In this document: positions 1 through 64,000 of the stretch, in pieces
Numbering within the stretch: the stretch's first letter is position 1
Layout of the letters: each line of letters begins with the position of its first letter
From: an uncultured Dysgonomonas sp.
Lineage (GTDB): Bacteria; Bacteroidota; Bacteroidia; Bacteroidales; Dysgonomonadaceae
NCBI RefSeq assembly: GCF_900079725.1
Contig: NZ_LT599032.1
Location: 4,584,054-4,648,053, forward strand
DNA length: 64,000 nucleotides
Reading direction: 5' to 3'
Position numbers and translations under genes: made by a program
The notes under the pieces: model-generated
What the model was told of the DNA's origin: nothing
Database searches by the model: none
Seen by the model: only the letters and a program-made list of their open reading frames with translations

Positions 1-971
1 GCTACAGCTTGTTTCGTTGTAACGAGGATAACTCCTGCTGAACCAGAATAGGCACCATAAATAGCGGCTGATGCTGCATCCTTCAGCACGACCATCGATT
101 CTATATCATTGAAGTTTACCGGAGCTCCCGGAACGCCATCTACTACCCATAATGGGGACTCTCCGGACCGGGATCCTTTACCACGGATAACAACACTTGA
201 TGCTTCTGTAGGGTCTCCTCCGTTTTTGGAGACAGTAACACCCGGAATCTGGCCTTGCAACAGATCTTCGGCTTTTGATACCGGACGATTTTTTAACTGA
301 TCTATATTTTCCAGTGTACCTATAGATGCAGACAGGTCAGCTTTACGTGCCGCCATACCGAAACCTAGTATAACTACTTCATCCAGTATCTTGGCATCCT
401 CTTTTAATACGATATTGATAGAAGTCTGATTAGTGATCCGGATTGTCTGTGTTACAAATCCGACATATCTTATTTCTATAGTTGCATTTTCCGGTACATT
501 GATGCTGAACTTACCCTCCAGGTCTGTTGTAGTCCCGTTTGTGGTTCCCTTAACCAATATACTTACTCCGGGCAATTCCAGACCTGCTTCGTCTTTAATA
601 AGACCTGTCAGTTTTTTTATATTGCCATCTTGTTGGACTGTATTTGAGAACTGTGATGTTAAGCCTTTATCAGATAACACAATTTGTTTGTTGTCTTTTA
701 TATGATAAGTAATGTTTGTATTTGAAAAAAGCTTATCTAATGTATTTTCTATAGAAGAATTAGAAACTTGTATATTTACATTATTATTCAACTCAGATAA
801 TTCATTGTTGTAAAAGAAGCTATATCCTTCGGCTTTCTCTATTTGCTGGATAACCTGTCGGATTTTCTGGTTCTTGACATTTAAAGTGATTTGAGCAGAA
901 ATTGTTCCGCTGAAAAATAGCATTAAATAAATTAAGGTAATGCGAAGTGCAAATTTTTTGAATCTTTTCAT
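1..971 (-). CDS. SusC/RagA-type TonB-dependent receptor, N-terminal part (runs off left edge)
   Basis: Outer-membrane TonB-dependent importer; the first 323 codons are present and the gene continues beyond base 1. Translated from the ATG at 971 (minus), it opens with a signal peptide ending FFSGTISAQ. Next comes an STN (secretin/TonB short N-terminal) domain, about residues 30-90 (QIEKAEGYSFFYNNE). Then a CarboxypepD_reg-like domain at about 110-190 (GVSILVKGTTNGTTTDLEGKF), a TonB-box-like DEVVILGFG, and the start of the plug (RGKGSRSGESPLWVVDGVPG). An STN domain marks receptors that signal to a FecR/ECF sigma pair, and exactly such a pair lies upstream on the same strand (FecR stop at 1154). 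The regulatory link is inferred; domains and frame are read directly. Substrate unknown. Confidence 0.95.
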   Translation of the reverse strand, partial: MKRFKKFALRITLIYLMLFFSGTISAQITLNVKNQKIRQVIQQIEKAEGYSFFYNNELSELNNNVNIQVSNSSIENTLDKLFSNTNITYHIKDNKQIVLSDKGLTSQFSNTVQQDGNIKKLTGLIKDEAGLELPGVSILVKGTTNGTTTDLEGKFSINVPENATIEIRYVGFVTQTIRITNQTSINIVLKEDAKILDEVVILGFGMAARKADLSASIGTLENIDQLKNRPVSKAEDLLQGQIPGVTVSKNGGDPTEASSVVIRGKGSRSGESPLWVVDGVPGAPVNFNDIESMVVLKDAASAAIYGAYSGSAGVILVTTKQAV

Positions 972-1153
972 GTGTTTTTGTGTTTGAAATCTGCATAATG
1001 TATAAACTTCAGGCATTCAAATCTGACCACAATATACCTTCCTGATTTCTATTCCTGATATCAGATTTAAGGTGTAAGGGTTGTGTTTTGAATGTGTTTG
1101 TCCGGATTTATTCCGAACGTTTCTTTCTAGGTTTTTTTCATAATCAATTAAAT

Positions 1154-2170
1154 TTAAAGTTTCTCGACTTTTTTACTCTCACTTATTTCGACTGTATTGT
1201 TGTATATCTTGTATTGTATCGGAGCAGTCAGGCTTATAATTTCAAAAACATTTCCCAGGCTGTTATTCTTTATTACTCCGGAGAATCTGTAATGTTTCGC
1301 TGATTCTGACGTAAATACAATATCAATGTTATATATGCGGGATAATATTGTACCGATTTCTTCCAGCGATTCACCATAGAATGCCAATTCATTGTTTCTC
1401 CAGATAGCTACATTTGCAACATCGTAAGTGTCTGTCATAGTGAATGCCTCGTTTTCCTTATTATAAGTAAGGCGTTCGTTAGGGTTGAGAAGCATATCCT
1501 TTTTGTTGTCACTTACCTTCAGTTTACCCTCCACTAAGGTTACAATAACCGTTTTATCTGTTTGGTACGACTTTATATTAAAACTTGTACCCAATGCTTC
1601 TACATCTATATTGTTGGCTGTAACGATGAATCTTTTTTCTTTATCTTTAGCTACTTCGAAATATGCTTCGCCTTCTAAAATGATTCTCCTGTCATTGGTG
1701 TTATATGCATTATCATATTTGATTCTGGAATCAGAGTTCAACCAAACTGATGTACCATCAGGTAATAACAGATTTGCTTTTTGTCCTTTATCTACGGATA
1801 CTATAAACTCTTTCATAGAGTATAGGCTCATGCGGGCTATATAGTACGAGCCTAGTCCAGCAATTACTAATAAACAAGCTATAGCAGCATAGCGTTTTAA
1901 GAGAAGCCATTTATTTCTCTTGTGCGGTTTGGTGGATGAAGGCCGAAGTTGAGATTCATAGATCTTCGTTTGTATTTCTTCAAACATTCTTATCTGAATA
2001 TCTTCTTCCAGATCATCTGAAACATTTTCCCATTGCATTGAATAGGTTAAGAATATCTCATCTTTTGCTTCCGGCGATTTGAACCATGCCAGCAGAACCT
2101 GTTCGTCTTCAATCGAGGTTTTGCCCCTCATAAAAGAATCTAATAGTTCTATGTAATTTCTTTTTTCCAT
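1154..2170 (-). CDS. FecR-family anti-sigma factor
   Basis: Inner-membrane regulator (338 aa) that transmits the state of the outer-membrane receptor to an ECF sigma factor. The N-terminal cytoplasmic region (about 1-85) is acidic and would bind the sigma factor. One transmembrane helix lies at about 90-110 (YAAIACLLVIAGLGSYYIA). A FecR domain follows at about 120-220 (VDKGQKANLLLPDGTSVWLN, GEAYFEVAKD). A C-terminal DUF4974-type region (about 255-330, GTILSRIYNIDIVF) would contact the receptor STN domain. The gene sits 77 bp downstream of the sigma gene and 182 bp upstream of the SusC gene, all on the minus strand, which is the standard order for PULs under trans-envelope signalling. Length is normal for the family. 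Confidence 0.95.
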   Translation of the reverse strand: MEKRNYIELLDSFMRGKTSIEDEQVLLAWFKSPEAKDEIFLTYSMQWENVSDDLEEDIQIRMFEEIQTKIYESQLRPSSTKPHKRNKWLLLKRYAAIACLLVIAGLGSYYIARMSLYSMKEFIVSVDKGQKANLLLPDGTSVWLNSDSRIKYDNAYNTNDRRIILEGEAYFEVAKDKEKRFIVTANNIDVEALGTSFNIKSYQTDKTVIVTLVEGKLKVSDNKKDMLLNPNERLTYNKENEAFTMTDTYDVANVAIWRNNELAFYGESLEEIGTILSRIYNIDIVFTSESAKHYRFSGVIKNNSLGNVFEIISLTAPIQYKIYNNTVEISESKKVEKL

Positions 2171-2247
2171 CTATTCAAATTTATATATCTGTATCTATCC
2201 CCAATCCCTTACAGGTGGAATAAATAAATTCTTCATTTTAACATTAA

Positions 2248-2838
2248 TTAAATATTATGGGCTAAAAATAATAATGCAAGGAGCGTGAATTGTCCTTTCA
2301 TTTTTTCTTTAAGAAACAGTAATGACCGGTAGATCTGGGTTTCTACCGTTTTCTCGGAAATAGCTAATTTCGACGCTATTTCTTTATTTGTCAATCCTTC
2401 TTTGCGGCTAAGAATGAAAATCTCTCTGCGTGAGGGCGGGAGTTGGTCTATAATATTATTTATATATGATTCGAAAAAGGCTGCATCGAGTTTCTTTTCA
2501 GTTTCATGGTCTGTATCATTGTTGTTTATTTGAGATACTGCCTGAAACTTACTCATTTGCAATAAACGTTCGGTTTCTTTATAAACCAGATTGCGGGCTA
2601 TTGTGTACAGATAAGAAGCAAAGCCCTTATCAGGGTCTATTTCTTTATGCAATTCCCATATTTTCAGAAAACATGTTTGAGTTATATCTTCTGCAAGGGA
2701 TTTGTCATATAAGATTGAGTATACGAAATTGTATAGCTTGGGATTATATTTCCAATATAACAGTTCAAAAGCTGCTTTTTGTCCATCTTTCAGTCGAAGC
2801 AGTGTTGTTTTATCTATATCGTTTTTAGGACTACTCAT
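2248..2838 (-). CDS. ECF RNA polymerase sigma-70 factor
   Basis: Extracytoplasmic-function sigma factor, 196 aa from the ATG at 2838 (protein begins MSSPKNDID). An upstream TTG at 2862 would add eight residues and is less likely. Sigma region 2 lies at about 15-85 (FELLYWKYNPKLYNF, EDITQTCFLKIWE). Sigma region 4 lies at about 120-180 (LPPSRREIFILSRKEGLTN, then a helix-turn-helix KEIASKLAISEKTVETQI). The last dozen residues are hydrophobic. It is first in the order sigma - FecR - SusC, so it most likely drives the SusC gene that leaves the left edge when FecR releases it. No promoter was identified with confidence in front of it. Confidence 0.95.
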   Translation of the reverse strand: MSSPKNDIDKTTLLRLKDGQKAAFELLYWKYNPKLYNFVYSILYDKSLAEDITQTCFLKIWELHKEIDPDKGFASYLYTIARNLVYKETERLLQMSKFQAVSQINNNDTDHETEKKLDAAFFESYINNIIDQLPPSRREIFILSRKEGLTNKEIASKLAISEKTVETQIYRSLLFLKEKMKGQFTLLALLFLAHNI

Positions 2839-3021
2839 TGGCCTCTTGATAATATGATGCAATGTTAGTAATTTTTAAGATACAAGCATTGAATTTGAAT
2901 AAAAAGGTTTTTATGATTTCATATTTTAAGATAAAGTAGGGCAATATCTGGCTTGTATACTTGGTTTTAGGTTATTCTGTAATAATTTGTCAATTTTACA
3001 CTTAGTTTTAACTAAATTGTT

Positions 3022-3053
3022 CTTGTTTATATTGCAAATGCTGTTTATTTTTG
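3022..3053 (+). promoter_or_regulatory. Candidate promoter of an orphan transcript
   Basis: TATTTTTG at 3046-3053 fits the Bacteroidetes -7 box TAnnTTTG. CTTG at 3022-3025, 20 bp upstream, matches three of four bases of the -33 box TTTG. No gene follows directly, but a hairpin lies about 120 bp downstream. In AT-rich DNA such boxes arise by chance, so this is weak evidence. Confidence 0.25.
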
Positions 3054-3173
3054 TGTCGAATAAACCTTGAATTTTCAAAAAAATAATATAGAAAGCCCTA
3101 TTGCATCTTTCCAAAGTGGAATAATGACAGTGAAGACAAGATTTTAGACAAACTATTTGTAAGTACATGGAAG

Positions 3174-3198
3174 TGTCCGGCGACTATTTTGCCGGACA
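3174..3198 (+). terminator. Orphan GC-rich hairpin, possible sRNA terminator
   Basis: TGTCCGGC (3174-3181) pairs perfectly with GCCGGACA (3191-3198) around a 9-nt loop, followed on the plus strand by TATGTTTTATAG. It is the only GC-rich stem in an AT-rich gap and does not follow any annotated gene on the plus strand. It could end a short transcript starting near 3060, or be a protein-binding site. The T-run is imperfect. Confidence 0.4.
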
Positions 3199-3789
3199 TA
3201 TGTTTTATAGTTAGAATGATATTTTTGATATTAAATTATACAATGTGTGAAGCCCTATGGTAAACTGTTACACTAGCCTATAGGTTTTCATCGCCTATTT
3301 TCTCAAACAAGCCGATGAAGTGTGGAGACAATATATAATATTGAGCTATTAACAGTTGATGTATATCTGTATGAAAACACCACCATGGGGCTTCGTCACA
3401 TTGTTTTATTTTAATGTTGGTATATTCTTCTTTAGAAGTTATTTGTTAGATTTATTTAAAAATATTAAAGCTTGCAAAGTTATTCGTTTTGTAAAGATGG
3501 ATTTATTCTATTGCTCATTAACGAAATCAGACTTATTGATATTCAAAACAGCCGAATAAATCTAAGGTTTACTTATATTAATGTTATAATTTATGTTTCT
3601 TCTTCTTCCGTCTTTAATTTCAAGCAAAATAAGTAATTATTTTTGATCTGGCAAAGAAGGTTTTAGGATAATTGCACTATTGCGTTTTAAAAGATTCTGT
3701 ATTTGCTATACAGAAGCATCAATTTCGACATTTCACTCCCATTTATTATCTTTTAACATGAAAAATAGTGTTTTTTATTTTGTGATATT

Positions 3790-3812
3790 TAATTTTGCAC
3801 AATATAATTGTG
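3790..3812 (+). promoter_or_regulatory. ohrR promoter -7 box and OhrR-like operator
   Basis: TAATTTTG (3790-3797) fits the -7 consensus TAnnTTTG. Immediately after it lies CACAATATAATTGTG (3798-3812): perfect 6-bp arms CACAAT/ATTGTG around ATA. This resembles the known Bacillus OhrR box, which has an ACAATTnAATTGT core. The site would overlap the transcription start, 9 bp before the ATG at 3821, so a bound repressor would block transcription. Autoregulation is inferred. No clear -33 TTTG was found at the expected distance. Confidence 0.6.
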
Positions 3813-3820
3813 TAATATTT

Positions 3821-4255
3821 ATGTCAGAGGATTTAAAATTAGATAATCAGTTGTGCTTTCCGATATATGCTTTGTCGAGACAGATAACAGCACTCTATCG
3901 TCCTTATCTGGAAGAATTGGGGCTTACTTATCCTCAATACCTTGTGTTAATGGTGTTGTGGGAGCGGGGGACGGCAACCGTAAAGCAGTTAGGAGAGCTT
4001 TTGTGGCTCGATAGCGGCACGCTTACACCATTGTTGAAGCGCATGGAAGCAAATGAACTTCTAAATAGAGAGCGTTCGACAGAAGATGAGAGGATTGTGG
4101 ATATAATAATCACGGATAAAGGGAAAGAATTGGAGAAGTGCGCCGAGTTGATCCCTCCTGCAATGAAAAAACAGTTAAAGCTCACAGATGAGCAGCTTGT
4201 TCAGCTTCGCACTCAGTTGAATAAGATTTTATTGATAACATGTAGTGAAAAATAA
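3821..4255 (+). CDS. ohrR: MarR-family organic peroxide sensor (OhrR-type)
   Basis: Redox-sensing winged-helix repressor, 144 aa from the ATG at 3821. The frame is open further upstream, but that part is AT-rich and overlaps the promoter. The sensing cysteine is Cys12 (LDNQLCFPIYALSR). Tyr26 and Tyr37 lie 14 and 25 residues after it, the same spacing as Cys15/Tyr29/Tyr40 in Bacillus OhrR. Extra cysteines at 107 and 141 could act as resolving residues, as in two-Cys OhrR proteins. The helix-turn-helix and wing span about 50-100 (TVKQLGELLWLDSGTLTPLL, STEDERIVDIIITDKG). It lies 26 bp upstream of the nitroreductase gene, so both are probably one transcript. Its own leader carries an OhrR-like operator. 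Confidence 0.85.
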   Translation: MSEDLKLDNQLCFPIYALSRQITALYRPYLEELGLTYPQYLVLMVLWERGTATVKQLGELLWLDSGTLTPLLKRMEANELLNRERSTEDERIVDIIITDKGKELEKCAELIPPAMKKQLKLTDEQLVQLRTQLNKILLITCSEK

Positions 4256-4281
4256 GCAGTATTTTTAACATAATAACAACA

Positions 4282-4917
4282 ATGAGTTTATTAGATACAT
4301 TTAAATGGCGTTATGCCACAAAGAAGTTCGATTCTACTAAGAAGGTAGATCAAAAACTTGTAAACGAAATCGTCGAAGCTGCCTGGCTTGCACCCACATC
4401 TTCAGGGTTGCAACCTTTTCAGGTAATAGAGATAACCAATCAGGAACTGAAAGAGAAGATAGTTCCTATTGCTTACAATCAGCAACAGGTTGCCGATGCT
4501 TCTCATGTACTTGTCTTTGCCGCTTGGGATAATTACACATCTCAGCGTATAGATAATATATATAAGCATACCACAGAGGGGAGAGGGCAGGAGCCTGGTC
4601 GTTATAACGACTACACAGACAGATTGAAGAAAGCATATCTGAATCGTCCGTCAGAAGCAAACTTTGAGCATGCCGCCCGCCAATCTTATATAGCCTTTGG
4701 CTTTGCTATTGCTATGGCTGCAGAGTTGAATGTGGATTCGACACCGATGGAAGGATTTGATAATGATGCTCTGGATAATCTTCTTGGTTTGAAAGAACTG
4801 GGATTGAGGAGTGTAACGGTATTGCCCTTGGGATATCGAGACGAAGTAAATGACTGGTTGGTGAATATGAATAAGGTTCGTCATCCGAAAAATGAATTTC
4901 TTATTGAACTAAAATAA
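4282..4917 (+). CDS. Nitroreductase-family NAD(P)H:FMN oxidoreductase
   Basis: Flavoprotein of the NfsB/NAD(P)H-nitroreductase family, 211 aa, a typical length. The N-terminal FMN-binding signature is KWRYATKKFDSTKKV (about 8-22), with Arg10 expected to contact the FMN phosphate. LAPTSSGLQPFQVIEI (about 35-50) is the second conserved block. A glycine-containing C-terminal stretch (GLRSVTVLPLGYRDE, about 175-190) is also typical. Such enzymes reduce quinones, nitroaromatics or other electrophiles in the cytoplasm as homodimers. The gene starts 26 bp after the OhrR-type regulator and precedes tpx, so a role in oxidative or electrophile stress is likely. The physiological substrate cannot be told. 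Confidence 0.9.
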   Translation: MSLLDTFKWRYATKKFDSTKKVDQKLVNEIVEAAWLAPTSSGLQPFQVIEITNQELKEKIVPIAYNQQQVADASHVLVFAAWDNYTSQRIDNIYKHTTEGRGQEPGRYNDYTDRLKKAYLNRPSEANFEHAARQSYIAFGFAIAMAAELNVDSTPMEGFDNDALDNLLGLKELGLRSVTVLPLGYRDEVNDWLVNMNKVRHPKNEFLIELK

Positions 4918-4988
4918 CAATTTCGAGGTTTATATTATAATAACGCATCGAAAATCAGAATACTAACTTATATAAATTAAAAAAAATT

Positions 4989-5492
4989 ATGGCAACAGTT
5001 ACATTTAAAAATGACATCACAGTAAACACTAGCGGGCAGTTACCAGCAGTAGGTTCAGCAGCTCCGGAATTTGCACTAGTAAAGAACGATCTTTCAGAAG
5101 TGTCGTTGAAAGACCTTAAAGGTAAAACAGTAATATTAAATATCTTCCCAAGTCTTGATACAGGCACATGTGCTGCATCGGTTCGCAGATTCAATAAAGA
5201 GGCGGCTGCGCTCCCTGATACTGTAATTCTTGCGGTTTCGGCTGACCTTCCGTTTGCTGCAGGCCGTTTTTGTTCGGCAGAAGGTATTGACAATGTTGTT
5301 CCGGCTTCTGTTTTCAGAAATGCGTCTTTTGCAAAAGATTATGGTGTGTTGATGCTTGATGGTCCGTTGAAAGGCTTATTGGCCAGATCGGTTGTTGTCA
5401 TCGATGCTAATGGTAAAGTCGTATATACAGAATTGGTTTCTGAGATAACAAACGAACCAAATTATCAGCCGGCTTTAGCTGCTGCTAAATAA
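4989..5492 (+). CDS. tpx: Thiol peroxidase (Tpx, atypical 2-Cys peroxiredoxin)
   Basis: Reduces hydrogen and alkyl hydroperoxides using thioredoxin. At 167 aa it has the family length. The peroxidatic cysteine is Cys61 in the Tpx signature [16 protein letters not shown], and the resolving cysteine is Cys95 (GRFCSAEG), the spacing typical of Tpx. The thioredoxin-fold start [17 protein letters not shown] and the C-terminal [18 protein letters not shown] are also conserved. It lies 71 bp after the nitroreductase gene and ends in a strong hairpin at 5515-5545, so the three genes ohrR - nitroreductase - tpx form a peroxide-defence unit. A separate promoter in the 71-bp gap is possible; none was clear. 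Confidence 0.95.
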
Positions 5493-5514
5493 TAATCAGA
5501 ACCGGATAGTATCA

Positions 5515-5545
5515 CAGGGTTTTTATCGTCAAGGTAAAAGCCCTG
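5515..5545 (+). terminator. Terminator after tpx
   Basis: An 11-bp stem (CAGGGTTTTTA at 5515-5525 with TAAAAGCCCTG at 5535-5545, one G-T pair) encloses a 9-nt loop and is followed by the T-rich TTCTGTTAATTTT. It starts 23 bp after the tpx stop codon, the expected place for an intrinsic terminator. Confidence 0.75.
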
Positions 5546-5576
5546 TTCTGTTAATTTTCAGGATGAACATTAAGAA

Positions 5577-5888
5577 TTGGATATTATCTATATAGTGAGG
5601 ATTAAAATAAGACTATCTTTGTCCTCTGAAAATAGGTTCGTAACCTTAAAACAGATTGAAGTGAAGAGATTATTTCGTATAATATATAGTAAGCAATTCG
5701 TGATTGGTGTCGGTATTATAGGTTTTGCCCTACTTTTGAACCGTTATTCCCTTTTGTTTGATTTTTTCTTTGGGCTGCTTTTGTCGGCAGGAACGATGCT
5801 TGTGCTGGCAGGATTATTATCAAAATTCCGGGTGGTGGATAAGTTAAGAGTGATTAAAGGGAAGTATCTGAACCGGTTTGCACGATAA
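5577..5888 (+). CDS. Small membrane protein of unknown function
   Basis: No family recognised. The open frame (103 codons from a TTG at 5577) has no early ATG; GTG codons at 5595 or 5661 are alternative starts, so the N-terminus is uncertain. Two hydrophobic segments are visible, at about 41-55 (KQFVIGVGIIGFALLL) and 62-83 (FDFFFGLLLSAGTMLVLAGLL). A basic tail follows (KFRVVDKLRVIKGKYLNRFAR). A two-helix inner-membrane protein with cytoplasmic ends is likely. It lies between the tpx terminator and its own downstream hairpin, convergent with the ROK gene, with no functional hint from neighbours. Confidence 0.5.
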   Translation: MDIIYIVRIKIRLSLSSENRFVTLKQIEVKRLFRIIYSKQFVIGVGIIGFALLLNRYSLLFDFFFGLLLSAGTMLVLAGLLSKFRVVDKLRVIKGKYLNRFAR

Positions 5889-5899
5889 GCTTAAAAATA

Positions 5900-5926
5900 A
5901 AACCTCCGAAATGTATACGGAGGTTT
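5900..5926. terminator. Hairpin between convergent genes
   Basis: A perfect 9-bp stem (AAACCTCCG at 5900-5908 with CGGAGGTTT at 5918-5926) around a 9-nt loop, 12 bp after the stop of the small membrane protein gene. There is no strong T-run on the plus strand, so termination may be weak. The gap 5889-6102 holds nothing else that I recognise. Confidence 0.5.
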
Positions 5927-6102
5927 CAGAATATTAGCCAAAGTTTGTTTAGAGTCAGAAAATCTGATTATTAATCAGGACTTTATAAGTCTATTGTTGA
6001 TAGTTTCAGGCACAAGGTATAAAACTTTCTTAATATTTGCAATATAATAAGATAATTTATACATTTTTAATTAGTTAGACGTCGATAGTTCTTTATATGA
6101 TA

Positions 6103-7314
6103 CTAATATATTTCGAATAAGCGTGTTCTGGCCAATAAGCAAGCGCCTATCACCCCCGCTTTATCCTTCAATTTTGATATTGCAATTGTCGAATCTTTAT
6201 TCACCAGATTAAGTGAATACTTGCGGATCGCTGTTTTTACGGGTTGCATAATATAGTCCTCGGTCATAGATACTGTTCCTCCTATAATGACCATTTCGGG
6301 GTTAAAGATGTTGATCAGGCTGGCAATCTGCTCTCCGATTTTTTGCCCTATCTCTTCTACCAGATCTATACAAAGTACATCCTCTTTATTAACTGCGGCG
6401 ATGATTTCATCTAATGTTACCGACTCGTCTTTCAATATTTTTTTCGATAATAAGGAGGAGGCTCCATCATGAACCAACTCGAAAAGGCGCCGATGCATTG
6501 CTAATCCTGAGGCTTCGGTTTCGAGACAACCTTTTTTACCGCAATGACACAATATTTCATTGTCATATATCTTCATGTGGCCAAACTCTCCGGCAAATCC
6601 AGATTTTCCTGTATACACTTTTCCGTCTATGATGATCCCTATAGCCAACCCCCAGCTTATATTTACGAATATGATGTTTTTTTCACTGTTTACGCAACCC
6701 GACAGGTATTCCCCATAGGTCATGGCCCGGGTATCGTTGTCGATGGTAACCTTGTAGCCGTTCAGTTTCTCGCTAAGAATCTCAGCTAATGGCCTCTCTT
6801 CAAAATAGAAAATACTGTAACTATATCCCGATTCAGGATTTACCCTCCCCGATATATTTACATTTACATTCAGTATTTTATTCTTATCTACAGTTTGCTT
6901 ATCTATGAATGCAAGAATGAGTTCGCACAACTTACTCATGGCCTCAGGGGTATTCTGCATCTGATAAGGAATGCCCATTGTCAGATCGACCATGTCCCCC
7001 TTAAAATTAATCAGCCCTATATTTATAGCCGATTGTTTCATGTCGACGCCTATGAAATAACCGGATTCGGGATTTAGACCATATAGATTAGGATATCGCC
7101 CCCCTGTGGTTTCCAGTTTACCATAGTCGTTTATGTATCCATCTTCACACATCTCACCAATAAACTTAGTCACAGTGGGTATGCTTAGATCCAGTTCTTT
7201 CGACAGTTCAGTAATAGTTGAACTTCCGTTTTGGATATAATAATTAATAATATTCTTCTTGATCAAAGCACTTTTTGTACCTCGCTCAATTTCTTGAAGC
7301 AACTGTATATTCAT
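6103..7314 (-). CDS. ROK-family transcriptional repressor (NagC/XylR-like)
   Basis: 403 aa, the usual length of ROK repressors. A winged helix-turn-helix lies at about 15-75 (STITELSKELDLSIPTVTKF). The ROK sugar-binding/kinase fold starts near 85 (GYFIGVDMKQSAINIGLINF). The zinc-binding signature CHCGKKGCLETEASG (about 255-270), preceded by GEFGHMKIYD, is intact. The second ATP-type motif GEQIASLINIFNPEMVIIGG is present. ROK repressors respond to free or phosphorylated sugars, often GlcNAc, xylose or glucose. The gene is divergent from PUL1 across a 1-kb gap, and PUL1 has no other complete regulator of its own, so it may control GlcNAc/ManNAc use there. This is an inference from position and gene content. 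A palindrome in its leader suggests autoregulation. Confidence 0.88.
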   Translation of the reverse strand: MNIQLLQEIERGTKSALIKKNIINYYIQNGSSTITELSKELDLSIPTVTKFIGEMCEDGYINDYGKLETTGGRYPNLYGLNPESGYFIGVDMKQSAINIGLINFKGDMVDLTMGIPYQMQNTPEAMSKLCELILAFIDKQTVDKNKILNVNVNISGRVNPESGYSYSIFYFEERPLAEILSEKLNGYKVTIDNDTRAMTYGEYLSGCVNSEKNIIFVNISWGLAIGIIIDGKVYTGKSGFAGEFGHMKIYDNEILCHCGKKGCLETEASGLAMHRRLFELVHDGASSLLSKKILKDESVTLDEIIAAVNKEDVLCIDLVEEIGQKIGEQIASLINIFNPEMVIIGGTVSMTEDYIMQPVKTAIRKYSLNLVNKDSTIAISKLKDKAGVIGACLLARTRLFEIY

Positions 7315-7340
7315 GTTTCCTGATTTATTGATATTCCCCT

Positions 7341-7373
7341 TTCAAATAAAATTTGAACATTAATACAAATATA
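7341..7373 (-). promoter_or_regulatory. ROK gene promoter box and palindromic candidate operator
   Basis: On the minus strand TATATTTG (7373-7366) fits TAnnTTTG. Just downstream lies a perfect inverted repeat, TTCAAAT-AAA-ATTTGAA (7341-7357), 27 bp before the ATG at 7314. It would overlap the transcription start, the usual place for an autorepressor site. No -33 TTTG is visible, and I found no second copy of the palindrome in front of PUL1. Confidence 0.45.
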
Positions 7374-7605
7374 AATAAAAAATATTATTAAATACCCTTT
7401 GACTTACGTTTATTATTAAAAAGGTGTTTCGGTTTAGTAAATATTTGTGAGTATAAAATTTGTATTAGTAAATCAAAAGGTCTTTTGTTATATTTAATAG
7501 GCGGTTTAATGCTATTCCTCTAACTGAAACGATATTTACGTTCATTAACTATATATAGTTAAAAAGTAACAAAGGTAACAGGGAAAGCAATTAATAATTA
7601 AGAAT

Positions 7606-7633
7606 GAATAATTAATAATGAATAATTAATAAT
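7606..7633. repeat. Perfect tandem repeat, 2 x 14 bp
   Basis: GAATAATTAATAAT occurs twice without a gap (7606-7619, 7620-7633), preceded by a related TTAATAATTAAGAAT. It belongs to the non-coding repeat block in front of PUL1. Confidence 0.8.
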
Positions 7634-7670
7634 TATTTTGCCATGCTAAGTGGTGCGAATCTCCTTTATT

Positions 7671-7808
7671 AAAAAGTAACAAAAGTAACACATATACCAG
7701 TTATCAGTGAATAGTCATCTGTTAGCAACTTGTATATCGTGTCTTGTCAACTTGTATCTCATATAATTTTCAACTTATTACTTGCTGAAAGGTAACAAAA
7801 GTTACACC
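7671..7808 (-). repeat. Dispersed intergenic repeat, copy A
   Basis: Starts AAAAAGTAACAAAAGTAACA and continues with CATATACCAGTTA; it ends AAAGGTAACAAAAGTTACACC. The reverse complement of 52289-52404 shows the same order of blocks: AACAAAGGTTACACATATAC, then CAGTTAGCAATGAA, AGCAACTTGTAT, and a matching GGTAACAAAAGTAACACC end. Copy A is some 20 bp longer because of an insertion before the last block. No open frame runs through it, so it is a non-coding repeat, possibly a relic of a small mobile element. Confidence 0.7.
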
Positions 7809-8374
7809 TTCCCCACTATTTTTTATCTGTCTTTTATTCTTTATGTAAATCCCCTCTAAAGAGCGATTTAAGGGGCTGACAATATTTCAAAGAACTCTTC
7901 TTTGTTATGCTTGATGCGATAATCATTGTATAGATAAAATAAATAATAATATATGTGGATTAATGATTGAAATCCTTTGATCAAATTCTACCCTTATTTA
8001 TATAATTCATTAAAAGTTTCGATATATTGTTAAATATATTTCGAACTTTTTTTTATATAATACTGTATGCTTCATTAATAAATATTTTTTACGATCATAT
8101 GGGTTTGTATTTAATTTTAATGTTAAAAATGATCTTATATAATTAATTATTTTATTAAATGCTTTGTTTATAAAAAATATTTTATCATATTTGTCGTAGA
8201 AATGCATACTTAACGTAACTCCTTAATAAACCTGACGCTCTGATACTCGAATTATATATCTGATAATTAATGTATTATTGTCAAAATAGAAAATTGATTG
8301 TTTTATTTTATTATCATAATATAGCATATAAGCGGAATAAATTGTAATTGTAAGCAAATAATAACCAATACTAT

Positions 8375-9478
8375 ATGGAAACAAATAATCGCAGGGATTT
8401 CCTCAAAAAAGCGGCGATAGCCGGAGCTTCAGCTGTAGCAATACCAGCTGTGGCAGCCTGCGGGGGGAAAACCTCGGATAGCAACAAGACCTTGAAAACA
8501 GACGACTCTATTCAGAGTAGTCTGATAGTACCAAAAGCAAACGGACTTCACATTTCGGGTACGTTTCTGGATGAAATATCACATGATATACCACATCAGA
8601 ACTGGGGCGAAAAAGAATGGGATCTCGATTTTCGTCATATGAAGAATATTGGTATCGATACAGTCATAATGATCCGTTCCGGATACCGTAAGTTTATTAC
8701 ATATCCATCCCAATATTTATTGAAAAAAGGCTGTTACATGCCTTCGGTCGATTTGGTTGATATGTACTTGCGCCTTGCACAGAAATATAATATGAAGTTT
8801 TATTTCGGGCTTTATGATTCCGGTGAATATTGGGATACGGGTGATCTGTCTTCCGAAATAGAGCATAATAAATATGTAATAGACGAAGTCTGGAAAAAAT
8901 ACGGAGAAAAATATAAAAGTTTCGGCGGATGGTATATCAGTGGAGAAATCAGCCGCAAAACCAAAGGGGCTATAAACGCTTTTTATTCCATGGGGAAACA
9001 ATGTAAAGACGTATCGAACGGGCTACCTACGTTTATATCACCCTGGATCGATGGTAAAAAAGCTGTAATGGCGGCATCGAGCCTGTTGTCGAAAACTGAA
9101 TCGGTTTCTGTTCAGGAGCACGAAAAAGAATGGGGCGAAATATTTGATGGTATAAAAGGAGCAGTAGATGCATGTGCCTTTCAGGATGGGCACATAGATT
9201 ATGACGAACTGGATGCTTTCTTCGAAGTGAATAAAAAACTTGCAGATAAATACGGCCTTCAATGCTGGACAAATGCCGAGACTTTCGACCGTGATATGCC
9301 TATAAAATTTTTACCTATCAAGTTTGATAAACTGCGGATGAAGCTCGAAGCTGCTAAACGGGCGGGATACGATAAGGCTATAACATTTGAGTTCTCACAC
9401 TTTATGAGCCCTCAGTCGGCCTATTTGCAAGCAGGGCATTTGTACGACAGATATAAAGAATATTTCGAAATAAAATAA
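8375..9478 (+). CDS. DUF4434-like glycoside-hydrolase-type lipoprotein (copy 1)
   Basis: 367 aa, first gene of PUL1. The N-terminus has a twin arginine and lipobox (NRRDFLKKAAIAG, then VAAC with Cys29), so it is an exported lipoprotein using Tat or Sec. The body looks like the DUF4434 family of TIM-barrel proteins related to glycoside hydrolases: LDFRHMKNIGIDTVIMIRSG (beta-1/alpha-1), NMKFYFGLYDSGEYWD, FGGWYISGEISR with a carboxylate at a barrel strand end, and SVQEHEKEWGE. No member activity is known to me. A related protein (353 aa) is encoded at 22886. It is 10 bp upstream of the sugar porter gene and probably cotranscribed with it. Family assignment is by recall of sequence pattern; catalytic function is an inference. 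Confidence 0.75.
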   Translation: METNNRRDFLKKAAIAGASAVAIPAVAACGGKTSDSNKTLKTDDSIQSSLIVPKANGLHISGTFLDEISHDIPHQNWGEKEWDLDFRHMKNIGIDTVIMIRSGYRKFITYPSQYLLKKGCYMPSVDLVDMYLRLAQKYNMKFYFGLYDSGEYWDTGDLSSEIEHNKYVIDEVWKKYGEKYKSFGGWYISGEISRKTKGAINAFYSMGKQCKDVSNGLPTFISPWIDGKKAVMAASSLLSKTESVSVQEHEKEWGEIFDGIKGAVDACAFQDGHIDYDELDAFFEVNKKLADKYGLQCWTNAETFDRDMPIKFLPIKFDKLRMKLEAAKRAGYDKAITFEFSHFMSPQSAYLQAGHLYDRYKEYFEIK

Positions 9479-9488
9479 AAGTACATAT

Positions 9489-10889
9489 ATGAATTCTTCT
9501 ATAAATATAAGATATATAAGCTTTTTGTCTGTTGTTGCAGCTTTAGGTGGATTTCTTTTCGGATATGATACCGCTGTGATTTCGGGGACTATAGCACAGG
9601 TTTCCGCTCAATTCTCTCTCGATGCCTTGTCTCAGGGATGGTATGTGGGATGTGCCCTTGTAGGTTCCATATTCGGCGTTATGTGTGCCGGAGTGCTTAG
9701 CGATAATTTTGGACGGAAAAAGACATTACTGGTAGCAGCCATACTCTTTTCTATATCTGCTGTCGGTTGTGCCATATCCTCTGATTTCAATCACTTGGTG
9801 ATGGCACGCGTTGTCGGAGGTATTGGAATCGGTGTTGTGTCTATAATATCGCCGCTTTATATTTCAGAGATATCAGTTGCCGAATACCGTGGACGTTTGG
9901 TTTCTCTTTATCAACTTGCTGTTACGGTAGGTTTCTTGGGGGCTTACCTTGTAAATTATGCTTTGTTGAATTATTCTATAAACGGCGCGGAACAATTATC
10001 GAATCCTACATTATATCATATTTTCCATAGCGAGGTATGGCGAAGTATGCTGGGAATGGCGGTAATACCGGCCTTGCTGTTCTTTGTTGTTATATTCTTC
10101 ATCCCCGAAAGCCCCAGATGGCTGATATTGAAGAATCGTGATGTAAGAGCCGAATCTATTCTGAAACATATATATGGTTCGGTAGAGTCTGCTGCATATG
10201 AGATGAACGAAACTAAAAAAGTAATAGGAAGTGAAACCAAGTCAAACTGGCGCATCCTGCTAAAACCGGGTATAACGAAAGCCGTTATTATCGGTGTGGC
10301 GATAGCTATGCTGGGACAGTTTATGGGGGTGAATGCCGTGCTTTATTACGGACCTTCCATTTTCGAAAGCAGTGGCCTGTCGGGCGACGACTCACTTTTC
10401 TATCAGGTGATTGTGGGCTTGGTAAATATGCTGACCACCATTCTGGCAATCTTTATTATCGATAAGATAGGACGAAAGAAACTTGTATACTATGGCGTTT
10501 CGGGTATGATAGTTTCACTCCTTCTCATTGCATTCTATTTTGTAAAAGGAAATGATTTAGGTATACCTAATGTGTTGTTACTCATATTCTTTCTTGCCTA
10601 CATCTTTTTCTGCGCGGTATCTATCTGTGCTGTTATCTGGGTTTTGTTGTCGGAAATGTATCCGATCAAGGTGCGTGGGTTGGCTATGTCTATTGCCGGA
10701 TTCTCACTTTGGATAGGAACATACCTGATCGGACAGCTTACCCCGTGGTTGTTACAGAACCTGCGGCCCGAAGGCACATTTATTCTCTTTGCGGTTATGT
10801 GTGTGCCATACATGCTGATTGTGTGGAAATTAGTTCCTGAAACAACAGGCAAATCGTTAGAAGAAATAGAAAAATTCTGGGAAACATAA
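9489..10889 (+). CDS. MFS sugar porter (XylE/GalP-like)
   Basis: Inner-membrane sugar:H+ symporter, 466 aa, with the twelve helices of the major facilitator superfamily. Family signatures are intact: GGFLFGYDTAVISGT in helix 1, LSDNFGRKKTLL between helices 2 and 3, PESPRWLI before the central loop, and IDKIGRKKLVYYGVSG in the second half. PETTGKSLEEIE is at the C-terminus. It sits between the DUF4434 gene (10 bp) and the GlcNAc 2-epimerase gene (32 bp), so its cargo is probably the monosaccharide made by the PUL1 enzymes, plausibly GlcNAc or ManNAc. Characterised family members carry xylose, galactose or glucose, so specificity is not shown by sequence. Confidence 0.92.
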   Translation: MNSSINIRYISFLSVVAALGGFLFGYDTAVISGTIAQVSAQFSLDALSQGWYVGCALVGSIFGVMCAGVLSDNFGRKKTLLVAAILFSISAVGCAISSDFNHLVMARVVGGIGIGVVSIISPLYISEISVAEYRGRLVSLYQLAVTVGFLGAYLVNYALLNYSINGAEQLSNPTLYHIFHSEVWRSMLGMAVIPALLFFVVIFFIPESPRWLILKNRDVRAESILKHIYGSVESAAYEMNETKKVIGSETKSNWRILLKPGITKAVIIGVAIAMLGQFMGVNAVLYYGPSIFESSGLSGDDSLFYQVIVGLVNMLTTILAIFIIDKIGRKKLVYYGVSGMIVSLLLIAFYFVKGNDLGIPNVLLLIFFLAYIFFCAVSICAVIWVLLSEMYPIKVRGLAMSIAGFSLWIGTYLIGQLTPWLLQNLRPEGTFILFAVMCVPYMLIVWKLVPETTGKSLEEIEKFWET

Positions 10890-10921
10890 ATCAGGAAAAT
10901 ACTATATAAAAATACAATCTT

Positions 10922-12136
10922 ATGGATTTTAAAAAATTAGAGAAGCAGTACAAATCGGAGCTGCTAGACAATGTATTGCCTTTTTGGCTCAAAAACTCTC
11001 AGGATAAAGAGTCTGGCGGATATTTTTCTTGCCTCGACAGGGATGGGACAGTATTCGATACTGATAAGTTTATATGGCTGCAAGGGCGCGAGGTATGGAT
11101 GTTTTCCATGATGTACAATAATGTGGAAAAACGTCAGGATTGGTTGGATTGTGCCGTTCAGGGCGGGGAGTTCCTCAAGAAGTACGGACACGATGGTAAT
11201 TACAACTGGTATTTCTCTCTCGACAGGGAGGGCAAACCCTTGATAGAGCCTTACAATATATTTTCATATACGTTTGCCACGATGGCGTTCGGGCAATTGA
11301 ACAAGGCTACAGGGAACGAGGAATATGCAGAAATAGCACGTAAGACTTTTGATATTATTTTATCTAAGGTTGATAATCCGAAAGGAAAGTGGAATAAGGC
11401 ATATCCGGGAACACGGAACCTGAAAAATTTCGCATTGCCGATGATTCTTTGCAATCTGGCTTTGGAGATAGAGCATCTGTTACCCGAAGAATTCTTGAAT
11501 AAAGTAATGGATGACTGCATTCATGAAGTGATGGAAGTATTTCTACGGCCCGAATTAGGAGGATTGATAGTAGAGAACGTGACTGTGAACGGTGAATTGT
11601 CAGATACCTTCGACGGCCGCTTGATGAATCCCGGACATGCTATAGAAGCTATGTGGTTTATTATGGATCTCGGACATCGTCTCAACAGGCCCGAATTGAT
11701 AAGCAAGGCTGTAGAAACAACTTTAAAAATGATTGATTACGGCTGGGACAAGGAATACGGAGGTATTTTCTACTATATGGATCGTCTGGGACGCCCGCCG
11801 CAACAATTGGAATGGGACCAGAAATTGTGGTGGGTGCATATCGAGACTCTGATCTCGTTGCTGAAAGGATACAATCTTACCGGTTCGCAGGAGTGTTTGA
11901 AATGGTTCGAGAAGATACATGACTATACTTGGTCGCACTTCAAAGATCAGAAATACCCTGAATGGTATGGTTATCTGAATAGGAGAGGAGAGGTATTACT
12001 AACTCTAAAAGGAGGGAAATGGAAAGGATGTTTCCATGTGCCACGCGGATTATATCAGTGTTGGAAGGTATTGGAGGATATAAACAGTAAAGATCCGGTT
12101 ATTGTACCCGGCACTAAATCCGAAATGAAGCTTTAG
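10922..12136 (+). CDS. N-acylglucosamine 2-epimerase (AGE/RENBP-type)
   Basis: Cytoplasmic enzyme interconverting GlcNAc and ManNAc, 404 aa with the (alpha/alpha)6-barrel layout. It is strikingly close to mammalian RENBP: SGGYFSCLDRDGTVFD and IWLQGREVWMFSMMYN near the N-terminus, NPGHAIEAMWFI at about 240 (catalytic His region), QLEWDQKLWWVHIETL at about 300, and LKGGKWKGCFHVPRG near 365 with the conserved Cys-Phe-His. Bacteroides fragilis NanE is, from memory, this same type and lets sialic-acid-derived ManNAc enter as GlcNAc. Here it follows a sugar porter and precedes SusC/SusD, GH20 and an O-acetylesterase. Cellobiose or mannobiose epimerases are related but lack the KGCFHVPR match. Confidence 0.88.
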   Translation: MDFKKLEKQYKSELLDNVLPFWLKNSQDKESGGYFSCLDRDGTVFDTDKFIWLQGREVWMFSMMYNNVEKRQDWLDCAVQGGEFLKKYGHDGNYNWYFSLDREGKPLIEPYNIFSYTFATMAFGQLNKATGNEEYAEIARKTFDIILSKVDNPKGKWNKAYPGTRNLKNFALPMILCNLALEIEHLLPEEFLNKVMDDCIHEVMEVFLRPELGGLIVENVTVNGELSDTFDGRLMNPGHAIEAMWFIMDLGHRLNRPELISKAVETTLKMIDYGWDKEYGGIFYYMDRLGRPPQQLEWDQKLWWVHIETLISLLKGYNLTGSQECLKWFEKIHDYTWSHFKDQKYPEWYGYLNRRGEVLLTLKGGKWKGCFHVPRGLYQCWKVLEDINSKDPVIVPGTKSEMKL

Positions 12137-12234
12137 TGGCCGGTAAATTAAGATTCTTACGATTTATGTTGTACAAAGAACTTAAATAAATTGAATATAC
12201 ATTCATTGATTAAATTAACTCAAAAAAGTTTGCT

Positions 12235-15200
12235 ATGAAAAAACCAACTGCTCAAAAGAGTATGAGACTGCTATTCTCATTATTACTCTCATTAATTTTT
12301 ATGAGTATGCAGGCGCAGGTGACTGTCACAGGGTTTGTACGTGACGCAAAAAACGAGCCTTTGATAGGGACTACGGTTGCGGTAAAAGGTACGACAAATG
12401 CGACAATTACCGATGTGGATGGAAAGTACCAGATCCGGGTGCCTGATACCAATGTGATATTGGAATTCTCTTATGTAGGGTATATTACCCAGACACAAAA
12501 TCTGAACGGACGCACTACACTCGATGTGGTGATGCAGGAAGACTCTAAGTTGATAGACGAGGTGATAGTAGTCGGTTACGGCGTACAGAAGAAAACCTCT
12601 CTTACCAGTGCGGTTTCGGCTATTAAAGGTGATGATTTGTTGAAAGCCCCGTCTACTAATATATCCAGTTTGCTGGGAGGACGTCTGCCGGGTGTTTCAT
12701 CTGTTCAGACATCAGGTGAACCGGGACTCGATCAGGCTTCATTAACTATTCGTGGTGCCAGATATGGTGCAGTCTATATCGTAGACGGTATGCCCCGTTC
12801 TATTAACGAGATAGACCCGAACGACATAGAGAGTGTATCTGTACTTAAAGATGCGGCAGCCGCTTCTGTATATGGACTACAGGCCTCAGGAGGTGTAATC
12901 ATCGTTACCACTAAAAAAGGAAAAGAAGGTAAATCGAAGATTACTTACAATGGTTCCGTAGGGGTGTCTATGAACGCTAACTTCCCTAAATTCATGAATG
13001 GTCCACAGTTTGCCCATTACTACAATATGGCCGACATGATGGATAAACTTGCCAGCGGTACCATCACAGACCGTAGCCAGTATGTGCCTATATTCACTCA
13101 GGACGATATTGCAAAGATGACCAATGGCGACCCTACCGATGGATGGGATAATGTAGACTATATTGATAAAGTATTCGGTACAGGAACTAATCAGAAACAT
13201 AACGTAACTGTGCAGGGAGGAAATGAGAGTGCCCGTTATCTGGCATCTATAGGTTATCTAGGTCAAAATGGTAATATAGATGAATTTACATACCGCCGTT
13301 ACAATCTTCGTACGAATATTGATGCCGATATAGCAAAACATTTCAAAGTAAGCCTTGGTTTGGCTGGTAATATCGGACGCCGTCAGACACCGGGTTTTGC
13401 TTCAGGTGGTACAGATTCAGACTCTTACCTAGGAGAACAAGGCTGGTTGTCTATTTCGCGTCAGGCTATAGCTATGCACCCTTATCTGCCTGAAAAGTAT
13501 GAAGGATTATATACAGCTACTCCAGCACGTAATACGAGCTTGCCGCAAAGCCCTCTGGCTGCTATATATGAATCGGGATATAAGAAAACGAGGAGTACCG
13601 ATTTACAGACAAACCTGTCTATTCAGTTCGATGCGCCATGGGTTAAAGGTTTAAGTGCAAAACTTACAGGAGCCTACGACTATAGTACATCACATAACAA
13701 AAATTTGAGTACACCATATACATTAAATGCGATCAAACTCCCCGATTCCAGTGGAAAACTGGGATATAAGGAAGTGCAAGACCCGCGTTCGGTGAATTAT
13801 CTCAGACTGGGTGAAGGCCAGTATACTTCCGAACAGATGGTGGGACAGGCTAGCGTTAGTTATGTAAATTCGTTTGATAAACACAATCTTGACTTCATGG
13901 TATTGGCAGAAATCAGGGATAATAAAAGTAACTCCCTTTCTGCATATGCAAAGAATCTGAGCTTTGCTGAATTACCGGAACTGGGATTGGGTGTAGCAGA
14001 TGACACTCCTATCGGTGGATATAGTAATGCTTCCCGCACTATGGGCTATGTATTCCGTATGAAATATGATTATGCGAGCAAATATCTGGCTGAGTTTACG
14101 GGGCGTTACGACGGTTCATACAAATTTGCAGGAAATGTAAGTGGAAAACGATGGGGGTTTTTCCCATCAGGATCAGTGGCCTGGCGTATGTCTGAAGAAA
14201 GTTTCATGTCGGACCTATCCTTCCTCGATGACCTGAAGATTCGTGCATCTGTCGGTCTTCTGGGTAATGATGCCGGTTCTAACCCATATGCTTTTCTCAG
14301 CACGTATGCTTATGCGAGCAAACTGGCACTGAATGGATCATTGGCTGACGCTTTATATACCAGTGTATTTGCAAATCCGAATCTGACATGGGAGAAAACG
14401 TTGTCATATAATGTCGGTTATGATTTCACCATGTGGGGTGGATTACTAAGTATGGAATTTGATATGTTTTATAATTATACTTATGATATTCTTGCACAAA
14501 GAACGACAGGCTACCCGCCTTCAATGGGAGGTTACTATCCTGCTTTTGAAAACTACAATAAGATAGAATCTAAAGGCTTGGAATTCTTACTTAAACACCA
14601 GAATAAATTCACTGTAGCCGGAAAACCGTTTACATATACCGTGGCGGGTAATATGACATATGCTAAAAGCCGTTATCTACGATATCCTGACGATGTGAAT
14701 ATTCCTGAAATACAGAAGGTGACCGGATCGAATGTGTATGCTACTTATGGATGGACTGCAGAAGGTTTGTTCCGTTCGGAAGAAGAAATTGACAACTCAG
14801 CATGGTATGGCAGTCGCCCGAATGTAGGAGATATAAAATACAAGGATGTGAATGGTGACGGTAAGATTGATAATCAGGACCGTGGTCGTATTGGGCGTAG
14901 CAATCGTCCGGAACTAATGTTCGGCCTTAATCTGGGAGCAGAGTGGAACGGTTTCGATTTCAATGCCCAGTTTACGGGTGGTGCGTTGTTCGATGTATCA
15001 CTTACGGGTACTTACTACAACGGCTATGATGATAATACAATATGGACACAGACATTCAAAGAAGGCGCAAACTCTCCGCTTTTCCTTGTAGAGAATGCGT
15101 ACAGTGTGGATAATCCTAATGGTACATTCCCTCGTATAACGCTTGCTTCACCAGGTCATGGAGGGGACAATGGGCTAGCATCTACGTTTTGGTTCCGCGA

Positions 15201-15423
15201 TGGAAAATACATCCGCTTAAAATCAGCACAATTCGGATATACCATTCCTCGTAAAATTTTGGCTAAAGTCGGAATTGAGAATCTGAGGCTTTTTGTAGAA
15301 GGTTCTAATATATTCACCATTTCAGGACTTCCTGATGGTATCGACCCGGAATCACCGGGCGTGAATAACGGATACTATCCTCAGCAGAAAACCTTTATGG
15401 GTGGTATTACGCTTACATTCTAA
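12235..15423 (+). CDS. SusC/RagA-type TonB-dependent receptor (PUL1)
   Basis: Outer-membrane oligosaccharide importer, 1062 aa. A signal peptide (to about residue 27, FMSMQAQ) is followed by a CarboxypepD_reg-like domain (about 28-110, GTTVAVKGTTNATITDVDGK). Next are a TonB box (DEVIVVGYGVQKK), a plug (LLGGRLPGVSSVQTSGEPG, IYVDGMP-like IVDGMPRS), and a beta-barrel ending in the aromatic-terminated strand GGITLTF. It has no STN domain, so it does not signal through a FecR/sigma pair, unlike the receptor at the left edge. The gene is 98 bp after the epimerase gene, the widest gap in the first part of the operon, so a secondary promoter could lie there. SusD follows after 18 bp. Confidence 0.97.
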   Translation: MKKPTAQKSMRLLFSLLLSLIFMSMQAQVTVTGFVRDAKNEPLIGTTVAVKGTTNATITDVDGKYQIRVPDTNVILEFSYVGYITQTQNLNGRTTLDVVMQEDSKLIDEVIVVGYGVQKKTSLTSAVSAIKGDDLLKAPSTNISSLLGGRLPGVSSVQTSGEPGLDQASLTIRGARYGAVYIVDGMPRSINEIDPNDIESVSVLKDAAAASVYGLQASGGVIIVTTKKGKEGKSKITYNGSVGVSMNANFPKFMNGPQFAHYYNMADMMDKLASGTITDRSQYVPIFTQDDIAKMTNGDPTDGWDNVDYIDKVFGTGTNQKHNVTVQGGNESARYLASIGYLGQNGNIDEFTYRRYNLRTNIDADIAKHFKVSLGLAGNIGRRQTPGFASGGTDSDSYLGEQGWLSISRQAIAMHPYLPEKYEGLYTATPARNTSLPQSPLAAIYESGYKKTRSTDLQTNLSIQFDAPWVKGLSAKLTGAYDYSTSHNKNLSTPYTLNAIKLPDSSGKLGYKEVQDPRSVNYLRLGEGQYTSEQMVGQASVSYVNSFDKHNLDFMVLAEIRDNKSNSLSAYAKNLSFAELPELGLGVADDTPIGGYSNASRTMGYVFRMKYDYASKYLAEFTGRYDGSYKFAGNVSGKRWGFFPSGSVAWRMSEESFMSDLSFLDDLKIRASVGLLGNDAGSNPYAFLSTYAYASKLALNGSLADALYTSVFANPNLTWEKTLSYNVGYDFTMWGGLLSMEFDMFYNYTYDILAQRTTGYPPSMGGYYPAFENYNKIESKGLEFLLKHQNKFTVAGKPFTYTVAGNMTYAKSRYLRYPDDVNIPEIQKVTGSNVYATYGWTAEGLFRSEEEIDNSAWYGSRPNVGDIKYKDVNGDGKIDNQDRGRIGRSNRPELMFGLNLGAEWNGFDFNAQFTGGALFDVSLTGTYYNGYDDNTIWTQTFKEGANSPLFLVENAYSVDNPNGTFPRITLASPGHGGDNGLASTFWFRDGKYIRLKSAQFGYTIPRKILAKVGIENLRLFVEGSNIFTISGLPDGIDPESPGVNNGYYPQQKTFMGGITLTF

Positions 15424-15441
15424 CTATAAAAGATTAAATAT

Positions 15442-17073
15442 ATGAAAACCAAAATATTAAGTTCATTATTATTGGGAGTCCTGCTTGGTCTTACCGCCTG
15501 TAGCGACTATCTGGATATGACCCCGACCGATAAGATTTCGGATAAACTGACATGGAGTAAGGTTGAATATGCAGAACTGGCAGTAAACAATTTTTACCAT
15601 GATATCAATTACTATGGTAATTTCAGTAGTGGACAGTGCAATGCTGGTATTACCGAGGGGCTTACGGATATATTTAAGTATGGAGCAATGACATTCAATG
15701 CCCATATGTATATTCCAAACGAAATAGCCTATGGAGGAAGTGTACTTACAACGACTTATGTTGCATATTATCTGGGAAACTGGGGCACGGCTTATGAAAA
15801 AGTACGCCGTATAAATGAAGGAATGTTCAATCTCAAAAAGTTTGGTACTATAGGAGAAGACGATTCCAGAAGACTGGAAGCCGAGATGCGTTTCTTCAGG
15901 GCACAAGCTTACTTCGATTTGGTAAAGCGTTACAAGCAAGTTATTATCTACGATGAAGATCTTTCAAAAATACAGAAAGATACCCCGGTTAGCACAGAAG
16001 CTCAAGGATGGGATTTTGTTCAGGCAGATCTTGAATTTGCAGGCCAATATCTCCCCGTAAGTAATGTTTCTAACGGACGTGTAACAAGTGGAGCGGCTTA
16101 TGCTTTACTTTCCCGTGCAATGCTATATGCCGAAAGATGGCAGGCAGCAAAAGATGCGGCAGCAAAAGTTACCGGTTACGAATTGGAAACAAACTTTGCC
16201 GACGCCTTTAAGAATAACAGTAAAGAAGCCATATTGCAGTATTCATACGATAAGAGCGGTGTAACTCACAGCTTCGACAATCTGTTTGCCCCGGCGGGTG
16301 ACGCTGGCAATAATATGACCGGAGGATATGGTACACCGACACAGGAAATGGTAGAATCATTCGAATTGAAAACCGGAGGATTTCCCGATTGGTCGAAATG
16401 GCATACAGCGGACGGTATAAGCGAGGAACCTCCTTATGAGGATCTTGAACCCCGTTTCCAGGCTACAGTCTTGTATAATGGCGCTGAATGGAAAGGACGT
16501 AAAGTAGAACCTTTTGTTGGCGGTATAGATGGTTGGTGTAACTGGAAAGATGATCCAGTACCCAATGGACGTACTACTACAGGTTATTACCTGCGTAAAC
16601 TTGTAGATGAAAATCATGATTTCACTGTTCTTAGTTCCAGTACACAACCTTGGATTGCTATCCGTTATGCTGAAGTATTACTAAATAAGGCAGAGGCATG
16701 TTATCGTTTGAATGATAGCGAGGGGGCGAATAATGCTATCCGTGCTATCCGTACACGTGCAGGGCTACCTTACGTAAATAAAAGTGGTACCGACCTGATG
16801 GCTGCAATCCGTCAGGAGCGTAAAGTGGAACTGGCTTACGAAGGTCTTTACTATTGGGATATGAGACGTTGGAAACTGGCTGAGTCTGCATTTACAGGAA
16901 GTAGAGTGCATGGTTTGAAGATCGAAAAAAATGCAAACGAAACTTTTAAATATACCTATGTAGACTGTGATAAGCAAAACCGAAACTTCCCTGCTAAGAT
17001 GTATCAGATCCCTTTACCGGTGAACGAACTGAACAATAATAGCGCAATACAACAATATGCAGAGTGGAGATAA
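15442..17073 (+). CDS. SusD/RagB-type glycan-binding lipoprotein (PUL1)
   Basis: Surface lipoprotein, 543 aa, that caps the SusC barrel and captures the oligosaccharide. The signal peptide ends in the lipobox LTACSDYLDMTP. The N-terminal SusD-like region and the RagB/SusD C-terminal region are recognisable: RRLEAEMRFFRAQAYFDLVKRY (TPR-like helices), YAEVLLNKAEACYRLND, AIRTRAGLPYVN, and AIRQERKVELAYEGLYYWDMRRWK. It lies 18 bp after susC and 14 bp before the DUF5018-like gene, as expected for a susC-susD-surface-protein transcript. Confidence 0.97.
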   Translation: MKTKILSSLLLGVLLGLTACSDYLDMTPTDKISDKLTWSKVEYAELAVNNFYHDINYYGNFSSGQCNAGITEGLTDIFKYGAMTFNAHMYIPNEIAYGGSVLTTTYVAYYLGNWGTAYEKVRRINEGMFNLKKFGTIGEDDSRRLEAEMRFFRAQAYFDLVKRYKQVIIYDEDLSKIQKDTPVSTEAQGWDFVQADLEFAGQYLPVSNVSNGRVTSGAAYALLSRAMLYAERWQAAKDAAAKVTGYELETNFADAFKNNSKEAILQYSYDKSGVTHSFDNLFAPAGDAGNNMTGGYGTPTQEMVESFELKTGGFPDWSKWHTADGISEEPPYEDLEPRFQATVLYNGAEWKGRKVEPFVGGIDGWCNWKDDPVPNGRTTTGYYLRKLVDENHDFTVLSSSTQPWIAIRYAEVLLNKAEACYRLNDSEGANNAIRAIRTRAGLPYVNKSGTDLMAAIRQERKVELAYEGLYYWDMRRWKLAESAFTGSRVHGLKIEKNANETFKYTYVDCDKQNRNFPAKMYQIPLPVNELNNNSAIQQYAEWR

Positions 17074-17087
17074 ATATTAAATAGAAG

Positions 17088-18776
17088 ATGATTATGAAAA
17101 ATAATTTATTATATATTATAGCTATATCTCTGGTGGTTCTATCAGGATGCCAGAGTCCTGACGACATTATACCGCCGGCAGATAATCAGGGGCTCACTCG
17201 CTTGACTGTCAAATTTACTACTGGTGAATATGCAGAGGTAGAGGCCGCATCATATACCATCAGCGACCCTAATGCTGATACTTATGTAATTCCTGTTCCT
17301 TGGTTCTATCCTGCAGATAGTTACAACGAAACTACTCCATACATGTCTGCGATGAAGGTAGAAGCTAATCTGGATAATAATTTCACGATTGCTCCGGGCC
17401 TGAGTGTTCTGGATCTGACAAAAGACAATCATTTCACATTAACAGATTCTTATGGAAATAAACGGTCGATAACAATCAGAGGTGAAAGGGTAAAATCCAG
17501 CGCTTGCAATATTATAACATTCTCACTGAAAGATAAAGATGTTACCGGTATAATAGACGATGCTGCAGGGACTATATCCCTGATAAGTATAGACGATCTG
17601 TCGAATAGTTTGGCTGACTATGAATTATCTCCGCATGCACTCTCTATTTCACCGGATCCTGCAGTTACTCCTTTAGACTTCAATAACAATGTAGAATTGA
17701 CCATAACAGCACATAATGGTACATCTACAAAGAAATATACAGTGAAGAAAGAAATACCTAGTAAGATTGGAGCCGGATACCGCAAGGGTAGTGAAGAAAA
17801 TGTATATGAGCTTAACCTGAGTGCGTATGGTTTCTCTATGACCAAATCAAGTAATCCGTCATTAGCCGTACTTGGCAGTTATTTAGTTTTAAACTTAGGT
17901 GATGGAACTACTCCTGTATATATCAACAGGGCTACAGGAGCTAAACTTGGCTCTATCAACATCGGTTCGGCCAATGCCGGAGGTAGCATTACAGGTGATA
18001 TCTACGGTAATATGTTGATTGCAAACAATGCTGCTGCCGGAGGTACATTAAATGTCTACAAAACCAAGTCGGTAACAGCTGCTCCTACATTATTCTTCTC
18101 CATGTCTAATACTACAGGTTTCACTATCGGATCTAAAATGGCGGTACAAGGAAATCTTGATGGGGATGCTATTATTGTAGCTACATGTGAAAACTCCAGC
18201 AGCTTCGTTCGCTGGATTGTAAGCGGAGGTGTAGCTGGTACTCCACAGGTGATTTCCGTGTCTGGTATAGGTACATGGGGTGGAGCTGATAATGCGCCGC
18301 GTTTCACATATGCTTCTACTAATCTGGCCGATGGCTATTACATAGGTCACTATGCCGGTGGAGGCGGAAATGTATACTATGTAGATGGAACAGCAAATAC
18401 TGTGGTCAGGCAACTGGCGGGAACAGGGGACTGGGCCAGAGGTATAGGTATGTTTGATATAAAAGTATTCAATAATACCCGTTACATGATGACCTATAAT
18501 ATGGGATTCTTCCCTCAATGGGCTTTGGGTGGTCAGATATATATGTATGATGTAACTAATCCGGCTCTGGTTACGGGATCTGTTACAGACAGTCCTGCAT
18601 TGACTTTCAAACAGGAAAGTATAACTGCTTACAATAATGGAGCAACTCCGTTAGAGCCTCGTACTGCTGATATTTTATTGTACCCTTCTGCTGATGGATT
18701 TATGATGCATATGTACTATATAGACAATGCATCCAGTGTGTTGGGCTGCTATAAATTTGATTGTATAGATAAATAA
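17088..18776 (+). CDS. DUF5018/DUF4623-like surface lipoprotein (SusE/F position)
   Basis: 562 aa lipoprotein (lipobox VVLSGCQSPDD); the ATG at 17094 is an alternative start. The N-terminal third resembles DUF5018, with repeated beta-sandwich modules (about 25-130 LTRLTVKFTTGEYAEVEAA; about 135-225 ITFSLKDKDVTGIIDDAAG, ending TSTKKYTVKKE). The C-terminal part (about 250-560) looks like DUF4623, probably a propeller-like repeat fold (GSYLVLNLGDGTTPVYINR, GDIYGNMLIANNAAAGG, DNAPRFTYASTNLADGYYIG). In the position after susD such proteins bind glycan at the cell surface. No catalytic motif is visible. Family names are from pattern memory. Confidence 0.75.
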   Translation: MIMKNNLLYIIAISLVVLSGCQSPDDIIPPADNQGLTRLTVKFTTGEYAEVEAASYTISDPNADTYVIPVPWFYPADSYNETTPYMSAMKVEANLDNNFTIAPGLSVLDLTKDNHFTLTDSYGNKRSITIRGERVKSSACNIITFSLKDKDVTGIIDDAAGTISLISIDDLSNSLADYELSPHALSISPDPAVTPLDFNNNVELTITAHNGTSTKKYTVKKEIPSKIGAGYRKGSEENVYELNLSAYGFSMTKSSNPSLAVLGSYLVLNLGDGTTPVYINRATGAKLGSINIGSANAGGSITGDIYGNMLIANNAAAGGTLNVYKTKSVTAAPTLFFSMSNTTGFTIGSKMAVQGNLDGDAIIVATCENSSSFVRWIVSGGVAGTPQVISVSGIGTWGGADNAPRFTYASTNLADGYYIGHYAGGGGNVYYVDGTANTVVRQLAGTGDWARGIGMFDIKVFNNTRYMMTYNMGFFPQWALGGQIYMYDVTNPALVTGSVTDSPALTFKQESITAYNNGATPLEPRTADILLYPSADGFMMHMYYIDNASSVLGCYKFDCIDK

Positions 18777-18789
18777 TAAAAAACCTTAA

Positions 18790-18822
18790 CAGACCGGTAT
18801 TCATATAATGGGTGCCGGTCTG
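18790..18822 (+). terminator. Intercistronic hairpin in PUL1
   Basis: CAGACCGG (18790-18797) pairs with CCGGTCTG (18815-18822), 8 bp with a 17-nt loop, in the 63-bp gap between the DUF5018-like and GH5 genes. There is no T-run, so it more likely stabilises or processes the susC-susD-lipoprotein mRNA, or terminates only partly. Confidence 0.5.
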
Positions 18823-18839
18823 ATAATAGTAATTGAAAT

Positions 18840-19973
18840 ATGAGAATCGTACAGAATACTTTCATAACAATATTCCTTTTTTCCATATTTTTATCATGTA
18901 GTGCCTGTAGTAGTGAATCTAAGGAAACAGGATGGGAGTGGGAAGAGGAAGAAGAGGTACCTGCCGGATTTGAGCTGAAGAAAGGAGTGAATATTGCTTC
19001 ATGGATATCTACGCCTAAATTTAGTGGGGAAGAACGCGTTGCATTTTTTACAAATGAAAATGTAAAGCAATTGAAGGAACTGGGCTTTGACCATATACGT
19101 CTTCCTATAGATGAGACTGTACTGTGGACCGAGAACGGAGAAAAAATACGACCTTATGCTTTCGATCTTTTGCATAATGCTATCGGCTGGTGCCAGAGCA
19201 ATGGCCTGAAAATAATTGTGGATATGCACATCACGCGTAATCACCGTTTTACGAATACGGAAAACGATTTGTTCACGAAGCCGGAGGAACCTGCAAAGTT
19301 TGTTCGCTTATGGGAAGATCTTTCTTCAGAGCTTTCAAAATACTCGAACGACTTACTGGCCTATGAGATACTGAACGAGCCTGTTTCTGAAAACCCTGAA
19401 AACTGGAACAGTGTGTTGAATCTGGTAATACCTGCCATACAGGCAAAAGAACCGGAAAGGACTCTTATTGTAGGAGTTTGTACAAGCAATTTTGCTGTGA
19501 TGTATAATAGTCTGAAATTACCTGCAACTAAAAATATTATGATGACGTATCACGTCTATGCCCCTTACCTACTTACTGCCTACGGACAGAATGATACTAC
19601 AGGTGGCCGGACGGATATTCCAATTTCATATCCGGGGCAACTGGTGCCTGATGGATATATTTCTCAATTGCCTGAAAAATGGCAATCTACCGGTAAACAG
19701 GTATTCAATAAGGAAGCTTTGCGTCCGTTTGTAAAAGAAGGTATCGACAGGGCTAAACAACTGAGCGTTCCTGTATTTGTCGGAGAATTCGGCACACTAT
19801 ACACTGTGCCTGAGCAAAGCCGGGCTAACTGGTATCGGGATATTGTTTCTTTACTCGGTGAGTACGGAATAGGATATACCTCATGGGATTACAAAGGAGC
19901 AGGTTATAGCATTGTAGATGAAAATAATACAGTTGCTTATCCTGAAATTGTAAAAATACTTACCGGAAAGTAG
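18840..19973 (+). CDS. GH5-family endo-glycosidase lipoprotein
   Basis: Retaining TIM-barrel glycoside hydrolase, 377 aa, exported as a lipoprotein (signal peptide with lipobox near FLSCSAC). The acidic linker after the cysteine (GWEWEEEEEV) is nearly shared with the next protein. GH5 landmarks: KGVNIASWISTP (barrel start), FDHIRLPIDE (conserved Arg), VDMHITRNHRF, acid/base Glu180 in YEILNEPVS, MMTYHVYAPYL (conserved His/Tyr), nucleophile Glu316 in VFVGEFGTLY, and Trp in YTSWDYKGAGY. Known GH5 enzymes cut beta-1,4-glucan, mannan or related backbones. The subfamily cannot be set from this read, and the neighbours (GH20, epimerase) point to an amino-sugar glycan. Confidence 0.9.
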   Translation: MRIVQNTFITIFLFSIFLSCSACSSESKETGWEWEEEEEVPAGFELKKGVNIASWISTPKFSGEERVAFFTNENVKQLKELGFDHIRLPIDETVLWTENGEKIRPYAFDLLHNAIGWCQSNGLKIIVDMHITRNHRFTNTENDLFTKPEEPAKFVRLWEDLSSELSKYSNDLLAYEILNEPVSENPENWNSVLNLVIPAIQAKEPERTLIVGVCTSNFAVMYNSLKLPATKNIMMTYHVYAPYLLTAYGQNDTTGGRTDIPISYPGQLVPDGYISQLPEKWQSTGKQVFNKEALRPFVKEGIDRAKQLSVPVFVGEFGTLYTVPEQSRANWYRDIVSLLGEYGIGYTSWDYKGAGYSIVDENNTVAYPEIVKILTGK

Positions 19974-20037
19974 CTCTGCTTTGGCTTTTAATTAAATAAC
20001 TAATTAACGGAATTTTAATCATTACCTGTATTGTAAT

Positions 20038-21429
20038 ATGAAAACTGTACGAATTATAACCCTGCTATTTACTCTCATCGGCTTTTCTCTATTTGCAAAT
20101 GCCTGCAGCGACAACCCTAAGGAACCGGGTTGGGAATGGGGTGGCGAAGAAGAACCCGGTGGTGAGACTACTGCAAAACCACGTTATCTGTGGATAGATG
20201 CGGCAGCTAACTTCCCCGACTATGCCAATAGTAAAGAAAATATAAAGCGAGATCTTACTTTGGCTAAAAATACCGGTTTCACTGATATTGTAGTAGATGT
20301 ACGCCCGACAATGGGAGATGTATTATTCAATACAAGTGCTGTAGAACAGGTCAGAAAACTGGATTACTGGTCAAGCACAGGTTACCAGTTTTACGAACGT
20401 ACAGCTACCTGGGATTATCTTCAGGCTTTTATAGATATGGGGCATGAACTGGATCTGAAGATACATGCGGCTATTAATACATTTACAGCCGGCAATGATT
20501 ATCCTTATGGCTTGGGACATCAGGGGATGTTATTCCGTGACGATACTAAAAAGAACTGGGCTACATCGGTCAATACGGCTACGGGTATTACCAATGTAAT
20601 GGATTTGGGTAGTGATACGTATGGAACGAAATTTCTGAACCCTGTAAATCAGGATGTGCAGAATTATCTGCTTACTATACTTGGCGATCTGGCGAAATAT
20701 AATGTAGATGGTATTTTTCTCGACCGCTGTCGTTTCGATGATATTGCAAGTGATTTCTCGGATTATACACGCGAGAAGTTTGAAGCATACATCGGTTCGA
20801 AGGTATCTAAATTTCCTGACGATATCATGGCTCCGGGAGCCGGAGTAACTCCTATACCATCTCCACTCCCTACCCATTATAAGAAATGGCTTGAATTCAG
20901 GGCTAAAACAATACATGATTTTGTCGTGAAAGCCCGCGAGAAAGTGAAATCACAGAATCAGAATATACAGTTCGGCGTGTATGTGGGAGCGTGGTATTCG
21001 TCTTATTACGGAGTTGGTGTAAACTGGGCTAGTCCTAAATATAACACCGCTGCTGCATATCCTGCATGGGCCAGCCAGAATTATAAGGATTATGGGTATG
21101 CCGACCATCTCGATTTTATGCTACTGGGCGCATATGCTTCGGCTAATAGAGTATATGGAAGCGGAGAATGGTCTGTGGAAGGATTTTGTAAGCAAGCAAA
21201 GAACTTGCTGCTCGACGATGTAAAATATGCGGGAGGGCCTGATGTTGGTAACTGGGATGTACCTGCAGGAACGAATGTGAATACTGCTGTAACCAATACG
21301 GTTGATGCAGCAATAAACGCAGGAAACGGATATTTTCTGTTCGATATTATTCACCTGAAGATGTATAATTACTGGCCGGATGTAAAGAAAGGTATCGATA
21401 AATATCTGGAATCGGTAGATAAAAAATAA
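20038..21429 (+). CDS. GHL10-type (DUF187) glycoside-hydrolase-like lipoprotein, copy 1
   Basis: 463 aa lipoprotein (signal peptide ending LFANACSDNPKEPGWEW), with a linker shared with the preceding GH5 protein. The body is a TIM barrel of the GHL10/family-10-like group: RYLWIDAAANFPDYAN, GFTDIVVDVRPTMGDVLF, DLKIHAAINTFTAGNDY, DGIFLDRCRFDDIASDFSDY, and LDFMLLGAYASANRVYG. The conserved acids after VDV, in LDRCRFDD and in LDFM are candidate active-site residues. A second member is encoded at 28740. Members in Bacteroidales recur with GH20 and acetylesterases, but I cannot name a proven substrate. It lies 64 bp after the GH5 gene and 5 bp before the phosphoesterase gene. Confidence 0.8.
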   Translation: MKTVRIITLLFTLIGFSLFANACSDNPKEPGWEWGGEEEPGGETTAKPRYLWIDAAANFPDYANSKENIKRDLTLAKNTGFTDIVVDVRPTMGDVLFNTSAVEQVRKLDYWSSTGYQFYERTATWDYLQAFIDMGHELDLKIHAAINTFTAGNDYPYGLGHQGMLFRDDTKKNWATSVNTATGITNVMDLGSDTYGTKFLNPVNQDVQNYLLTILGDLAKYNVDGIFLDRCRFDDIASDFSDYTREKFEAYIGSKVSKFPDDIMAPGAGVTPIPSPLPTHYKKWLEFRAKTIHDFVVKAREKVKSQNQNIQFGVYVGAWYSSYYGVGVNWASPKYNTAAAYPAWASQNYKDYGYADHLDFMLLGAYASANRVYGSGEWSVEGFCKQAKNLLLDDVKYAGGPDVGNWDVPAGTNVNTAVTNTVDAAINAGNGYFLFDIIHLKMYNYWPDVKKGIDKYLESVDKK

Positions 21430-21434
21430 AAAAA

Positions 21435-22874
21435 ATGCGAAATTCAATATTCAGTGTGCTGTTTGTCTTATTATTAACCGCTTATTGCAATAACCTCAAC
21501 GGGCAATGTGTAATCAGAGGTAAAGTGGCATGTGACGGCAAAGGAGTGAAAGGTGTTGTAGTTACGGATGGCGTCCATTGTGTACAGACCAATGACAATG
21601 GAGAATATACTATTCCATCCTTAAAATCTTCCCGTTTTGTATATATATCCACTCCGGCAGGATACATAACTAAATGCAAGGATAAGACGATACCTCAGTT
21701 CTATAAGATAATAGAGAATGGCGTCGACGCATATGATTTTGAAATATACAAGAATCCGAAAGACGACAAGAATCATGTATTCATTGCACAGGCTGATGTA
21801 CAGCTGGTTGATGGAGATAATCTGAGAAGTTACACTAAAATATTGCAAGATTGTAAAACGTTAATTAAAAAGTATGATGACAGAGATATTTTTGCTGTCG
21901 ATTGTGGGGATATAGTAGGCGATACGCCGTCACTTTATCCGGGTTATATAGAAGCTTCTTCCGTATTGAATTTCCCTGTTTACAGGGCTATCGGCAACCA
22001 CGATATGGATTATTTTGGCCGTAGCCACGAAACATCATACAAAACGTTCGAAAGCTACTTTGGCCCCGTTTATTATTCATTCAATAAGGGGAATGCCCAT
22101 TATATCATCATTGATAATGCATTCTTTATCGGACGTGATTATTTCTATATGGGATATATAGATGAAAGGACGTATGCATGGCTCGAACAGGATTTGGCGT
22201 ATGTGAAAAAAGATTCACCTGTTTTCATTGTCATGCATATTCCTTCGCGTCTCGATGAGAAACAAAAGCCTTTTGAATATAAAAGCAATGGCATCGCCGA
22301 CCAGACGATAAACACGGCTGCGTTATATGAAATGCTGAGGCCTTATAATGCTCATATCATATCGGGGCATATGCACTACAATCATAATATTGTCCATAAT
22401 TCAAGACTAATGGAACACAATACAGGCGCAGTGTGCGGAACATGGTGGCGAGGCGATATCTGCCTCGATGGTACCCCGCAGGGTTATGGCGTGTATGAGG
22501 TGACTGGCAATGATGTGAAATGGTATTTCAAGAGTTCCGGTTTTTCTGAAAAGCATCAGTTCAGAGCATACCCGCCAGGGCGTTCATCCGAATATCCTCA
22601 GGATGTGGTAGTAAATGTTTGGAATTGGGATAAAGAATGGAAAGTGGAATGGCTCGAAAATGATGAGATACAAGGAGAAATGACTCATTTTAGAGGGTTT
22701 GACCCTGATGCTGAAATCCTTTGCTCCGACAAAGAAAAGATAAAATATGACTGGATATCGGTGATTGAGACACAACATTTATTTCGTGCCTCACCAAAGA
22801 ACCCGACGGCAAAAATCAGTATAAAAGTGACAGACCGGTTTGGAAATATATATCTGGAAGATATTAAACAATAA
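21435..22874 (+). CDS. Calcineurin-like metallophosphoesterase, exported
   Basis: 479 aa with a signal peptide (to about NNLNGQ). The N-terminal MetallophosN-type beta domain (about 25-85) is KGVVVTDGVHCVQTNDNGEY. The dinuclear metallophosphatase core (about 110-340) has ordered motifs DCGDIVGD, GNHDMD, VMHIPSR and SGHMHYNH. A C-terminal MetallophosC-type domain follows (about 345-479). Active-site residues look complete. It would hydrolyse a phosphomonoester or phosphodiester in the periplasm or at the surface. It overlaps no gene but is tightly packed (5 bp after GHL10, 11 bp before DUF4434 copy 2), so PUL1 may handle a phosphate-decorated glycan. Confidence 0.88.
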   Translation: MRNSIFSVLFVLLLTAYCNNLNGQCVIRGKVACDGKGVKGVVVTDGVHCVQTNDNGEYTIPSLKSSRFVYISTPAGYITKCKDKTIPQFYKIIENGVDAYDFEIYKNPKDDKNHVFIAQADVQLVDGDNLRSYTKILQDCKTLIKKYDDRDIFAVDCGDIVGDTPSLYPGYIEASSVLNFPVYRAIGNHDMDYFGRSHETSYKTFESYFGPVYYSFNKGNAHYIIIDNAFFIGRDYFYMGYIDERTYAWLEQDLAYVKKDSPVFIVMHIPSRLDEKQKPFEYKSNGIADQTINTAALYEMLRPYNAHIISGHMHYNHNIVHNSRLMEHNTGAVCGTWWRGDICLDGTPQGYGVYEVTGNDVKWYFKSSGFSEKHQFRAYPPGRSSEYPQDVVVNVWNWDKEWKVEWLENDEIQGEMTHFRGFDPDAEILCSDKEKIKYDWISVIETQHLFRASPKNPTAKISIKVTDRFGNIYLEDIKQ

Positions 22875-22885
22875 AATAACAGAAG

Positions 22886-23947
22886 ATGGACAGACGAAAG
22901 TTTTTACAGCTCTGCGGATTAACCTCTGCCTCTCTGCTGGCAGGCAATAATACGTTTGCCGGAGAGATAAGGCGCAATCCTAATATTAAGCCTATCATGG
23001 GCTCATGGTTCGAATTCAAGCATCACAACGATAGTGAAGGCAAGTATTGGAATCCTGCCCTGACTAAGTTTACCGAGGCACAGTGGCGGGCAAAGATAAA
23101 GGAAATCAGCGAAACGGGTATGCAATACCTGGTACTGATGTCGGTTGCAGAAAACGGAAAAACATTTTATCCATCCACCCTTCAATCAAGATACGATTAC
23201 GAATGTGCCGATCCGTTAGAAGCCGTTCTCTCGGCTGCGGATGAATATGGTATCAAGTTTTTTGTGAGCAACGATTTCTGGTCAGATTATCGCAATGTGG
23301 ATAAAATGATGACCGACAAGGACATTTCCATCCTTCGCGAAAAAGGGATGGAAGAAGTGGCGGAGAAATATTCGCATCACAAAAGTTTTTATGGTTGGTA
23401 CTATCCTAATGAGACGGGACTATATAATACAATAGACGAAACCACCATCAATTATGTCAACAAGTGTAGTAAGAAAGCGCGCGAACTAACTCCCGGCTGC
23501 GTAAACCTGATTGCACCCTATGGAACAAAATCTATTCGTCTCGATGATAAATATGTTCGTCAACTGGAACGTCTCGATATAGATATTATGGCCTATCAGG
23601 ATGAAATAGGAGTGAAGAAGACCAAAGCCGGCACAGCAGGCAAATATTATGAAGCCTTGTACAAAGTGCATGCCAAAGCCGGTCGGGCTCGTCTGTGGGC
23701 TGATCTTGAAGTATTCGAATTCGAAGGAGAAGTTTATGACAGTGCTTTGATTCCTGCCCGATTCAATAGAATTCTTACACAGCTTGAAGATATTTCACCC
23801 TTTGTAGAAAACATACTGATATACCAGTACATGGGTCTGATGAGCAAGCCTGGCTCGGTTGCTCCTGCCGGACACAAGGATGCGGAAAGACTTTATAAGG
23901 AATATATGGATTGGCTGAAAGTACAACAGGGTTTAACCATAAAATAA
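22886..23947 (+). CDS. DUF4434-like glycoside-hydrolase-type protein (copy 2)
   Basis: 353 aa, exported (MDRRKFLQLCGLTSASLLAG, twin arginine). Barrel features of the DUF4434 group: KPIMGSWFEFKHHND, AKIKEISETGMQYLVLM, YGIKFFVSNDFWSDY, FYGWYYPNETGLYN with a glutamate at the expected acid/base site, and MAYQDEIGVKKTKAG with a second acidic pair. The two putative catalytic carboxylates sit where copy 1 (8375) has WYISGEIS and VQEHEKEW. The proteins are diverged, so they may act on different linkages. The gene is 11 bp from each neighbour. No biochemical activity is known to me. Confidence 0.75.
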   Translation: MDRRKFLQLCGLTSASLLAGNNTFAGEIRRNPNIKPIMGSWFEFKHHNDSEGKYWNPALTKFTEAQWRAKIKEISETGMQYLVLMSVAENGKTFYPSTLQSRYDYECADPLEAVLSAADEYGIKFFVSNDFWSDYRNVDKMMTDKDISILREKGMEEVAEKYSHHKSFYGWYYPNETGLYNTIDETTINYVNKCSKKARELTPGCVNLIAPYGTKSIRLDDKYVRQLERLDIDIMAYQDEIGVKKTKAGTAGKYYEALYKVHAKAGRARLWADLEVFEFEGEVYDSALIPARFNRILTQLEDISPFVENILIYQYMGLMSKPGSVAPAGHKDAERLYKEYMDWLKVQQGLTIK

Positions 23948-23958
23948 ACAGATACGAC

Positions 23959-24888
23959 ATGAAGAAACTATTTATAATATCATGCCTGCTCTTTATTTGT
24001 GCTTATATACAGGCCCAATGGACAAATATACAGATAGAGCCCGGTATGTCGCCAAAGAATGATATCATATCCATCTGTTTTGACAAACAGGGGACTATGT
24101 GGGTTGCTACTTCATACGGAGTATATAAAGAAGAGAACGGACAATGGAAACCTCAAGGAGTTGAGGATATTTACGCGCAGACGCTTTATATCGGCAGAGA
24201 CGAAACTGTATGGGCCGGAGTATGGGGTGGAGGAGTTTTCAGAAATAAGCAAGGTGAAACATGGGAGAATGTAAAAGAAGCATCAGTTTCCATATCTACG
24301 AATGCTATTGTAGAAACGGGTAAGGATCACTTGTGGATTGGAACATGGGACAAAGGTTTGCTTATGTACGACGGCAAAAAATGGATAAATTATAAGGCTG
24401 TAGAAGTTCCGATAGGGGATAACAGTATATTATCCTTAGCAGCTGATGACAATAAAATATGGATTGGAACATATCATGGCCTCTCCTCATTCGATGGAAA
24501 GAACTGGAAATTGTACAATAGAGACAACAGCCCTCTTCCCGACAATGATATTTATTCGCTCCATGCTGGCAAAAACGGATTATGGATAGGTACATGCAAT
24601 GGTTTGGCCTTTCTGCAAAAAGGAAATTGGACTGCATATCCTAAAGGTAAAAACGGCATATCTGGAGATGTTATCCTATCTGTAAAGGAAGATATAAAAG
24701 GAAATGTATGGGTAGGTACAAACAAAGGTCTGACCGTATTTAACGATACTAAATGGAAAACCTATACAATGGAGAATAGTAATTTATTAGAAAACCGTAT
24801 TCAGACTATAACCATTCACGATAATAAAATATACATAGGTACAAGCTTAGGTATCTCGATGCTTAATCTGTCGGAATTTGCATATTGA
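23959..24888 (+). CDS. Free-standing seven-bladed Reg_prop sensor propeller
   Basis: 309 aa from the ATG at 23959; the frame extends upstream into the previous gene but lacks a signal peptide there. The signal peptide is KKLFIISCLLFICAYIQAQ. The rest is seven consecutive repeats of the two-component-regulator propeller type, each with a core like LWIGTWDKGLLMYDGKKW: repeat motifs MWVATSYGVYK, VWAGVWGGGVF, LWIGTWDKGLL, IWIGTYHGLSS, LWIGTCNGLAF, VWVGTNKGLTV, IYIGTSLGISM. The protein ends after blade seven. It has no Y_Y_Y domain, membrane helix, kinase or HTH. Hybrid regulators such as the one at 45548 carry two such propellers. This one could bind glycan or modulate a sensor elsewhere. Confidence 0.85.
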   Translation: MKKLFIISCLLFICAYIQAQWTNIQIEPGMSPKNDIISICFDKQGTMWVATSYGVYKEENGQWKPQGVEDIYAQTLYIGRDETVWAGVWGGGVFRNKQGETWENVKEASVSISTNAIVETGKDHLWIGTWDKGLLMYDGKKWINYKAVEVPIGDNSILSLAADDNKIWIGTYHGLSSFDGKNWKLYNRDNSPLPDNDIYSLHAGKNGLWIGTCNGLAFLQKGNWTAYPKGKNGISGDVILSVKEDIKGNVWVGTNKGLTVFNDTKWKTYTMENSNLLENRIQTITIHDNKIYIGTSLGISMLNLSEFAY

Positions 24889-24982
24889 TAGACATTTACT
24901 TAATGTGTTTAATTCAAATTTGTGACTCTTTCTATAAGAGGCATTCCCCTAACTTATTTGTAAATGAAAGAAATATAGAAAA

Positions 24983-27301
24983 ATGAGATTGAAAAAATAC
25001 ACTTATCTGACAGCATTATTATTCCTGATTGCATCCTTTTCTTTTGCACAGAAGAATGAATATAATATTATCCCTGCACCATTGAATCTGAAGCCGTCTA
25101 AAGGAATTTTTATATTTAATGAGGCAACTTCTTTACAGCTAGGTAAAGGAGTAAGTCCGGAAGTGGAGAATGCTTTCTTCATACTGAAAGATCGCTTGAA
25201 TACCGCAGCAGGATTAATGATTACGGCAAATAATACTGCTCGGAGCAAAAATGTTATCATTTGCAGGCAGAACAACTCTTTAGAGAAAAAAGAATCTTAC
25301 ATACTGAATATCACTCCCGCCAAGATTGAAATTGAAGCCCGTGAGCCGGCAGGATTTTTTTATGCCGCCCAAACTTTAAGGCAATTGCTGCCCGTGACTA
25401 TCGAAAGCAAAGATCTGGTTTCGAATATAAAATGGTCAGTTCCTTGTTGCAGGATAGAAGATTCACCTGTGTTTTCCTACAGAGGACTACATCTGGATGT
25501 TTGCCGCAATTTCGCATCACTCGATGAAGTGAAGACGTATATCGACCAGATAGCACTGTTGAAATTGAATATATTTCATTGGCATCTTACCGACGATCAG
25601 GGTTGGAGGATCGAGATCAGGAAATACCCGAAGCTGACCGAAATGGGAGCTTTCCGCGATCGTACGATGAAAGGTCATCACAACGATTATCCCCGCCAAT
25701 GGGATAATACCCGCACAGGTGGATATTATACTCAGGAGGAGATTAAAGAGGTTATCGCTTATGCCGCAGAACGTTTTGTTACCATTATTCCTGAGATAGA
25801 AATGCCCGGCCATGCCACAGCGGCTCTGGCTTCCTATCCCGAATATTCATGTTCGGGAGGCCCCTTCGAAGTAGAAGGACGCTGGGGCGTATTTAACGAT
25901 GTTTTTTGCACAAGGGAAGAAACCTTCGATTTTCTCGAAGATGTATTGGATGAGGTTGCCGGTCTTTTCCCAAGTGAATATATTCATATAGGAGGCGATG
26001 AGTGCCCTAAAGTACGATGGAAAAGATGCCATGCTTGTCAGGAGCGGATGAAAGAGGAAGGCTTAAAAGATGAGCATGAACTGCAATCGTATTTTGTAAG
26101 ACGGATGGAAAAATACCTTAAAGGAAAAGGTAAAAAGATTATAGGCTGGGACGAAATACTCGAAGGTGGACTTGCGCCTGATGCCACTGTTATGTCGTGG
26201 CGGGGAATTGCGGGCGGAATCGCTGCTGCCCGTCAGGGGAATGATGTAATAATGACTCCCTCCGAAGCCATGTATTTCGATTTCTATCAGTCCCGGTTGC
26301 CGTCACAACCACTTGCAATAGGGGGCTATGTCCCCTTGGAAAAAGTATATGCATACAAAGCTATGCCGGACGAACTCACAGAAGATCAGTACAAACATAT
26401 TCTAGGCATACAGGCCAATGTATGGACAGAGTACATGCCTACCCGCGCTCAACGAGAGTATATGATATTTCCGCGCGTGGCAGCACTTGCAGAAGTGGCA
26501 TGGTTGCCCGAAGCTAAAAAGAATTATAAGCGTTTTTCTTCGGATATCCCCTCTTTGATGCAACGATACAGTTATATGGGGTTGAATTATTCCGATGCGT
26601 TTTATAGTATTATAGGCAATACTGTACCTGATAAAGAAACCGGATTGAAACTGGAGCTGAGTACCAGTGCACCCGGTATGCAAATCCGCTATACGGTCGA
26701 CGGAACAGAGCCTACAATCGAAAGTCCTTTATATACGGGAGGAATTCCTGTTTCGGATAAGGAGATAGTCGTAAAGGCTATTTCGCTGAAGGATGGTAAG
26801 ATTATGTCACCTCCTTACAATCAGACTTTTATTGTAAACAAGGCTGCAGGCCAACAAATAATATTCGAAGATGCGCAAGGAAATATTTCCGGACAAAATG
26901 GAGGCGGGAATCTTACCGATTGCATTATGGGTAAATTTCCTTTAGGACGATTCGATTGGTTCAGCTATGCAGGAAGCGATGCTACGGTAACAATTGTATT
27001 TGATAAACCTAAAACGATAAGCGAATTGATATTCAGTTCGGCAAATCAGAATAATGTATATGTGTATTCGCCTCGAAATATTGAATTCTTCATCTCAGAA
27101 GACGGAGGCACATTTCGTAGTATAGGAAATGTAAAGCATGAGCAGATGGCAGCCGCTGACGGAAAAGCCGAGGTCACTACATCACCGCTGACGGTAAAGA
27201 AAGTGAAAATGGCGATAAGTATGTATGGGGTAGTTCCCAAAGATAAGATTGGTGCGGGCAATCCCTCAGCTCTCTTTGTGGATGAAATCATTGTGAGATA
27301 A
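24983..27301 (+). CDS. GH20 exo-beta-N-acetylhexosaminidase with C-terminal binding domains
   Basis: Removes terminal beta-GlcNAc or GalNAc by substrate-assisted catalysis. 772 aa with signal peptide (to about SFSFAQ). An N-terminal GH20b domain spans about 25-150 (EYNIIPAPLNLKPSKG). The catalytic barrel spans about 155-500 (YRGLHLDVCRNF, FHWHLTDDQGWRIEI, IPEIEMPGHATAAL). The catalytic pair Asp339-Glu340 lies in HIGGDECPKVRW, and a conserved Trp in KIIGWDEILEGG. A chitobiase C-terminal-type domain covers about 555-615 (IRYTVDGTEPTIESPLY). A discoidin/CBM32-like domain covers about 620-772. It lies 94 bp after the propeller gene and starts a tight four-gene run (15, 7 and 12 bp gaps). Confidence 0.96.
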   Translation: MRLKKYTYLTALLFLIASFSFAQKNEYNIIPAPLNLKPSKGIFIFNEATSLQLGKGVSPEVENAFFILKDRLNTAAGLMITANNTARSKNVIICRQNNSLEKKESYILNITPAKIEIEAREPAGFFYAAQTLRQLLPVTIESKDLVSNIKWSVPCCRIEDSPVFSYRGLHLDVCRNFASLDEVKTYIDQIALLKLNIFHWHLTDDQGWRIEIRKYPKLTEMGAFRDRTMKGHHNDYPRQWDNTRTGGYYTQEEIKEVIAYAAERFVTIIPEIEMPGHATAALASYPEYSCSGGPFEVEGRWGVFNDVFCTREETFDFLEDVLDEVAGLFPSEYIHIGGDECPKVRWKRCHACQERMKEEGLKDEHELQSYFVRRMEKYLKGKGKKIIGWDEILEGGLAPDATVMSWRGIAGGIAAARQGNDVIMTPSEAMYFDFYQSRLPSQPLAIGGYVPLEKVYAYKAMPDELTEDQYKHILGIQANVWTEYMPTRAQREYMIFPRVAALAEVAWLPEAKKNYKRFSSDIPSLMQRYSYMGLNYSDAFYSIIGNTVPDKETGLKLELSTSAPGMQIRYTVDGTEPTIESPLYTGGIPVSDKEIVVKAISLKDGKIMSPPYNQTFIVNKAAGQQIIFEDAQGNISGQNGGGNLTDCIMGKFPLGRFDWFSYAGSDATVTIVFDKPKTISELIFSSANQNNVYVYSPRNIEFFISEDGGTFRSIGNVKHEQMAAADGKAEVTTSPLTVKKVKMAISMYGVVPKDKIGAGNPSALFVDEIIVR

Positions 27302-27316
27302 TAAATTGATATATCT

Positions 27317-28732
27317 ATGAAAATGAAAATAGGAATTCTGGCTGTCTTTATATGGGTCTCATTGGCTATTAGTGCTAAGGTGACTTTACCTGCAATTTTT
27401 ACCGATCATATGGTGTTGCAGCAACAGGCAGTAAATAAAATATGGGGGAAAGCTGAGTCTAACAGATCGATTGAATTATTAACCTCATGGGATAATAAAA
27501 CGTATACCGTGAAGAGTAATACTCAGGGGTATTTCCAATTCGAGATAACTACTCCTTCCGCCGGAGGCCCTTATACGCTGACAGTCTCGGATGGCGAACC
27601 TCTGATAATAAATGATATACTGATCGGCGAAGTCTGGTTCTGTTCGGGGCAGTCGAATATGGAAATGCCTGTAAAAGGGTATCGCGGGCAGCCAGTTGTC
27701 GGCTCGCATCCTTATATTGTGTCAGCCGACGAAAAGCGTCCTTTACGCTTATTCACAGTAAAGAATGCATGGAGCAAGGAACCGAAAGACGATGTAGAAG
27801 GGCATTGGAGCCTGAGTTCATCGAAAGAGGTAGCCGACTTTAGTGCAGCAGCTTATTTTTTTGGCAATCTGCTACAGGAAAAACTCGGCGTTCCCGTGGG
27901 GTTGATAAACTGTTCGTGGAGCGCATCGAAGATAGAGGCATGGATGAGCCGTGAAACACTGAAAAATATTCCTGAAGTAGATTTATCTGTCCTTAAAAAT
28001 ACAGAATTCGGCTATCCCAATGGTACACCTACATTGCTGCACAATGGGATGGTAAAACCACTCGAGGGTATTGCCGTAAAAGGTATATTGTGGTATCAGG
28101 GCGAAGCTAATAGTAACGATCCGGCTTTATACAAAAAACTCTTTCCGGCTTTAGTCAGTCAGTGGCGTAGCTTTTTCCGTTCGCCTGATATGCCATTTTA
28201 TTATGTGCAGATTGCTCCGTGGCAATCGGGTAATAAGGATGAATTGGATTGGGCTTTGTTCCGCGAATGCCAACTGCAATTGATGTCGGAAGTTCCCAAT
28301 GTCGGTATGGCGATAACCACTGATGCAGGCAGTGAAAAGTTTATCCATCCTCCACACAAGATTAAGGTGGGAGAACGGCTTGCATACTGGGCACTGGCAA
28401 AGACATACGGCATAGAAGGCATTACATACAGCGGGCCCATATACAAGAGTTACAAATTGGATGGAAATGTAGCGGAACTGACTTTCGACTATGGAAGCGA
28501 TGGGCTCAATCCTGAAAAAGAACAACTCGAAGGATTTGAGATAGCTGGCAGCAACGGTGTGTTTATTCCGGCGAAAGCCGAGATTATAGAGGGTTCAGAC
28601 AGGGTTAAGGTATGGAGTGAATCGGTGGACAAGCCTGTCGAAATTCGTTATTGTTTCCGTAATTATAAGATGGGAAACCTCACAAATAATGCTGGACTGC
28701 CGGCTTCTCCTTTCAGGGTGATAATAAAATGA
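27317..28732 (+). CDS. Sialate O-acetylesterase-type SGNH esterase
   Basis: Removes O-acetyl groups from glycans (sialate 9-O-acetylesterase family). 471 aa with a signal peptide (to about SLAISA); the ATG at 27323 is an alternative start. The N-terminal beta region (about 20-100, LPAIFTDHMVLQQQ) is typical. The catalytic serine lies in VWFCSGQSNMEMPV (about 107-120). Also typical are GLINCSWSASKIEAWMS, GILWYQGEANSND, and the C-terminal His region HPPHKIKVGERLAYWAL. The family acts on several acetylated sugars, so its presence does not prove sialic acid; no sialidase or sialate lyase is in this window. It lies between GH20 and the second GHL10 gene. Confidence 0.93.
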   Translation: MKMKIGILAVFIWVSLAISAKVTLPAIFTDHMVLQQQAVNKIWGKAESNRSIELLTSWDNKTYTVKSNTQGYFQFEITTPSAGGPYTLTVSDGEPLIINDILIGEVWFCSGQSNMEMPVKGYRGQPVVGSHPYIVSADEKRPLRLFTVKNAWSKEPKDDVEGHWSLSSSKEVADFSAAAYFFGNLLQEKLGVPVGLINCSWSASKIEAWMSRETLKNIPEVDLSVLKNTEFGYPNGTPTLLHNGMVKPLEGIAVKGILWYQGEANSNDPALYKKLFPALVSQWRSFFRSPDMPFYYVQIAPWQSGNKDELDWALFRECQLQLMSEVPNVGMAITTDAGSEKFIHPPHKIKVGERLAYWALAKTYGIEGITYSGPIYKSYKLDGNVAELTFDYGSDGLNPEKEQLEGFEIAGSNGVFIPAKAEIIEGSDRVKVWSESVDKPVEIRYCFRNYKMGNLTNNAGLPASPFRVIIK

Positions 28733-28739
28733 TTCATAA

Positions 28740-30089
28740 ATGAAAAACAATAATAAAATGAAAAACTATTCTTTACTCGTATTATTCAGTATTTTCTGGC
28801 TGATGGTTTCATGCAAGGCAGAGCAAAAAACATCGGAAAGCAAATCCGGGAAAGTGGCTCTGATGTGGATCGATGCAACGGCTAATTTCGAACGTTTCAG
28901 TAGCCCTGACACAATTGATTTTTATCTCGAAAAAATAAAGTCGCTTGGCTTCACTCATGCCGTAGTAGACATACGTCCTATTACGGGAGAAGTGCTTTAC
29001 GACAGTAAAGTGGCTCCTTATATGGAAGAATGGAACGGTGTGAATCGTCCTGTTAGTTTCGATTTCCTCGGACATTTTATTAAGAAGGCACACAGTCTGG
29101 GTATGGAGGTTCACGCCTCGCTTAATGTATTTGTAGCAGGGCACAATTATGTTGATCGCGGACTGATTTATGACAATCACCCCGAGTGGGCCTCGATAGT
29201 CTACAATCCCGAAAAAGGGCTAATTCCCATCACTCAGGAAAAAGAGAAGTATTCGGCAATGGTAAATCCTATTAATAAAGAATTTCAGTCTCATATTTTA
29301 AGTGTATTAAAAGAAGTGGTGGGCAAGTACCCCGAGCTTGACGGGCTTATTCTCGACCGAGTAAGATATGATGGTATTACAGCTGATTTTTCTGACTATT
29401 CAAAAGCGGAATTTGAAAAATATATCAATGAGAAAGTAGAGAAATTCCCGGAGGATATTTTCAAATGGGAAAAGGATAAAGAAGGCAAGTTTCATCGGAT
29501 AAATGGTAAGCACTTCCTGAAGTGGATAGAATGGCGCACAAAGAATATATACGACTTTATGGCACTTGCCCGCAAAGAAGTAAAATCGGTAAATCCAAAC
29601 GTGTCTTTCGGTACATACACAGGCGCATGGTATCCGTCGTACTACGAGGTAGGAGTAAACTTTGCAAGCAAGAATTACGACCCGAGTAAAGACTTTGATT
29701 GGGCTACCCCCGATTATAAGAATTATGGTTATGCCGAACTTCTCGACCTTTATACAACAGGCAATTACTATACGGATATCACTAAGGAAGAAGCTCTGGC
29801 AAATAATAAGAGCGTATGGAACGAAACCGATAGCAAGGCACATAGCGGTGTATGGTATTGCGTAGAAGGCTCGTGTGAAAATCTACGTGATATACTGAAA
29901 GATAATAAATTCAGCGGAGGTATTCTGGTCGACCAATTCTATGATAAACCGCAGGATTTTGCACGTTCGATAGAGATGGACTTGAAGATGTCGGACGGAG
30001 TAATGATATTCGATATAGTACACATTATCAATAAAAATATGTGGAAAGAAGTTGAAACAGGCATGCGTAACGGTGGTATGATAAAATAA
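28740..30089 (+). CDS. GHL10-type (DUF187) glycoside-hydrolase-like lipoprotein, copy 2
   Basis: 449 aa; the ATG at 28758 (KNYSLLVLFSIFWLMVSC) may be the true start and gives a compact lipoprotein signal. Paralogue of the protein at 20038 with the same ordered motifs: VALMWIDATANFERF, GFTHAVVDIRPITGEVLYD, GMEVHASLNVFVAGHNY, DGLILDRVRYDGITADFSDY, and a C-terminal YAELLDLYTTGNYY. Overall identity looks moderate, so this is an old duplication or separate acquisition. Conserved acids in VDIRP, LDRVRYD and ELLDLY are candidate catalytic residues. The tight packing (7 bp after the esterase, 12 bp before the DUF5009 gene) argues for a shared substrate. Confidence 0.8.
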   Translation: MKNNNKMKNYSLLVLFSIFWLMVSCKAEQKTSESKSGKVALMWIDATANFERFSSPDTIDFYLEKIKSLGFTHAVVDIRPITGEVLYDSKVAPYMEEWNGVNRPVSFDFLGHFIKKAHSLGMEVHASLNVFVAGHNYVDRGLIYDNHPEWASIVYNPEKGLIPITQEKEKYSAMVNPINKEFQSHILSVLKEVVGKYPELDGLILDRVRYDGITADFSDYSKAEFEKYINEKVEKFPEDIFKWEKDKEGKFHRINGKHFLKWIEWRTKNIYDFMALARKEVKSVNPNVSFGTYTGAWYPSYYEVGVNFASKNYDPSKDFDWATPDYKNYGYAELLDLYTTGNYYTDITKEEALANNKSVWNETDSKAHSGVWYCVEGSCENLRDILKDNKFSGGILVDQFYDKPQDFARSIEMDLKMSDGVMIFDIVHIINKNMWKEVETGMRNGGMIK

Positions 30090-30101
30090 ATTCCCTGAAG
30101 G

Positions 30102-31511
30102 ATGGATAACAGGTCATACGCACTGGATGCACTTAGAGGATACGCCATTGTGACAATGGTACTGTCAGGAGCCGTAGTCTACGGTCTCCTGCCCGGATGG
30201 ATGTATCATGCACAGATACCTCCTCCCACCCATGCTTTTAATCCCGCAGCACCGGGAATAACATGGGTCGATTTAGTCTTCCCCTTTTTCTTGTTTGCTA
30301 TGGGTTCAGCATTTCCTTTTTCTATCAGAAAGAGACTGGAAAGAGGGGAGTCTAAATTGAAGCTTATTTACGATGCTCTGAAGAGAAGTATCCAGTTGAC
30401 ATTCTTTGCTATCTTTATACAACATTTCTACCCTTATGTGTTGAGTAATCCGCAGGATGCCAGGGCGTGGGGCTTATCCCTGTTATGTTTTGCACTCTTG
30501 TTTCCTATGTTTATGCAGATACCTGTAAAGATGCCCACTTGGGCGCATAATGTAGTGAAACTGCTGGTATATGCAATCGCTCTTGTCTTGCTACTTACGG
30601 TAGATTATGCCGATGGGCGCAAGTTCGACCCGTATTTCAGCAATATCATCATTCTTATACTGGCTAATATGGCTTTGTTCGGTTCGCTGATCTACATTTT
30701 TACGATAAAAAGTAAAGTGTGGCGCATAGCCGTATTGCCTTTCCTAATGGCTATTCTTTTGGGAAAAGATATACAAGGCAGTTTTGTAAGTGAGGTATAT
30801 AATTTTACGCCATTGGCTTGGATGTATAAGTTTGAATATCTGAAATATCTGTTCATTGTATTGCCGGGCAGTATTGCCGGAGAATACCTGATGGAGTGGA
30901 TGAATAACAGAAAGAGTATGGAGCAGAAGTCCGGTGTAAAGGAGCGGAATATATCGTATCAGATATTGCTTATTTCTGTAGCACTTATTGTAGTCAATCT
31001 ATGTTGTTTATATAATCGCTGGCTACAGGTAAACCTGGTCATAAATGCCGCGCTGATTGCTTATGGCTATTTCATTCTGAGAAAAAACACGACAGTGAAT
31101 GAGCAGCTATGGAAGAATCTGTTTACGACAGGCAGCTATCTCATATTGCTCGGACTGTTTTTTGAGGCTTATCAGGATGGGATAAAGAAAGATCCTTCTA
31201 CATACAGTTATTATTTCCTAACCTCAGGACTGGCTTTTATGGCGATGATAGTATTCCATGTCATTTGCGATTATTATAAATGCCGCTGTAGTACAAGTTT
31301 TCTCGTCATGTCGGGGCAGAATCCGATGATAGCCTATGTGGCTACAGGCTTGTTTACTGTGCCATTGCTGAGCCTGACAGGTATATATTCTGTTTTCGAC
31401 TATTTTCAACATAACTCATGGCTGGGATTTCTGCAAGGAATAATATTGACAGCTATAGCGGTGCTGGTGACAATGTTCTTTACTAAGATAAAGTGGTTTT
31501 GGCGGACGTAG
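30102..31511 (+). CDS. DUF5009/NagX-type membrane protein (HGSNAT-related)
   Basis: 469 aa inner-membrane protein with about ten to twelve helices, of the COG4299 group related to heparan-alpha-glucosaminide N-acetyltransferase. N-terminal signature: RSYALDALRGYAIVTMVLSG, then ITWVDLVFPFFLFAMGSAFPF. A C-terminal QNPMIAYVATGLF is also typical. In proteobacterial GlcNAc loci the same group is called NagX and is linked to GlcNAc use (from memory). Here it ends PUL1 beside GH20, an acetylesterase and a GlcNAc 2-epimerase, which supports an amino-sugar pathway. It could be a transporter or a transmembrane acetyltransferase; the sequence alone does not decide. Confidence 0.87.
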   Translation: MDNRSYALDALRGYAIVTMVLSGAVVYGLLPGWMYHAQIPPPTHAFNPAAPGITWVDLVFPFFLFAMGSAFPFSIRKRLERGESKLKLIYDALKRSIQLTFFAIFIQHFYPYVLSNPQDARAWGLSLLCFALLFPMFMQIPVKMPTWAHNVVKLLVYAIALVLLLTVDYADGRKFDPYFSNIIILILANMALFGSLIYIFTIKSKVWRIAVLPFLMAILLGKDIQGSFVSEVYNFTPLAWMYKFEYLKYLFIVLPGSIAGEYLMEWMNNRKSMEQKSGVKERNISYQILLISVALIVVNLCCLYNRWLQVNLVINAALIAYGYFILRKNTTVNEQLWKNLFTTGSYLILLGLFFEAYQDGIKKDPSTYSYYFLTSGLAFMAMIVFHVICDYYKCRCSTSFLVMSGQNPMIAYVATGLFTVPLLSLTGIYSVFDYFQHNSWLGFLQGIILTAIAVLVTMFFTKIKWFWRT

Positions 31512-31536
31512 TTTTACCGTATTTTATATAAAGATT

Positions 31537-31582
31537 ATCCCTGTTTATCATCAGATGTTTATTTCTGTAGATAAGCAGGGAT
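31537..31582. terminator. Bidirectional terminator between PUL1 and the xyloglucan locus
   Basis: A 13-bp stem (ATCCCTGTTTATC at 31537-31549 with GATAAGCAGGGAT at 31570-31582, one G-T pair) lies between the convergent DUF5009 and GH2 genes. T-rich sequence follows on the plus strand (ATCTATTTTATC) and an A/T-rich stretch on the minus side. It is well placed to stop both 20-kb operons. Confidence 0.75.
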
Positions 31583-31606
31583 ATCTATTTTATCAATTTA
31601 CCGCTT

Positions 31607-34108
31607 TTATTTAGACGTTTTTATCTCGATAGATGTATCTTTAAATCCATCTGACTTAGCTTTCAATATTATCTTTCCACTATTTTTGTTTGATTGGACA
31701 ACAACGAGTGCTTTTCCACTGAATAGCTTTCGCGAAGGCTTTTTCAGAGAATTAGAGTCTGTTGGGTCTCCATTATCCGTTCCGGCTATAAATCCATTGC
31801 CTTCAACGCTGAAATCTATCAGATTATCGGCTACAGGTATTGTATTCCCCTCTGCATCCAGAACTTCGACTGTTACAAATGAAAGGTCTTTGCCATCGGC
31901 CTTGATTGTTTGCCTGTCGGCGGTGAGTCTGATGCTGACAGCATCTCCTGTTGTCTTTACTTCTTTTGTCGTAACTTCCTTGCCATTCTTATAGGAAATA
32001 GCTTTCAGAGTCCCTTTTTGGTATGGTACGCGCCAGAATATATGGAATTGGTCATCCGTCTTTGACTTTTTGCCAAGCGATTCACCATTCAGGAATAACT
32101 CTACTTCGTCGGCATTGTTGTAGTATGCCCATACGTCCACGTCTTGCCCTTCCTGCCAGTTCCAGTGCGGGAATATGTGCAACACATCCTTATCTGTCCA
32201 TTCGCTCTGATACATATAGTATATATCTTTTGGGAAGCCAGCCAGATCCATGATACCGAAATAAGAACTACGCGAGGGCCACCAGAATGGAGTAGGCTCA
32301 CCCAGATAATCGAACCCTGTCCATAGATATACACCCGATATGTGGTCATATTTCTTTACTAGACGCCATGTATCTTCGTGTGTCGTTCCCCATGGCACAT
32401 GGCAATTGTCGTATGACGAGCAGTGGTGTACAGGCCTGTTGAAAGGTTTATCCCATCGTTCGGGCCAAATACTCATGCTGTCGGAAGGCATTTGGTAGTA
32501 GCCGCGTGACATCAGTGCCGAGGTTGATTCTGTGATAATTAAATTTTGGTTAGGAAACTTTTCATGAAAATTAATCCAATTATATTCATGGTAATTGAAT
32601 CCAATAACGTCTATTACTCCTGAACGAAGTACATGATTAGACGGTTCAGTTTCATTGTTGCCGGTAGTTATCGGTCGGGTAGGGTCTAGTTTCCTTACTA
32701 TATCGGCTAACTTAACAGTCAATAATGAGTTTATGTGTAATTCTTTAGGCTTTACATCTTTCTTGTCTAATGTGTTTGCAAAGTTTAGCACCATATTTGC
32801 TTGTTGAAGATCCAATGTATCGGCATCTATGTGTGACCATTGTTCCAGTACCTCATTGCCTATGCACCACATGAATATAGAAGGATGATTTCTATCTCGA
32901 AGAATAAGATCGGTTAAATCTTTTTCGTGCCATTCGGGAAAGTATTGAGAATAGTCATAAGGCGATTTTTTCTTTCGCCACATATCAAACGTTTCATCCA
33001 TTACAATAAATCCCATTTTGTCGCATAGGTCAAGCAACTCGGGTGCGGGGGGATTATGTGCAGTGCGAATACCATTGCACCCCATTTCTTTCAGCATCTC
33101 CAGTTGCCGTTCTATGGCGCGAGTATTCACTGCTGCTCCCAAACAACCGAGATCGTGATGATTACATACACCTTTTATTTTAACGGATTTTCCATTCAGA
33201 AAGAAACCTTTCTCTGCGTCGAATGAAAAATAGCGTATTCCTACAGGAGTTTCGTATTCATCTACAATTTTGTCATTTTGTTTTATTTGTGTGATGATTT
33301 TATATAAATATGGATTTTCTACCGACCATAGTACGGGTTTGTCAATGCTTATAGACTGTTCTATTTCACCATTGGTCTGTGCATTTATTTTCAGCTTCCC
33401 ATTTGTTTGGGTAATTTCTCTTCCTTTGGCATCGACCAGTATAGAATAGATCTCTGCATTTTGCGATGTTGTTTCTGTGTTACGGATATTGGAGACAATC
33501 TTTATTTCTGCTTTTTCCTCAGAAACGACAGGCGTTGTAACATAAGTACCCCAATGATCTATATGCACAGGATTGACCGTTACCAGCCATACGTTACGAT
33601 ATATACCCGAACCCGAGTACCAGCGCGAATTAGGTTGTTGAGAATTGTCTACCCGAACGGCGATAACATTCTTTTCTCCGGGTTTTATATATGGGGTCAG
33701 GTCGTAGCGGAACGATATATAGCCATTAGGCCGTTCACCTAGTAAGTGCCCGTTTATCCATACTTTACTATTCCAGTAAATACCGTCAAAATCGATATAA
33801 AAGTTTTTATTTTCGTTCGATTTGTTGACTATAAATTCTTTTCTGTACCATCCTATACCTCCGGGCAAAGCGCCGCCACCGGGAGTTGCCGGGTTGTCCG
33901 AAGAAAAATCAGCTTCTATACTCCAGTCGTGAGGGAGATTCAATGTTCTCCACTTTGAGTCGTCATATTGGATGTTGTATGCCAGAGAATCGTCTCCCAA
34001 ACAGAACTTCCAATTTTCGGTGAAATCGGCATTATCCCTCACTTTATTCTGTGTAGTACATGAGAGTAAGATTGTACTTATAATAAGGAGTATGTAATAT
34101 CTTTTCAT
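31607..34108 (-). CDS. GH2 beta-galactosidase-type hydrolase
   Basis: 833 aa exported lipoprotein-like protein (signal with ILLSCTTQ). The GH2 sugar-binding domain (about 25-190, WRTLNLPHDWSIEADF, GGIGWYRKEF), an immunoglobulin-like domain (about 190-300), and the TIM barrel (about 300-610) are followed by DUF4982 and Big-like C-terminal domains. Acid/base Glu419 lies in FMWCIGNEV and nucleophile Glu527 in IITESTSA. HNPPAPELLDLCDKMGF is the usual GH2 block. In the xyloglucan locus it should remove beta-galactose from side chains (L to X units). It is the last gene of the minus-strand operon, separated from GH5 by a strong hairpin. Confidence 0.93.
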   Translation of the reverse strand: MKRYYILLIISTILLSCTTQNKVRDNADFTENWKFCLGDDSLAYNIQYDDSKWRTLNLPHDWSIEADFSSDNPATPGGGALPGGIGWYRKEFIVNKSNENKNFYIDFDGIYWNSKVWINGHLLGERPNGYISFRYDLTPYIKPGEKNVIAVRVDNSQQPNSRWYSGSGIYRNVWLVTVNPVHIDHWGTYVTTPVVSEEKAEIKIVSNIRNTETTSQNAEIYSILVDAKGREITQTNGKLKINAQTNGEIEQSISIDKPVLWSVENPYLYKIITQIKQNDKIVDEYETPVGIRYFSFDAEKGFFLNGKSVKIKGVCNHHDLGCLGAAVNTRAIERQLEMLKEMGCNGIRTAHNPPAPELLDLCDKMGFIVMDETFDMWRKKKSPYDYSQYFPEWHEKDLTDLILRDRNHPSIFMWCIGNEVLEQWSHIDADTLDLQQANMVLNFANTLDKKDVKPKELHINSLLTVKLADIVRKLDPTRPITTGNNETEPSNHVLRSGVIDVIGFNYHEYNWINFHEKFPNQNLIITESTSALMSRGYYQMPSDSMSIWPERWDKPFNRPVHHCSSYDNCHVPWGTTHEDTWRLVKKYDHISGVYLWTGFDYLGEPTPFWWPSRSSYFGIMDLAGFPKDIYYMYQSEWTDKDVLHIFPHWNWQEGQDVDVWAYYNNADEVELFLNGESLGKKSKTDDQFHIFWRVPYQKGTLKAISYKNGKEVTTKEVKTTGDAVSIRLTADRQTIKADGKDLSFVTVEVLDAEGNTIPVADNLIDFSVEGNGFIAGTDNGDPTDSNSLKKPSRKLFSGKALVVVQSNKNSGKIILKAKSDGFKDTSIEIKTSK

Positions 34109-34150
34109 AATTTGTATAATTCAATCCCGATAATAGAAAGAATAGAGAAT

Positions 34151-34176
34151 AAAGGCCGGATTGAATTCCGGCCTTT
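34151..34176 (-). terminator. Strong hairpin between GH5 and GH2 genes
   Basis: A 10-bp stem AAAGGCCGGA (34151-34160) / TCCGGCCTTT (34167-34176) with a 6-nt loop, in the 135-bp gap. Read on the minus strand it ends in ATTCTCTATTC without a clean T-run. On the plus strand it is followed by ACCTTTTTTG. It may reduce read-through into GH2 or protect the upstream mRNA. GCCCTAAAAACCT occurs twice just beside it. Confidence 0.6.
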
Positions 34177-34243
34177 ACCTTTTTTGACCTTTTACAGTTC
34201 AAAAAAGCCCTAAAAACCTTTGCCCTAAAAACCTATAATGTAT

Positions 34244-35716
34244 TTAATTACCTGCATCTATAATAGCACTGATGGCATCAGTATGCACTTGCTCCCCGGT
34301 AGCCCTGTCGAAAAGTCCCGATGCTTTGTCTCCGGTTACACCATTGTCCCAATAAACTGGTACCATCCCGTTTTTTAGTGCTGCTTTTGTTATATAATTC
34401 AAATAATAATTGCGTGCTTTGATATGATTGGCATAATCTGCTGCCGGAAGAGATGTTCTTAACGAAGCTGCGTATTCACCCAGTATTACAGGAAAACCCT
34501 TATCCACAAAATTTGCTTTCATTTTAGCAAACTGAGCATCGGCCCAGTCTTCCTGTCCCCATGAAGCTGTACCTGCACCAGTGAAATCTTTTCCCCACAA
34601 GAATACTGAATTATTTTCTTGCAGACAGAATTCATAAGGGTCGTAGTAATGTACTTCAGCCATCATACGGTTTGCTGTGGCATCTGTCGACATTTTCAGG
34701 GAACTTACAGCCAGGTCTATATTGGTGTTGTATGCTTGTACAATCAGATTTCGCCAGGCATTTCGTCCGCCTGTGGCGCGTACTGCATCTACAAAGGTTT
34801 GATTGTAAGACAACTGCACTTCAATGTTTTCGGCTGATGGTGTCCCATAATCTACATGTACTTCATTGGTTCCTGCAAACAATAGGTGTTCATCATAGTC
34901 GCGGAAGTATATGGCTATCTGTTTCCACAACGCTTTCTGTTTCTTGTTCACTTCCTCCTGCTTATCGTAAGTCGGATTTTCTTCGAGCCATCCGCCGTCC
35001 CAGTGTATATTGATGATGGCGTACATATCGTTGTCCACACAGTAATCTACTACTTCCTTTACACGTGCCAGCCACGAATCTTTTATTTTATACGTAGTTT
35101 GGTCTTCGATGTAAGCGTTCCATGCACACGGTATGCGCACGGTATTGAACCCCGCTGCTTTCACTCCGTCTATCAGCTTTTTCGATGTTTTGGCATTTCC
35201 CCAGGTGGTTTCTCCAGCAGAAGTACCGTCTGTTGCTTCAAGCGAGTTGCCCAGATTCCATCCTATCTTCATCTTTGCAGCTAATACAAGTGCGTCACTA
35301 CTCATTCCTGTTTTATCTGGATCTATATAATCCGGTATCACAGGATCAGGCGTTTTTGCGGCCTGTGTTAGCGTAATTGTAATACTTTCTGCACCTGTAG
35401 CAGAGAGTGTGAATGTAGCAGAACGTGACTCTTCTATATCATTTGCATCTGCTGTAATTGTCACAGATGCATTTCCTTTGGCCGTTTGAATCGAAGGTTT
35501 TACCCACGAATCGGAGGGGAAATCTATCCGCCAGGTTGTATTCGATGTTATCTCCATTTTGGAAGTGCCGCCATCAGCCTCGAAAGAAAAGGATGCCGGT
35601 ATTGCCGAAATGGAAGCCTCTATGGATGGCTCCGTTATCGGATCATCATCGTCGCCGCAGGCCCAGAAGGGTAGCAGTAAGCATAGTAGGGTTAATGTAT
35701 ATTTGAATATTCTCAT
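34244..35716 (-). CDS. BACON-GH5 endo-xyloglucanase-type lipoprotein
   Basis: 490 aa, surface lipoprotein (lipobox LLPFWACGDDDDP, with the acidic residues after Cys that favour surface export). A BACON domain spans about 35-120 (ISAIPASFSFEADGGTSKME, TWRIDFPSDSWVKPS). The GH5 barrel spans about 145-490, with KIGWNLGNSLEATDG, TVRIPCAWNAYIED and INIHWDGGWLEEN. Acid/base Glu285 is in FAGTNEVHV, nucleophile Glu414 in VILGEYAAS, and VPVYWDNG near the end. BACON plus GH5_4-like architecture equals the vanguard endo-xyloglucanase of Bacteroides ovatus. It would cut the beta-1,4-glucan backbone of xyloglucan at the cell surface. Confidence 0.93.
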   Translation of the reverse strand: MRIFKYTLTLLCLLLPFWACGDDDDPITEPSIEASISAIPASFSFEADGGTSKMEITSNTTWRIDFPSDSWVKPSIQTAKGNASVTITADANDIEESRSATFTLSATGAESITITLTQAAKTPDPVIPDYIDPDKTGMSSDALVLAAKMKIGWNLGNSLEATDGTSAGETTWGNAKTSKKLIDGVKAAGFNTVRIPCAWNAYIEDQTTYKIKDSWLARVKEVVDYCVDNDMYAIINIHWDGGWLEENPTYDKQEEVNKKQKALWKQIAIYFRDYDEHLLFAGTNEVHVDYGTPSAENIEVQLSYNQTFVDAVRATGGRNAWRNLIVQAYNTNIDLAVSSLKMSTDATANRMMAEVHYYDPYEFCLQENNSVFLWGKDFTGAGTASWGQEDWADAQFAKMKANFVDKGFPVILGEYAASLRTSLPAADYANHIKARNYYLNYITKAALKNGMVPVYWDNGVTGDKASGLFDRATGEQVHTDAISAIIDAGN

Positions 35717-35755
35717 GTTGTCAGAAATTTCGTTTTATGTTTAATTGAAAAAGAC

Positions 35756-35796
35756 GGTTATCCCGGAATATCTCAAATAAATATCCCGGGATAGCC
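35756..35796 (-). terminator. Hairpin between the glycan-binding protein and GH5 genes
   Basis: An 11-bp stem (35756-35766 with 35786-35796, core TATCCCGG/CCGGGATA, one G-T pair) lies directly after the stop codon at 35804 on the minus strand. With the hairpin at 34151 it divides the locus into susC-susD-binding protein, GH5 and GH2 segments. Probably partial termination or 3'-end stabilisation. Confidence 0.55.
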
Positions 35797-35803
35797 ATGA
35801 CTG

Positions 35804-37615
35804 TTATTTTAGAATATAATGATATGCTGTATATTCATCCTCTTTTGACATCACTCCCAGCCAGAAGCCATCGGTATCCACATTGGTGAAGGTTCCTCTT
35901 ACCCATTTGTATGTAGGGCCTGTTACAGGTAGCCATGAGCCAGCTCCTTCGAAGGCAGGCAGACCTGTATCTGATATGGTTACTGTCATTTTTTCGGCAT
36001 CCAGTACACATGGTGAGGTAGTTGTGATACCACCCTGCGTTTTGGAGAAAGTCACGCTGCCATCAGTGTTTTGTGTAAATGTTATTGAGGCGTTTTGTGC
36101 AGAAGCAATTGTCGCAGCATCCCAATACCATCCGTCCTGAGTACCTGCAACAGTGCATCCGTTCTCTCCTTTGAGGTTTGTCCAGTCTACAGGCCAGTTT
36201 GTATCTATTTTAAATGTTTTTGAGCCAGTGCCACACAGTGCTTTTTTCATAGCCTTGTTCACATCTACTTCATTACCAGTATTACCTACTATAAAGTGAT
36301 ATACCATATACTGAGGTTCATTAGCATCTCTGTTACCAAACCATATACCGCTTACACTGCCCATTACATCATGTTCTATTTTCACTATCTTCCACTGGTT
36401 GGCTGCAGTAGTAGAAATATTAACCCAGCCTGCAACAGGGAAATTTGGTATTGCATCTTTGAATGTAATCGTATTCGTACTTTGCTTGTTGGTATATGTA
36501 CCTTCTGTTTCCGTACCATCATTTTCTCTGATTGTTACCTTTCCATCTTTTGTAAATGTGATGGCACATCCGGCAATGTTAGCCGATGCTGCTGCATTGT
36601 AGCCTGTCCAGTCCGGATAGTCCTCTATACTGTTCCAGTCGTTCATCAGATTACCGTTAAGGTCAGACCAGTTGAAAGGTGTGTTTGTATCCACAACCCA
36701 TGTCTTAGAAGACGTAACAGATAGTATTTCCGATTGGTCTCCAAAGTTGAAATTAGGATCAGGAACATCTTCCGGCACATAATTGTCTGCATATGTTTTA
36801 GACACATAGTTGAAAATATAATACCACGGACCTTCAGAGTTTGTACGCATAATAGCCAGTCTCATCTGGTTTTCATTCAGGCGCAGTATTTTAATGTTTG
36901 AAGTCCAGTTCGATGCATTATCGATAAATGAAGCCAGACGGATTATTGAAGCATTAGACGTTGTCAGGGTATGGGTAGATGCATTCAGGAAGTAGGTGCC
37001 ACTTTCGTTACCACCCGATTCGTTTGGTTTCACGGTAGTAAGGTATGGCCCGCCTTTGAGGCTGAAAGTCATTGTTGCAGCTAAATCTTCAGCCGTTTGC
37101 CCCACATCGCCCGGTTCCCAGTTTGGTGTGAAGTTCTCATATTCCTGAGTGGCTGATGGGTCTGCATAGCCCATAGGCCCCGAAGCCAAACCATATTTAC
37201 CGGTATCCAGTATCCATGTTTTTTCATTATCCACACCTCCGCAAAGGGCTGTCCACAACGGGTCGTCCACATAGCTGAGGTTGGTGGTCGTAATAGTAAT
37301 ATTTATGGCATCAGCCTCTACAATACCTCCACCACTCAGTACTCCATATTGGAATGTGTATGTTCCCGGAAAAGCAATATATAGCGTATCCTTCACCCGT
37401 ATCGACTGCCCGTATGGGGTAGCCCATGTCGGGGTAAATCCCGGATTTAGACTTTCCATGATGATCATATTCGGATCTTCAGGATTCTGCAGTATTGAGT
37501 ATTTCAGTTCGTCTTTAGAGATGCTTGCACCCATCTCGTATTTGTCGGGAGTACAGTATGCAAAGAGGAATACCAACCCTAACAATGTGTATAATAATTT
37601 CAGATTATTTTTCAT
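35804..37615 (-). CDS. Three-module surface glycan-binding lipoprotein (SGBP position)
   Basis: 603 aa lipoprotein (lipobox FLFAYCTPDKYE). After a short Ig/PKD-like N-terminal domain (about 25-110) it consists of three related modules at about 115-270, 290-450 and 450-603. Each starts with a block such as KTWILDTGKYG, KTWVVDTNTPFNWSDLNG or KTFKIDTNWPVDWTNLKG. Modules two and three end with a match like GIWFGNRDANEPQYMVYHF or GFWLGVMSKEDEYTAYHY. Conserved Trp/Tyr residues would suit sugar stacking. It sits after susD, where xyloglucan loci encode the second surface binding protein. No enzyme motif is seen. I do not recognise a named family for the module. Confidence 0.82.
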   Translation of the reverse strand: MKNNLKLLYTLLGLVFLFAYCTPDKYEMGASISKDELKYSILQNPEDPNMIIMESLNPGFTPTWATPYGQSIRVKDTLYIAFPGTYTFQYGVLSGGGIVEADAINITITTTNLSYVDDPLWTALCGGVDNEKTWILDTGKYGLASGPMGYADPSATQEYENFTPNWEPGDVGQTAEDLAATMTFSLKGGPYLTTVKPNESGGNESGTYFLNASTHTLTTSNASIIRLASFIDNASNWTSNIKILRLNENQMRLAIMRTNSEGPWYYIFNYVSKTYADNYVPEDVPDPNFNFGDQSEILSVTSSKTWVVDTNTPFNWSDLNGNLMNDWNSIEDYPDWTGYNAAASANIAGCAITFTKDGKVTIRENDGTETEGTYTNKQSTNTITFKDAIPNFPVAGWVNISTTAANQWKIVKIEHDVMGSVSGIWFGNRDANEPQYMVYHFIVGNTGNEVDVNKAMKKALCGTGSKTFKIDTNWPVDWTNLKGENGCTVAGTQDGWYWDAATIASAQNASITFTQNTDGSVTFSKTQGGITTTSPCVLDAEKMTVTISDTGLPAFEGAGSWLPVTGPTYKWVRGTFTNVDTDGFWLGVMSKEDEYTAYHYILK

Positions 37616-37671
37616 AATATACTTATTATTTTTTGTGTATTAACAAGGTAATAAATAGGTCTATGACCTTA

Positions 37672-39315
37672 TTACCATCCTGTATTTTGTATCAGTACTC
37701 CATTCGACAGGTCTATTTCGCTCTGAGGTATTTGTTGTAATCCTTTAGTGGTTCTGATTTTATCGGCAGCGATACTTTTAGTCGTTTTTACTCCTCCGTT
37801 TTGTACTTCGGTTGTAGTCGCTATTGTCTGGGCAGCTACGTCGATGCCTTGGCGAAGCAGATCCCAGTAACGGATACCTTCACCCACAAATTCCAGGCGG
37901 CGTTGTTCCAGTATATTCGCTTTTGTAGCATATACCTGTGTAAATGAATCGCCGAATGCACGCTCCATAATCATATCCATATAATCCTGAGCATTAGGGC
38001 TGCCCAGTTCGGCTGCCATAAGCAGTACATCGGCATAGCGGATAGATACATAATCCTGATACTGCCCTAACATGTTATTAACTGCCCCATTTATAATAGA
38101 GGCATCTTGCAGTTCCCCTTTATCATTGTACATCGACATCGGCATATATTTTTTCGAATAGTATCCGGTGTATTCACGTTGATCCTGTATTTGTTTTGCA
38201 GAAAGTTTCAGCCCTTCATCTTTGATCGAAGCTATCGAAACTGCCTGACGTGTATCGCCCGATTTGAAAGCGTTCCACAGTTTAGGATCTACAGGACATG
38301 CGCCCCAGCCTTGTGCATAAGGATATACATCGAATGAACGGATTCCGGTCATAATCATCCAGTGGTTACCATCGGTATTGCCGTTGTAGTCGCTTGTCCA
38401 TGTATACTTGATGGCAAAAACGGTTTCCTTGTTATCTTCTCCTACATAATTGATTTTGCCATTTACATTGTCTTCTTCTTCATTTTTTACAACAGAAGAT
38501 ACTGGCCACAAATTGGCAAAGTTTTCAACCAATCCATAATTTCCGTTTGTAATAATATCTTCAAGGTATGCAAGTACAGTAGATTGCTGAACACCGGCTA
38601 AATCTGTTTTTCCATAATAGCCTGTATAATACAGGAACACTCTTGCCATCAGCGCTTCGGCAGCATATTTGGTTACACGCCCTCCATTAGTGGTAACATC
38701 GGAAGCACTCCACGGTTTTGCAGGCATATTTTCGCAGGCATAAGTAAGGTCTTCCGCTATCAGTTTATATACATCATCGGCTGCAGCCTGTGGTACGTTG
38801 TCGGTAGTCGGGATTATCACCAAAGGAATATTCCCCCAAAGGCGTACCATATCGAAATAAAGGTATGCACGGATGAAACGGGCTTCGGACATATATGTCT
38901 TTCTCAATGTTTCGTTGCTGCCCCATTCTATCTGGTCTTCTTTGCTGATAAGCATATTACATCTCAACATGGCAGCGTAGTATGCTTTCCAGTTGGCATC
39001 GAATACTTGGGACGTAGATGGTGAACGAGACTTATCAAATTCGTCGAGCATCTGATATTTCAAATCATCGGAAGAGCCTGTTCCACCGAATGCATTGTCA
39101 GAAAATACTTCTGAAGCAACAGGGAAACTGACTCCGTCTGACCATACGGTTTGTAAGCCGTCGTAACAGCCAACTAAGGCTTTCCATGCATCATCGGTTG
39201 TTTTGTAGAAGTTTTCCTCTGTCTGTTTGTTCGGTTCTACATCGAGGAAGCCATCGCCACAAGCACTGAATAGAATGGCGATACTCGCTAATAAATATAT
39301 TTTTACTTTTTTCAT
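37672..39315 (-). CDS. SusD/RagB-type glycan-binding lipoprotein (xyloglucan locus)
   Basis: 547 aa lipoprotein (lipobox LFSACGDGFLDVEPNKQ). SusD features: ENFYKTTDDAWKALVGCYDG (N-terminal SusD_3-like), RTYMSEARFIRAYLYFDMVRLWG (TPR helices), YAAEALMARVFLYYTG, RYADVLLMAAELG, and LEQRRLEFVGEGIRYWDLLRQG near the C-terminus. It partners the SusC encoded 12 bp upstream (stop 39328), capturing xyloglucan oligosaccharides for import. The protein ends QIPQSEIDLSNGVLIQNTGW, typical of the RagB/SusD group. Confidence 0.97.
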   Translation of the reverse strand: MKKVKIYLLASIAILFSACGDGFLDVEPNKQTEENFYKTTDDAWKALVGCYDGLQTVWSDGVSFPVASEVFSDNAFGGTGSSDDLKYQMLDEFDKSRSPSTSQVFDANWKAYYAAMLRCNMLISKEDQIEWGSNETLRKTYMSEARFIRAYLYFDMVRLWGNIPLVIIPTTDNVPQAAADDVYKLIAEDLTYACENMPAKPWSASDVTTNGGRVTKYAAEALMARVFLYYTGYYGKTDLAGVQQSTVLAYLEDIITNGNYGLVENFANLWPVSSVVKNEEEDNVNGKINYVGEDNKETVFAIKYTWTSDYNGNTDGNHWMIMTGIRSFDVYPYAQGWGACPVDPKLWNAFKSGDTRQAVSIASIKDEGLKLSAKQIQDQREYTGYYSKKYMPMSMYNDKGELQDASIINGAVNNMLGQYQDYVSIRYADVLLMAAELGSPNAQDYMDMIMERAFGDSFTQVYATKANILEQRRLEFVGEGIRYWDLLRQGIDVAAQTIATTTEVQNGGVKTTKSIAADKIRTTKGLQQIPQSEIDLSNGVLIQNTGW

Positions 39316-39327
39316 TGTTTTCCAGTT

Positions 39328-42300
39328 TTAGAATTTGATATTAACACCAAACAAATAGGTACGGGGACGAGGGTAATATCCCAGGTCGATACCCGACGAG
39401 AAACTGTCTACACCATATCCTATTTCCGGATCCATACCATCGTAATTGGTAAATGTGTAGAGGTTCTGTATTTGTCCGTAAAGTCTCAGGGAACTGATAT
39501 ATTTCGATTTTATCAGTTTGGCAAAATCATAGCCCAATGTAATATTGCTTATTCTAAGGAAGCTGCCATCATGTACATACAAGTCAGAGAAATTTGCCCA
39601 GTTTTTATTATCTTCTGTTACACGTGGCATCGAATTAGATGTGCCTTCCCCATGCCAGCGGTCGAATACAGATGTTGTATAGTTAGAGAAACGATTTGCT
39701 ATATTCCTGTATGATTGTACGATGTCATTTCCTGCCATGCCGCTTGCATTAAGCGCAAAATCGAAATTTTTATAGGCAAGATTAATGTTGAATCCGAATG
39801 TGAAATCAGGATTAGGATCTCCTACATTTCCTTTATCATTGGTATCGATAACGCCATCGCCGTTAACATCGACATACTTCACGTCACCCGGTTGAGCATC
39901 GGGTTGAAGTACTTTTCCATTCGATTTATAGTTTTGTACATCTGCTTCATTTTGGAAGATTCCGGCTGTTTTGTATCCCCAGAAGAATCCGATAGGCTCA
40001 CCATTTTGTGCACGATAGAATTCGGTAGCATTGTCGTAAAGCATATTTGTAAGACCATGAATAACTCCTCCTTCGGTCGGAATCTGGCCTACGGTATTTT
40101 TATTGTATGCACCGTTAGCACCGATTGTATATTCCAGTCCTCCGATATTATCGCTGAATGATACACCTAATTCCACACCTTTGTTGGTAACATCCCCTCC
40201 ATTTATATATTTAGAGCTTACACCTGCTGTTGCTAATACAGGAACACTGATGATCCAATCTTTGGTCTTTTTATTGTACCAGTCGAAGTTTACATTCATT
40301 TTCCCGTTAATAAAACGTGCGTCGAATCCGACATTGAATTGCTCCGATGTTTCCCAGCTCAAATCAGGATTGGAAAGGTTGTCAAGATTTGCTCCCGGAG
40401 TAAGTACGCCTTCAGTATTACCAAAAATATAGTTTACATTCTGCTGATTGATCAGAGCCAGATATTGGAATGCCGATACATTCTGGTTACCTACCTGTCC
40501 CCAACTCGCTCTTAGTTTGAAATAGTCCATCCAGTTTTTGGTTGGTTCCATGAATGATTCATTGCTCATAATCCATCCTGTGGATATAGAAGGGAAATAT
40601 CCGAAACGATTGCCGCTGGCAAAGTTCGATGAACCGTCGGCACGGAATGTGGCGTTTATTAGATAAGTTTCTTTATAGTTGTAGTTTAAGCGGCCAAAGT
40701 ATGAGAGTTTTTTGATGTCGGCATCTTTATTACCTCCAAGGCTCAACAGATTACTTAAAGTATTTGTTGCATTCGACAGATAAGCATGGTTCAGGCTGTT
40801 GAAAATCAGGTCTGCGTTACTACCGTTTAGCCATGTACCCGAATATTGGCTCATAGATGAACCTAACATGGCACCGAAATCATGGTCTTCATTCACTTTG
40901 AAGTTATAACTTAACAAGTTGTCCCAGTTGTATGTGCGGCCTTTACTCATAGACTGAAACGCTTCAGAATGGTCGTTGTATGCATATATAGACAGTTTAT
41001 AAATAGGCTTGTATGAATTATTTTCGGATGCAAAGTAGTCGATACCCAATGTTGTCCTGAATTTCAGATTCTTGATAGGCTCCAGTTCAAGATATACATC
41101 TCCTACGAGTTTCTGAGTATTACTCTTGTTCTGATTGTTATATACCATCTGTGCATAAGGATTGGCTTCACCGTTGTACCAGTCGGAATTACTGTTGTTC
41201 CAGAAATTTCCCTCTTCGTCATACATTGGTACAAACGGGCTGGTATTAAAGGCTGCTCTCAGTGTATTGTTGTATTGATTACCTACTTGTATACCATTCT
41301 TTTTACTGTATGAGAAAGTGAGATGTTGACCAAGTCTTACCTTATTGTCATACAGATTGTGTTCTGTATTGATGCGAAAGTTATATCGTTCATAGTTGGA
41401 CAAGTCTTTACCGCCGACTATACCTTCTTGTCCGGTATAAGACAGCGACATCGACCATACAGATGCGGCTGAGCCTCCTGATGCTCCAAGGGAATAGTTT
41501 TGAGTAATGGCATCATCTACCAGCATTTCATCCATCCAGTTGCTACCTGTTCCCATATTAGCGATTTCATCATTAGTAAAATATGCGCCTTTACCTGAGT
41601 TTATAGCAGCTTCATTCATAATTGTTGCATACTGTTGAGAGTTGAGCAGCTTTGCTTTTCTGGCAGCTTGCTGAACACCATAGTATGCATCGAAGGTGAT
41701 TTGCGCTTTAGCTCCCGTCTTACCGGTTTTGGTTGTAATCAGTACCACACCATTTGCAGCCTGCGAACCGTAAATAGCAGCCGAAGCAGCATCTTTAAGT
41801 ACATCTATAGACTCTATGTCGCTGTTGTTTAGATAAGTAATGTCGTTAGTCAATATTCCGTCAACAACAAATAGCGGTGATGCGTCCGCAACAGTTCCCA
41901 ATCCGCGGATGCGTACCTTCAGGCTCTCTCCGGGTTGCCCTGATGTAGAAGTGATCTGTACACCTGGGGTCTTTCCCTGTAAGGCTTGAAGTGCATTTGT
42001 CGTATTCATTTTTGCCAGTTCATCGCCTTTTACCTGTATGGTGGCTCCGGTGTTCAATTTCTTTTTCTGTACACCATAACCGATTGCTACGACTTCATTT
42101 AGTAAGTTGATTTCTTCTTCCAGTTCGATATTGAATACTGTTTCGGTACCAACTGTGACTGTTTTGGGTTTGAACCCGATGAAAGATATTTCAATCTTTG
42201 CGTTATCTTTAACGGTAAGGGAAAACTTACCATCCAAATCGGTCATTGTACCGTTTGTAGTCCCTACCTCGATTACCGAAGCCCCGGGAAGGGGTTCGCC

Positions 42301-42447
42301 AAGAGATGTGACCGTTCCGGTTATTTCATGCGCCGATTGAGCATAAATTCCGGTTACTGAGAATAAGCTGATAATTAGTATCAGGCATATTCTCTGCAAG
42401 TCAAGGAGACTTGCTTTTTTAGGTGAGGTTTTCATTCTAGGATTCAT
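39328..42447 (-). CDS. SusC/RagA-type TonB-dependent receptor (xyloglucan locus)
   Basis: 1039 aa outer-membrane importer; an ATG at 42435 is an alternative start. The signal region ends SVTGIYAQ. The CarboxypepD_reg-like domain (about 40-115, GASVIEVGTTNGTMTDLDGK), TonB box (NEVVAIGYGVQKK), plug (ALQGKTPGVQITSTSGQPGE, FVVDGILTND) and barrel ending FGVNIKF are complete. There is no STN domain, in line with control by the hybrid regulator next door. The start lies 55 bp after the GH31 stop, so GH31 - susC - susD - binding protein - GH5 - GH2 probably share a promoter in front of GH31. Confidence 0.97.
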   Translation of the reverse strand: MNPRMKTSPKKASLLDLQRICLILIISLFSVTGIYAQSAHEITGTVTSLGEPLPGASVIEVGTTNGTMTDLDGKFSLTVKDNAKIEISFIGFKPKTVTVGTETVFNIELEEEINLLNEVVAIGYGVQKKKLNTGATIQVKGDELAKMNTTNALQALQGKTPGVQITSTSGQPGESLKVRIRGLGTVADASPLFVVDGILTNDITYLNNSDIESIDVLKDAASAAIYGSQAANGVVLITTKTGKTGAKAQITFDAYYGVQQAARKAKLLNSQQYATIMNEAAINSGKGAYFTNDEIANMGTGSNWMDEMLVDDAITQNYSLGASGGSAASVWSMSLSYTGQEGIVGGKDLSNYERYNFRINTEHNLYDNKVRLGQHLTFSYSKKNGIQVGNQYNNTLRAAFNTSPFVPMYDEEGNFWNNSNSDWYNGEANPYAQMVYNNQNKSNTQKLVGDVYLELEPIKNLKFRTTLGIDYFASENNSYKPIYKLSIYAYNDHSEAFQSMSKGRTYNWDNLLSYNFKVNEDHDFGAMLGSSMSQYSGTWLNGSNADLIFNSLNHAYLSNATNTLSNLLSLGGNKDADIKKLSYFGRLNYNYKETYLINATFRADGSSNFASGNRFGYFPSISTGWIMSNESFMEPTKNWMDYFKLRASWGQVGNQNVSAFQYLALINQQNVNYIFGNTEGVLTPGANLDNLSNPDLSWETSEQFNVGFDARFINGKMNVNFDWYNKKTKDWIISVPVLATAGVSSKYINGGDVTNKGVELGVSFSDNIGGLEYTIGANGAYNKNTVGQIPTEGGVIHGLTNMLYDNATEFYRAQNGEPIGFFWGYKTAGIFQNEADVQNYKSNGKVLQPDAQPGDVKYVDVNGDGVIDTNDKGNVGDPNPDFTFGFNINLAYKNFDFALNASGMAGNDIVQSYRNIANRFSNYTTSVFDRWHGEGTSNSMPRVTEDNKNWANFSDLYVHDGSFLRISNITLGYDFAKLIKSKYISSLRLYGQIQNLYTFTNYDGMDPEIGYGVDSFSSGIDLGYYPRPRTYLFGVNIKF

Positions 42448-42502
42448 TGTATTAGTGGTTTAGTAAACATTTAATATTGTTTTGTATCTCATGTCTGAAT
42501 AT

Positions 42503-45337
42503 TTATTGTGCCATTTTTATCTCATTTGCTTTTCCTGTATATTTTATTTCCGAAACAGATGTTTTACCATCTTTAGTAATCCATTCTACACGGAACATCC
42601 GTTCCTTAGGCATGCCTTCATATTCGCCTTTTGCATCGCCTATAGAAAGTGTTTTGGCCGCTTCGTCATATGTGAATTTGATGGTCGAGTATGCGTCTTT
42701 TTCGTAGTTATAATTTACGCCTTCATCTTCATATAAGGTAAATTCTCCGTTTGCACCCGTATAAACTTTCAGGGTAAGATCTTTCTGTATTTCCTTCGTG
42801 GTTTGTATATCTTTACCCATAGGTAGAATAGTTCCTTCTTTTATATATAGAGGGATGCGTTCGTATGGAGCGGAAACATTCAGAGTTTGTCCTCCTGCTA
42901 TATACTTGTTTGATTCGAAGTCGTACCAATTAGTATTAGCTGGGAAGTATACATTACGCGATGTAGTTTTATAAGTATATACCGGGCATACCATTATATC
43001 GGGGCCAAACATATACTGATCGCTTATATTATGGGTTTTGATATCTTTGCCAAAGTCCATAACCAAAGCTCTCATAATTGTGTAGTCGTTGAAGTATGTC
43101 ATCCCAGCCAATGAATAGATGTATGGCATCATTTGGTAACGCAGTTTAGTATAGTAAACCATACTCTTGTATGCAGGATGGTTTTCCGGTGCGAGGTTGT
43201 ATATTTCGCGGGTAGGGAACTGTCCATGACTGCGGAATAATGGGCAGAATGCTCCGAACTGAAACCAGCGGGTATTCAGTTCCCTCCATTCTTTGAGGTC
43301 TTCAGAGCCTTCTTTAGCCTCTTCGTAACGTTTCTCAACACAGAATCCGCCTATATCCATCGTCCAGTACGGAATACCCGACATGGCAAAATTAAGTCCC
43401 GCAGATATCTGCGCCTTCATATCTTCCCAGCGTGTACCTATATCACCGCTCCATGTTGCCGTAGAATAGCGTTGTGTGCCTGCAAAGCCTGAGCGGGTAA
43501 GTAAGAATACACGATCGTTTGGTTTTACCGAGCGCTGACCGTCGTATATAGCCATGGCATTTGCCAATGCGTATGCATTAAAATATTCAGTAGATGAACC
43601 CAATGCTGTAGGTGTCATCAGATCTTTTCGGTATTGCATGCTTGCATTGGATAGAATATCCGGTTCGGAAGCATCCATCCACCAGGCATCTATACCTTTC
43701 GAATATAGTTTTTCATTCATCTGATCCCAGAACATTTTGCGTGCCCCTTCGCTGTATGCATCATAGAATCCGGCAATATAACCTGTGCCTATCCAGTCGC
43801 GGATACTATCTTTCACAGCGCGATTGAACATCCATCCTTTTTCGTCGAAAGCTTTATAATTGTCTGTAGTATAATAGAATTTAGGCCACACTGATATCAT
43901 AATGCGGGCATCCATAGCGTGTACACTGTCTATCATGCCTTTAGGGTCAGGAAAACGTGCCGGATCAAAATCGTGGCTTCCCCATGCATCCTGTGGCCAA
44001 TAAGACCAGTCCAGTACAATATTATCCAGTGGTATATTTCTTTTGCGGTATTCGTTTACGGCAGTCAGTAATTCATCAGCAGTCTTATAACGTTCACGGC
44101 TTTGCCAATAACCCATAGCCCATTTAGGCATTACCTGCGACTTGCCTGTGATGGTACGGTATCCTTTTATAACATCGTCTGCATCGTTTCCGCGGATGAA
44201 ATAATAGTCTATCTGATCCCCCATTTCCGACCATAGAGACAATTTGTTCTGTTCTTCTTCCGTTCTAGGACTTAATGCTTTCAGTCCTATATATGATATA
44301 CCGCCATCAGGTTTCCAGTCCAGCTTCAATTTACGTTTTTCACCTGCTTTCATATCCACTGTGAATTTGTAACTATTGGGATTCCATGCTGTACGCCATC
44401 TTTCGGGTACGAGTACTTCTTCGTCCATATATATAGTAGTGTAACCTGCATAATAGAGTATGAAATGGTATTTACCTGTTTCTTTGGCTTCAATTTCGCC
44501 TTCCCATGTGATACGGGAATTATAGAAAGGAAAGTCTTGAGGGAATTTCTTTATTGTTTCCAGATTTTCATAATCAATCTGTGACTCGCTTCTTTCTGTA
44601 AATATTTGTCTTGTATCCCCGTTTACCATATATGTGGCAGTGAGTCCGCCTTCTTTACCGGTTTTATCATATAATTTAAACTGGTCTAAATCTGCATAGT
44701 CGCGCGGGTCGCCAAACTTTGTAAGAGAGTAATTGTCCCATAGTATGCCGTAATTTTTGCTTGATAAAACAAAAGGTACCGATACCTTTGTATTGTATTG
44801 GAAAAGAACTTCATTCTTTCCCTTATAATTGTATTCATCAGCCTGATGTTGTCCTAGTCCGTAGAAAGCTTCATCGGCCGGCGATTCGAATACCTGCTGC
44901 ATGGTATAGGCTTTTTTGCCTTCTACCTCGATATCAGAGAAAGTTTTACCTCCACCTTTATTCTCGGTAAGGATTAGGTTGCCATTTATATCGGAAAATG
45001 ATACTTCACCTGTAGCCAGCGATACGGATGCAATAGTAGTAGCGGTTTTTAGAATAACATTTCCATCTTGTTCCGAAACATCCCAACCTTCAGTTTTTGT
45101 TTTATCATATATTGTAACAAGGCTCTTATTCTCCGGGAAATTGTTAGCCGGTGTCGCCGATACACGAATGATATCGTCGTTGATAATTTGTAACCTGACA
45201 TGTTTTGTAGAGTTAGCGTCTTCCGTCTTTAATGTTACTATTACCCCATCGTTTGTTTTCTTGTAAGGTCCGCTCTGGCAGTTAGTAAGTAATAATACTG
45301 ACAAAAGGCTCGCAAGTACGAGTTGAATTTTTCTCAT
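42503..45337 (-). CDS. GH31 alpha-xylosidase with PA14 insert
   Basis: 944 aa exported protein (MRKIQLVLASLLSVLLLTNC, lipobox LLTNC). The GH31 N-terminal beta domain is interrupted by a PA14 domain at about 215-350 (TWEGEIEAKETGKYHFILYY, TIYMDEEVLVPERWR), as in the alpha-xylosidases of xyloglucan loci. The catalytic barrel has nucleophile Asp555 (WWMDASEPDI) and acid/base Asp632 (TWSGDIGTRWEDM). A DUF5110-type domain is at the C-terminus. It removes alpha-xylose from the non-reducing end of xyloglucan oligosaccharides in the periplasm. It is the first gene of the minus operon, divergent from the regulator, with a promoter box at 45370-45377. Confidence 0.94.
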   Translation of the reverse strand: MRKIQLVLASLLSVLLLTNCQSGPYKKTNDGVIVTLKTEDANSTKHVRLQIINDDIIRVSATPANNFPENKSLVTIYDKTKTEGWDVSEQDGNVILKTATTIASVSLATGEVSFSDINGNLILTENKGGGKTFSDIEVEGKKAYTMQQVFESPADEAFYGLGQHQADEYNYKGKNEVLFQYNTKVSVPFVLSSKNYGILWDNYSLTKFGDPRDYADLDQFKLYDKTGKEGGLTATYMVNGDTRQIFTERSESQIDYENLETIKKFPQDFPFYNSRITWEGEIEAKETGKYHFILYYAGYTTIYMDEEVLVPERWRTAWNPNSYKFTVDMKAGEKRKLKLDWKPDGGISYIGLKALSPRTEEEQNKLSLWSEMGDQIDYYFIRGNDADDVIKGYRTITGKSQVMPKWAMGYWQSRERYKTADELLTAVNEYRKRNIPLDNIVLDWSYWPQDAWGSHDFDPARFPDPKGMIDSVHAMDARIMISVWPKFYYTTDNYKAFDEKGWMFNRAVKDSIRDWIGTGYIAGFYDAYSEGARKMFWDQMNEKLYSKGIDAWWMDASEPDILSNASMQYRKDLMTPTALGSSTEYFNAYALANAMAIYDGQRSVKPNDRVFLLTRSGFAGTQRYSTATWSGDIGTRWEDMKAQISAGLNFAMSGIPYWTMDIGGFCVEKRYEEAKEGSEDLKEWRELNTRWFQFGAFCPLFRSHGQFPTREIYNLAPENHPAYKSMVYYTKLRYQMMPYIYSLAGMTYFNDYTIMRALVMDFGKDIKTHNISDQYMFGPDIMVCPVYTYKTTSRNVYFPANTNWYDFESNKYIAGGQTLNVSAPYERIPLYIKEGTILPMGKDIQTTKEIQKDLTLKVYTGANGEFTLYEDEGVNYNYEKDAYSTIKFTYDEAAKTLSIGDAKGEYEGMPKERMFRVEWITKDGKTSVSEIKYTGKANEIKMAQ

Positions 45338-45369
45338 GGTAATTATTTTATGATTAGATTTCTTATAGA

Positions 45370-45377
45370 CAAAATTA
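45370..45377 (-). promoter_or_regulatory. GH31 operon promoter, -7 box
   Basis: On the minus strand TAATTTTG (45377-45370) fits TAnnTTTG, 32 bp before the GH31 ATG at 45337. No -33 TTTG is present, as expected for an activator-dependent promoter. A candidate HTCS operator lies 63 bp upstream, the same distance as at GH95. Confidence 0.55.
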
Positions 45378-45440
45378 GATTAAGTGCTTAAAACGGCTTT
45401 TCTTAAATGTTCTTAAAGGAAGTGTCTAAAAAAATATGTA

Positions 45441-45475
45441 GGGGGTTAAATGTTTCCAAAATGGTATTTAAATGG
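45441..45475 (-). promoter_or_regulatory. Candidate HTCS operator upstream of GH31
   Basis: On the minus strand ACATTTAACCCCC (45453-45441) follows CCATTTAAATACC (45475-45463) by exactly 22 bp; the two match at 9 of 13 positions. A third CATTT lies between them, giving an 11-bp period. The sequence matches ACATTTnnCCCCC found twice, also 22 bp apart, upstream of GH95. Direct repeats on one helix face suit AraC-type DNA binding by the hybrid regulator encoded alongside. Confidence 0.6.
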
Positions 45476-45495
45476 TAACACAGTACGCTGTGTCA
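45476..45495. promoter_or_regulatory. Palindrome in front of the HTCS gene
   Basis: TAACACAG-TACG-CTGTGTCA is a 20-bp inverted repeat with one mismatched pair. It begins beside the GH31 operator and ends 12 bp before the HTCS -7 box candidate TAAGTTTG (45508-45515). A dimeric repressor or a global regulator binding here would cover the -33 region of the HTCS promoter. The protein is unknown. Confidence 0.5.
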
Positions 45496-45507
45496 TATAA
45501 TTTTATG

Positions 45508-45515
45508 TAAGTTTG
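45508..45515 (+). promoter_or_regulatory. HTCS gene promoter, -7 box candidate
   Basis: TAAGTTTG fits TAnnTTTG and lies 32 bp before the ATG at 45548. No TTTG is found at the -33 distance; the palindrome at 45476-45495 occupies that place. Confidence 0.4.
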
Positions 45516-45547
45516 TAAGAGAAGAACCTACCTGATCTTAATTACTT

Positions 45548-48500
45548 ATGAAGAAATCTATATTATTATCTATACTTATTTATTTTATATCTATATATAG
45601 TATCCTCGCTCAGCAATTCGAGTTTTCTCACCTTAATAATACAAATGGCTTATCTAATAACCAAGCCGAATCTCTATTCAGAGATAGTCGCGGATTCATG
45701 TGGTTTGGTACCAATATGGGACTGAATAGGTATGATGGTGTAAATTTTAAAGTTTATACAAATATAAAAAACGACCCCAATAGCCCCTTGTATGATAGGA
45801 TTATAGATATACAGGAAGATATCGATGGCAATCTGTGGCTTAAAGAAAGCAGCTATATTGTTTACAATTGGAAAACAGAATCGTTTATCAATAATGTTGA
45901 TTCTTTATTAGGTAAGATGGGGTTAGAGGCGGGACCTTCTATAATAGAACTGGATGATAAGAAAGATTTTTATATCGCTTATCCTGATAAAGGAATATTC
46001 AAATATGATATTGCTACGCATCAGGTGACGGCTTTTCCTCAATCATCAGATGTTAATGCTCTGGATCAGTCTCGAATAGCAGACATTAAGATTAAAGGAA
46101 ATTTCATCTGGGTATTACACGCTAATGGGCTTGTAGAACGACTGAACATACAAACGGGTAAAGTGGATATCCGGAATACATTCTTCAAAGAGAATTATCA
46201 GAATTCTACGATACTGAAATCCATTTATATAGATTCTGACAACGATCTGTGGATATATCCCAGTATAGACGACAGAGGTGTGGCCTATTTCAGCCCGAAA
46301 GAAAATCAATGGACACTACTTGATACTAAAAGTAAAGTTGCCCTGTCGAGCAGTTTTATAAGATGTGTAGGACAGGATGCCGGCGGTTCTATATGGATAG
46401 GTACTGATCATGGCGGGGTTAATATTTATGATAAGAAGAAAAAAGAAATAACAGTAGTAAAGAATGATATATACAATAACAACTCCATTAGCCAGAATTC
46501 GATAATAAGCATTTTTTGCGAGGCGGATGGTACTGTCTGGGTGGGGACATACAAGAACGGGATATCATACTATCACCCTAACTTGTTTAAATTCAAGAAA
46601 TCACCTTTATTCTATACATTTAATAAGAATGCCGAAACCTTCGATTGCAACAGTTTGTATAAGAATAAAAATGGGGATTTGTGGATAGGGACAAATGGCC
46701 GGGGACTTGTTAAATATAATGATGCTACAGGAAGTATACAAACCTTCCGCTATAATCCCAATGATGCCGGCAGCATATCGTCTGATATAATTACTTCGGT
46801 ATTCGAAGATCATGCTCAGATTCTTTGGATAGGTACATTCTTAGGTGGGTTGAATGCATATAACGGTAGAGAATTTAAGAGATATCAGGTAGATGAAGAT
46901 AATCCAAATTCATTATCAAGCAAGAGTGTATTTGGTTTGGCCGAAGATGATGAGAATAATCTGTGGATAGCGACTTTAGGTGGTGGAACTGACAAATTGG
47001 ACGTTAATCGACGTACTTTCACACATCATAATTTAAGTAACAGTAAAATGCTTTCGGACTATGTTTTGTCCATGTTTGCAGACCCGGTGAAAAATATTTA
47101 TCTAGGTACCGACAGGGGGCTTAATTTTATAGACAAAGATAAGAAAGAGATTACTGCATACTTTTCTCAAAACAAGCTTTTGGATTCCCTGACTAATATA
47201 ACAATCAATTATCAATTTGTCGATTCAAAAGGATTGGTTTGGATAGCTACCGATAAAGGTATAAATATTTATGATCCTCACAGGCATCAATTTTATTATA
47301 TAATGGCGAGTAATGGTTTGCCAAGTGATGAGGTGGTATCGCTTATAGAGGATAATGACGGGAATGTATGGGCTGGTACACGTAATGGATTGGCTTGTAT
47401 CTATTGTAATTTTTCGGATCAGATACTTAATTATACAATTACTTATTTTGATGTAAAAGACGGCTTGCCAAGTTCTGTTTGTAATCGTAATGCTATATTC
47501 AAGGACAAAGACGGTACCATATATATAGGAAGTACAAATGGTTATGTTGCTTTTAACCCCCGAGAAATCGTTTTTAACAAGAATGTTCCTAAAGCCCGCT
47601 TTACGGATTTGCTGATTACCAATCAGGTGATAAAACCCAACGTGAAATATGACGGACGTGTTATTATTGAAAAATCTATCATAGATATTAATGAGATAAC
47701 CCTGCATCACGGAGAAACGAATTTTACAATCCTGTTTTCAGCGCTTAATTTTATTCATCCCGAAAAAAATAAATATAAATACATGCTTGAGGGGCTTGAT
47801 AATAAGTGGACGGAAATAACAAACGGTATAGGAGCTGCCTCATATTCCAACCTGAATGCAGGTACTTATAAACTTATAGTATATGCGAGCAACGATGATA
47901 ATGTATGGTCTGCAGAACCTATTGTATTGAAGATAGAGGTACAGCCTCCCTTTTGGCTATCGTGGTGGGCGTATATCATTTACATTATTGTGGCTGCGGC
48001 TATAATTCGTTTTTTCCTTAAATATAAGCTCAATAAGCAAAGGGAAGAGTACGAGCAGGCACAGAAGATTCTCGAAGCCAATAAAATACATGAAGTGGAT
48101 GAACTGAAATTTAAATTCTTCACCAATATAAGCCATGAGTTTAAAACCCCGTTGACACTCATTCTCACCCCACTGGAGAAACTAATGAAATCTCCTGCAT
48201 CGGATGAGCAAAAAGCGACGATGAATATTATGCACAAAAATGCACAGAACTTATTGCAAATGGTGAATGAGATTCTCGATTTCAGAAAGTTCGACCTGAA
48301 TAAAATGAACCTCAATATATCGCGTGGCAATATTATTGAATTCACAAAAGATATTTGCCAGTCTTTTTCTTCCCTTGCTGCAGAGAAGTCTATAAAATTG
48401 ACTTTCACAACTTATTTGCAGGAGTTACAGATGGAGTTTGACAAAGAAAAGATGAATAAGATAATTACGAACCTCATATCCAATGCTTTTAAATATACAG

Positions 48501-49663
48501 AAGAAGGACATATAGATGTCAGTATAGGTGTATCAGAATTGATGCAGAGTAATGAAACCTCTGCTACAAAACAATTGACAATCAGGGTGTCAGATACAGG
48601 GGTTGGGATGGAACCAGAATATCTTGATAGAATATTTGACCGTTTTTTCAGAATTGAAAAAGCCGATAAGAATACCCCGTCTGGAACAGGTGTCGGTTTG
48701 CATCTGGTGAGTGAATATGTGAAATTGCATGGAGGAGAAATAGAAGTGGAAAGTACAGTGGATAAAGGCTCTGTTTTTATAATCCTGTTACCTATCAATA
48801 ATTCTACTTATAAAGAACTGAGTAGTCAGGATGTTATACATTCAGGCGATCCCGGAGAAGCGGAAAGAGGTAAGAATGAAACGAAATCTGTTCAGAGGGC
48901 AAATTTACCATTATTACTGATTGTAGATGATAATGAAGATTTTTGTGAGTTTATAACTGGTTTGTTCATTGATAACTACAATATAGTTACTGCCAATGAT
49001 GGAGAAGAAGGCCTACGTATCGTCCTCGACCAGCTACCTGATATTATACTCTGCGATGTAATGATGCCAAAAATGGATGGTTACGAATTTTGCAGGCAGG
49101 TAAAGGGGGATATACGCACATCCCATATTCCGATTATATTGCTTACAGCCAAGTCGTCGGAAGAGAATCGCTATTCGGGTATAGAAGCCGGAGCTGACGA
49201 TTATATAGCCAAGCCTTTCAATATAGATATGCTGACTCTGAAAATAGCTAAGATAATAGAGAAACAAAAGAAGCAACAAAGCAGCTTCAAGAAAAAAAAC
49301 GATGTAGCACCGAGCGATATCGAGATAACCTCTATGGATGAGAAATTCGTACAAAAGGCGATAGCTATAGTGGAACAGAATATAGGTAATGCCGATTTTC
49401 TGGTTGAAGATCTGTGTAAGGAGATGGGGATGAGCCGTGTATATTTCTATAAAAAGACTCTTGCTCTGACGGACAAAACTCCATCTGAATTTATTCGTTT
49501 TATCCGTTTGAAACGAGCGGCTGATTTGCTCGAAAAGAGTCAGATGTTTGTAAACGAGATTGCATTTCAGGTGGGATTTAATGATCCGAAGTATTTCCGT
49601 AAATATTTTAAGGAAGAATTCGGGGTAACACCTAATGAGTATAAGAAGAATGAATCCAAGTGA
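45548..49663 (+). CDS. Hybrid two-component system regulator (HTCS) of the xyloglucan locus
   Basis: 1371 aa sensor-regulator in one chain. A signal peptide (to about SILAQ) is followed by a periplasmic sensor of about fourteen Reg_prop repeats (about 25-730; DLWIGTNGRGLVKYN, VWAGTRNGLACIY) and a Y_Y_Y domain (about 731-796). The membrane helix is at about 801-823 (FWLSWWAYIIYIIVAAAIIRF). HisKA has His863 (NISHEFKTPLTL). HATPase_c has an N-box near 976 (NLISNAFKYTEEG) and G-boxes (SDTGVGMEPEY, GTGVGLHLVSEYV). A receiver has Asp1170 (ILCDVMMPKMDGYEF). An AraC-type HTH lies at about 1270-1367. All key residues are present. It would sense xyloglucan oligosaccharide in the periplasm and activate the flanking operons. 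Confidence 0.97.
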   Translation: MKKSILLSILIYFISIYSILAQQFEFSHLNNTNGLSNNQAESLFRDSRGFMWFGTNMGLNRYDGVNFKVYTNIKNDPNSPLYDRIIDIQEDIDGNLWLKESSYIVYNWKTESFINNVDSLLGKMGLEAGPSIIELDDKKDFYIAYPDKGIFKYDIATHQVTAFPQSSDVNALDQSRIADIKIKGNFIWVLHANGLVERLNIQTGKVDIRNTFFKENYQNSTILKSIYIDSDNDLWIYPSIDDRGVAYFSPKENQWTLLDTKSKVALSSSFIRCVGQDAGGSIWIGTDHGGVNIYDKKKKEITVVKNDIYNNNSISQNSIISIFCEADGTVWVGTYKNGISYYHPNLFKFKKSPLFYTFNKNAETFDCNSLYKNKNGDLWIGTNGRGLVKYNDATGSIQTFRYNPNDAGSISSDIITSVFEDHAQILWIGTFLGGLNAYNGREFKRYQVDEDNPNSLSSKSVFGLAEDDENNLWIATLGGGTDKLDVNRRTFTHHNLSNSKMLSDYVLSMFADPVKNIYLGTDRGLNFIDKDKKEITAYFSQNKLLDSLTNITINYQFVDSKGLVWIATDKGINIYDPHRHQFYYIMASNGLPSDEVVSLIEDNDGNVWAGTRNGLACIYCNFSDQILNYTITYFDVKDGLPSSVCNRNAIFKDKDGTIYIGSTNGYVAFNPREIVFNKNVPKARFTDLLITNQVIKPNVKYDGRVIIEKSIIDINEITLHHGETNFTILFSALNFIHPEKNKYKYMLEGLDNKWTEITNGIGAASYSNLNAGTYKLIVYASNDDNVWSAEPIVLKIEVQPPFWLSWWAYIIYIIVAAAIIRFFLKYKLNKQREEYEQAQKILEANKIHEVDELKFKFFTNISHEFKTPLTLILTPLEKLMKSPASDEQKATMNIMHKNAQNLLQMVNEILDFRKFDLNKMNLNISRGNIIEFTKDICQSFSSLAAEKSIKLTFTTYLQELQMEFDKEKMNKIITNLISNAFKYTEEGHIDVSIGVSELMQSNETSATKQLTIRVSDTGVGMEPEYLDRIFDRFFRIEKADKNTPSGTGVGLHLVSEYVKLHGGEIEVESTVDKGSVFIILLPINNSTYKELSSQDVIHSGDPGEAERGKNETKSVQRANLPLLLIVDDNEDFCEFITGLFIDNYNIVTANDGEEGLRIVLDQLPDIILCDVMMPKMDGYEFCRQVKGDIRTSHIPIILLTAKSSEENRYSGIEAGADDYIAKPFNIDMLTLKIAKIIEKQKKQQSSFKKKNDVAPSDIEITSMDEKFVQKAIAIVEQNIGNADFLVEDLCKEMGMSRVYFYKKTLALTDKTPSEFIRFIRLKRAADLLEKSQMFVNEIAFQVGFNDPKYFRKYFKEEFGVTPNEYKKNESK

Positions 49664-49680
49664 TTTAAATAACCTTGTAA

Positions 49681-49715
49681 ACATTTCACCCCCTTTTAGG
49701 AGACATTTTGCCCCC
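49681..49715 (+). promoter_or_regulatory. HTCS operator upstream of GH95: two direct repeats
   Basis: ACATTTCACCCCC (49681-49693) and ACATTTTGCCCCC (49703-49715) match at 11 of 13 positions, and both are followed by TT. Their start-to-start distance is 22 bp, two helical turns. The downstream copy ends 64 bp before the -7 box at 49780. The same motif and spacing occur upstream of GH31 (45441-45475). I infer that the AraC-type domain of the adjacent regulator binds here. Confidence 0.7.
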
Positions 49716-49779
49716 TTCGGGGAATGAAGGTATTCCTACAATAGAAACATTGGGAATGGGATAAAATGCAATAAAGCAA

Positions 49780-49787
49780 TAAATTTG
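49780..49787 (+). promoter_or_regulatory. GH95 promoter, -7 box
   Basis: TAAATTTG fits TAnnTTTG, 24 bp before the ATG at 49812. No -33 TTTG is present, which suits an activator-dependent promoter. Confidence 0.55.
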
Positions 49788-49811
49788 TGATATTGTAAAA
49801 ACACTGATCCC

Positions 49812-52172
49812 ATGAAAAAAGTATTATTGGCTTTAGTCTGTATTTTCTGTTCCTGCATCACTCTTCTTTCGCAAAATAAATGGCAATATTATTTTAACGA
49901 GCCGGCTTCTGCATGGGAGGAGTCTATTCCGTTGGGTAATGGGCGTATAGGGATGATGCCTTGGGGAGGAGTAGACAAGGAACGTATCGTATTGAACGAA
50001 ATATCCCTTTGGTCTGGAAATAAACAGGATGCCGATAATCCGGATGCCTATAGACATCTTGGCGAAATAAGAAAGCTCCTTTTCGAAAAGAAAAACCGTG
50101 AGGCGCAGGAGTTAATGTACAAAACCTTTACATGTAAAGGTGAAGGAGGGAGTGGCGCGGGTTATGGTAAATATGAAAATTTTGGGAATCTCTACATAGA
50201 TCTTACTTATCCAGATGCATCTGCAACAGTTTTTGATTACAGACGGACGTTGGATATGAATAATGCCTTATCGGATGTTACTTATACAAAAGGGGGGATT
50301 AAATATACTAGGGAATATTTTACCTCTTTTATAGATGATATAGGAATAGCCAGATATAGTGCCGACAAATCGAAGGCTCTGAATATGCGTATCTCTCTCG
50401 GCCGTGACGAAAATTATGAAACATATGCCAGTGGTCCGGTTCTTTACATATTTGGTCAATTGTCAGCAGGCGAAGGCAAAGAGGGTATGAAATATCTGGG
50501 AATGGTAAAAGTAGAGCATAAGGGAGGAAAACTCTTTACCAATGCCAGGGATATAGAAATTAAAAATGCCGATGAGGTAACTCTTTCCATTTCTCTGGCA
50601 ACCAACTACAATGGAGTAGAACGTGAAAAACTTGCAGCTAATCTATTAAATAAATTAAAAGGTAACTATAAAACCCGGAAACAAAAACACATCGAAAAAT
50701 ATCAAAACCTGTTTAAACGAGTAGACTTTACATTAAGTAAAAATAAAAATTCAGACCTGCCTATAAACAGAAGATTGGAAGCTTTTGTAAATGATCGCAC
50801 CGATTACGATTTAGCAGCCTTGTATATGCAATACGGACGCTATCTGCTTATCTCATCTACACGTGAAGGCGGATTGCCTCCGAACCTGCAAGGACTATGG
50901 GCACCACAAATACATACACCCTGGAATGGAGACTACCATTTGAATATAAATCTGCAAATGAATCTTTGGCCTGCTGAAGTTTGTAATCTCTCCGAATTAC
51001 ATCTACCCACTATCGAATATGTAAAATCATTAACAGAACTCGGGCATAAAACTGCAAAAATATATTATAACAGCGATGGTTGGGTAACTCATATACTAGG
51101 TAATGTGTGGGGCTTCACTTCTCCGGGCGAGAGTCCGTCCTGGGGGGCGACCAATACTTCGGGGGCCTGGATGTGCCAGCATTTGTGGGAGCATTACCTC
51201 TATTCGCAGGATGTGGAATATCTGAAATCCGTATATCCTACAATGAAAGGTGCTGCTCTATTTTTCGAAAATATGTTGGTCGAAGACCCGAATAACGGCT
51301 ATTTGGTAACCGCTCCGACCACTTCTCCCGAAAACTCTTATATAACTGAATCCGGCGATATACTGAGCGTTTGCGCAGGTTCTACAATGGATAATCAGAT
51401 TGTGCGTGAACTGTTTACGAATGTATCCCAAGCCGCAAAGATACTGAATACGGATGCACAATGGATAGAATCCATAGAAACAAAAAAACAAAGGCTCGCG
51501 CCTACCACTATTGGCAAATACGGGCAGATAATGGAGTGGCTCGAAGATTATGAAGAAGCTGAGATACATCACCGCCATGTATCGCAACTCTATGGCTTGC
51601 ATCCCGGTTATGAACTTACATACGAAAAAACACCTGAATTGATGGAAGCTGCAAAGACGACGCTCGAACGCCGTGGCGACGAATCTACGGGCTGGTCTAT
51701 GGCATGGAAGATAAATTTTTGGGCGCGGCTCAAAGATGGAGATCGAACTTATAAGCTGATTGGTGATCTGCTGAAACCCGCAGGTAAAGGGCATGGTACA
51801 TATCCAAACCTTTTCAGTGCACATCCGCCAATGCAGATAGATGGCAATTTTGGAGGTTGTGCGGGTATAGCCGAGATGCTGGTACAGAGCCATGCCGGAT
51901 ATATTGAGCTGTTGCCTTCCGTTCCTGACGGTTGGAAAGACGGTAGTGTGAAAGGCTTGAAAGTAAGGGGTGGGGGAGAAGTATCTTTTGCATGGAAAGA
52001 TGGAAAAGTTATTAATGTTGATTTCGTTGCCCGGGCTGCAAATACATTTGCTTTTAAACTTGCAGACGATAAGATGGATGTATCAGGGACAAAAGACTAT
52101 AAAACAGAGAACGGTAAATTAATTCTTCATCTGAAAAAAGGGGAAATAGTCAGAATATCGAAATTACCATAA
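49812..52172 (+). CDS. GH95 alpha-L-fucosidase-type hydrolase
   Basis: 786 aa exported protein (signal to about ITLLSQ). The N-terminal beta domain begins WEESIPLGNGRIGMMPWGGV. The (alpha/alpha)6 catalytic domain (about 300-700) contains WNGDYHLNINLQMNLWPAEV with the two asparagines that orient the catalytic water in GH95. It also has TAPTTSPENSY, with the likely general acid Glu, and MQIDGNFGGCAGIAEML, with the conserved Asp. GH95 enzymes invert and release alpha-1,2-fucose from galactose, or alpha-L-galactose. In a xyloglucan locus this implies fucogalactoxyloglucan side chains. It has its own promoter and operator after the regulator gene. Confidence 0.93.
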   Translation: MKKVLLALVCIFCSCITLLSQNKWQYYFNEPASAWEESIPLGNGRIGMMPWGGVDKERIVLNEISLWSGNKQDADNPDAYRHLGEIRKLLFEKKNREAQELMYKTFTCKGEGGSGAGYGKYENFGNLYIDLTYPDASATVFDYRRTLDMNNALSDVTYTKGGIKYTREYFTSFIDDIGIARYSADKSKALNMRISLGRDENYETYASGPVLYIFGQLSAGEGKEGMKYLGMVKVEHKGGKLFTNARDIEIKNADEVTLSISLATNYNGVEREKLAANLLNKLKGNYKTRKQKHIEKYQNLFKRVDFTLSKNKNSDLPINRRLEAFVNDRTDYDLAALYMQYGRYLLISSTREGGLPPNLQGLWAPQIHTPWNGDYHLNINLQMNLWPAEVCNLSELHLPTIEYVKSLTELGHKTAKIYYNSDGWVTHILGNVWGFTSPGESPSWGATNTSGAWMCQHLWEHYLYSQDVEYLKSVYPTMKGAALFFENMLVEDPNNGYLVTAPTTSPENSYITESGDILSVCAGSTMDNQIVRELFTNVSQAAKILNTDAQWIESIETKKQRLAPTTIGKYGQIMEWLEDYEEAEIHHRHVSQLYGLHPGYELTYEKTPELMEAAKTTLERRGDESTGWSMAWKINFWARLKDGDRTYKLIGDLLKPAGKGHGTYPNLFSAHPPMQIDGNFGGCAGIAEMLVQSHAGYIELLPSVPDGWKDGSVKGLKVRGGGEVSFAWKDGKVINVDFVARAANTFAFKLADDKMDVSGTKDYKTENGKLILHLKKGEIVRISKLP

Positions 52173-52866
52173 TAAATGGGAATCAACAGCTGAAAGGATT
52201 GTGACTTTTCTATATAATTTTATCTATACATGGCAGATAACAAGCGTGTTATCGGGGCTAAAAGTTGCAAAAAGAAAAACTAAGGAAAGGTGTTACTTTT
52301 GTTACCTTTTTAACAGTTACAAGTAAACAAGATACCAGATACAAGTTGCTGACTGATGGCTGTTCATTGCTAACTGGTATATGTGTAACCTTTGTTACCT
52401 TTTCAAAGTAGTAAGTATTGAGTAATAAGTATAAAGGAGTTCTAATTGTTGACTGTTTACTGCTAACTGTTTACTGAAAAAGGTGTTCTTTGTGTAACTC
52501 TTTGTGTTCCTTGTGGTAAAGAGATTTAACCACTAAGTACACGAAGGAAATCACAAAAGGTATAAAGGCTAAAAAACTGTTACATGTGTTACTTTTTGCA
52601 TTTTATACAGGATAGTTACCCGTATAGCAGCTAGCCGGAAGACACAAGGACATACCTAACAAGAACGGAAAAGGTAACAGGTAGAAAAGATTGTAAAATG
52701 TGTAACTTTTACATACGCTGCGCTCCTGTGACTGTTGGTTGTAACTTTGTGGAAAAGCTACAACTAAATGAGGTATTACTGTTGACCGTTATCTATTGAC
52801 TAAAAACTGTTTTAATCATTAACTGGCATAATTAAAAAACATAATTAATAAAAATTATAAGATAAC
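52173..52866. other. Repeat-rich gap inside the xyloglucan locus
   Basis: About 700 bp without a gene, separating GH95 from GH3. It contains the dispersed repeat copy B (52289-52404). There are also many loose GTAAC/GTTAC motifs (near 52591, 52673, 52700) and short direct repeats such as CTGTTTACTG twice near 52450-52480. No intact open frame or terminator stands out. The GH3 promoter probably lies in the AT-rich 60 bp before 52867, but no TAnnTTTG box was found. Confidence 0.6.
52289..52404 (+). repeat. Dispersed intergenic repeat, copy B
   Basis: Begins GGTGTTACTTTTGTTACC and ends GTGTAACCTTTGTTACC. Its reverse complement matches 7671-7808 block by block (ACACATATACCAGTTA, AGCAACTTGTAT, GGTAACAAAAG). 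The two copies are in opposite orientation and bracket 44 kb that holds PUL1 and most of the xyloglucan locus. Both copies are bounded by GTAAC-rich inverted ends. Confidence 0.7.
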
Positions 52867-55071
52867 ATGAAAAAAACATTTATTTGCGGCTTGCTCAGCC
52901 TTTTCTTAATGAATAATGTGCAGGCACAAACAAACACTACTCCGGTTTATCTGGATGATAGTAAACCTATAGAGACCCGAATAGAGGATGCCTTATCGCG
53001 CATGACTCTTGAAGAAAAAGTGGCTTTCATCCATGCACAGTCTAAGTTCAGTACACCCGGAGTTCCCCGTCTGGGCATTCCCGAATTGTGGATGAGCGAC
53101 GGCCCTCATGGTGTACGTATGGAAATAGATTGGGATACATGGGCACATGCCGGATGGACAAACGATTCGTGCACGGCTTTCCCTGCACTGACATGCCTTG
53201 CCGCAACTTTCAATCCGGAATTGTCATCATTATATGGGAATGCTATAGGCGAAGAAGCCCGCTACAGAAAAAAAGATATATTATTGGGCCCGGGGGTAAA
53301 TATTTACCGCACACCGATGAACGGACGCAACTTCGAATACTTGGGTGAAGATCCCTATCTGGCATCTAAAATGGTCGTACCCTATATTAAAGGTGTACAG
53401 CAGAATGGAGTGTCGGCATGTCTGAAACATTTTGCGCTGAATAATCAGGAAGTATGGCGTAATGTAATTGATGTAGAAGTAAGTGACAGGGCATTATACG
53501 AAATTTATTTACCTGCATTTAAAGCCGGAGTTCAGGAAGGTGGGGTATGGTCTGTAATGGGCTCGTACAACAAATTCAGAGGACAGTATTGTAGTCACCA
53601 CGAGATATTAGTTAATAAGATATTAAAAGGTGAGTGGGGCTATGATGGCATTGTCGTAACAGACTGGGGTAGTGCCCATGATACAAAAGAAGCCGCTCTT
53701 TACGGACTGGACGTGGAAATGGGAACATGGACAAATGGCTTGACTTGGGGCGAGAGCTTCGCATACGATAATTACTATCTGGCTCAGCCTTATCTGAAAA
53801 TGTTGAAAAGCGGAGAATTGCCGATGTCTACTCTCGATGATAAAGTGCGCCGTGTGCTTCGCCTGACATTCCGTACTAATATGGACAGGGAACGACCATT
53901 CGGAAGCTTTGCTACAAAGGAACACGCCGAAGTAAGCCGTAAAGTAGCCGAAGAAGGCATTGTTTTGATGAAAAACACCAATAACTTTTTCCCTATTGCA
54001 AAAGGCAGATATAATAAAATTGTGGTGATTGGCGAAAACGCTACACGTTCGCTTACCGTGGGAGGTGGTTCGTCGGAACTGAAAGTGAAAAAAGAAGTTT
54101 CGCCACTCGAAGGGTTGATAAATAAATATGGTGCAGATAAAGTATTCTATACAATGGGCTACGGTTCCGGCCCAACGGTATATGATAATTTTGTACCGTC
54201 ACCATATAATGTCGATTCATTGAAGCGTGAGGCTCTGGCATTAGTTAAGGATGCTGATGTCGTTCTTTTCTTCGGCGGGCTGAACAAAAATTATCAGCAG
54301 GATTGTGAAGGGGCCGACCGCATCACTTATGATCTTCCTTTCGGACAAAATGAATTGATAGAAGACTTGCTGAAAGTGAATAAGAATACGGGGGTAGTTA
54401 TTGTTAGCGGTAATGCCGTGGCAATGCCATGGTTGGATAAAGTACCCGCATTGATGCAGTCTTGGTATCTTGGTTCTGAAGCGGGTAATGCGACAGCGAA
54501 TATAATAGCAGGTGACATAAATCCGTCGGGTAAACTACCTTTCAGTATTCCTAGAAAACTGGAAGACAACGGAGCGATGTCATTCGGTACTATTTCTTAT
54601 CCGGGCGACAGTATCACACAGATATATAAAGAAGATATACTAGTAGGTTATCGCTGGCACGATACAAAGAAGATACCGGCATTGTTTCCGTTCGGATACG
54701 GCTTGTCATATACTACATTCGAATATGGGAAAGTATCCGCCGACAAGAAAGAATATGGGAAAGATGATGTTATAAAAGTTATTTTTACGCTTTCCAATAA
54801 AGGAAATGTAGCCGGTGCGGAATCTGTACAGATATATGCATCGCAGGCAAAACCATCACTGGAACGTCCCGCTAAAGAACTGAAAGCATTCAAAAAAGTA
54901 TTTCTTAATGCAGGTGAAAGTAAAACTGTAGAACTATCTGTACCTGTGAAAGATCTGGCTTTCTTCGATGATAAAGCTCACAACTGGGTAGTAGAGTCGG
55001 ATAAATTTACACTGCATTGTGCGGCATCGTCTGCCGATGTGAAAAGTTCAGTAACTGTTCAGATTAAATAA
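52867..55071 (+). CDS. GH3 beta-glucosidase-type hydrolase
   Basis: 734 aa exported protein (signal to about NNVQAQ). The (alpha/beta) barrel domain spans about 25-340 (RIEDALSRMTLEEKVAFIHA, GVPRLGIPELWMSDGPHGVR, CLKHFALNNQEVWRN). Nucleophile Asp266 lies in GIVVTDWGSAHDT. The (alpha/beta)6 sandwich spans about 360-590 (VVVIGENATRSLTVGGGSSE). A fibronectin III-like C-terminal domain follows (about 640-734, TLSNKGNVAGAESVQIY). In xyloglucan loci GH3 enzymes release backbone glucose from deprotected oligosaccharides; a beta-xylosidase role is also possible. It is separated from GH95 by a repeat-rich gap, so it is its own transcription unit or the first of two genes with GH43. Confidence 0.94.
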   Translation: MKKTFICGLLSLFLMNNVQAQTNTTPVYLDDSKPIETRIEDALSRMTLEEKVAFIHAQSKFSTPGVPRLGIPELWMSDGPHGVRMEIDWDTWAHAGWTNDSCTAFPALTCLAATFNPELSSLYGNAIGEEARYRKKDILLGPGVNIYRTPMNGRNFEYLGEDPYLASKMVVPYIKGVQQNGVSACLKHFALNNQEVWRNVIDVEVSDRALYEIYLPAFKAGVQEGGVWSVMGSYNKFRGQYCSHHEILVNKILKGEWGYDGIVVTDWGSAHDTKEAALYGLDVEMGTWTNGLTWGESFAYDNYYLAQPYLKMLKSGELPMSTLDDKVRRVLRLTFRTNMDRERPFGSFATKEHAEVSRKVAEEGIVLMKNTNNFFPIAKGRYNKIVVIGENATRSLTVGGGSSELKVKKEVSPLEGLINKYGADKVFYTMGYGSGPTVYDNFVPSPYNVDSLKREALALVKDADVVLFFGGLNKNYQQDCEGADRITYDLPFGQNELIEDLLKVNKNTGVVIVSGNAVAMPWLDKVPALMQSWYLGSEAGNATANIIAGDINPSGKLPFSIPRKLEDNGAMSFGTISYPGDSITQIYKEDILVGYRWHDTKKIPALFPFGYGLSYTTFEYGKVSADKKEYGKDDVIKVIFTLSNKGNVAGAESVQIYASQAKPSLERPAKELKAFKKVFLNAGESKTVELSVPVKDLAFFDDKAHNWVVESDKFTLHCAASSADVKSSVTVQIK

Positions 55072-55083
55072 GTGATATTCTTC

Positions 55084-55170
55084 TTGTCATTCTGAACGAA
55101 GTGAAGAATCCCTTGTGGTCATATAAAGAAAAGGGAATATGGAGATTCTCCACTTCGTTCAGAATGACAA
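55084..55170. repeat. Fold-back repeat before GH43 (REP-like)
   Basis: TTGTCATTCTGAACGAAGTG (55084-55103) is perfectly complementary to 55151-55170. With the next seven bases the stem reaches 27 bp with one mismatch, around a roughly 33-nt centre. The core TCATTCTGAACGnAG recurs at 56836-56903. It lies in the 133-bp gap between GH3 and GH43 and may act as a strong terminator-like hairpin as well as a dispersed element. Confidence 0.85.
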
Positions 55171-55204
55171 AGGGAGCGCAAAAACAACCCCAAAATAGTA
55201 ATAT

Positions 55205-56812
55205 ATGAAAAAGCATAAAATGAAAAATAACCTATTTCGATTATTTATTATTATGGTTTTGGTGACTATATTCACTGTGAATGTATTTTCTCAGTCCGGC
55301 TATAAAAATCCTATCCTAAGGGGATTTAATCCCGATCCCAGTATTTGCCGGGTGAACGATGATTTTTATATGGTTACCTCTTCTTTCGAGTATTTTCCGG
55401 GTTTGCCCATTTATCATAGCAAAGACCTTGTTAACTGGCGGCAGATAGGGCATTGCCTTACCCGCGATTCACAGCTCCCGTTACACAAGGCTCCGGCTTC
55501 GGGAGGGCTGTTTGCGCCGTCTCTGCGTTATCACGATGGGCTGTTCTATGTGATATGTACAAACGTGTCGGGTGGAGGTAATTTCTTTTGCACGGCGACA
55601 GATCCTGCCGGCCCGTGGAGCGAGCCTACATGGGTAGATATAAAAAGTATCGATCCCGATATCTTCTGGGACGAAGATGGTAAAACTTATTTCGTTACAC
55701 AAGGTGATGAAGGTATCAGAGTGACAGAAGTAGACCTTAAAACAGGAAAAGTGATCGGTCCCGAGCATCTTGTGTGGGGAGGTATCGGAGGACGTTTCCC
55801 AGAAGCTCCTCATATTTATAAGAAAGATGGGTTTTACTACCTGCTACTGGGTGAAGGCGGTACGGAATATATGCATAGTGCAACGATAGGACGCAGTAAA
55901 AATCTTCTTGGCCCTTACGAATCATGCCCACTAAATCCTATACTTACACATGCAAACAGGATAGGGCAGGGGAATCCGATACAGGGCGTAGGACATGCCG
56001 ACCTGGTGCAAGCCAATGATGGCTCGTGGTGGATGGTATTCCTCGGATTCAGGGTTACGCAGGTATATTCCTATTATCATATACTCGGGCGGGAAACATT
56101 CCTTGCTCCTGTAGACTGGCCGAAAGGCGGGTGGCCACAGGTGAACGGGAATGGGACTATTTCGCTGGGAATGAACGTACCTACATTGCCGTTGCATCCT
56201 TTCAAGAAAGCTCCGTTACGAACCAACTTTGATGAGGAAAAATTAGGTTTTGACTGGCAGTATCTGCGCAATCCCATAAGGGAAAACTATTCTCTTACTG
56301 AAAGAAAAGGTCACTTAAGAGTCAGTGCATCACCATATACATTGAATGAAACCGAGGCTGTATCTTTCGTGGCGCGCAGGCAAACAGAACATGACTTCAG
56401 AGCAGAGACGCTTCTTGAATTTGAATCTTCTGCCGAAAATGAAGAGGCCGGAATCATACTTATTCAGAACAATACACACCATTATGATTTATTCCTTAAA
56501 AAAGTAAAAGGACAGCATATCGTTCAATTGCGTGTACAGGTAGGTTCACTTTCTTATATAGCAGCCGAAAAAGAGCTTAAAGGCAATAAAGTGAGATTTA
56601 AAATTGAAGGTGCTCCGCAGCAATATTCATTCTTTTGTTCCGAAACAGAGAATGGAGATTATAATGAATTGGGAAAACTGGATACCCGTTATCTTAGTAC
56701 CGAGGTTGCAGGAGGTTTCACTGGTGTAATGATAGGGCTATATGCTTCGTCGAATGGAAAGACAAGTAAGGCGAAAGCATATTACGACTGGTTCGACTAT
56801 GAGGTGAAATGA
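55205..56812 (+). CDS. GH43 beta-xylosidase/alpha-L-arabinofuranosidase-type hydrolase
   Basis: 535 aa exported protein; the ATG at 55220 is an alternative start; signal to about NVFSQ. The five-bladed GH43 propeller spans about 30-330. Catalytic base Asp44 is in GFNPDPSICR, pKa modulator Asp152 in SIDPDIFWDEDG, and acid Glu200 in GRFPEAPHIYKK. A C-terminal concanavalin-like GH43_C2 domain (about 345-535, LRTNFDEEKLGFDWQYLRNP) is typical of exo-acting members. In the B. ovatus xyloglucan locus GH43 enzymes remove arabinofuranose from side chains; here it could do that or release xylose. It is bracketed by two fold-back repeats. Confidence 0.93.
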   Translation: MKKHKMKNNLFRLFIIMVLVTIFTVNVFSQSGYKNPILRGFNPDPSICRVNDDFYMVTSSFEYFPGLPIYHSKDLVNWRQIGHCLTRDSQLPLHKAPASGGLFAPSLRYHDGLFYVICTNVSGGGNFFCTATDPAGPWSEPTWVDIKSIDPDIFWDEDGKTYFVTQGDEGIRVTEVDLKTGKVIGPEHLVWGGIGGRFPEAPHIYKKDGFYYLLLGEGGTEYMHSATIGRSKNLLGPYESCPLNPILTHANRIGQGNPIQGVGHADLVQANDGSWWMVFLGFRVTQVYSYYHILGRETFLAPVDWPKGGWPQVNGNGTISLGMNVPTLPLHPFKKAPLRTNFDEEKLGFDWQYLRNPIRENYSLTERKGHLRVSASPYTLNETEAVSFVARRQTEHDFRAETLLEFESSAENEEAGIILIQNNTHHYDLFLKKVKGQHIVQLRVQVGSLSYIAAEKELKGNKVRFKIEGAPQQYSFFCSETENGDYNELGKLDTRYLSTEVAGGFTGVMIGLYASSNGKTSKAKAYYDWFDYEVK

Positions 56813-56835
56813 CATTTATATAAGATTATTCTCAT

Positions 56836-56903
56836 GTCATGTTGAACGCAGGGAAACATCTCCTCTATAATTAAAAGAGATTCTTCCCTGCGTTCAGAAT
56901 GAC
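56836..56903. repeat. Fold-back repeat after GH43 (REP-like), likely terminator
   Basis: 56836-56855 (GTCATGTTGAACGCAGGGAA) pairs with 56884-56903 with two mismatches. An inner ATCTC/GAGAT extends the stem. It shares the TCATTnTGAACGnAG core with 55084-55170. It lies between the convergent GH43 and SGNH genes and could stop both. Confidence 0.8.
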
Positions 56904-56926
56904 AAAGATATAGTAAACGTTATTTC

Positions 56927-57688
56927 TCAAAATAAGACTGCCGTTTTCTCTATCCACATATCAGCCATTCGTTTATGAGCTGCGGCAGTGGGATGAATAC
57001 CGTCCCAAAGCCAATAAGTTGTCGGAACATCTGGGTATCTGCCTAATAGATTGTCGTATAATTTATCGAATGGAACAAGGACTGCATTATAGTCCGATGC
57101 GATCTTTTCTATAATTTTGCTGCATTCACCAAGCAGTCGATGACGTAAAGTCCATGGTCCCTGCTTGTTCAGATTTTCAGTTTCATAAGCAAAAGGTGTA
57201 CACAATACGATTTTGAGATTCGGATTCTTTTCTAAAGATAAATCCAGAAGGTTACGGTATTTCGTATCCCAAGCAACCAGATCAAATTCTTTATCTGTTC
57301 CGCTTCCTAAATATCGGGCTATGTCATTGGTACCTATAAGAATGGATAATATATCGGGATTTATTTCCAGAACATCGTCCTTCCATCGTTTTTCGAGGTC
57401 ATCTAATGCGTTTCCACTAATTCCTCTGTTATAAAATACATATCCTTGTTCCGGAAATATTCTCATAAAGTGAGCTGCACATAAATACATATAGCCACTA
57501 CCGAAAATATGGTTTTGATCCCAATGATTACGTTCCGATGATGGCTTTGCACCACCTTCGCCCCAGTTGCCATCGGTGATGGAGTCACCTATATACAGGA
57601 ATCTTTTGCCTTTCCTTGCTATATCTTGGGCGGAAGTAGCATTTATTATTGTAAGGATTATAAGGATGGATAGTATAGTCTTTTTCAT
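56927..57688 (-). CDS. SGNH/GDSL-family esterase, exported
   Basis: 253 aa with signal peptide (to about INATSAQ). All SGNH blocks are present: block I FLYIGDSITDGNWG (Ser), block II NRGISGNALDD (Gly), block III LIGTNDIARYLG (Asn), and block V WLWDGIHPTAAAHKRMAD (Asp and His). Such enzymes remove acetyl or other acyl groups from carbohydrates. It is convergent with the GH43 gene and may serve acetylated xyloglucan, but it is not in the same operon, so the link is positional only. It has nothing in common with the esterase at 27317 beyond the fold class. Confidence 0.88.
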   Translation of the reverse strand: MKKTILSILIILTIINATSAQDIARKGKRFLYIGDSITDGNWGEGGAKPSSERNHWDQNHIFGSGYMYLCAAHFMRIFPEQGYVFYNRGISGNALDDLEKRWKDDVLEINPDILSILIGTNDIARYLGSGTDKEFDLVAWDTKYRNLLDLSLEKNPNLKIVLCTPFAYETENLNKQGPWTLRHRLLGECSKIIEKIASDYNAVLVPFDKLYDNLLGRYPDVPTTYWLWDGIHPTAAAHKRMADMWIEKTAVLF

Positions 57689-57820
57689 AGCTGAATCTTA
57701 CGGATCTTGTATATCTGTTTATTTACTATGTAAATATAGTGATTTGTATAAAAAAGTTTGATACGGAATGCCCGAAATATACTATGAATTTTGTGCAGAT
57801 ATCCTTCAGATGGTAAAACA

Positions 57821-57849
57821 AAAGAGATTACTTTGTAGGTAATCTCTTT
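57821..57849 (-). terminator. Terminator of the small membrane protein gene
   Basis: A perfect 11-bp stem (AAAGAGATTAC at 57821-57831 with GTAATCTCTTT at 57839-57849) with a 7-nt loop. On the minus strand it is followed by TTTTGTTTTACC, a good T-run. It begins 5 bp after the stop codon at 57855. Confidence 0.8.
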
Positions 57850-57854
57850 ATAAA

Positions 57855-58130
57855 TTAAATATTAGATAATGTCGGTATCCCTTTTCTGTTATATCTCAAC
57901 TCTTTCTCTTTCTTTTTATCCAAATGTTTTTTTGCCCTTGCTTTTCTGATAAGAATATTGACAGAGATGGCTATCGTACAATATATCAGGAATGGAACAA
58001 CAATAAAATATGGTATATAACTTGTATATTCTCCAAAATCAAAATCGCCCACAGCCAGAATCAGTAAATAAGAAAAGAAAACGATGTATGAAATCCTGTG
58101 TATTACCTTGTATTTCTCATATTTTTGCAT
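57855..58130 (-). CDS. Small two-helix membrane protein of unknown function
   Basis: 91 aa from the ATG at 58130 (MQKYEKYKVIHRI); a TTG three codons earlier is less likely. Two hydrophobic stretches, about 13-28 (SYIVFFSYLLILAVGD) and 40-61 (IPYFIVVPFLIYCTIAISVNIL), are followed by a strongly basic tail (RKARAKKHLDKKKEKELRYN) that should stay in the cytoplasm. No family recognised. A clean terminator directly after the stop codon and the sensible topology support a real gene. It lies between the SGNH gene and the ilv leader region, transcribed away from the latter. Confidence 0.65.
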   Translation of the reverse strand: MQKYEKYKVIHRISYIVFFSYLLILAVGDFDFGEYTSYIPYFIVVPFLIYCTIAISVNILIRKARAKKHLDKKKEKELRYNRKGIPTLSNI

Positions 58131-58401
58131 AATAATCAAATTTTAATCTGTTATAAACTATAAGAAATTAGATTCTTAAAATAATTAGCAGTGAAGTCTT
58201 TTCATACGCACCCTTTCTTCTAAAAATATCTATATAATCTGTTTGGATAAACATAGACCTTAAAAAGCAGATCTCCAAATATTTTACATAATCTTTACAA
58301 TTTCTGGGAGCTTTATTGGATATTTTGATATAAATTGCAGTCGGTTTTTCATTCTATTTAAAACAACTTCTTCTCCAAGAAGTAAAAAAACGATGATAAA
58401 A

Positions 58402-58431
58402 TTTGTATTTAAAAAAAAGTTTATAACTTTG
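58402..58431 (+). promoter_or_regulatory. ilv operon promoter
   Basis: TTTG (58402-58405) and TAACTTTG (58424-58431) are separated by 18 bp, a near-ideal Bacteroidetes -33/-7 pair. Transcription would start near 58437, giving a short untranslated stretch before the leader peptide ATG at 58455. The gap from 58131 to 58401 shows nothing else. Confidence 0.7.
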
Positions 58432-58454
58432 TGTTCACTTTTTGATATAAAATT

Positions 58455-58517
58455 ATGACAAATTGCTTTTTACATGTCCTCATTCTTGATATTCTCCTCG
58501 TCGGCCAGAATAAATGA
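58455..58517 (+). CDS. ilv leader peptide (branched-chain-rich, 20 aa)
   Basis: ATG at 58455 to TGA at 58515-58517. The peptide contains the run HVLILDILLVGQ. Nine of its 20 residues are Leu, Ile or Val (codons at 58470, 58476-58487 and 58491-58502), the amino acids whose synthesis the downstream operon serves. It lies between a good promoter and an intrinsic terminator, and its stop codon overlaps the antiterminator arm. A ribosome stalled on the Leu/Ile/Val codons would leave that arm free. A chance open frame with this composition and position is unlikely. Confidence 0.85.
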   Translation: MTNCFLHVLILDILLVGQNK

Positions 58518-58594
58518 GAAAGGTGTGTATATTAGCTCGATAATATAAGGAATAAATAAATATAGCCTTTCTCATTCTTGGGAAAGGCTTTTTT
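58479..58594 (+). promoter_or_regulatory. ilv attenuator: protector, antiterminator and terminator
   Basis: Four segments are visible. Segment 1 is CTCATT (58479-58484, inside Leu-Ile codons of the leader). Segment 2 is AATGAGAAAGG (58513-58523, over the leader stop codon). Segment 3 is CCTTTCTCATT (58566-58576). Segment 4 is GAAAGGCT (58582-58589) followed by TTTTT. 2:3 is a perfect 11-bp antiterminator. 3:4 (AGCCTTTC 58564-58571 with 58582-58589) is the intrinsic terminator with a T-run. 1:2 gives six pairs. 2:3 and 3:4 cannot coexist. The ilvD ATG lies 80 bp after the terminator. Confidence 0.85.
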
Positions 58595-58673
58595 ATAATA
58601 TTCCGGATAATAAATAAACTAAAAGACAACTATAAGCCTGTGGCGATGAGCTAACGGCTAAATTAAGAAAGTT

Positions 58674-60506
58674 ATGGGATTTGAATTAAGAAGTTCGACA
58701 AGTACACAAGGTAGACGCATGGCAGGAGCCAGGGCTCTATGGCGGGCAAACGGTATGAAGGAAGAACAGATGGGGAAACCATTGATCGCCATTGTAAATT
58801 CATTTACGCAGTTTGTACCGGGGCATGTTCATCTACATGAAATAGGACAAAAGGTTAAAGCCGAAATAGAAGCGTTAGGTTGCTTCGCTGCCGAATTTAA
58901 TACTATTGCTATCGATGATGGTATTGCGATGGGACACGATGGCATGCTTTATTCTCTTCCTTCGCGTGACCTGATAGCCGATAGTGTAGAATATATGGTA
59001 AACGCACATAAGGCCGATGCTATGATTTGTATCAGTAACTGCGACAAGATTACTCCAGGAATGCTAATGGCCGCTATGAGACTGAATATTCCTACTATTT
59101 TTGTTTCAGGCGGACCTATGGAAGCTGGCAAGCTCGATGGCCAACAGCTCGACCTGATAGATGCTATGATAAAGTCTGCAGATGATTCTGTTTCCGATAG
59201 AGAAGTAAGTTTAATAGAAAAAGCTGCTTGTCCTACTTGTGGTTCCTGTTCGGGTATGTTTACAGCGAATTCGATGAACTGCCTGAACGAAGCTATCGGA
59301 TTAGCATTGCCCGGCAACGGCACTATTGTAGCCACACATGCCAATCGCATGCAATTGTTCAAAAATGCTGCAAAACAAATCGTTACCAACGCCTATCGTT
59401 ATTATAGAGATGGGGACGAATCGGTTCTCCCTCGCAAAATAGCAACAAAAACAGCTTTCCTCAATGCTATGACACTCGACATAGCTATGGGAGGTTCTAC
59501 AAATACCATTCTTCACCTTTTAGCCATTGCACAGGAAGCCGAAGTGGATTTTACGATGGACGATATAGATAAATTGTCCCGTAAAACACCTTGCCTCTGC
59601 AAAGTCGCTCCCAATACACAAAAATATCATATACAGGACGTAAACCGTGCAGGAGGTATTTTGGGTATAATGAAAGAATTGGATAGAGCTAAACTAATAG
59701 ATACTTCTGTGTCCAGGGCTGATGGTCTTACTCTTGCTCAGGCCATAAGTAAATATGATATTACAAAAAATACAATTATAACAAGAGAGGCGGAGCTTAC
59801 ATACAAATCGGCTCCGGGAAACCGTTTTAATTTGGTAATGGGTTCTCAGGACAATTATTTCCCAACGCTCGACATAGACAGGGAAGAGGGGTGTATCCGC
59901 AATGCAGAACATGCTTACACCAAAGATGGAGGTCTTGCTATACTAAAAGGCAATATTGCCCTGAACGGATGTGTAGTGAAAACAGCAGGGGTTGACGAAA
60001 GTATTTTTAAATTTACGGGAACTGCAAAAGTATTTCATTCGCAGGATGCGGCATGTGAAGGTATTCTGAAGGGTGAAGTTGTCGCCGGAGATGTAGTCAT
60101 CATTACATACGAAGGGCCAAAAGGTGGACCTGGTATGCAGGAAATGTTATACCCGACTTCCTATATTAAATCTAAGCATTTGGGTAAAGAATGTGCTTTG
60201 ATTACAGACGGACGGTTCTCCGGAGGTACATCCGGCTTGTCTATTGGTCACGTTTCACCCGAAGCCGCATCAGGCGGAGCCATAGGGCTGGTTCGTAGTG
60301 GCGACACCATAGAAATAGATATCCCTAAACGTTCCATTAATGTGAAGCTGTCTGATGCAGAACTGGAAGCACGACGTCAGGAAGAATTGGCAAAAGGGAA
60401 GGATGCTTTTAAGCCAAATCGTGAGCGTTATGTATCCAAAGCACTAAAAGCCTATGCAAGCATGGTAAGTTCGGCTGATTTGGGAGCAATAAGAATTATC
60501 GAATAA
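58674..60506 (+). CDS. ilvD: Dihydroxy-acid dehydratase
   Basis: Converts 2,3-dihydroxy-isovalerate and 2,3-dihydroxy-3-methylvalerate to the 2-oxo acids of valine and isoleucine. 610 aa, full length. Iron-sulfur cysteines are in [16 protein letters not shown] and in [18 protein letters not shown]. Other signatures are [33 protein letters not shown] and [20 protein letters not shown]. It is the first structural gene after the attenuator, 17 bp upstream of the DUF2628 gene. The enzyme is cytoplasmic and, with an exposed cluster, oxygen-sensitive in most bacteria. Confidence 0.98.
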
Positions 60507-60522
60507 ATTAATATATACTGAT

Positions 60523-61050
60523 ATGCTAAACGACCGGCAGGAAAATTCATTATTGGACGATATTATCGATGATAAGTTGTATTACAGAACTTTTTTTGGT
60601 AAGGATCCCGATTATTATGAAGAGCGCTATGAAAAAATGTTAGCGGGAAGAGCTACAGTGTTTAATGCATATGCTTTCTTTTTGGGATTTTTCTGGTTGG
60701 CATATCGAAAGATGTATGTAGAAATAGCTGCACTGGTAGGTATTATGGTCGTTATAGAATGCATTATGATATTCGCTCTTGGAATAGATGATCCTTCAAT
60801 AGACAGGGTTACAAACTTTATATGGGCGATAATTATAGGTTTATATGCTAATACCTTTTACTTCAAAAAGGCAGAGCGAACAGTAAGGCAGGCCAAAGAG
60901 ATGTATGCTAATACAGGAGATCAGTTAGATTATGTGGAAAAGGAGGGTGGTGTGTCTGCTATAGGCCCGTGGATTGTAGGTGCAGTCTTCATTGCTATAG
61001 TGATAGGAACGATGTTTCTGTATGACTATCTGGCTGTTTATGACTATTAA
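60523..61050 (+). CDS. DUF2628-type membrane protein
   Basis: 175 aa. The segment ATVFNAYAFFLGFFWLAYRKMYVE (quoted in part: FFLGFFWLAYRKMY) is the hallmark of DUF2628 proteins. Three hydrophobic helices follow, at about 65-85 (IAALVGIMVVIECIMIFALG), 98-115 (FIWAIIIGLYANTFYF) and 148-168 (IVGAVFIAIVIGTMFLYDYL). The N-terminal 40 residues are acidic and soluble. Function unknown. It lies 17 bp after ilvD and 12 bp before the oxidoreductase gene, so it is translated from the ilv transcript. That is unusual, and whether it relates to branched-chain amino acids is open. Confidence 0.82.
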   Translation: MLNDRQENSLLDDIIDDKLYYRTFFGKDPDYYEERYEKMLAGRATVFNAYAFFLGFFWLAYRKMYVEIAALVGIMVVIECIMIFALGIDDPSIDRVTNFIWAIIIGLYANTFYFKKAERTVRQAKEMYANTGDQLDYVEKEGGVSAIGPWIVGAVFIAIVIGTMFLYDYLAVYDY

Positions 61051-61061
61051 GAATATACAAT

Positions 61062-62051
61062 ATGGATATTATAGCAAAATCGTGGTGCTGGCAACAGCAG
61101 GGTAAACCTACAGATCTTATTCTTAAAGAAAAAAGAATAGGGGAGTTAGGTGATGATGAGGTTCTGGTTCGGAATACTGTCATCGGTCTCAACCCTGTGG
61201 ATTGGAAACTCATAGAGTATGGGTATCCTCAGTGGTCGGCAGGGTTCGTTCCCGGAGTAGACGCGGCAGGTATAGTTCTTGCAGTGGGTGGTCGTATGAC
61301 TCATATACGAGTTGGAGCACGGGTTTGCTATCATACCGATTTATCAAAGGATGGCAGTTTTAGCACACATACAATTGTACCCGGTTATGCACTTATGCAT
61401 ATCCCCGATAAAGTCAGCGATTTTGCAGCAGCTTCTTTCCCATGTCCATCATTAACGGCTTGGCAGGCCTTTCGTAAAGTGCCGGATATGAAAAACCGTA
61501 ATGTATTGGTAAGTGGAGCAGGTGGCTCTGTGGGATATTTTCTTACACAATTATTACTCCATACAGGAGCCCGTGTATATGTGACAGCAGGAACAAAGCA
61601 TCATACCGAATTTCAGGAAATGGGAGTGAGAGAAGCTATAGATTATAAAGATACCGACTGGAAAGATAAAATGATAAGTACTCTACAAGGCAATTTATTC
61701 GATGCGGTTTTCGATACCGTAAATGGGAGTCATGCAGCTAGTCTTTCCCCGCTACTCGGATATTATGGGCATCTGATTGCTATACAAGACCGAGTCGAAA
61801 AGGCTCCGCTATCAGCATTTACAACATGCATATCGTTGCACGAGATAGCGCTGGGAGCCATTCACAGACACGGTTCGCGCAAGCAGATTGCCGAACTTAT
61901 GCAAGATGGAGAGATATTGCTGGATAAGATAGGGAACGGAACGTTGAAGCTAAGACAACAATCTGTCGATAATTTTGATAATCTTCCCCTACATCTGGCC
62001 GAAATGAAGAAAAATAATACTGAAGTAAAATATATTATAAAAGTTCTATAA
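61062..62051 (+). CDS. Zinc-independent MDR oxidoreductase (quinone reductase-like)
   Basis: 329 aa, medium-chain dehydrogenase/reductase. The GroES-like N-terminal domain (about 25-130, GLNPVDWKLIEYG, PGVDAAGIVLAVG) lacks the zinc ligands of alcohol dehydrogenases. The Rossmann domain holds NVLVSGAGGSVGYFLTQLLL (about 148-167) with the glycine-rich nucleotide-binding loop, and DAVFDTVNG. Such proteins reduce quinones or enones with NADPH. It sits between the DUF2628 gene (12 bp) and ilvB (15 bp). Its link to branched-chain amino acid synthesis is not obvious; it may be a passenger or a redox-protection enzyme. Confidence 0.87.
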   Translation: MDIIAKSWCWQQQGKPTDLILKEKRIGELGDDEVLVRNTVIGLNPVDWKLIEYGYPQWSAGFVPGVDAAGIVLAVGGRMTHIRVGARVCYHTDLSKDGSFSTHTIVPGYALMHIPDKVSDFAAASFPCPSLTAWQAFRKVPDMKNRNVLVSGAGGSVGYFLTQLLLHTGARVYVTAGTKHHTEFQEMGVREAIDYKDTDWKDKMISTLQGNLFDAVFDTVNGSHAASLSPLLGYYGHLIAIQDRVEKAPLSAFTTCISLHEIALGAIHRHGSRKQIAELMQDGEILLDKIGNGTLKLRQQSVDNFDNLPLHLAEMKKNNTEVKYIIKVL

Positions 62052-62066
62052 GCATTATATATAATC

Positions 62067-63767
62067 ATGAATAAGCAAATAACAGGAAGTGAAGCCCTTA
62101 TCCGTTCCTTGATAAATGAAGGGGTAGATACTATATTCGGATATCCGGGAGGTGCTATTATGCCCGTATTCGATTGTTTATACGATTTCAAAAAAGAGAT
62201 TAATCATATCCTTGTTCGTCACGAACAGGGCGCAACGCACGCAGCGCAAGGCTATGCACGCACGTCGGGCAAAGTTGGAGTGGCTCTTGTGACATCCGGT
62301 CCCGGTGCCACGAACGCAGTTACAGGTATAGCCGATGCTATGCTCGACAGTACGCCTATGATTGTGATATCCGGTCAGGTTGTTTCTTCCCTTTTGGGTA
62401 GTGATGCCTTTCAGGAAGCCGATGTTGTGGGCATTACCCAGCCTATTTCGAAATGGTCGTATCAGATACGCCGTCCCGAAGATATGGCATGGGCGGTTGC
62501 CAGGGCGTTTTATATAGCTTCTACCGGTCGGCCCGGCCCGGTTGTACTTGATATAACCAAAGATGCCCAGTTTGGAAAGGTGGATAATTACACATATGAA
62601 GAAGAAGCATTTATACGCAGCTATCAGCCAAAGCCTGATGTTAAAGACGCTGAAATAGAAGCAGCAGCGCAAATAATAAATGATGCAAAAAAACCTTTGG
62701 CTCTGGTTGGACAAGGCGTTATTTTGGGAAATGCAGAAAAAGAATTACTTGCTTTTCTTGAAAAATCAGGTGTTCCGGCAGCATCCACTGTATTAGGCCT
62801 TTCGGCCATACCATCCGATCATCCGCAACATGTAGGAATGTTGGGTATGCATGGCAACATTGGGCCTAACCGCAAGACGAATGAGTGTGATGTGTTGATT
62901 GCCATTGGTATGCGTTTTGACGACCGTGTAACCGGAGATTTGAAGACATATGCCAAACAGGCAAAGATTATACATTTCGATATAGATAAGGCAGAAATAA
63001 ATAAAAATGTGACTGTAACTGCGCGTGTATTAGGCGATGTAAAAGACTCTTTACCCAAAGTTACAGAGAAACTTAAAGGAAATCAATTTCCTGAATGGCT
63101 GGCTGAATTCCGGGCTTGCGACGATGAGGAATATAACTTTGTTATCAAAGATGAACTACATCCCGAATCAGGAAAACTGAAGATGGGAGAAGTTATAAAT
63201 AAAGTATCGGAAGCTACGAATAACGATGCTGTGCTTGTTACAGATGTAGGGCAACACCAGATGATGGGTGTTCGCTATTTCAAATACAACCGTAGCCGTA
63301 GCGTGGTTACTTCCGGCGGACTGGGAACAATGGGATTTGGGCTTCCGGCAGCTATCGGAGCTAAATACGGTGCACCTGACCGTACAGTATGTTTATTCGT
63401 GGGCGATGGAGGTATACAAATGACTATCCAGGAACTAGGTACTATTATGCAAACTGGCATTGACGTCAAAATCGTAATTTTGAATAATCACTTTTTGGGA
63501 ATGGTACGCCAATGGCAGGAACTTTTCTTTGACGAACGGTATTCCGAAACAGTAATGAAAAATCCTGATTTTGTGAAAATAGCTGAGGCATATAATATTC
63601 CGGCTAAAAAGGTGGATACAAGAGAAGAGTTGGATAAAGCTATAGCGGACATGCTGAGCAGCAAAGGTTCTTATTTGCTGGATGTGCAGGTAGAGGCAAA
63701 AGGAATGGTATATCCGATGGTTCCGGCCGGTACATGTGTAACAAATATATTATTGGGAAATGAATAA
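62067..63767 (+). CDS. ilvB: Acetolactate synthase large (catalytic) subunit
   Basis: Condenses two pyruvates, or pyruvate and 2-oxobutyrate, in the first common step of Val/Leu/Ile synthesis. 566 aa, standard length. Catalytic Glu53 of the TPP site is in VRHEQGATHAAQGYAR. FGYPGGAIMPVFD, the TPP-binding motif VGDGGIQMTIQELGTIMQTG with ILNNHFLGMVRQW, and FAD-domain blocks VGQGVILGNAEKEL and GMRFDDRVTGDLK are present. The biosynthetic (IlvB/IlvI) rather than catabolic form is indicated by the adjacent regulatory subunit gene and the FAD-type central domain. 61 bp separate it from ilvN. Confidence 0.97.
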   Translation: MNKQITGSEALIRSLINEGVDTIFGYPGGAIMPVFDCLYDFKKEINHILVRHEQGATHAAQGYARTSGKVGVALVTSGPGATNAVTGIADAMLDSTPMIVISGQVVSSLLGSDAFQEADVVGITQPISKWSYQIRRPEDMAWAVARAFYIASTGRPGPVVLDITKDAQFGKVDNYTYEEEAFIRSYQPKPDVKDAEIEAAAQIINDAKKPLALVGQGVILGNAEKELLAFLEKSGVPAASTVLGLSAIPSDHPQHVGMLGMHGNIGPNRKTNECDVLIAIGMRFDDRVTGDLKTYAKQAKIIHFDIDKAEINKNVTVTARVLGDVKDSLPKVTEKLKGNQFPEWLAEFRACDDEEYNFVIKDELHPESGKLKMGEVINKVSEATNNDAVLVTDVGQHQMMGVRYFKYNRSRSVVTSGGLGTMGFGLPAAIGAKYGAPDRTVCLFVGDGGIQMTIQELGTIMQTGIDVKIVILNNHFLGMVRQWQELFFDERYSETVMKNPDFVKIAEAYNIPAKKVDTREELDKAIADMLSSKGSYLLDVQVEAKGMVYPMVPAGTCVTNILLGNE

Positions 63768-63828
63768 TTAATTAGCAAATTTGAATGTTTGCAAATATGT
63801 TAATTCTAAAATTTTCAAATTAAAAATT

Positions 63829-64000
63829 ATGCAAGATAAAACATTATATACAGTAACCATTTTTTCGGAAAATACAGTCGGGCTGCTCAGTCAGGTAACC
63901 AGTGTATTTACCCGTCGCCAGCTGAATATAGAAACTCTTTCTGTATCGCCTTCAGCATTGAAAGGGATACACAAGTTTACGATCACTGTTTTTTGCGACG
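63829..64000 (+). CDS. ilvN: Acetolactate synthase regulatory subunit, N-terminal part (runs off right edge)
   Basis: The first 57 codons are present. The sequence QDKTLYTVTIFSENTVGLLS opens an ACT domain, and TSVFTRRQLNIETLSVSPS is the IlvN/IlvH signature with the residues that form the valine-binding dimer interface. Valine binding to this subunit inhibits the complex in known enzymes. The ATG at 63829 follows an A/T-rich stretch typical of Bacteroidetes start regions. The remainder lies beyond base 64000, where ilvC and leu genes would often follow. Confidence 0.95.
   Translation, partial: MQDKTLYTVTIFSENTVGLLSQVTSVFTRRQLNIETLSVSPSALKGIHKFTITVFCD

What the first reader, a model, noticed from the sequence alone, without database searches (positions are those of the whole stretch)
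45370..49787. Two matching HTCS operators with the same geometry define the xyloglucan regulon
ACATTTCACCCCC and ACATTTTGCCCCC lie 22 bp apart upstream of GH95. On the other strand CCATTTAAATACC and ACATTTAACCCCC lie 22 bp apart upstream of GH31. The downstream repeat ends 64 bp before the TAnnTTTG box at GH95 and 63 bp before it at GH31. Sequence, period and distance agree although the sites are 4.2 kb apart and inverted. Direct repeats two turns apart suit a dimer of AraC-type domains such as that of the HTCS between them. I found no copy before GH3, GH43, GH2 or PUL1.
Basis: partly seen in the sequence, partly recalled or inferred. Interest (0 to 1): 0.85.

Follow-up and report, generated by a model that had tools for sequence, protein, structure and literature searches.

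The report
Phased HTCS operators of xyloglucan genes
A sugar-sensing regulator of a plant-fibre-eating bacterium very probably switches on both halves of its xyloglucan gene cluster through matching DNA landing pads, which belong to a longer array set at fixed distances from the promoter and kept with nearly the same layout in related clusters.

Summary
Two direct-repeat pairs (22-bp period) lie 64 and 63 bp before TAnnTTTG boxes at GH95 and GH31, the only exact matches in the 5.22-Mb genome. Within the genus the motif goes with the regulator. An array is kept at 24 of 27 orthologous divergent promoters examined, own included, and a second pair after the HTCS at 15 of 23 loci. The PUL is of xyloglucan type. 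Direct repeats about 21 bp apart are the published HTCS operator form, so the kind is known.

Anchored on the -7 box, half-sites occupy a grid: A -101, B -79, C -58, D -36. D's ACA core stands at -33 in 24 of 24. In Paludibacter-type loci the array is two A-B sites 43 bp apart. Second-arm pairs sit in one of the two registers in 13 of 14 cases (8 distal, 5 proximal). Other HTCS promoters show pair excess at the same registers, clear for the proximal, marginal for the distal. Slot A keeps helical spacing to the HTCS promoter. No binding data exist.

The parts
45463..45478 (-). Slot A, GH31 promoter (16-mer TTACCATTTAAATACC, -101 from the -7 box); faces the divergent HTCS promoter
   Evidence: conserved in orthologs
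45441..45456 (-). Slot B, GH31 promoter (GAAACATTTAACCCCC, -79)
   Evidence: conserved
45420..45435 (-). Slot C, GH31 promoter (-58); not recognisable in this genome, a clear GTTATCA half-site in Paludibacter-type relatives
45398..45413 (-).
   Evidence: ACA at -33 in 24 of 24 divergent promoters; lag 43 from B is the best lag
45370..45377 (-). -7 box TAATTTTG of the GH31 operon
45508..45515 (+). -7 box TAAGTTTG of the HTCS gene, 30 bp from slot A
   Evidence: 29-31 or 39-41 bp in 20 of 23 loci
49678..49693 (+). Slot A, GH95 promoter (TAAACATTTCACCCCC, -102)
49700..49715 (+). Slot B, GH95 promoter (GAGACATTTTGCCCCC, -80)
49744..49759 (+). Slot D, GH95 promoter (GAAACATTGGGAATGG, -36; 44 bp after B); weak, lacks the C run
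49780..49787 (+). -7 box TAAATTTG of the GH95 arm
45548..49663 (+). HTCS regulator: Reg_prop, Y_Y_Y, HisKA, HATPase_c, Response_reg, HTH_18/HTH_AraC (1371 aa)
42503..45337 (-). GH31, matches BoGH31A alpha-xylosidase
   Evidence: 5jou, E=0
39328..42447 (-). SusC-like transporter, second gene of the GH31 arm
37672..39315 (-). SusD-like protein
34244..35716 (-). GH5 with BACON domain, best PDB match 3zmr
31607..34108 (-). GH2, last gene of the GH31 arm
49812..52172 (+). GH95, first gene of the second arm
52867..55071 (+). GH3
55205..56812 (+). GH43, matches BoGH43A

Best explanation
The repeats are the operators of the HTCS encoded between them. Xyloglucan oligosaccharides sensed in the periplasm activate the HTCS (inferred from the family). 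Its AraC-type domains bind same-face direct repeats two helical turns apart, upstream of the first gene of each arm (GH31 to GH2; GH95 to GH43). The full operator is longer than the reported pair. Half-sites sit on a grid fixed to the -7 box (A -101, B -79, C -58, D -36), which reads as two tandem dimer sites 43 bp apart: a distal A-B pair and a proximal C-D pair whose D half abuts the -35 region, where an AraC-type activator could touch RNA polymerase. In this genome A, B and D are kept and C is not recognisable. Slot A also lies at a helically spaced distance from the divergent HTCS promoter, so autoregulation is likely. Shown: sequence, spacing, conservation, uniqueness, co-occurrence. Inferred: binding, dimerisation, polymerase contact, inducer.
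For: Uniqueness: 2 exact matches in 5.22 Mb. Genus: 12 matches in 25 genomes, 11 at the HTCS locus, 2 reversed-control matches; 9 of 10 genomes with the ortholog, 1 of 15 without. Conservation: 24 of 27 divergent promoters. Grid: in 20 of these, a profile from slot B of other clusters ranks -101, -36 and -58 as 2nd, 3rd and 7th of 102 offsets, the rest of the top 7 being B, its neighbours and a neighbour of A. D: ACA at -33 in 24 of 24, and in 7 of 9 second-arm promoters; background 0.024-0.029; 5 of 180 control boxes. Lag 43 is the best lag for C and D in 9 Paludibacter-type promoters and for D in 10 Dysgonomonas-type ones. Second arm: of 14 loci with a pair scoring 12 or more and a box in range, the second half-site starts 78-81 bp (8) or exactly 36 bp (5) before the box, one at 58. 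Other HTCS loci: lags 21-22 stand out in 137 boxes (0 of 500 shuffles) and not in 180 control boxes; strong pairs peak at anchors -79 and -37/-36 with little excess at -58. In L072 a gene is inserted after the HTCS and the second pair stays with GH3. Precedent: BT0366 shifts DNA of both arms of its PUL and is suggested to activate itself (PMC5061871 passages).
Against: No binding, footprint or expression data for this HTCS. Orthologous promoters are related, so counts are not independent events; their boxes were chosen by the best slot-B score 70-85 bp upstream (D was not used). Slot C is unrecognisable in this genome and D lacks the C run; over the 20 promoters B carries more information than D. 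L037, L065 and L073 have no clear array. No second-arm pair scored 12 or more in 8 of 23 loci (one of them, G001, has a weaker pair seen; L079 has only 657 bases held); G011's has no box in range. Second-arm D is one base off in L062 and absent in L094; lag 43 is not best in L067 and L034. In other HTCSs the distal register is marginal against controls (18 of 211 vs 7 of 180, p=0.07), both registers together are little more frequent than chance (4 promoters, 2.0 expected) and B-D likeness is mostly at background. In the replicate sets the largest excesses were off the grid (anchor -20 in R2; -32 and -61 in R1). Domain similarity and operator similarity do not correlate over 94 loci (Spearman -0.17, p=0.10). 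A Segatella copri xyloglucan HTCS gene was not upregulated (PMC11784079 passages), against general autoregulation.
Confidence: 0.82

Rival explanations
1. Only the A-B pair is the HTCS operator; D (and C) belong to the core promoter or to nothing, and their resemblance is coincidence plus shared ancestry.
For: D lacks the CCCC half in Dysgonomonas and C is not recognisable there. Orthologous promoters are related, so one chance resemblance could be inherited by all. In other HTCSs the two registers are used together little more than chance (4 against 2.0).
Against: ACA at -33 is not a feature of 180 control TAnnTTTG boxes (5, mean 3.4 per offset) and recurs in second-arm promoters (7 of 9). 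In Paludibacter-type promoters A and C also resemble each other at lag 43. Five second-arm pairs (G002, G020, G007, L074, L075) have their second half-site exactly 36 bp before the box, as does a weaker one in G001/L063, and the moved GH31 promoter of L066 has the pair at C-D only. Other HTCSs have pairs at C-D.
Confidence: 0.14
2. D is half of a site for the Crp-like regulator BT4338 (consensus wwwTATGTTnTAnAACATAwww as quoted in PMC11501099).
For: The right half resembles D (4.76 of 6 matches on average over 33 promoters).
Against: The left half is near background (1.94 against 1.66 of 6) although the motif is a palindrome; D sits on the HTCS grid and repeats B.
Confidence: 0.05
3. Another DNA-binding protein, not the neighbouring HTCS, reads the repeats.
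For: Nothing in sequence proves which protein binds.
Against: Among the 20 of 41 listed window ORFs that were scanned, the only other regulator is a ROK protein at 6103-7314. Presence goes with the HTCS ortholog in 25 genomes. Direct repeats about 21 bp apart are the published HTCS form (PMC3878776 passages).
Confidence: 0.06
4. Chance or mechanical conservation (recent common ancestry, leader RNA).
For: Some relatives are close (G006, HTCS 95% identical).
Against: Conserved islands stand out from diverged flanks among orthologs whose HTCS is 52-76% identical; spacing is fixed while flanks vary.
Confidence: 0.01

Closest known systems
HTCS operators predicted in Bacteroides (Ravcheev et al. 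2013, PMC3878776; passages read)
   Same: Direct repeat of two conserved sites, mean spacing 21 bp, upstream of PUL operons; dimer on one face, two turns apart.
   Different: The passages read describe two sites per motif; 'transcription start' and 'xyloglucan' do not occur in the main text. Here a grid of up to four slots, two dimer sites 43 bp apart, fixed to the -7 box.
BT0366 arabinan HTCS of B. thetaiotaomicron (PMC5061871 passages; PMC3404733 section 9)
   Same: One HTCS binds DNA of both arms of its PUL, including the region shared with its own gene, and is suggested to activate itself.
   Different: Other substrate and half-site; shown by EMSA and ChIP, which are lacking here.
Bacteroides ovatus xyloglucan PUL (from PDB molecule names and recall; Larsbrink 2014 not read)
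   Same: Best solved matches of GH31, GH5 and GH43 are BoGH31A, 3zmr and BoGH43A.
   Different: GH95 heads the second arm here; SusD is only distantly related (BACOVA_02651, E=2e-13); the B. ovatus operator was not examined.
HTCS response-regulator fragments BT4124 and BT4663 (PMC11253607; passages read)
   Same: AraC-type domain binding to PUL promoters with predicted sites.
   Different: Operator architecture is not described in the passages read.

Membership tests
HTCS regulator (Bacteroidota) | Reg_prop/Y_Y_Y sensor, HisKA, HATPase_c, receiver and AraC-type HTH in one chain | tested here: met
   these domains above the Pfam cut-offs
HTCS operator | Direct repeat of two conserved sites about 21 bp apart | tested here: met
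   22 bp at both sites; 21-22 bp in orthologs
HTCS operator | Upstream of PUL operons linked to the HTCS, conserved in orthologous loci | tested here: met
   24 of 27 divergent promoters; 15 of 23 second arms; 9 of 10 against 1 of 15 genomes
HTCS operator | Two half-sites per promoter (as in the published description) | tested here: not met
   Further half-sites at -58 and/or -36 on the divergent side; some second-arm promoters have two only
HTCS operator | Bound by the cognate HTCS | not testable with these tools
   No binding data
Xyloglucan PUL | GH31 alpha-xylosidase, GH5 endo-xyloglucanase, SusC/SusD, side-chain GHs | tested here: met
   (by similarity)
Xyloglucan PUL | Induced by xyloglucan | not testable with these tools
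   No expression data
Crp-like BT4338 site (for D) | Palindromic TATGTTnTAnAACATA | tested here: not met
   Left half near background

The most novel reading that the evidence does not exclude
HTCS promoters across Bacteroidota share one frame: dimer sites occupy two fixed registers from TAnnTTTG, proximal (-58/-36) and distal (-101/-79), four helical turns apart. Half-site sequence differs by regulator; xyloglucan divergent promoters use both, and second-arm promoters switch between them. Operators of any HTCS could then be read off by position, and divergent HTCS genes are phased to the same array for autoregulation.
Probability: 0.5. Interest if true: 0.62.

Novelty: new variant of a known kind. 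Interest (0 to 1): 0.46.

Why it matters
HTCSs control much of polysaccharide use by gut Bacteroidota, and many have no predicted operator (20 of 36 in B. thetaiotaomicron in PMC3878776, passages). A positional rule tied to the -7 box would let operators and regulons be predicted from single promoters, and would suggest how a membrane-bound AraC-type protein meets RNA polymerase. For xyloglucan the half-site and its two target operons are now specific enough for direct tests.

Tried and rejected
A genus pattern one base off in its spacing matched nothing, not even this genome; corrected, and one search is not evidence. Domain similarity against operator similarity over 94 other HTCS loci: no correlation (Spearman -0.17). 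After the fact, the 5 highest grid scores (L045, L042, L046, L044, L051) lie among the 10 loci with the most similar domains; four of them sit beside GH31, GH5 or GH3 relatives and may be distant xyloglucan loci. Replicate HTCS sets from a phylum-wide draw (R1, 34 boxes) and three other Dysgonomonas (R2, 40 boxes): anchor -79 gives 4 against 1.2, -36 gives 6 against 1.2, -58 gives 2 against 0.9 (sums), but their own largest excesses lie off the grid (-20 in R2; -32 and -61 in R1). Some pairs are low-complexity (L207) or one palindrome read twice (L156). HTCS loci of up to 24 kb were used, so some boxes are not next to the HTCS gene. The Crp reading of D and a core-promoter origin of D were rejected.

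Loci dropped or set aside: L065, L073 and L037 have no clear array. L089 (partial HTCS) was not examined. G020, a near-copy of G002, has the site but is not among the 27. L012, L035 and L067 were left out of the profile (one-base shifts or variant box); L035 was re-anchored on TATCTTTA 11 bp upstream of its first box. 'Divergent promoter' is the GH31 side in most loci; in L069 the neighbour is GH5, and in L036 the neighbour was not identified. 'Paludibacter-type' means nine non-Dysgonomonas loci, five of them named Paludibacter. The 9 second-arm promoters are those where a pair had been noticed; the fuller scan is, whose threshold of 12 was set after seeing the scores. The second-arm gene of L074 is unidentified and its called start precedes the box.

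Literature: the listings (part of the hits in 15, 64, 65) show no paper on a xyloglucan HTCS operator or a four-site HTCS operator, as judged from titles, abstracts and some passages; the library holds open-licence PMC papers only and supplements were not available.
Full report
OBSERVATION. The paired pattern is far above chance in the window (2 against 0.04 expected with 3 mismatches), and exact matches in the 5.22-Mb single-contig genome are these two only. With 3 mismatches a looser form gives 4 matches in the genome and the reversed control 5, so only close matches mean anything. Single half-sites are no more frequent than chance. No comparable pair lies before GH3, GH43, GH2 or PUL1.

WHAT THE LOCUS IS. 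Pfam gives a complete HTCS between GH31-SusC-SusD-unassigned-GH5-GH2 on one strand and GH95-GH3-GH43 on the other. The best solved relatives are BoGH31A (5jou, E=0), 3zmr for GH5 and BoGH43A, so this is a xyloglucan-type PUL.

ORTHOLOGOUS LOCI. HTCS relatives came from 25 genomes of the genus, 392 of the order and a named collection. Of 27 loci (own included) with an HTCS at least about 47% identical and upstream DNA examined, 24 carry the array at the divergent promoter, one of them (L066, where GH31 has moved) at C-D only; L037, L065 and L073 do not. The genus-wide pattern, written from these sites and therefore not blind, gives 12 matches in 25 genomes, 11 at the HTCS locus, with 2 reversed-control matches. 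Genomes with the ortholog: 9 of 10. Without: 1 of 15, a 3-mismatch match (Fisher p=5e-5, descriptive only). The tenth, G008, has a diverged copy. Half-sites and box are islands of conservation in diverged flanks. The HTH domain is 80-100% identical in 22 sequences (own included) whose whole proteins are 52-100% identical.

SECOND ARM. Scanning up to 12 kb after the HTCS, a pair scoring 12 or more was found in 15 of 23 loci. In 14 of these a box lies in range, and the second half-site starts 78-81 bp before it in 8 (G000, G006, G008, L034, L067, L071, L072, L076), exactly 36 bp in 5 (G002, G020, G007, L074, L075) and 58 bp in one (L094). The first two values are the distal and proximal registers of the divergent promoters, so the dimer site seems to have changed register between relatives. 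G020 and G002 are near copies, as are L072 and L076, and G000 and G006. G011 has no box in range. Scores below 12: G001 (a weaker pair at C-D seen), G018, L066, L069, L073, L078, L079 (657 bases held) and L083. Paludibacter-type second arms start with GH3 instead of GH95 (L072, L076, L094). In L072 a rhamnogalacturonan lyase gene (RGL11) on the other strand lies between HTCS and GH3, and the operator stays beside GH3.

REARRANGED LOCUS. In L066 (a MAG named Azobacteroides) GH31, SusC, SusD and HTCS run in one direction. The GH31 promoter has the pair at C-D only; the HTCS promoter has at most a weak D (best offset -36, negative score).

THE ARRAY IS LONGER THAN REPORTED. A profile made from slot B alone, leaving out related clusters, was run over all offsets of 20 divergent promoters. 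ACA stands at exactly -33 in 24 of 24 divergent promoters; the corresponding ACA of B is at -76 in 21 of 24 (B is one base off in L012 and L067, absent in L066). B carries more information overall. Of 9 second-arm promoters, 7 have ACA at -33; L062 is one base off and L094 has none; background is 0.024-0.029. Within single sequences lag 43 is the best lag for D in 10 Dysgonomonas-type promoters (9.3 of 16, mean over lags 4.6), in 9 Paludibacter-type ones (9.1, mean 4.6) and, tied with lag 65, in the Olivibacter-named contig (10, mean 4.7). It is the best lag for C in Paludibacter-type loci (10.0, mean 4.8) but not in Dysgonomonas. For four second-arm promoters tested, the best lag for D is 44 at GH95 here and 42 in L072, and neither in L067 and L034. 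So the fullest form reads as two A-B dimer sites 43 bp apart.

NOT A GENERAL PROMOTER FEATURE. Of 180 intergenic TAnnTTTG boxes in 400 kb of this genome, 5 have ACA at -33, mean 3.4 per offset. A Crp-like (BT4338) site is unlikely: its left half is near background.

OTHER HTCS PROMOTERS. 137 boxes from 54 loci of other HTCSs show excess self-similarity at lags 21 and 22 (0 of 500 block shuffles reach it; 5.3 sd above other lags). So do the 40 boxes of this genome's paralogs taken alone (0 of 500). The 180 controls do not (303 of 500). Strong pairs (at least 10 of 16) peak at anchors -79 (12 against 1.2 at other lags) and -37/-36 (15 and 14 against about 3), with 3 against 2.0 at -58. Pooled with replicates (211 boxes): 23 proximal pairs against 5 of 180 controls (p=0.003), 18 distal against 7 of 180 (p=0.07); both together in 4, 2.0 expected; B-D likeness is mostly at background. 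The replicates alone are small and have their largest excesses off the grid. So the proximal register is fairly well supported as general, the distal weakly, and joint use of both is shown only for xyloglucan-type loci. Domain similarity does not predict operator similarity over 94 loci.

PHASING TO THE REGULATOR'S PROMOTER. On the HTCS strand a TAnnTTTG box lies 29-31 bp (10 loci) or 39-41 bp (10 loci, counting L035 after correcting its anchor by 11) from slot A, in 20 of 23; L063, L069 and L075 have none in range. One helical turn separates the classes, which largely follow clades, so this may be one or two events. It suggests autoregulation, as proposed for BT0366 (PMC5061871 passages); a Segatella copri xyloglucan HTCS gene was not upregulated (PMC11784079 passages).

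MECHANISM AND PRECEDENT. Shown: sites, grid, uniqueness, conservation, co-occurrence. Inferred: HTCS dimers bind A-B and C-D on one face, D beside the -35 region contacts RNA polymerase, A-B helps from four turns upstream. Precedents: direct repeats averaging 21 bp for 16 HTCSs (PMC3878776 passages), binding of intact HTCS at its PUL (PMC3404733 section 9), EMSA of BT0366 at both arms (PMC5061871 passages), EMSA of BT4124 and BT4663 fragments (PMC11253607 passages). The -7 box consensus TAnnTTTG is recalled.

VERDICT. New here are the xyloglucan half-site, the array fixed to the -7 box, and two registers that recur in second arms and, at least the proximal one, in other HTCSs. No listing shows these in print. 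After checking, the odds of the general rule were raised from 0.45 to 0.5 because; other odds changed by no more than 0.01.

Noticed in passing
L069 (NZ_LR027852.1, named Olivibacter jilunii): A 62% identical HTCS with the same array, beside a GH5 relative, in a record named for another class: gene transfer or a misnamed assembly.
   Followed up: no
window 52173-52866: A 694-bp gap between GH95 and GH3 with no listed ORF over 48 aa and repeated GTTACTTTT-like words; in D. hofstadii the two matches lie about 22 bp apart. GH3 has no operator of its own here.
   Followed up: partly
L072:14180-16354: A rhamnogalacturonan lyase (RGL11) gene lies inside a xyloglucan-type PUL between HTCS and GH3; an unidentified 724-aa ORF on the same strand lies after the HTCS in L074.
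   Followed up: partly
L066 / L141: PUL rearranged so that GH31, SusC, SusD and HTCS run in one direction; the GH31 promoter keeps only the proximal pair.
   Followed up: yes
L012 and L036: HTCS genes with one internal stop each (TAG, TAA) as read by the search; sequencing error or decay.
   Followed up: no
window 35804-37615: 603-aa protein between SusD and GH5 with no Pfam match, in the place of a surface glycan-binding protein; 97% identical in G006, but no match (35% identity or more, E 1e-30) in the 7 other long Dysgonomonas loci.
   Followed up: no
window 6103-31511: Separate locus with ROK, DUF4434, SusC-like, GH20 and DUF5009 genes; no xyloglucan operator in the parts scored.
   Followed up: partly
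L151, L148, L153, L158, L160 (HTCS paralogs of this genome): Direct-repeat pairs at about -58/-36 from a TAnnTTTG box, mostly with half-sites unlike the xyloglucan one: candidate operators of other HTCSs.
   Followed up: partly
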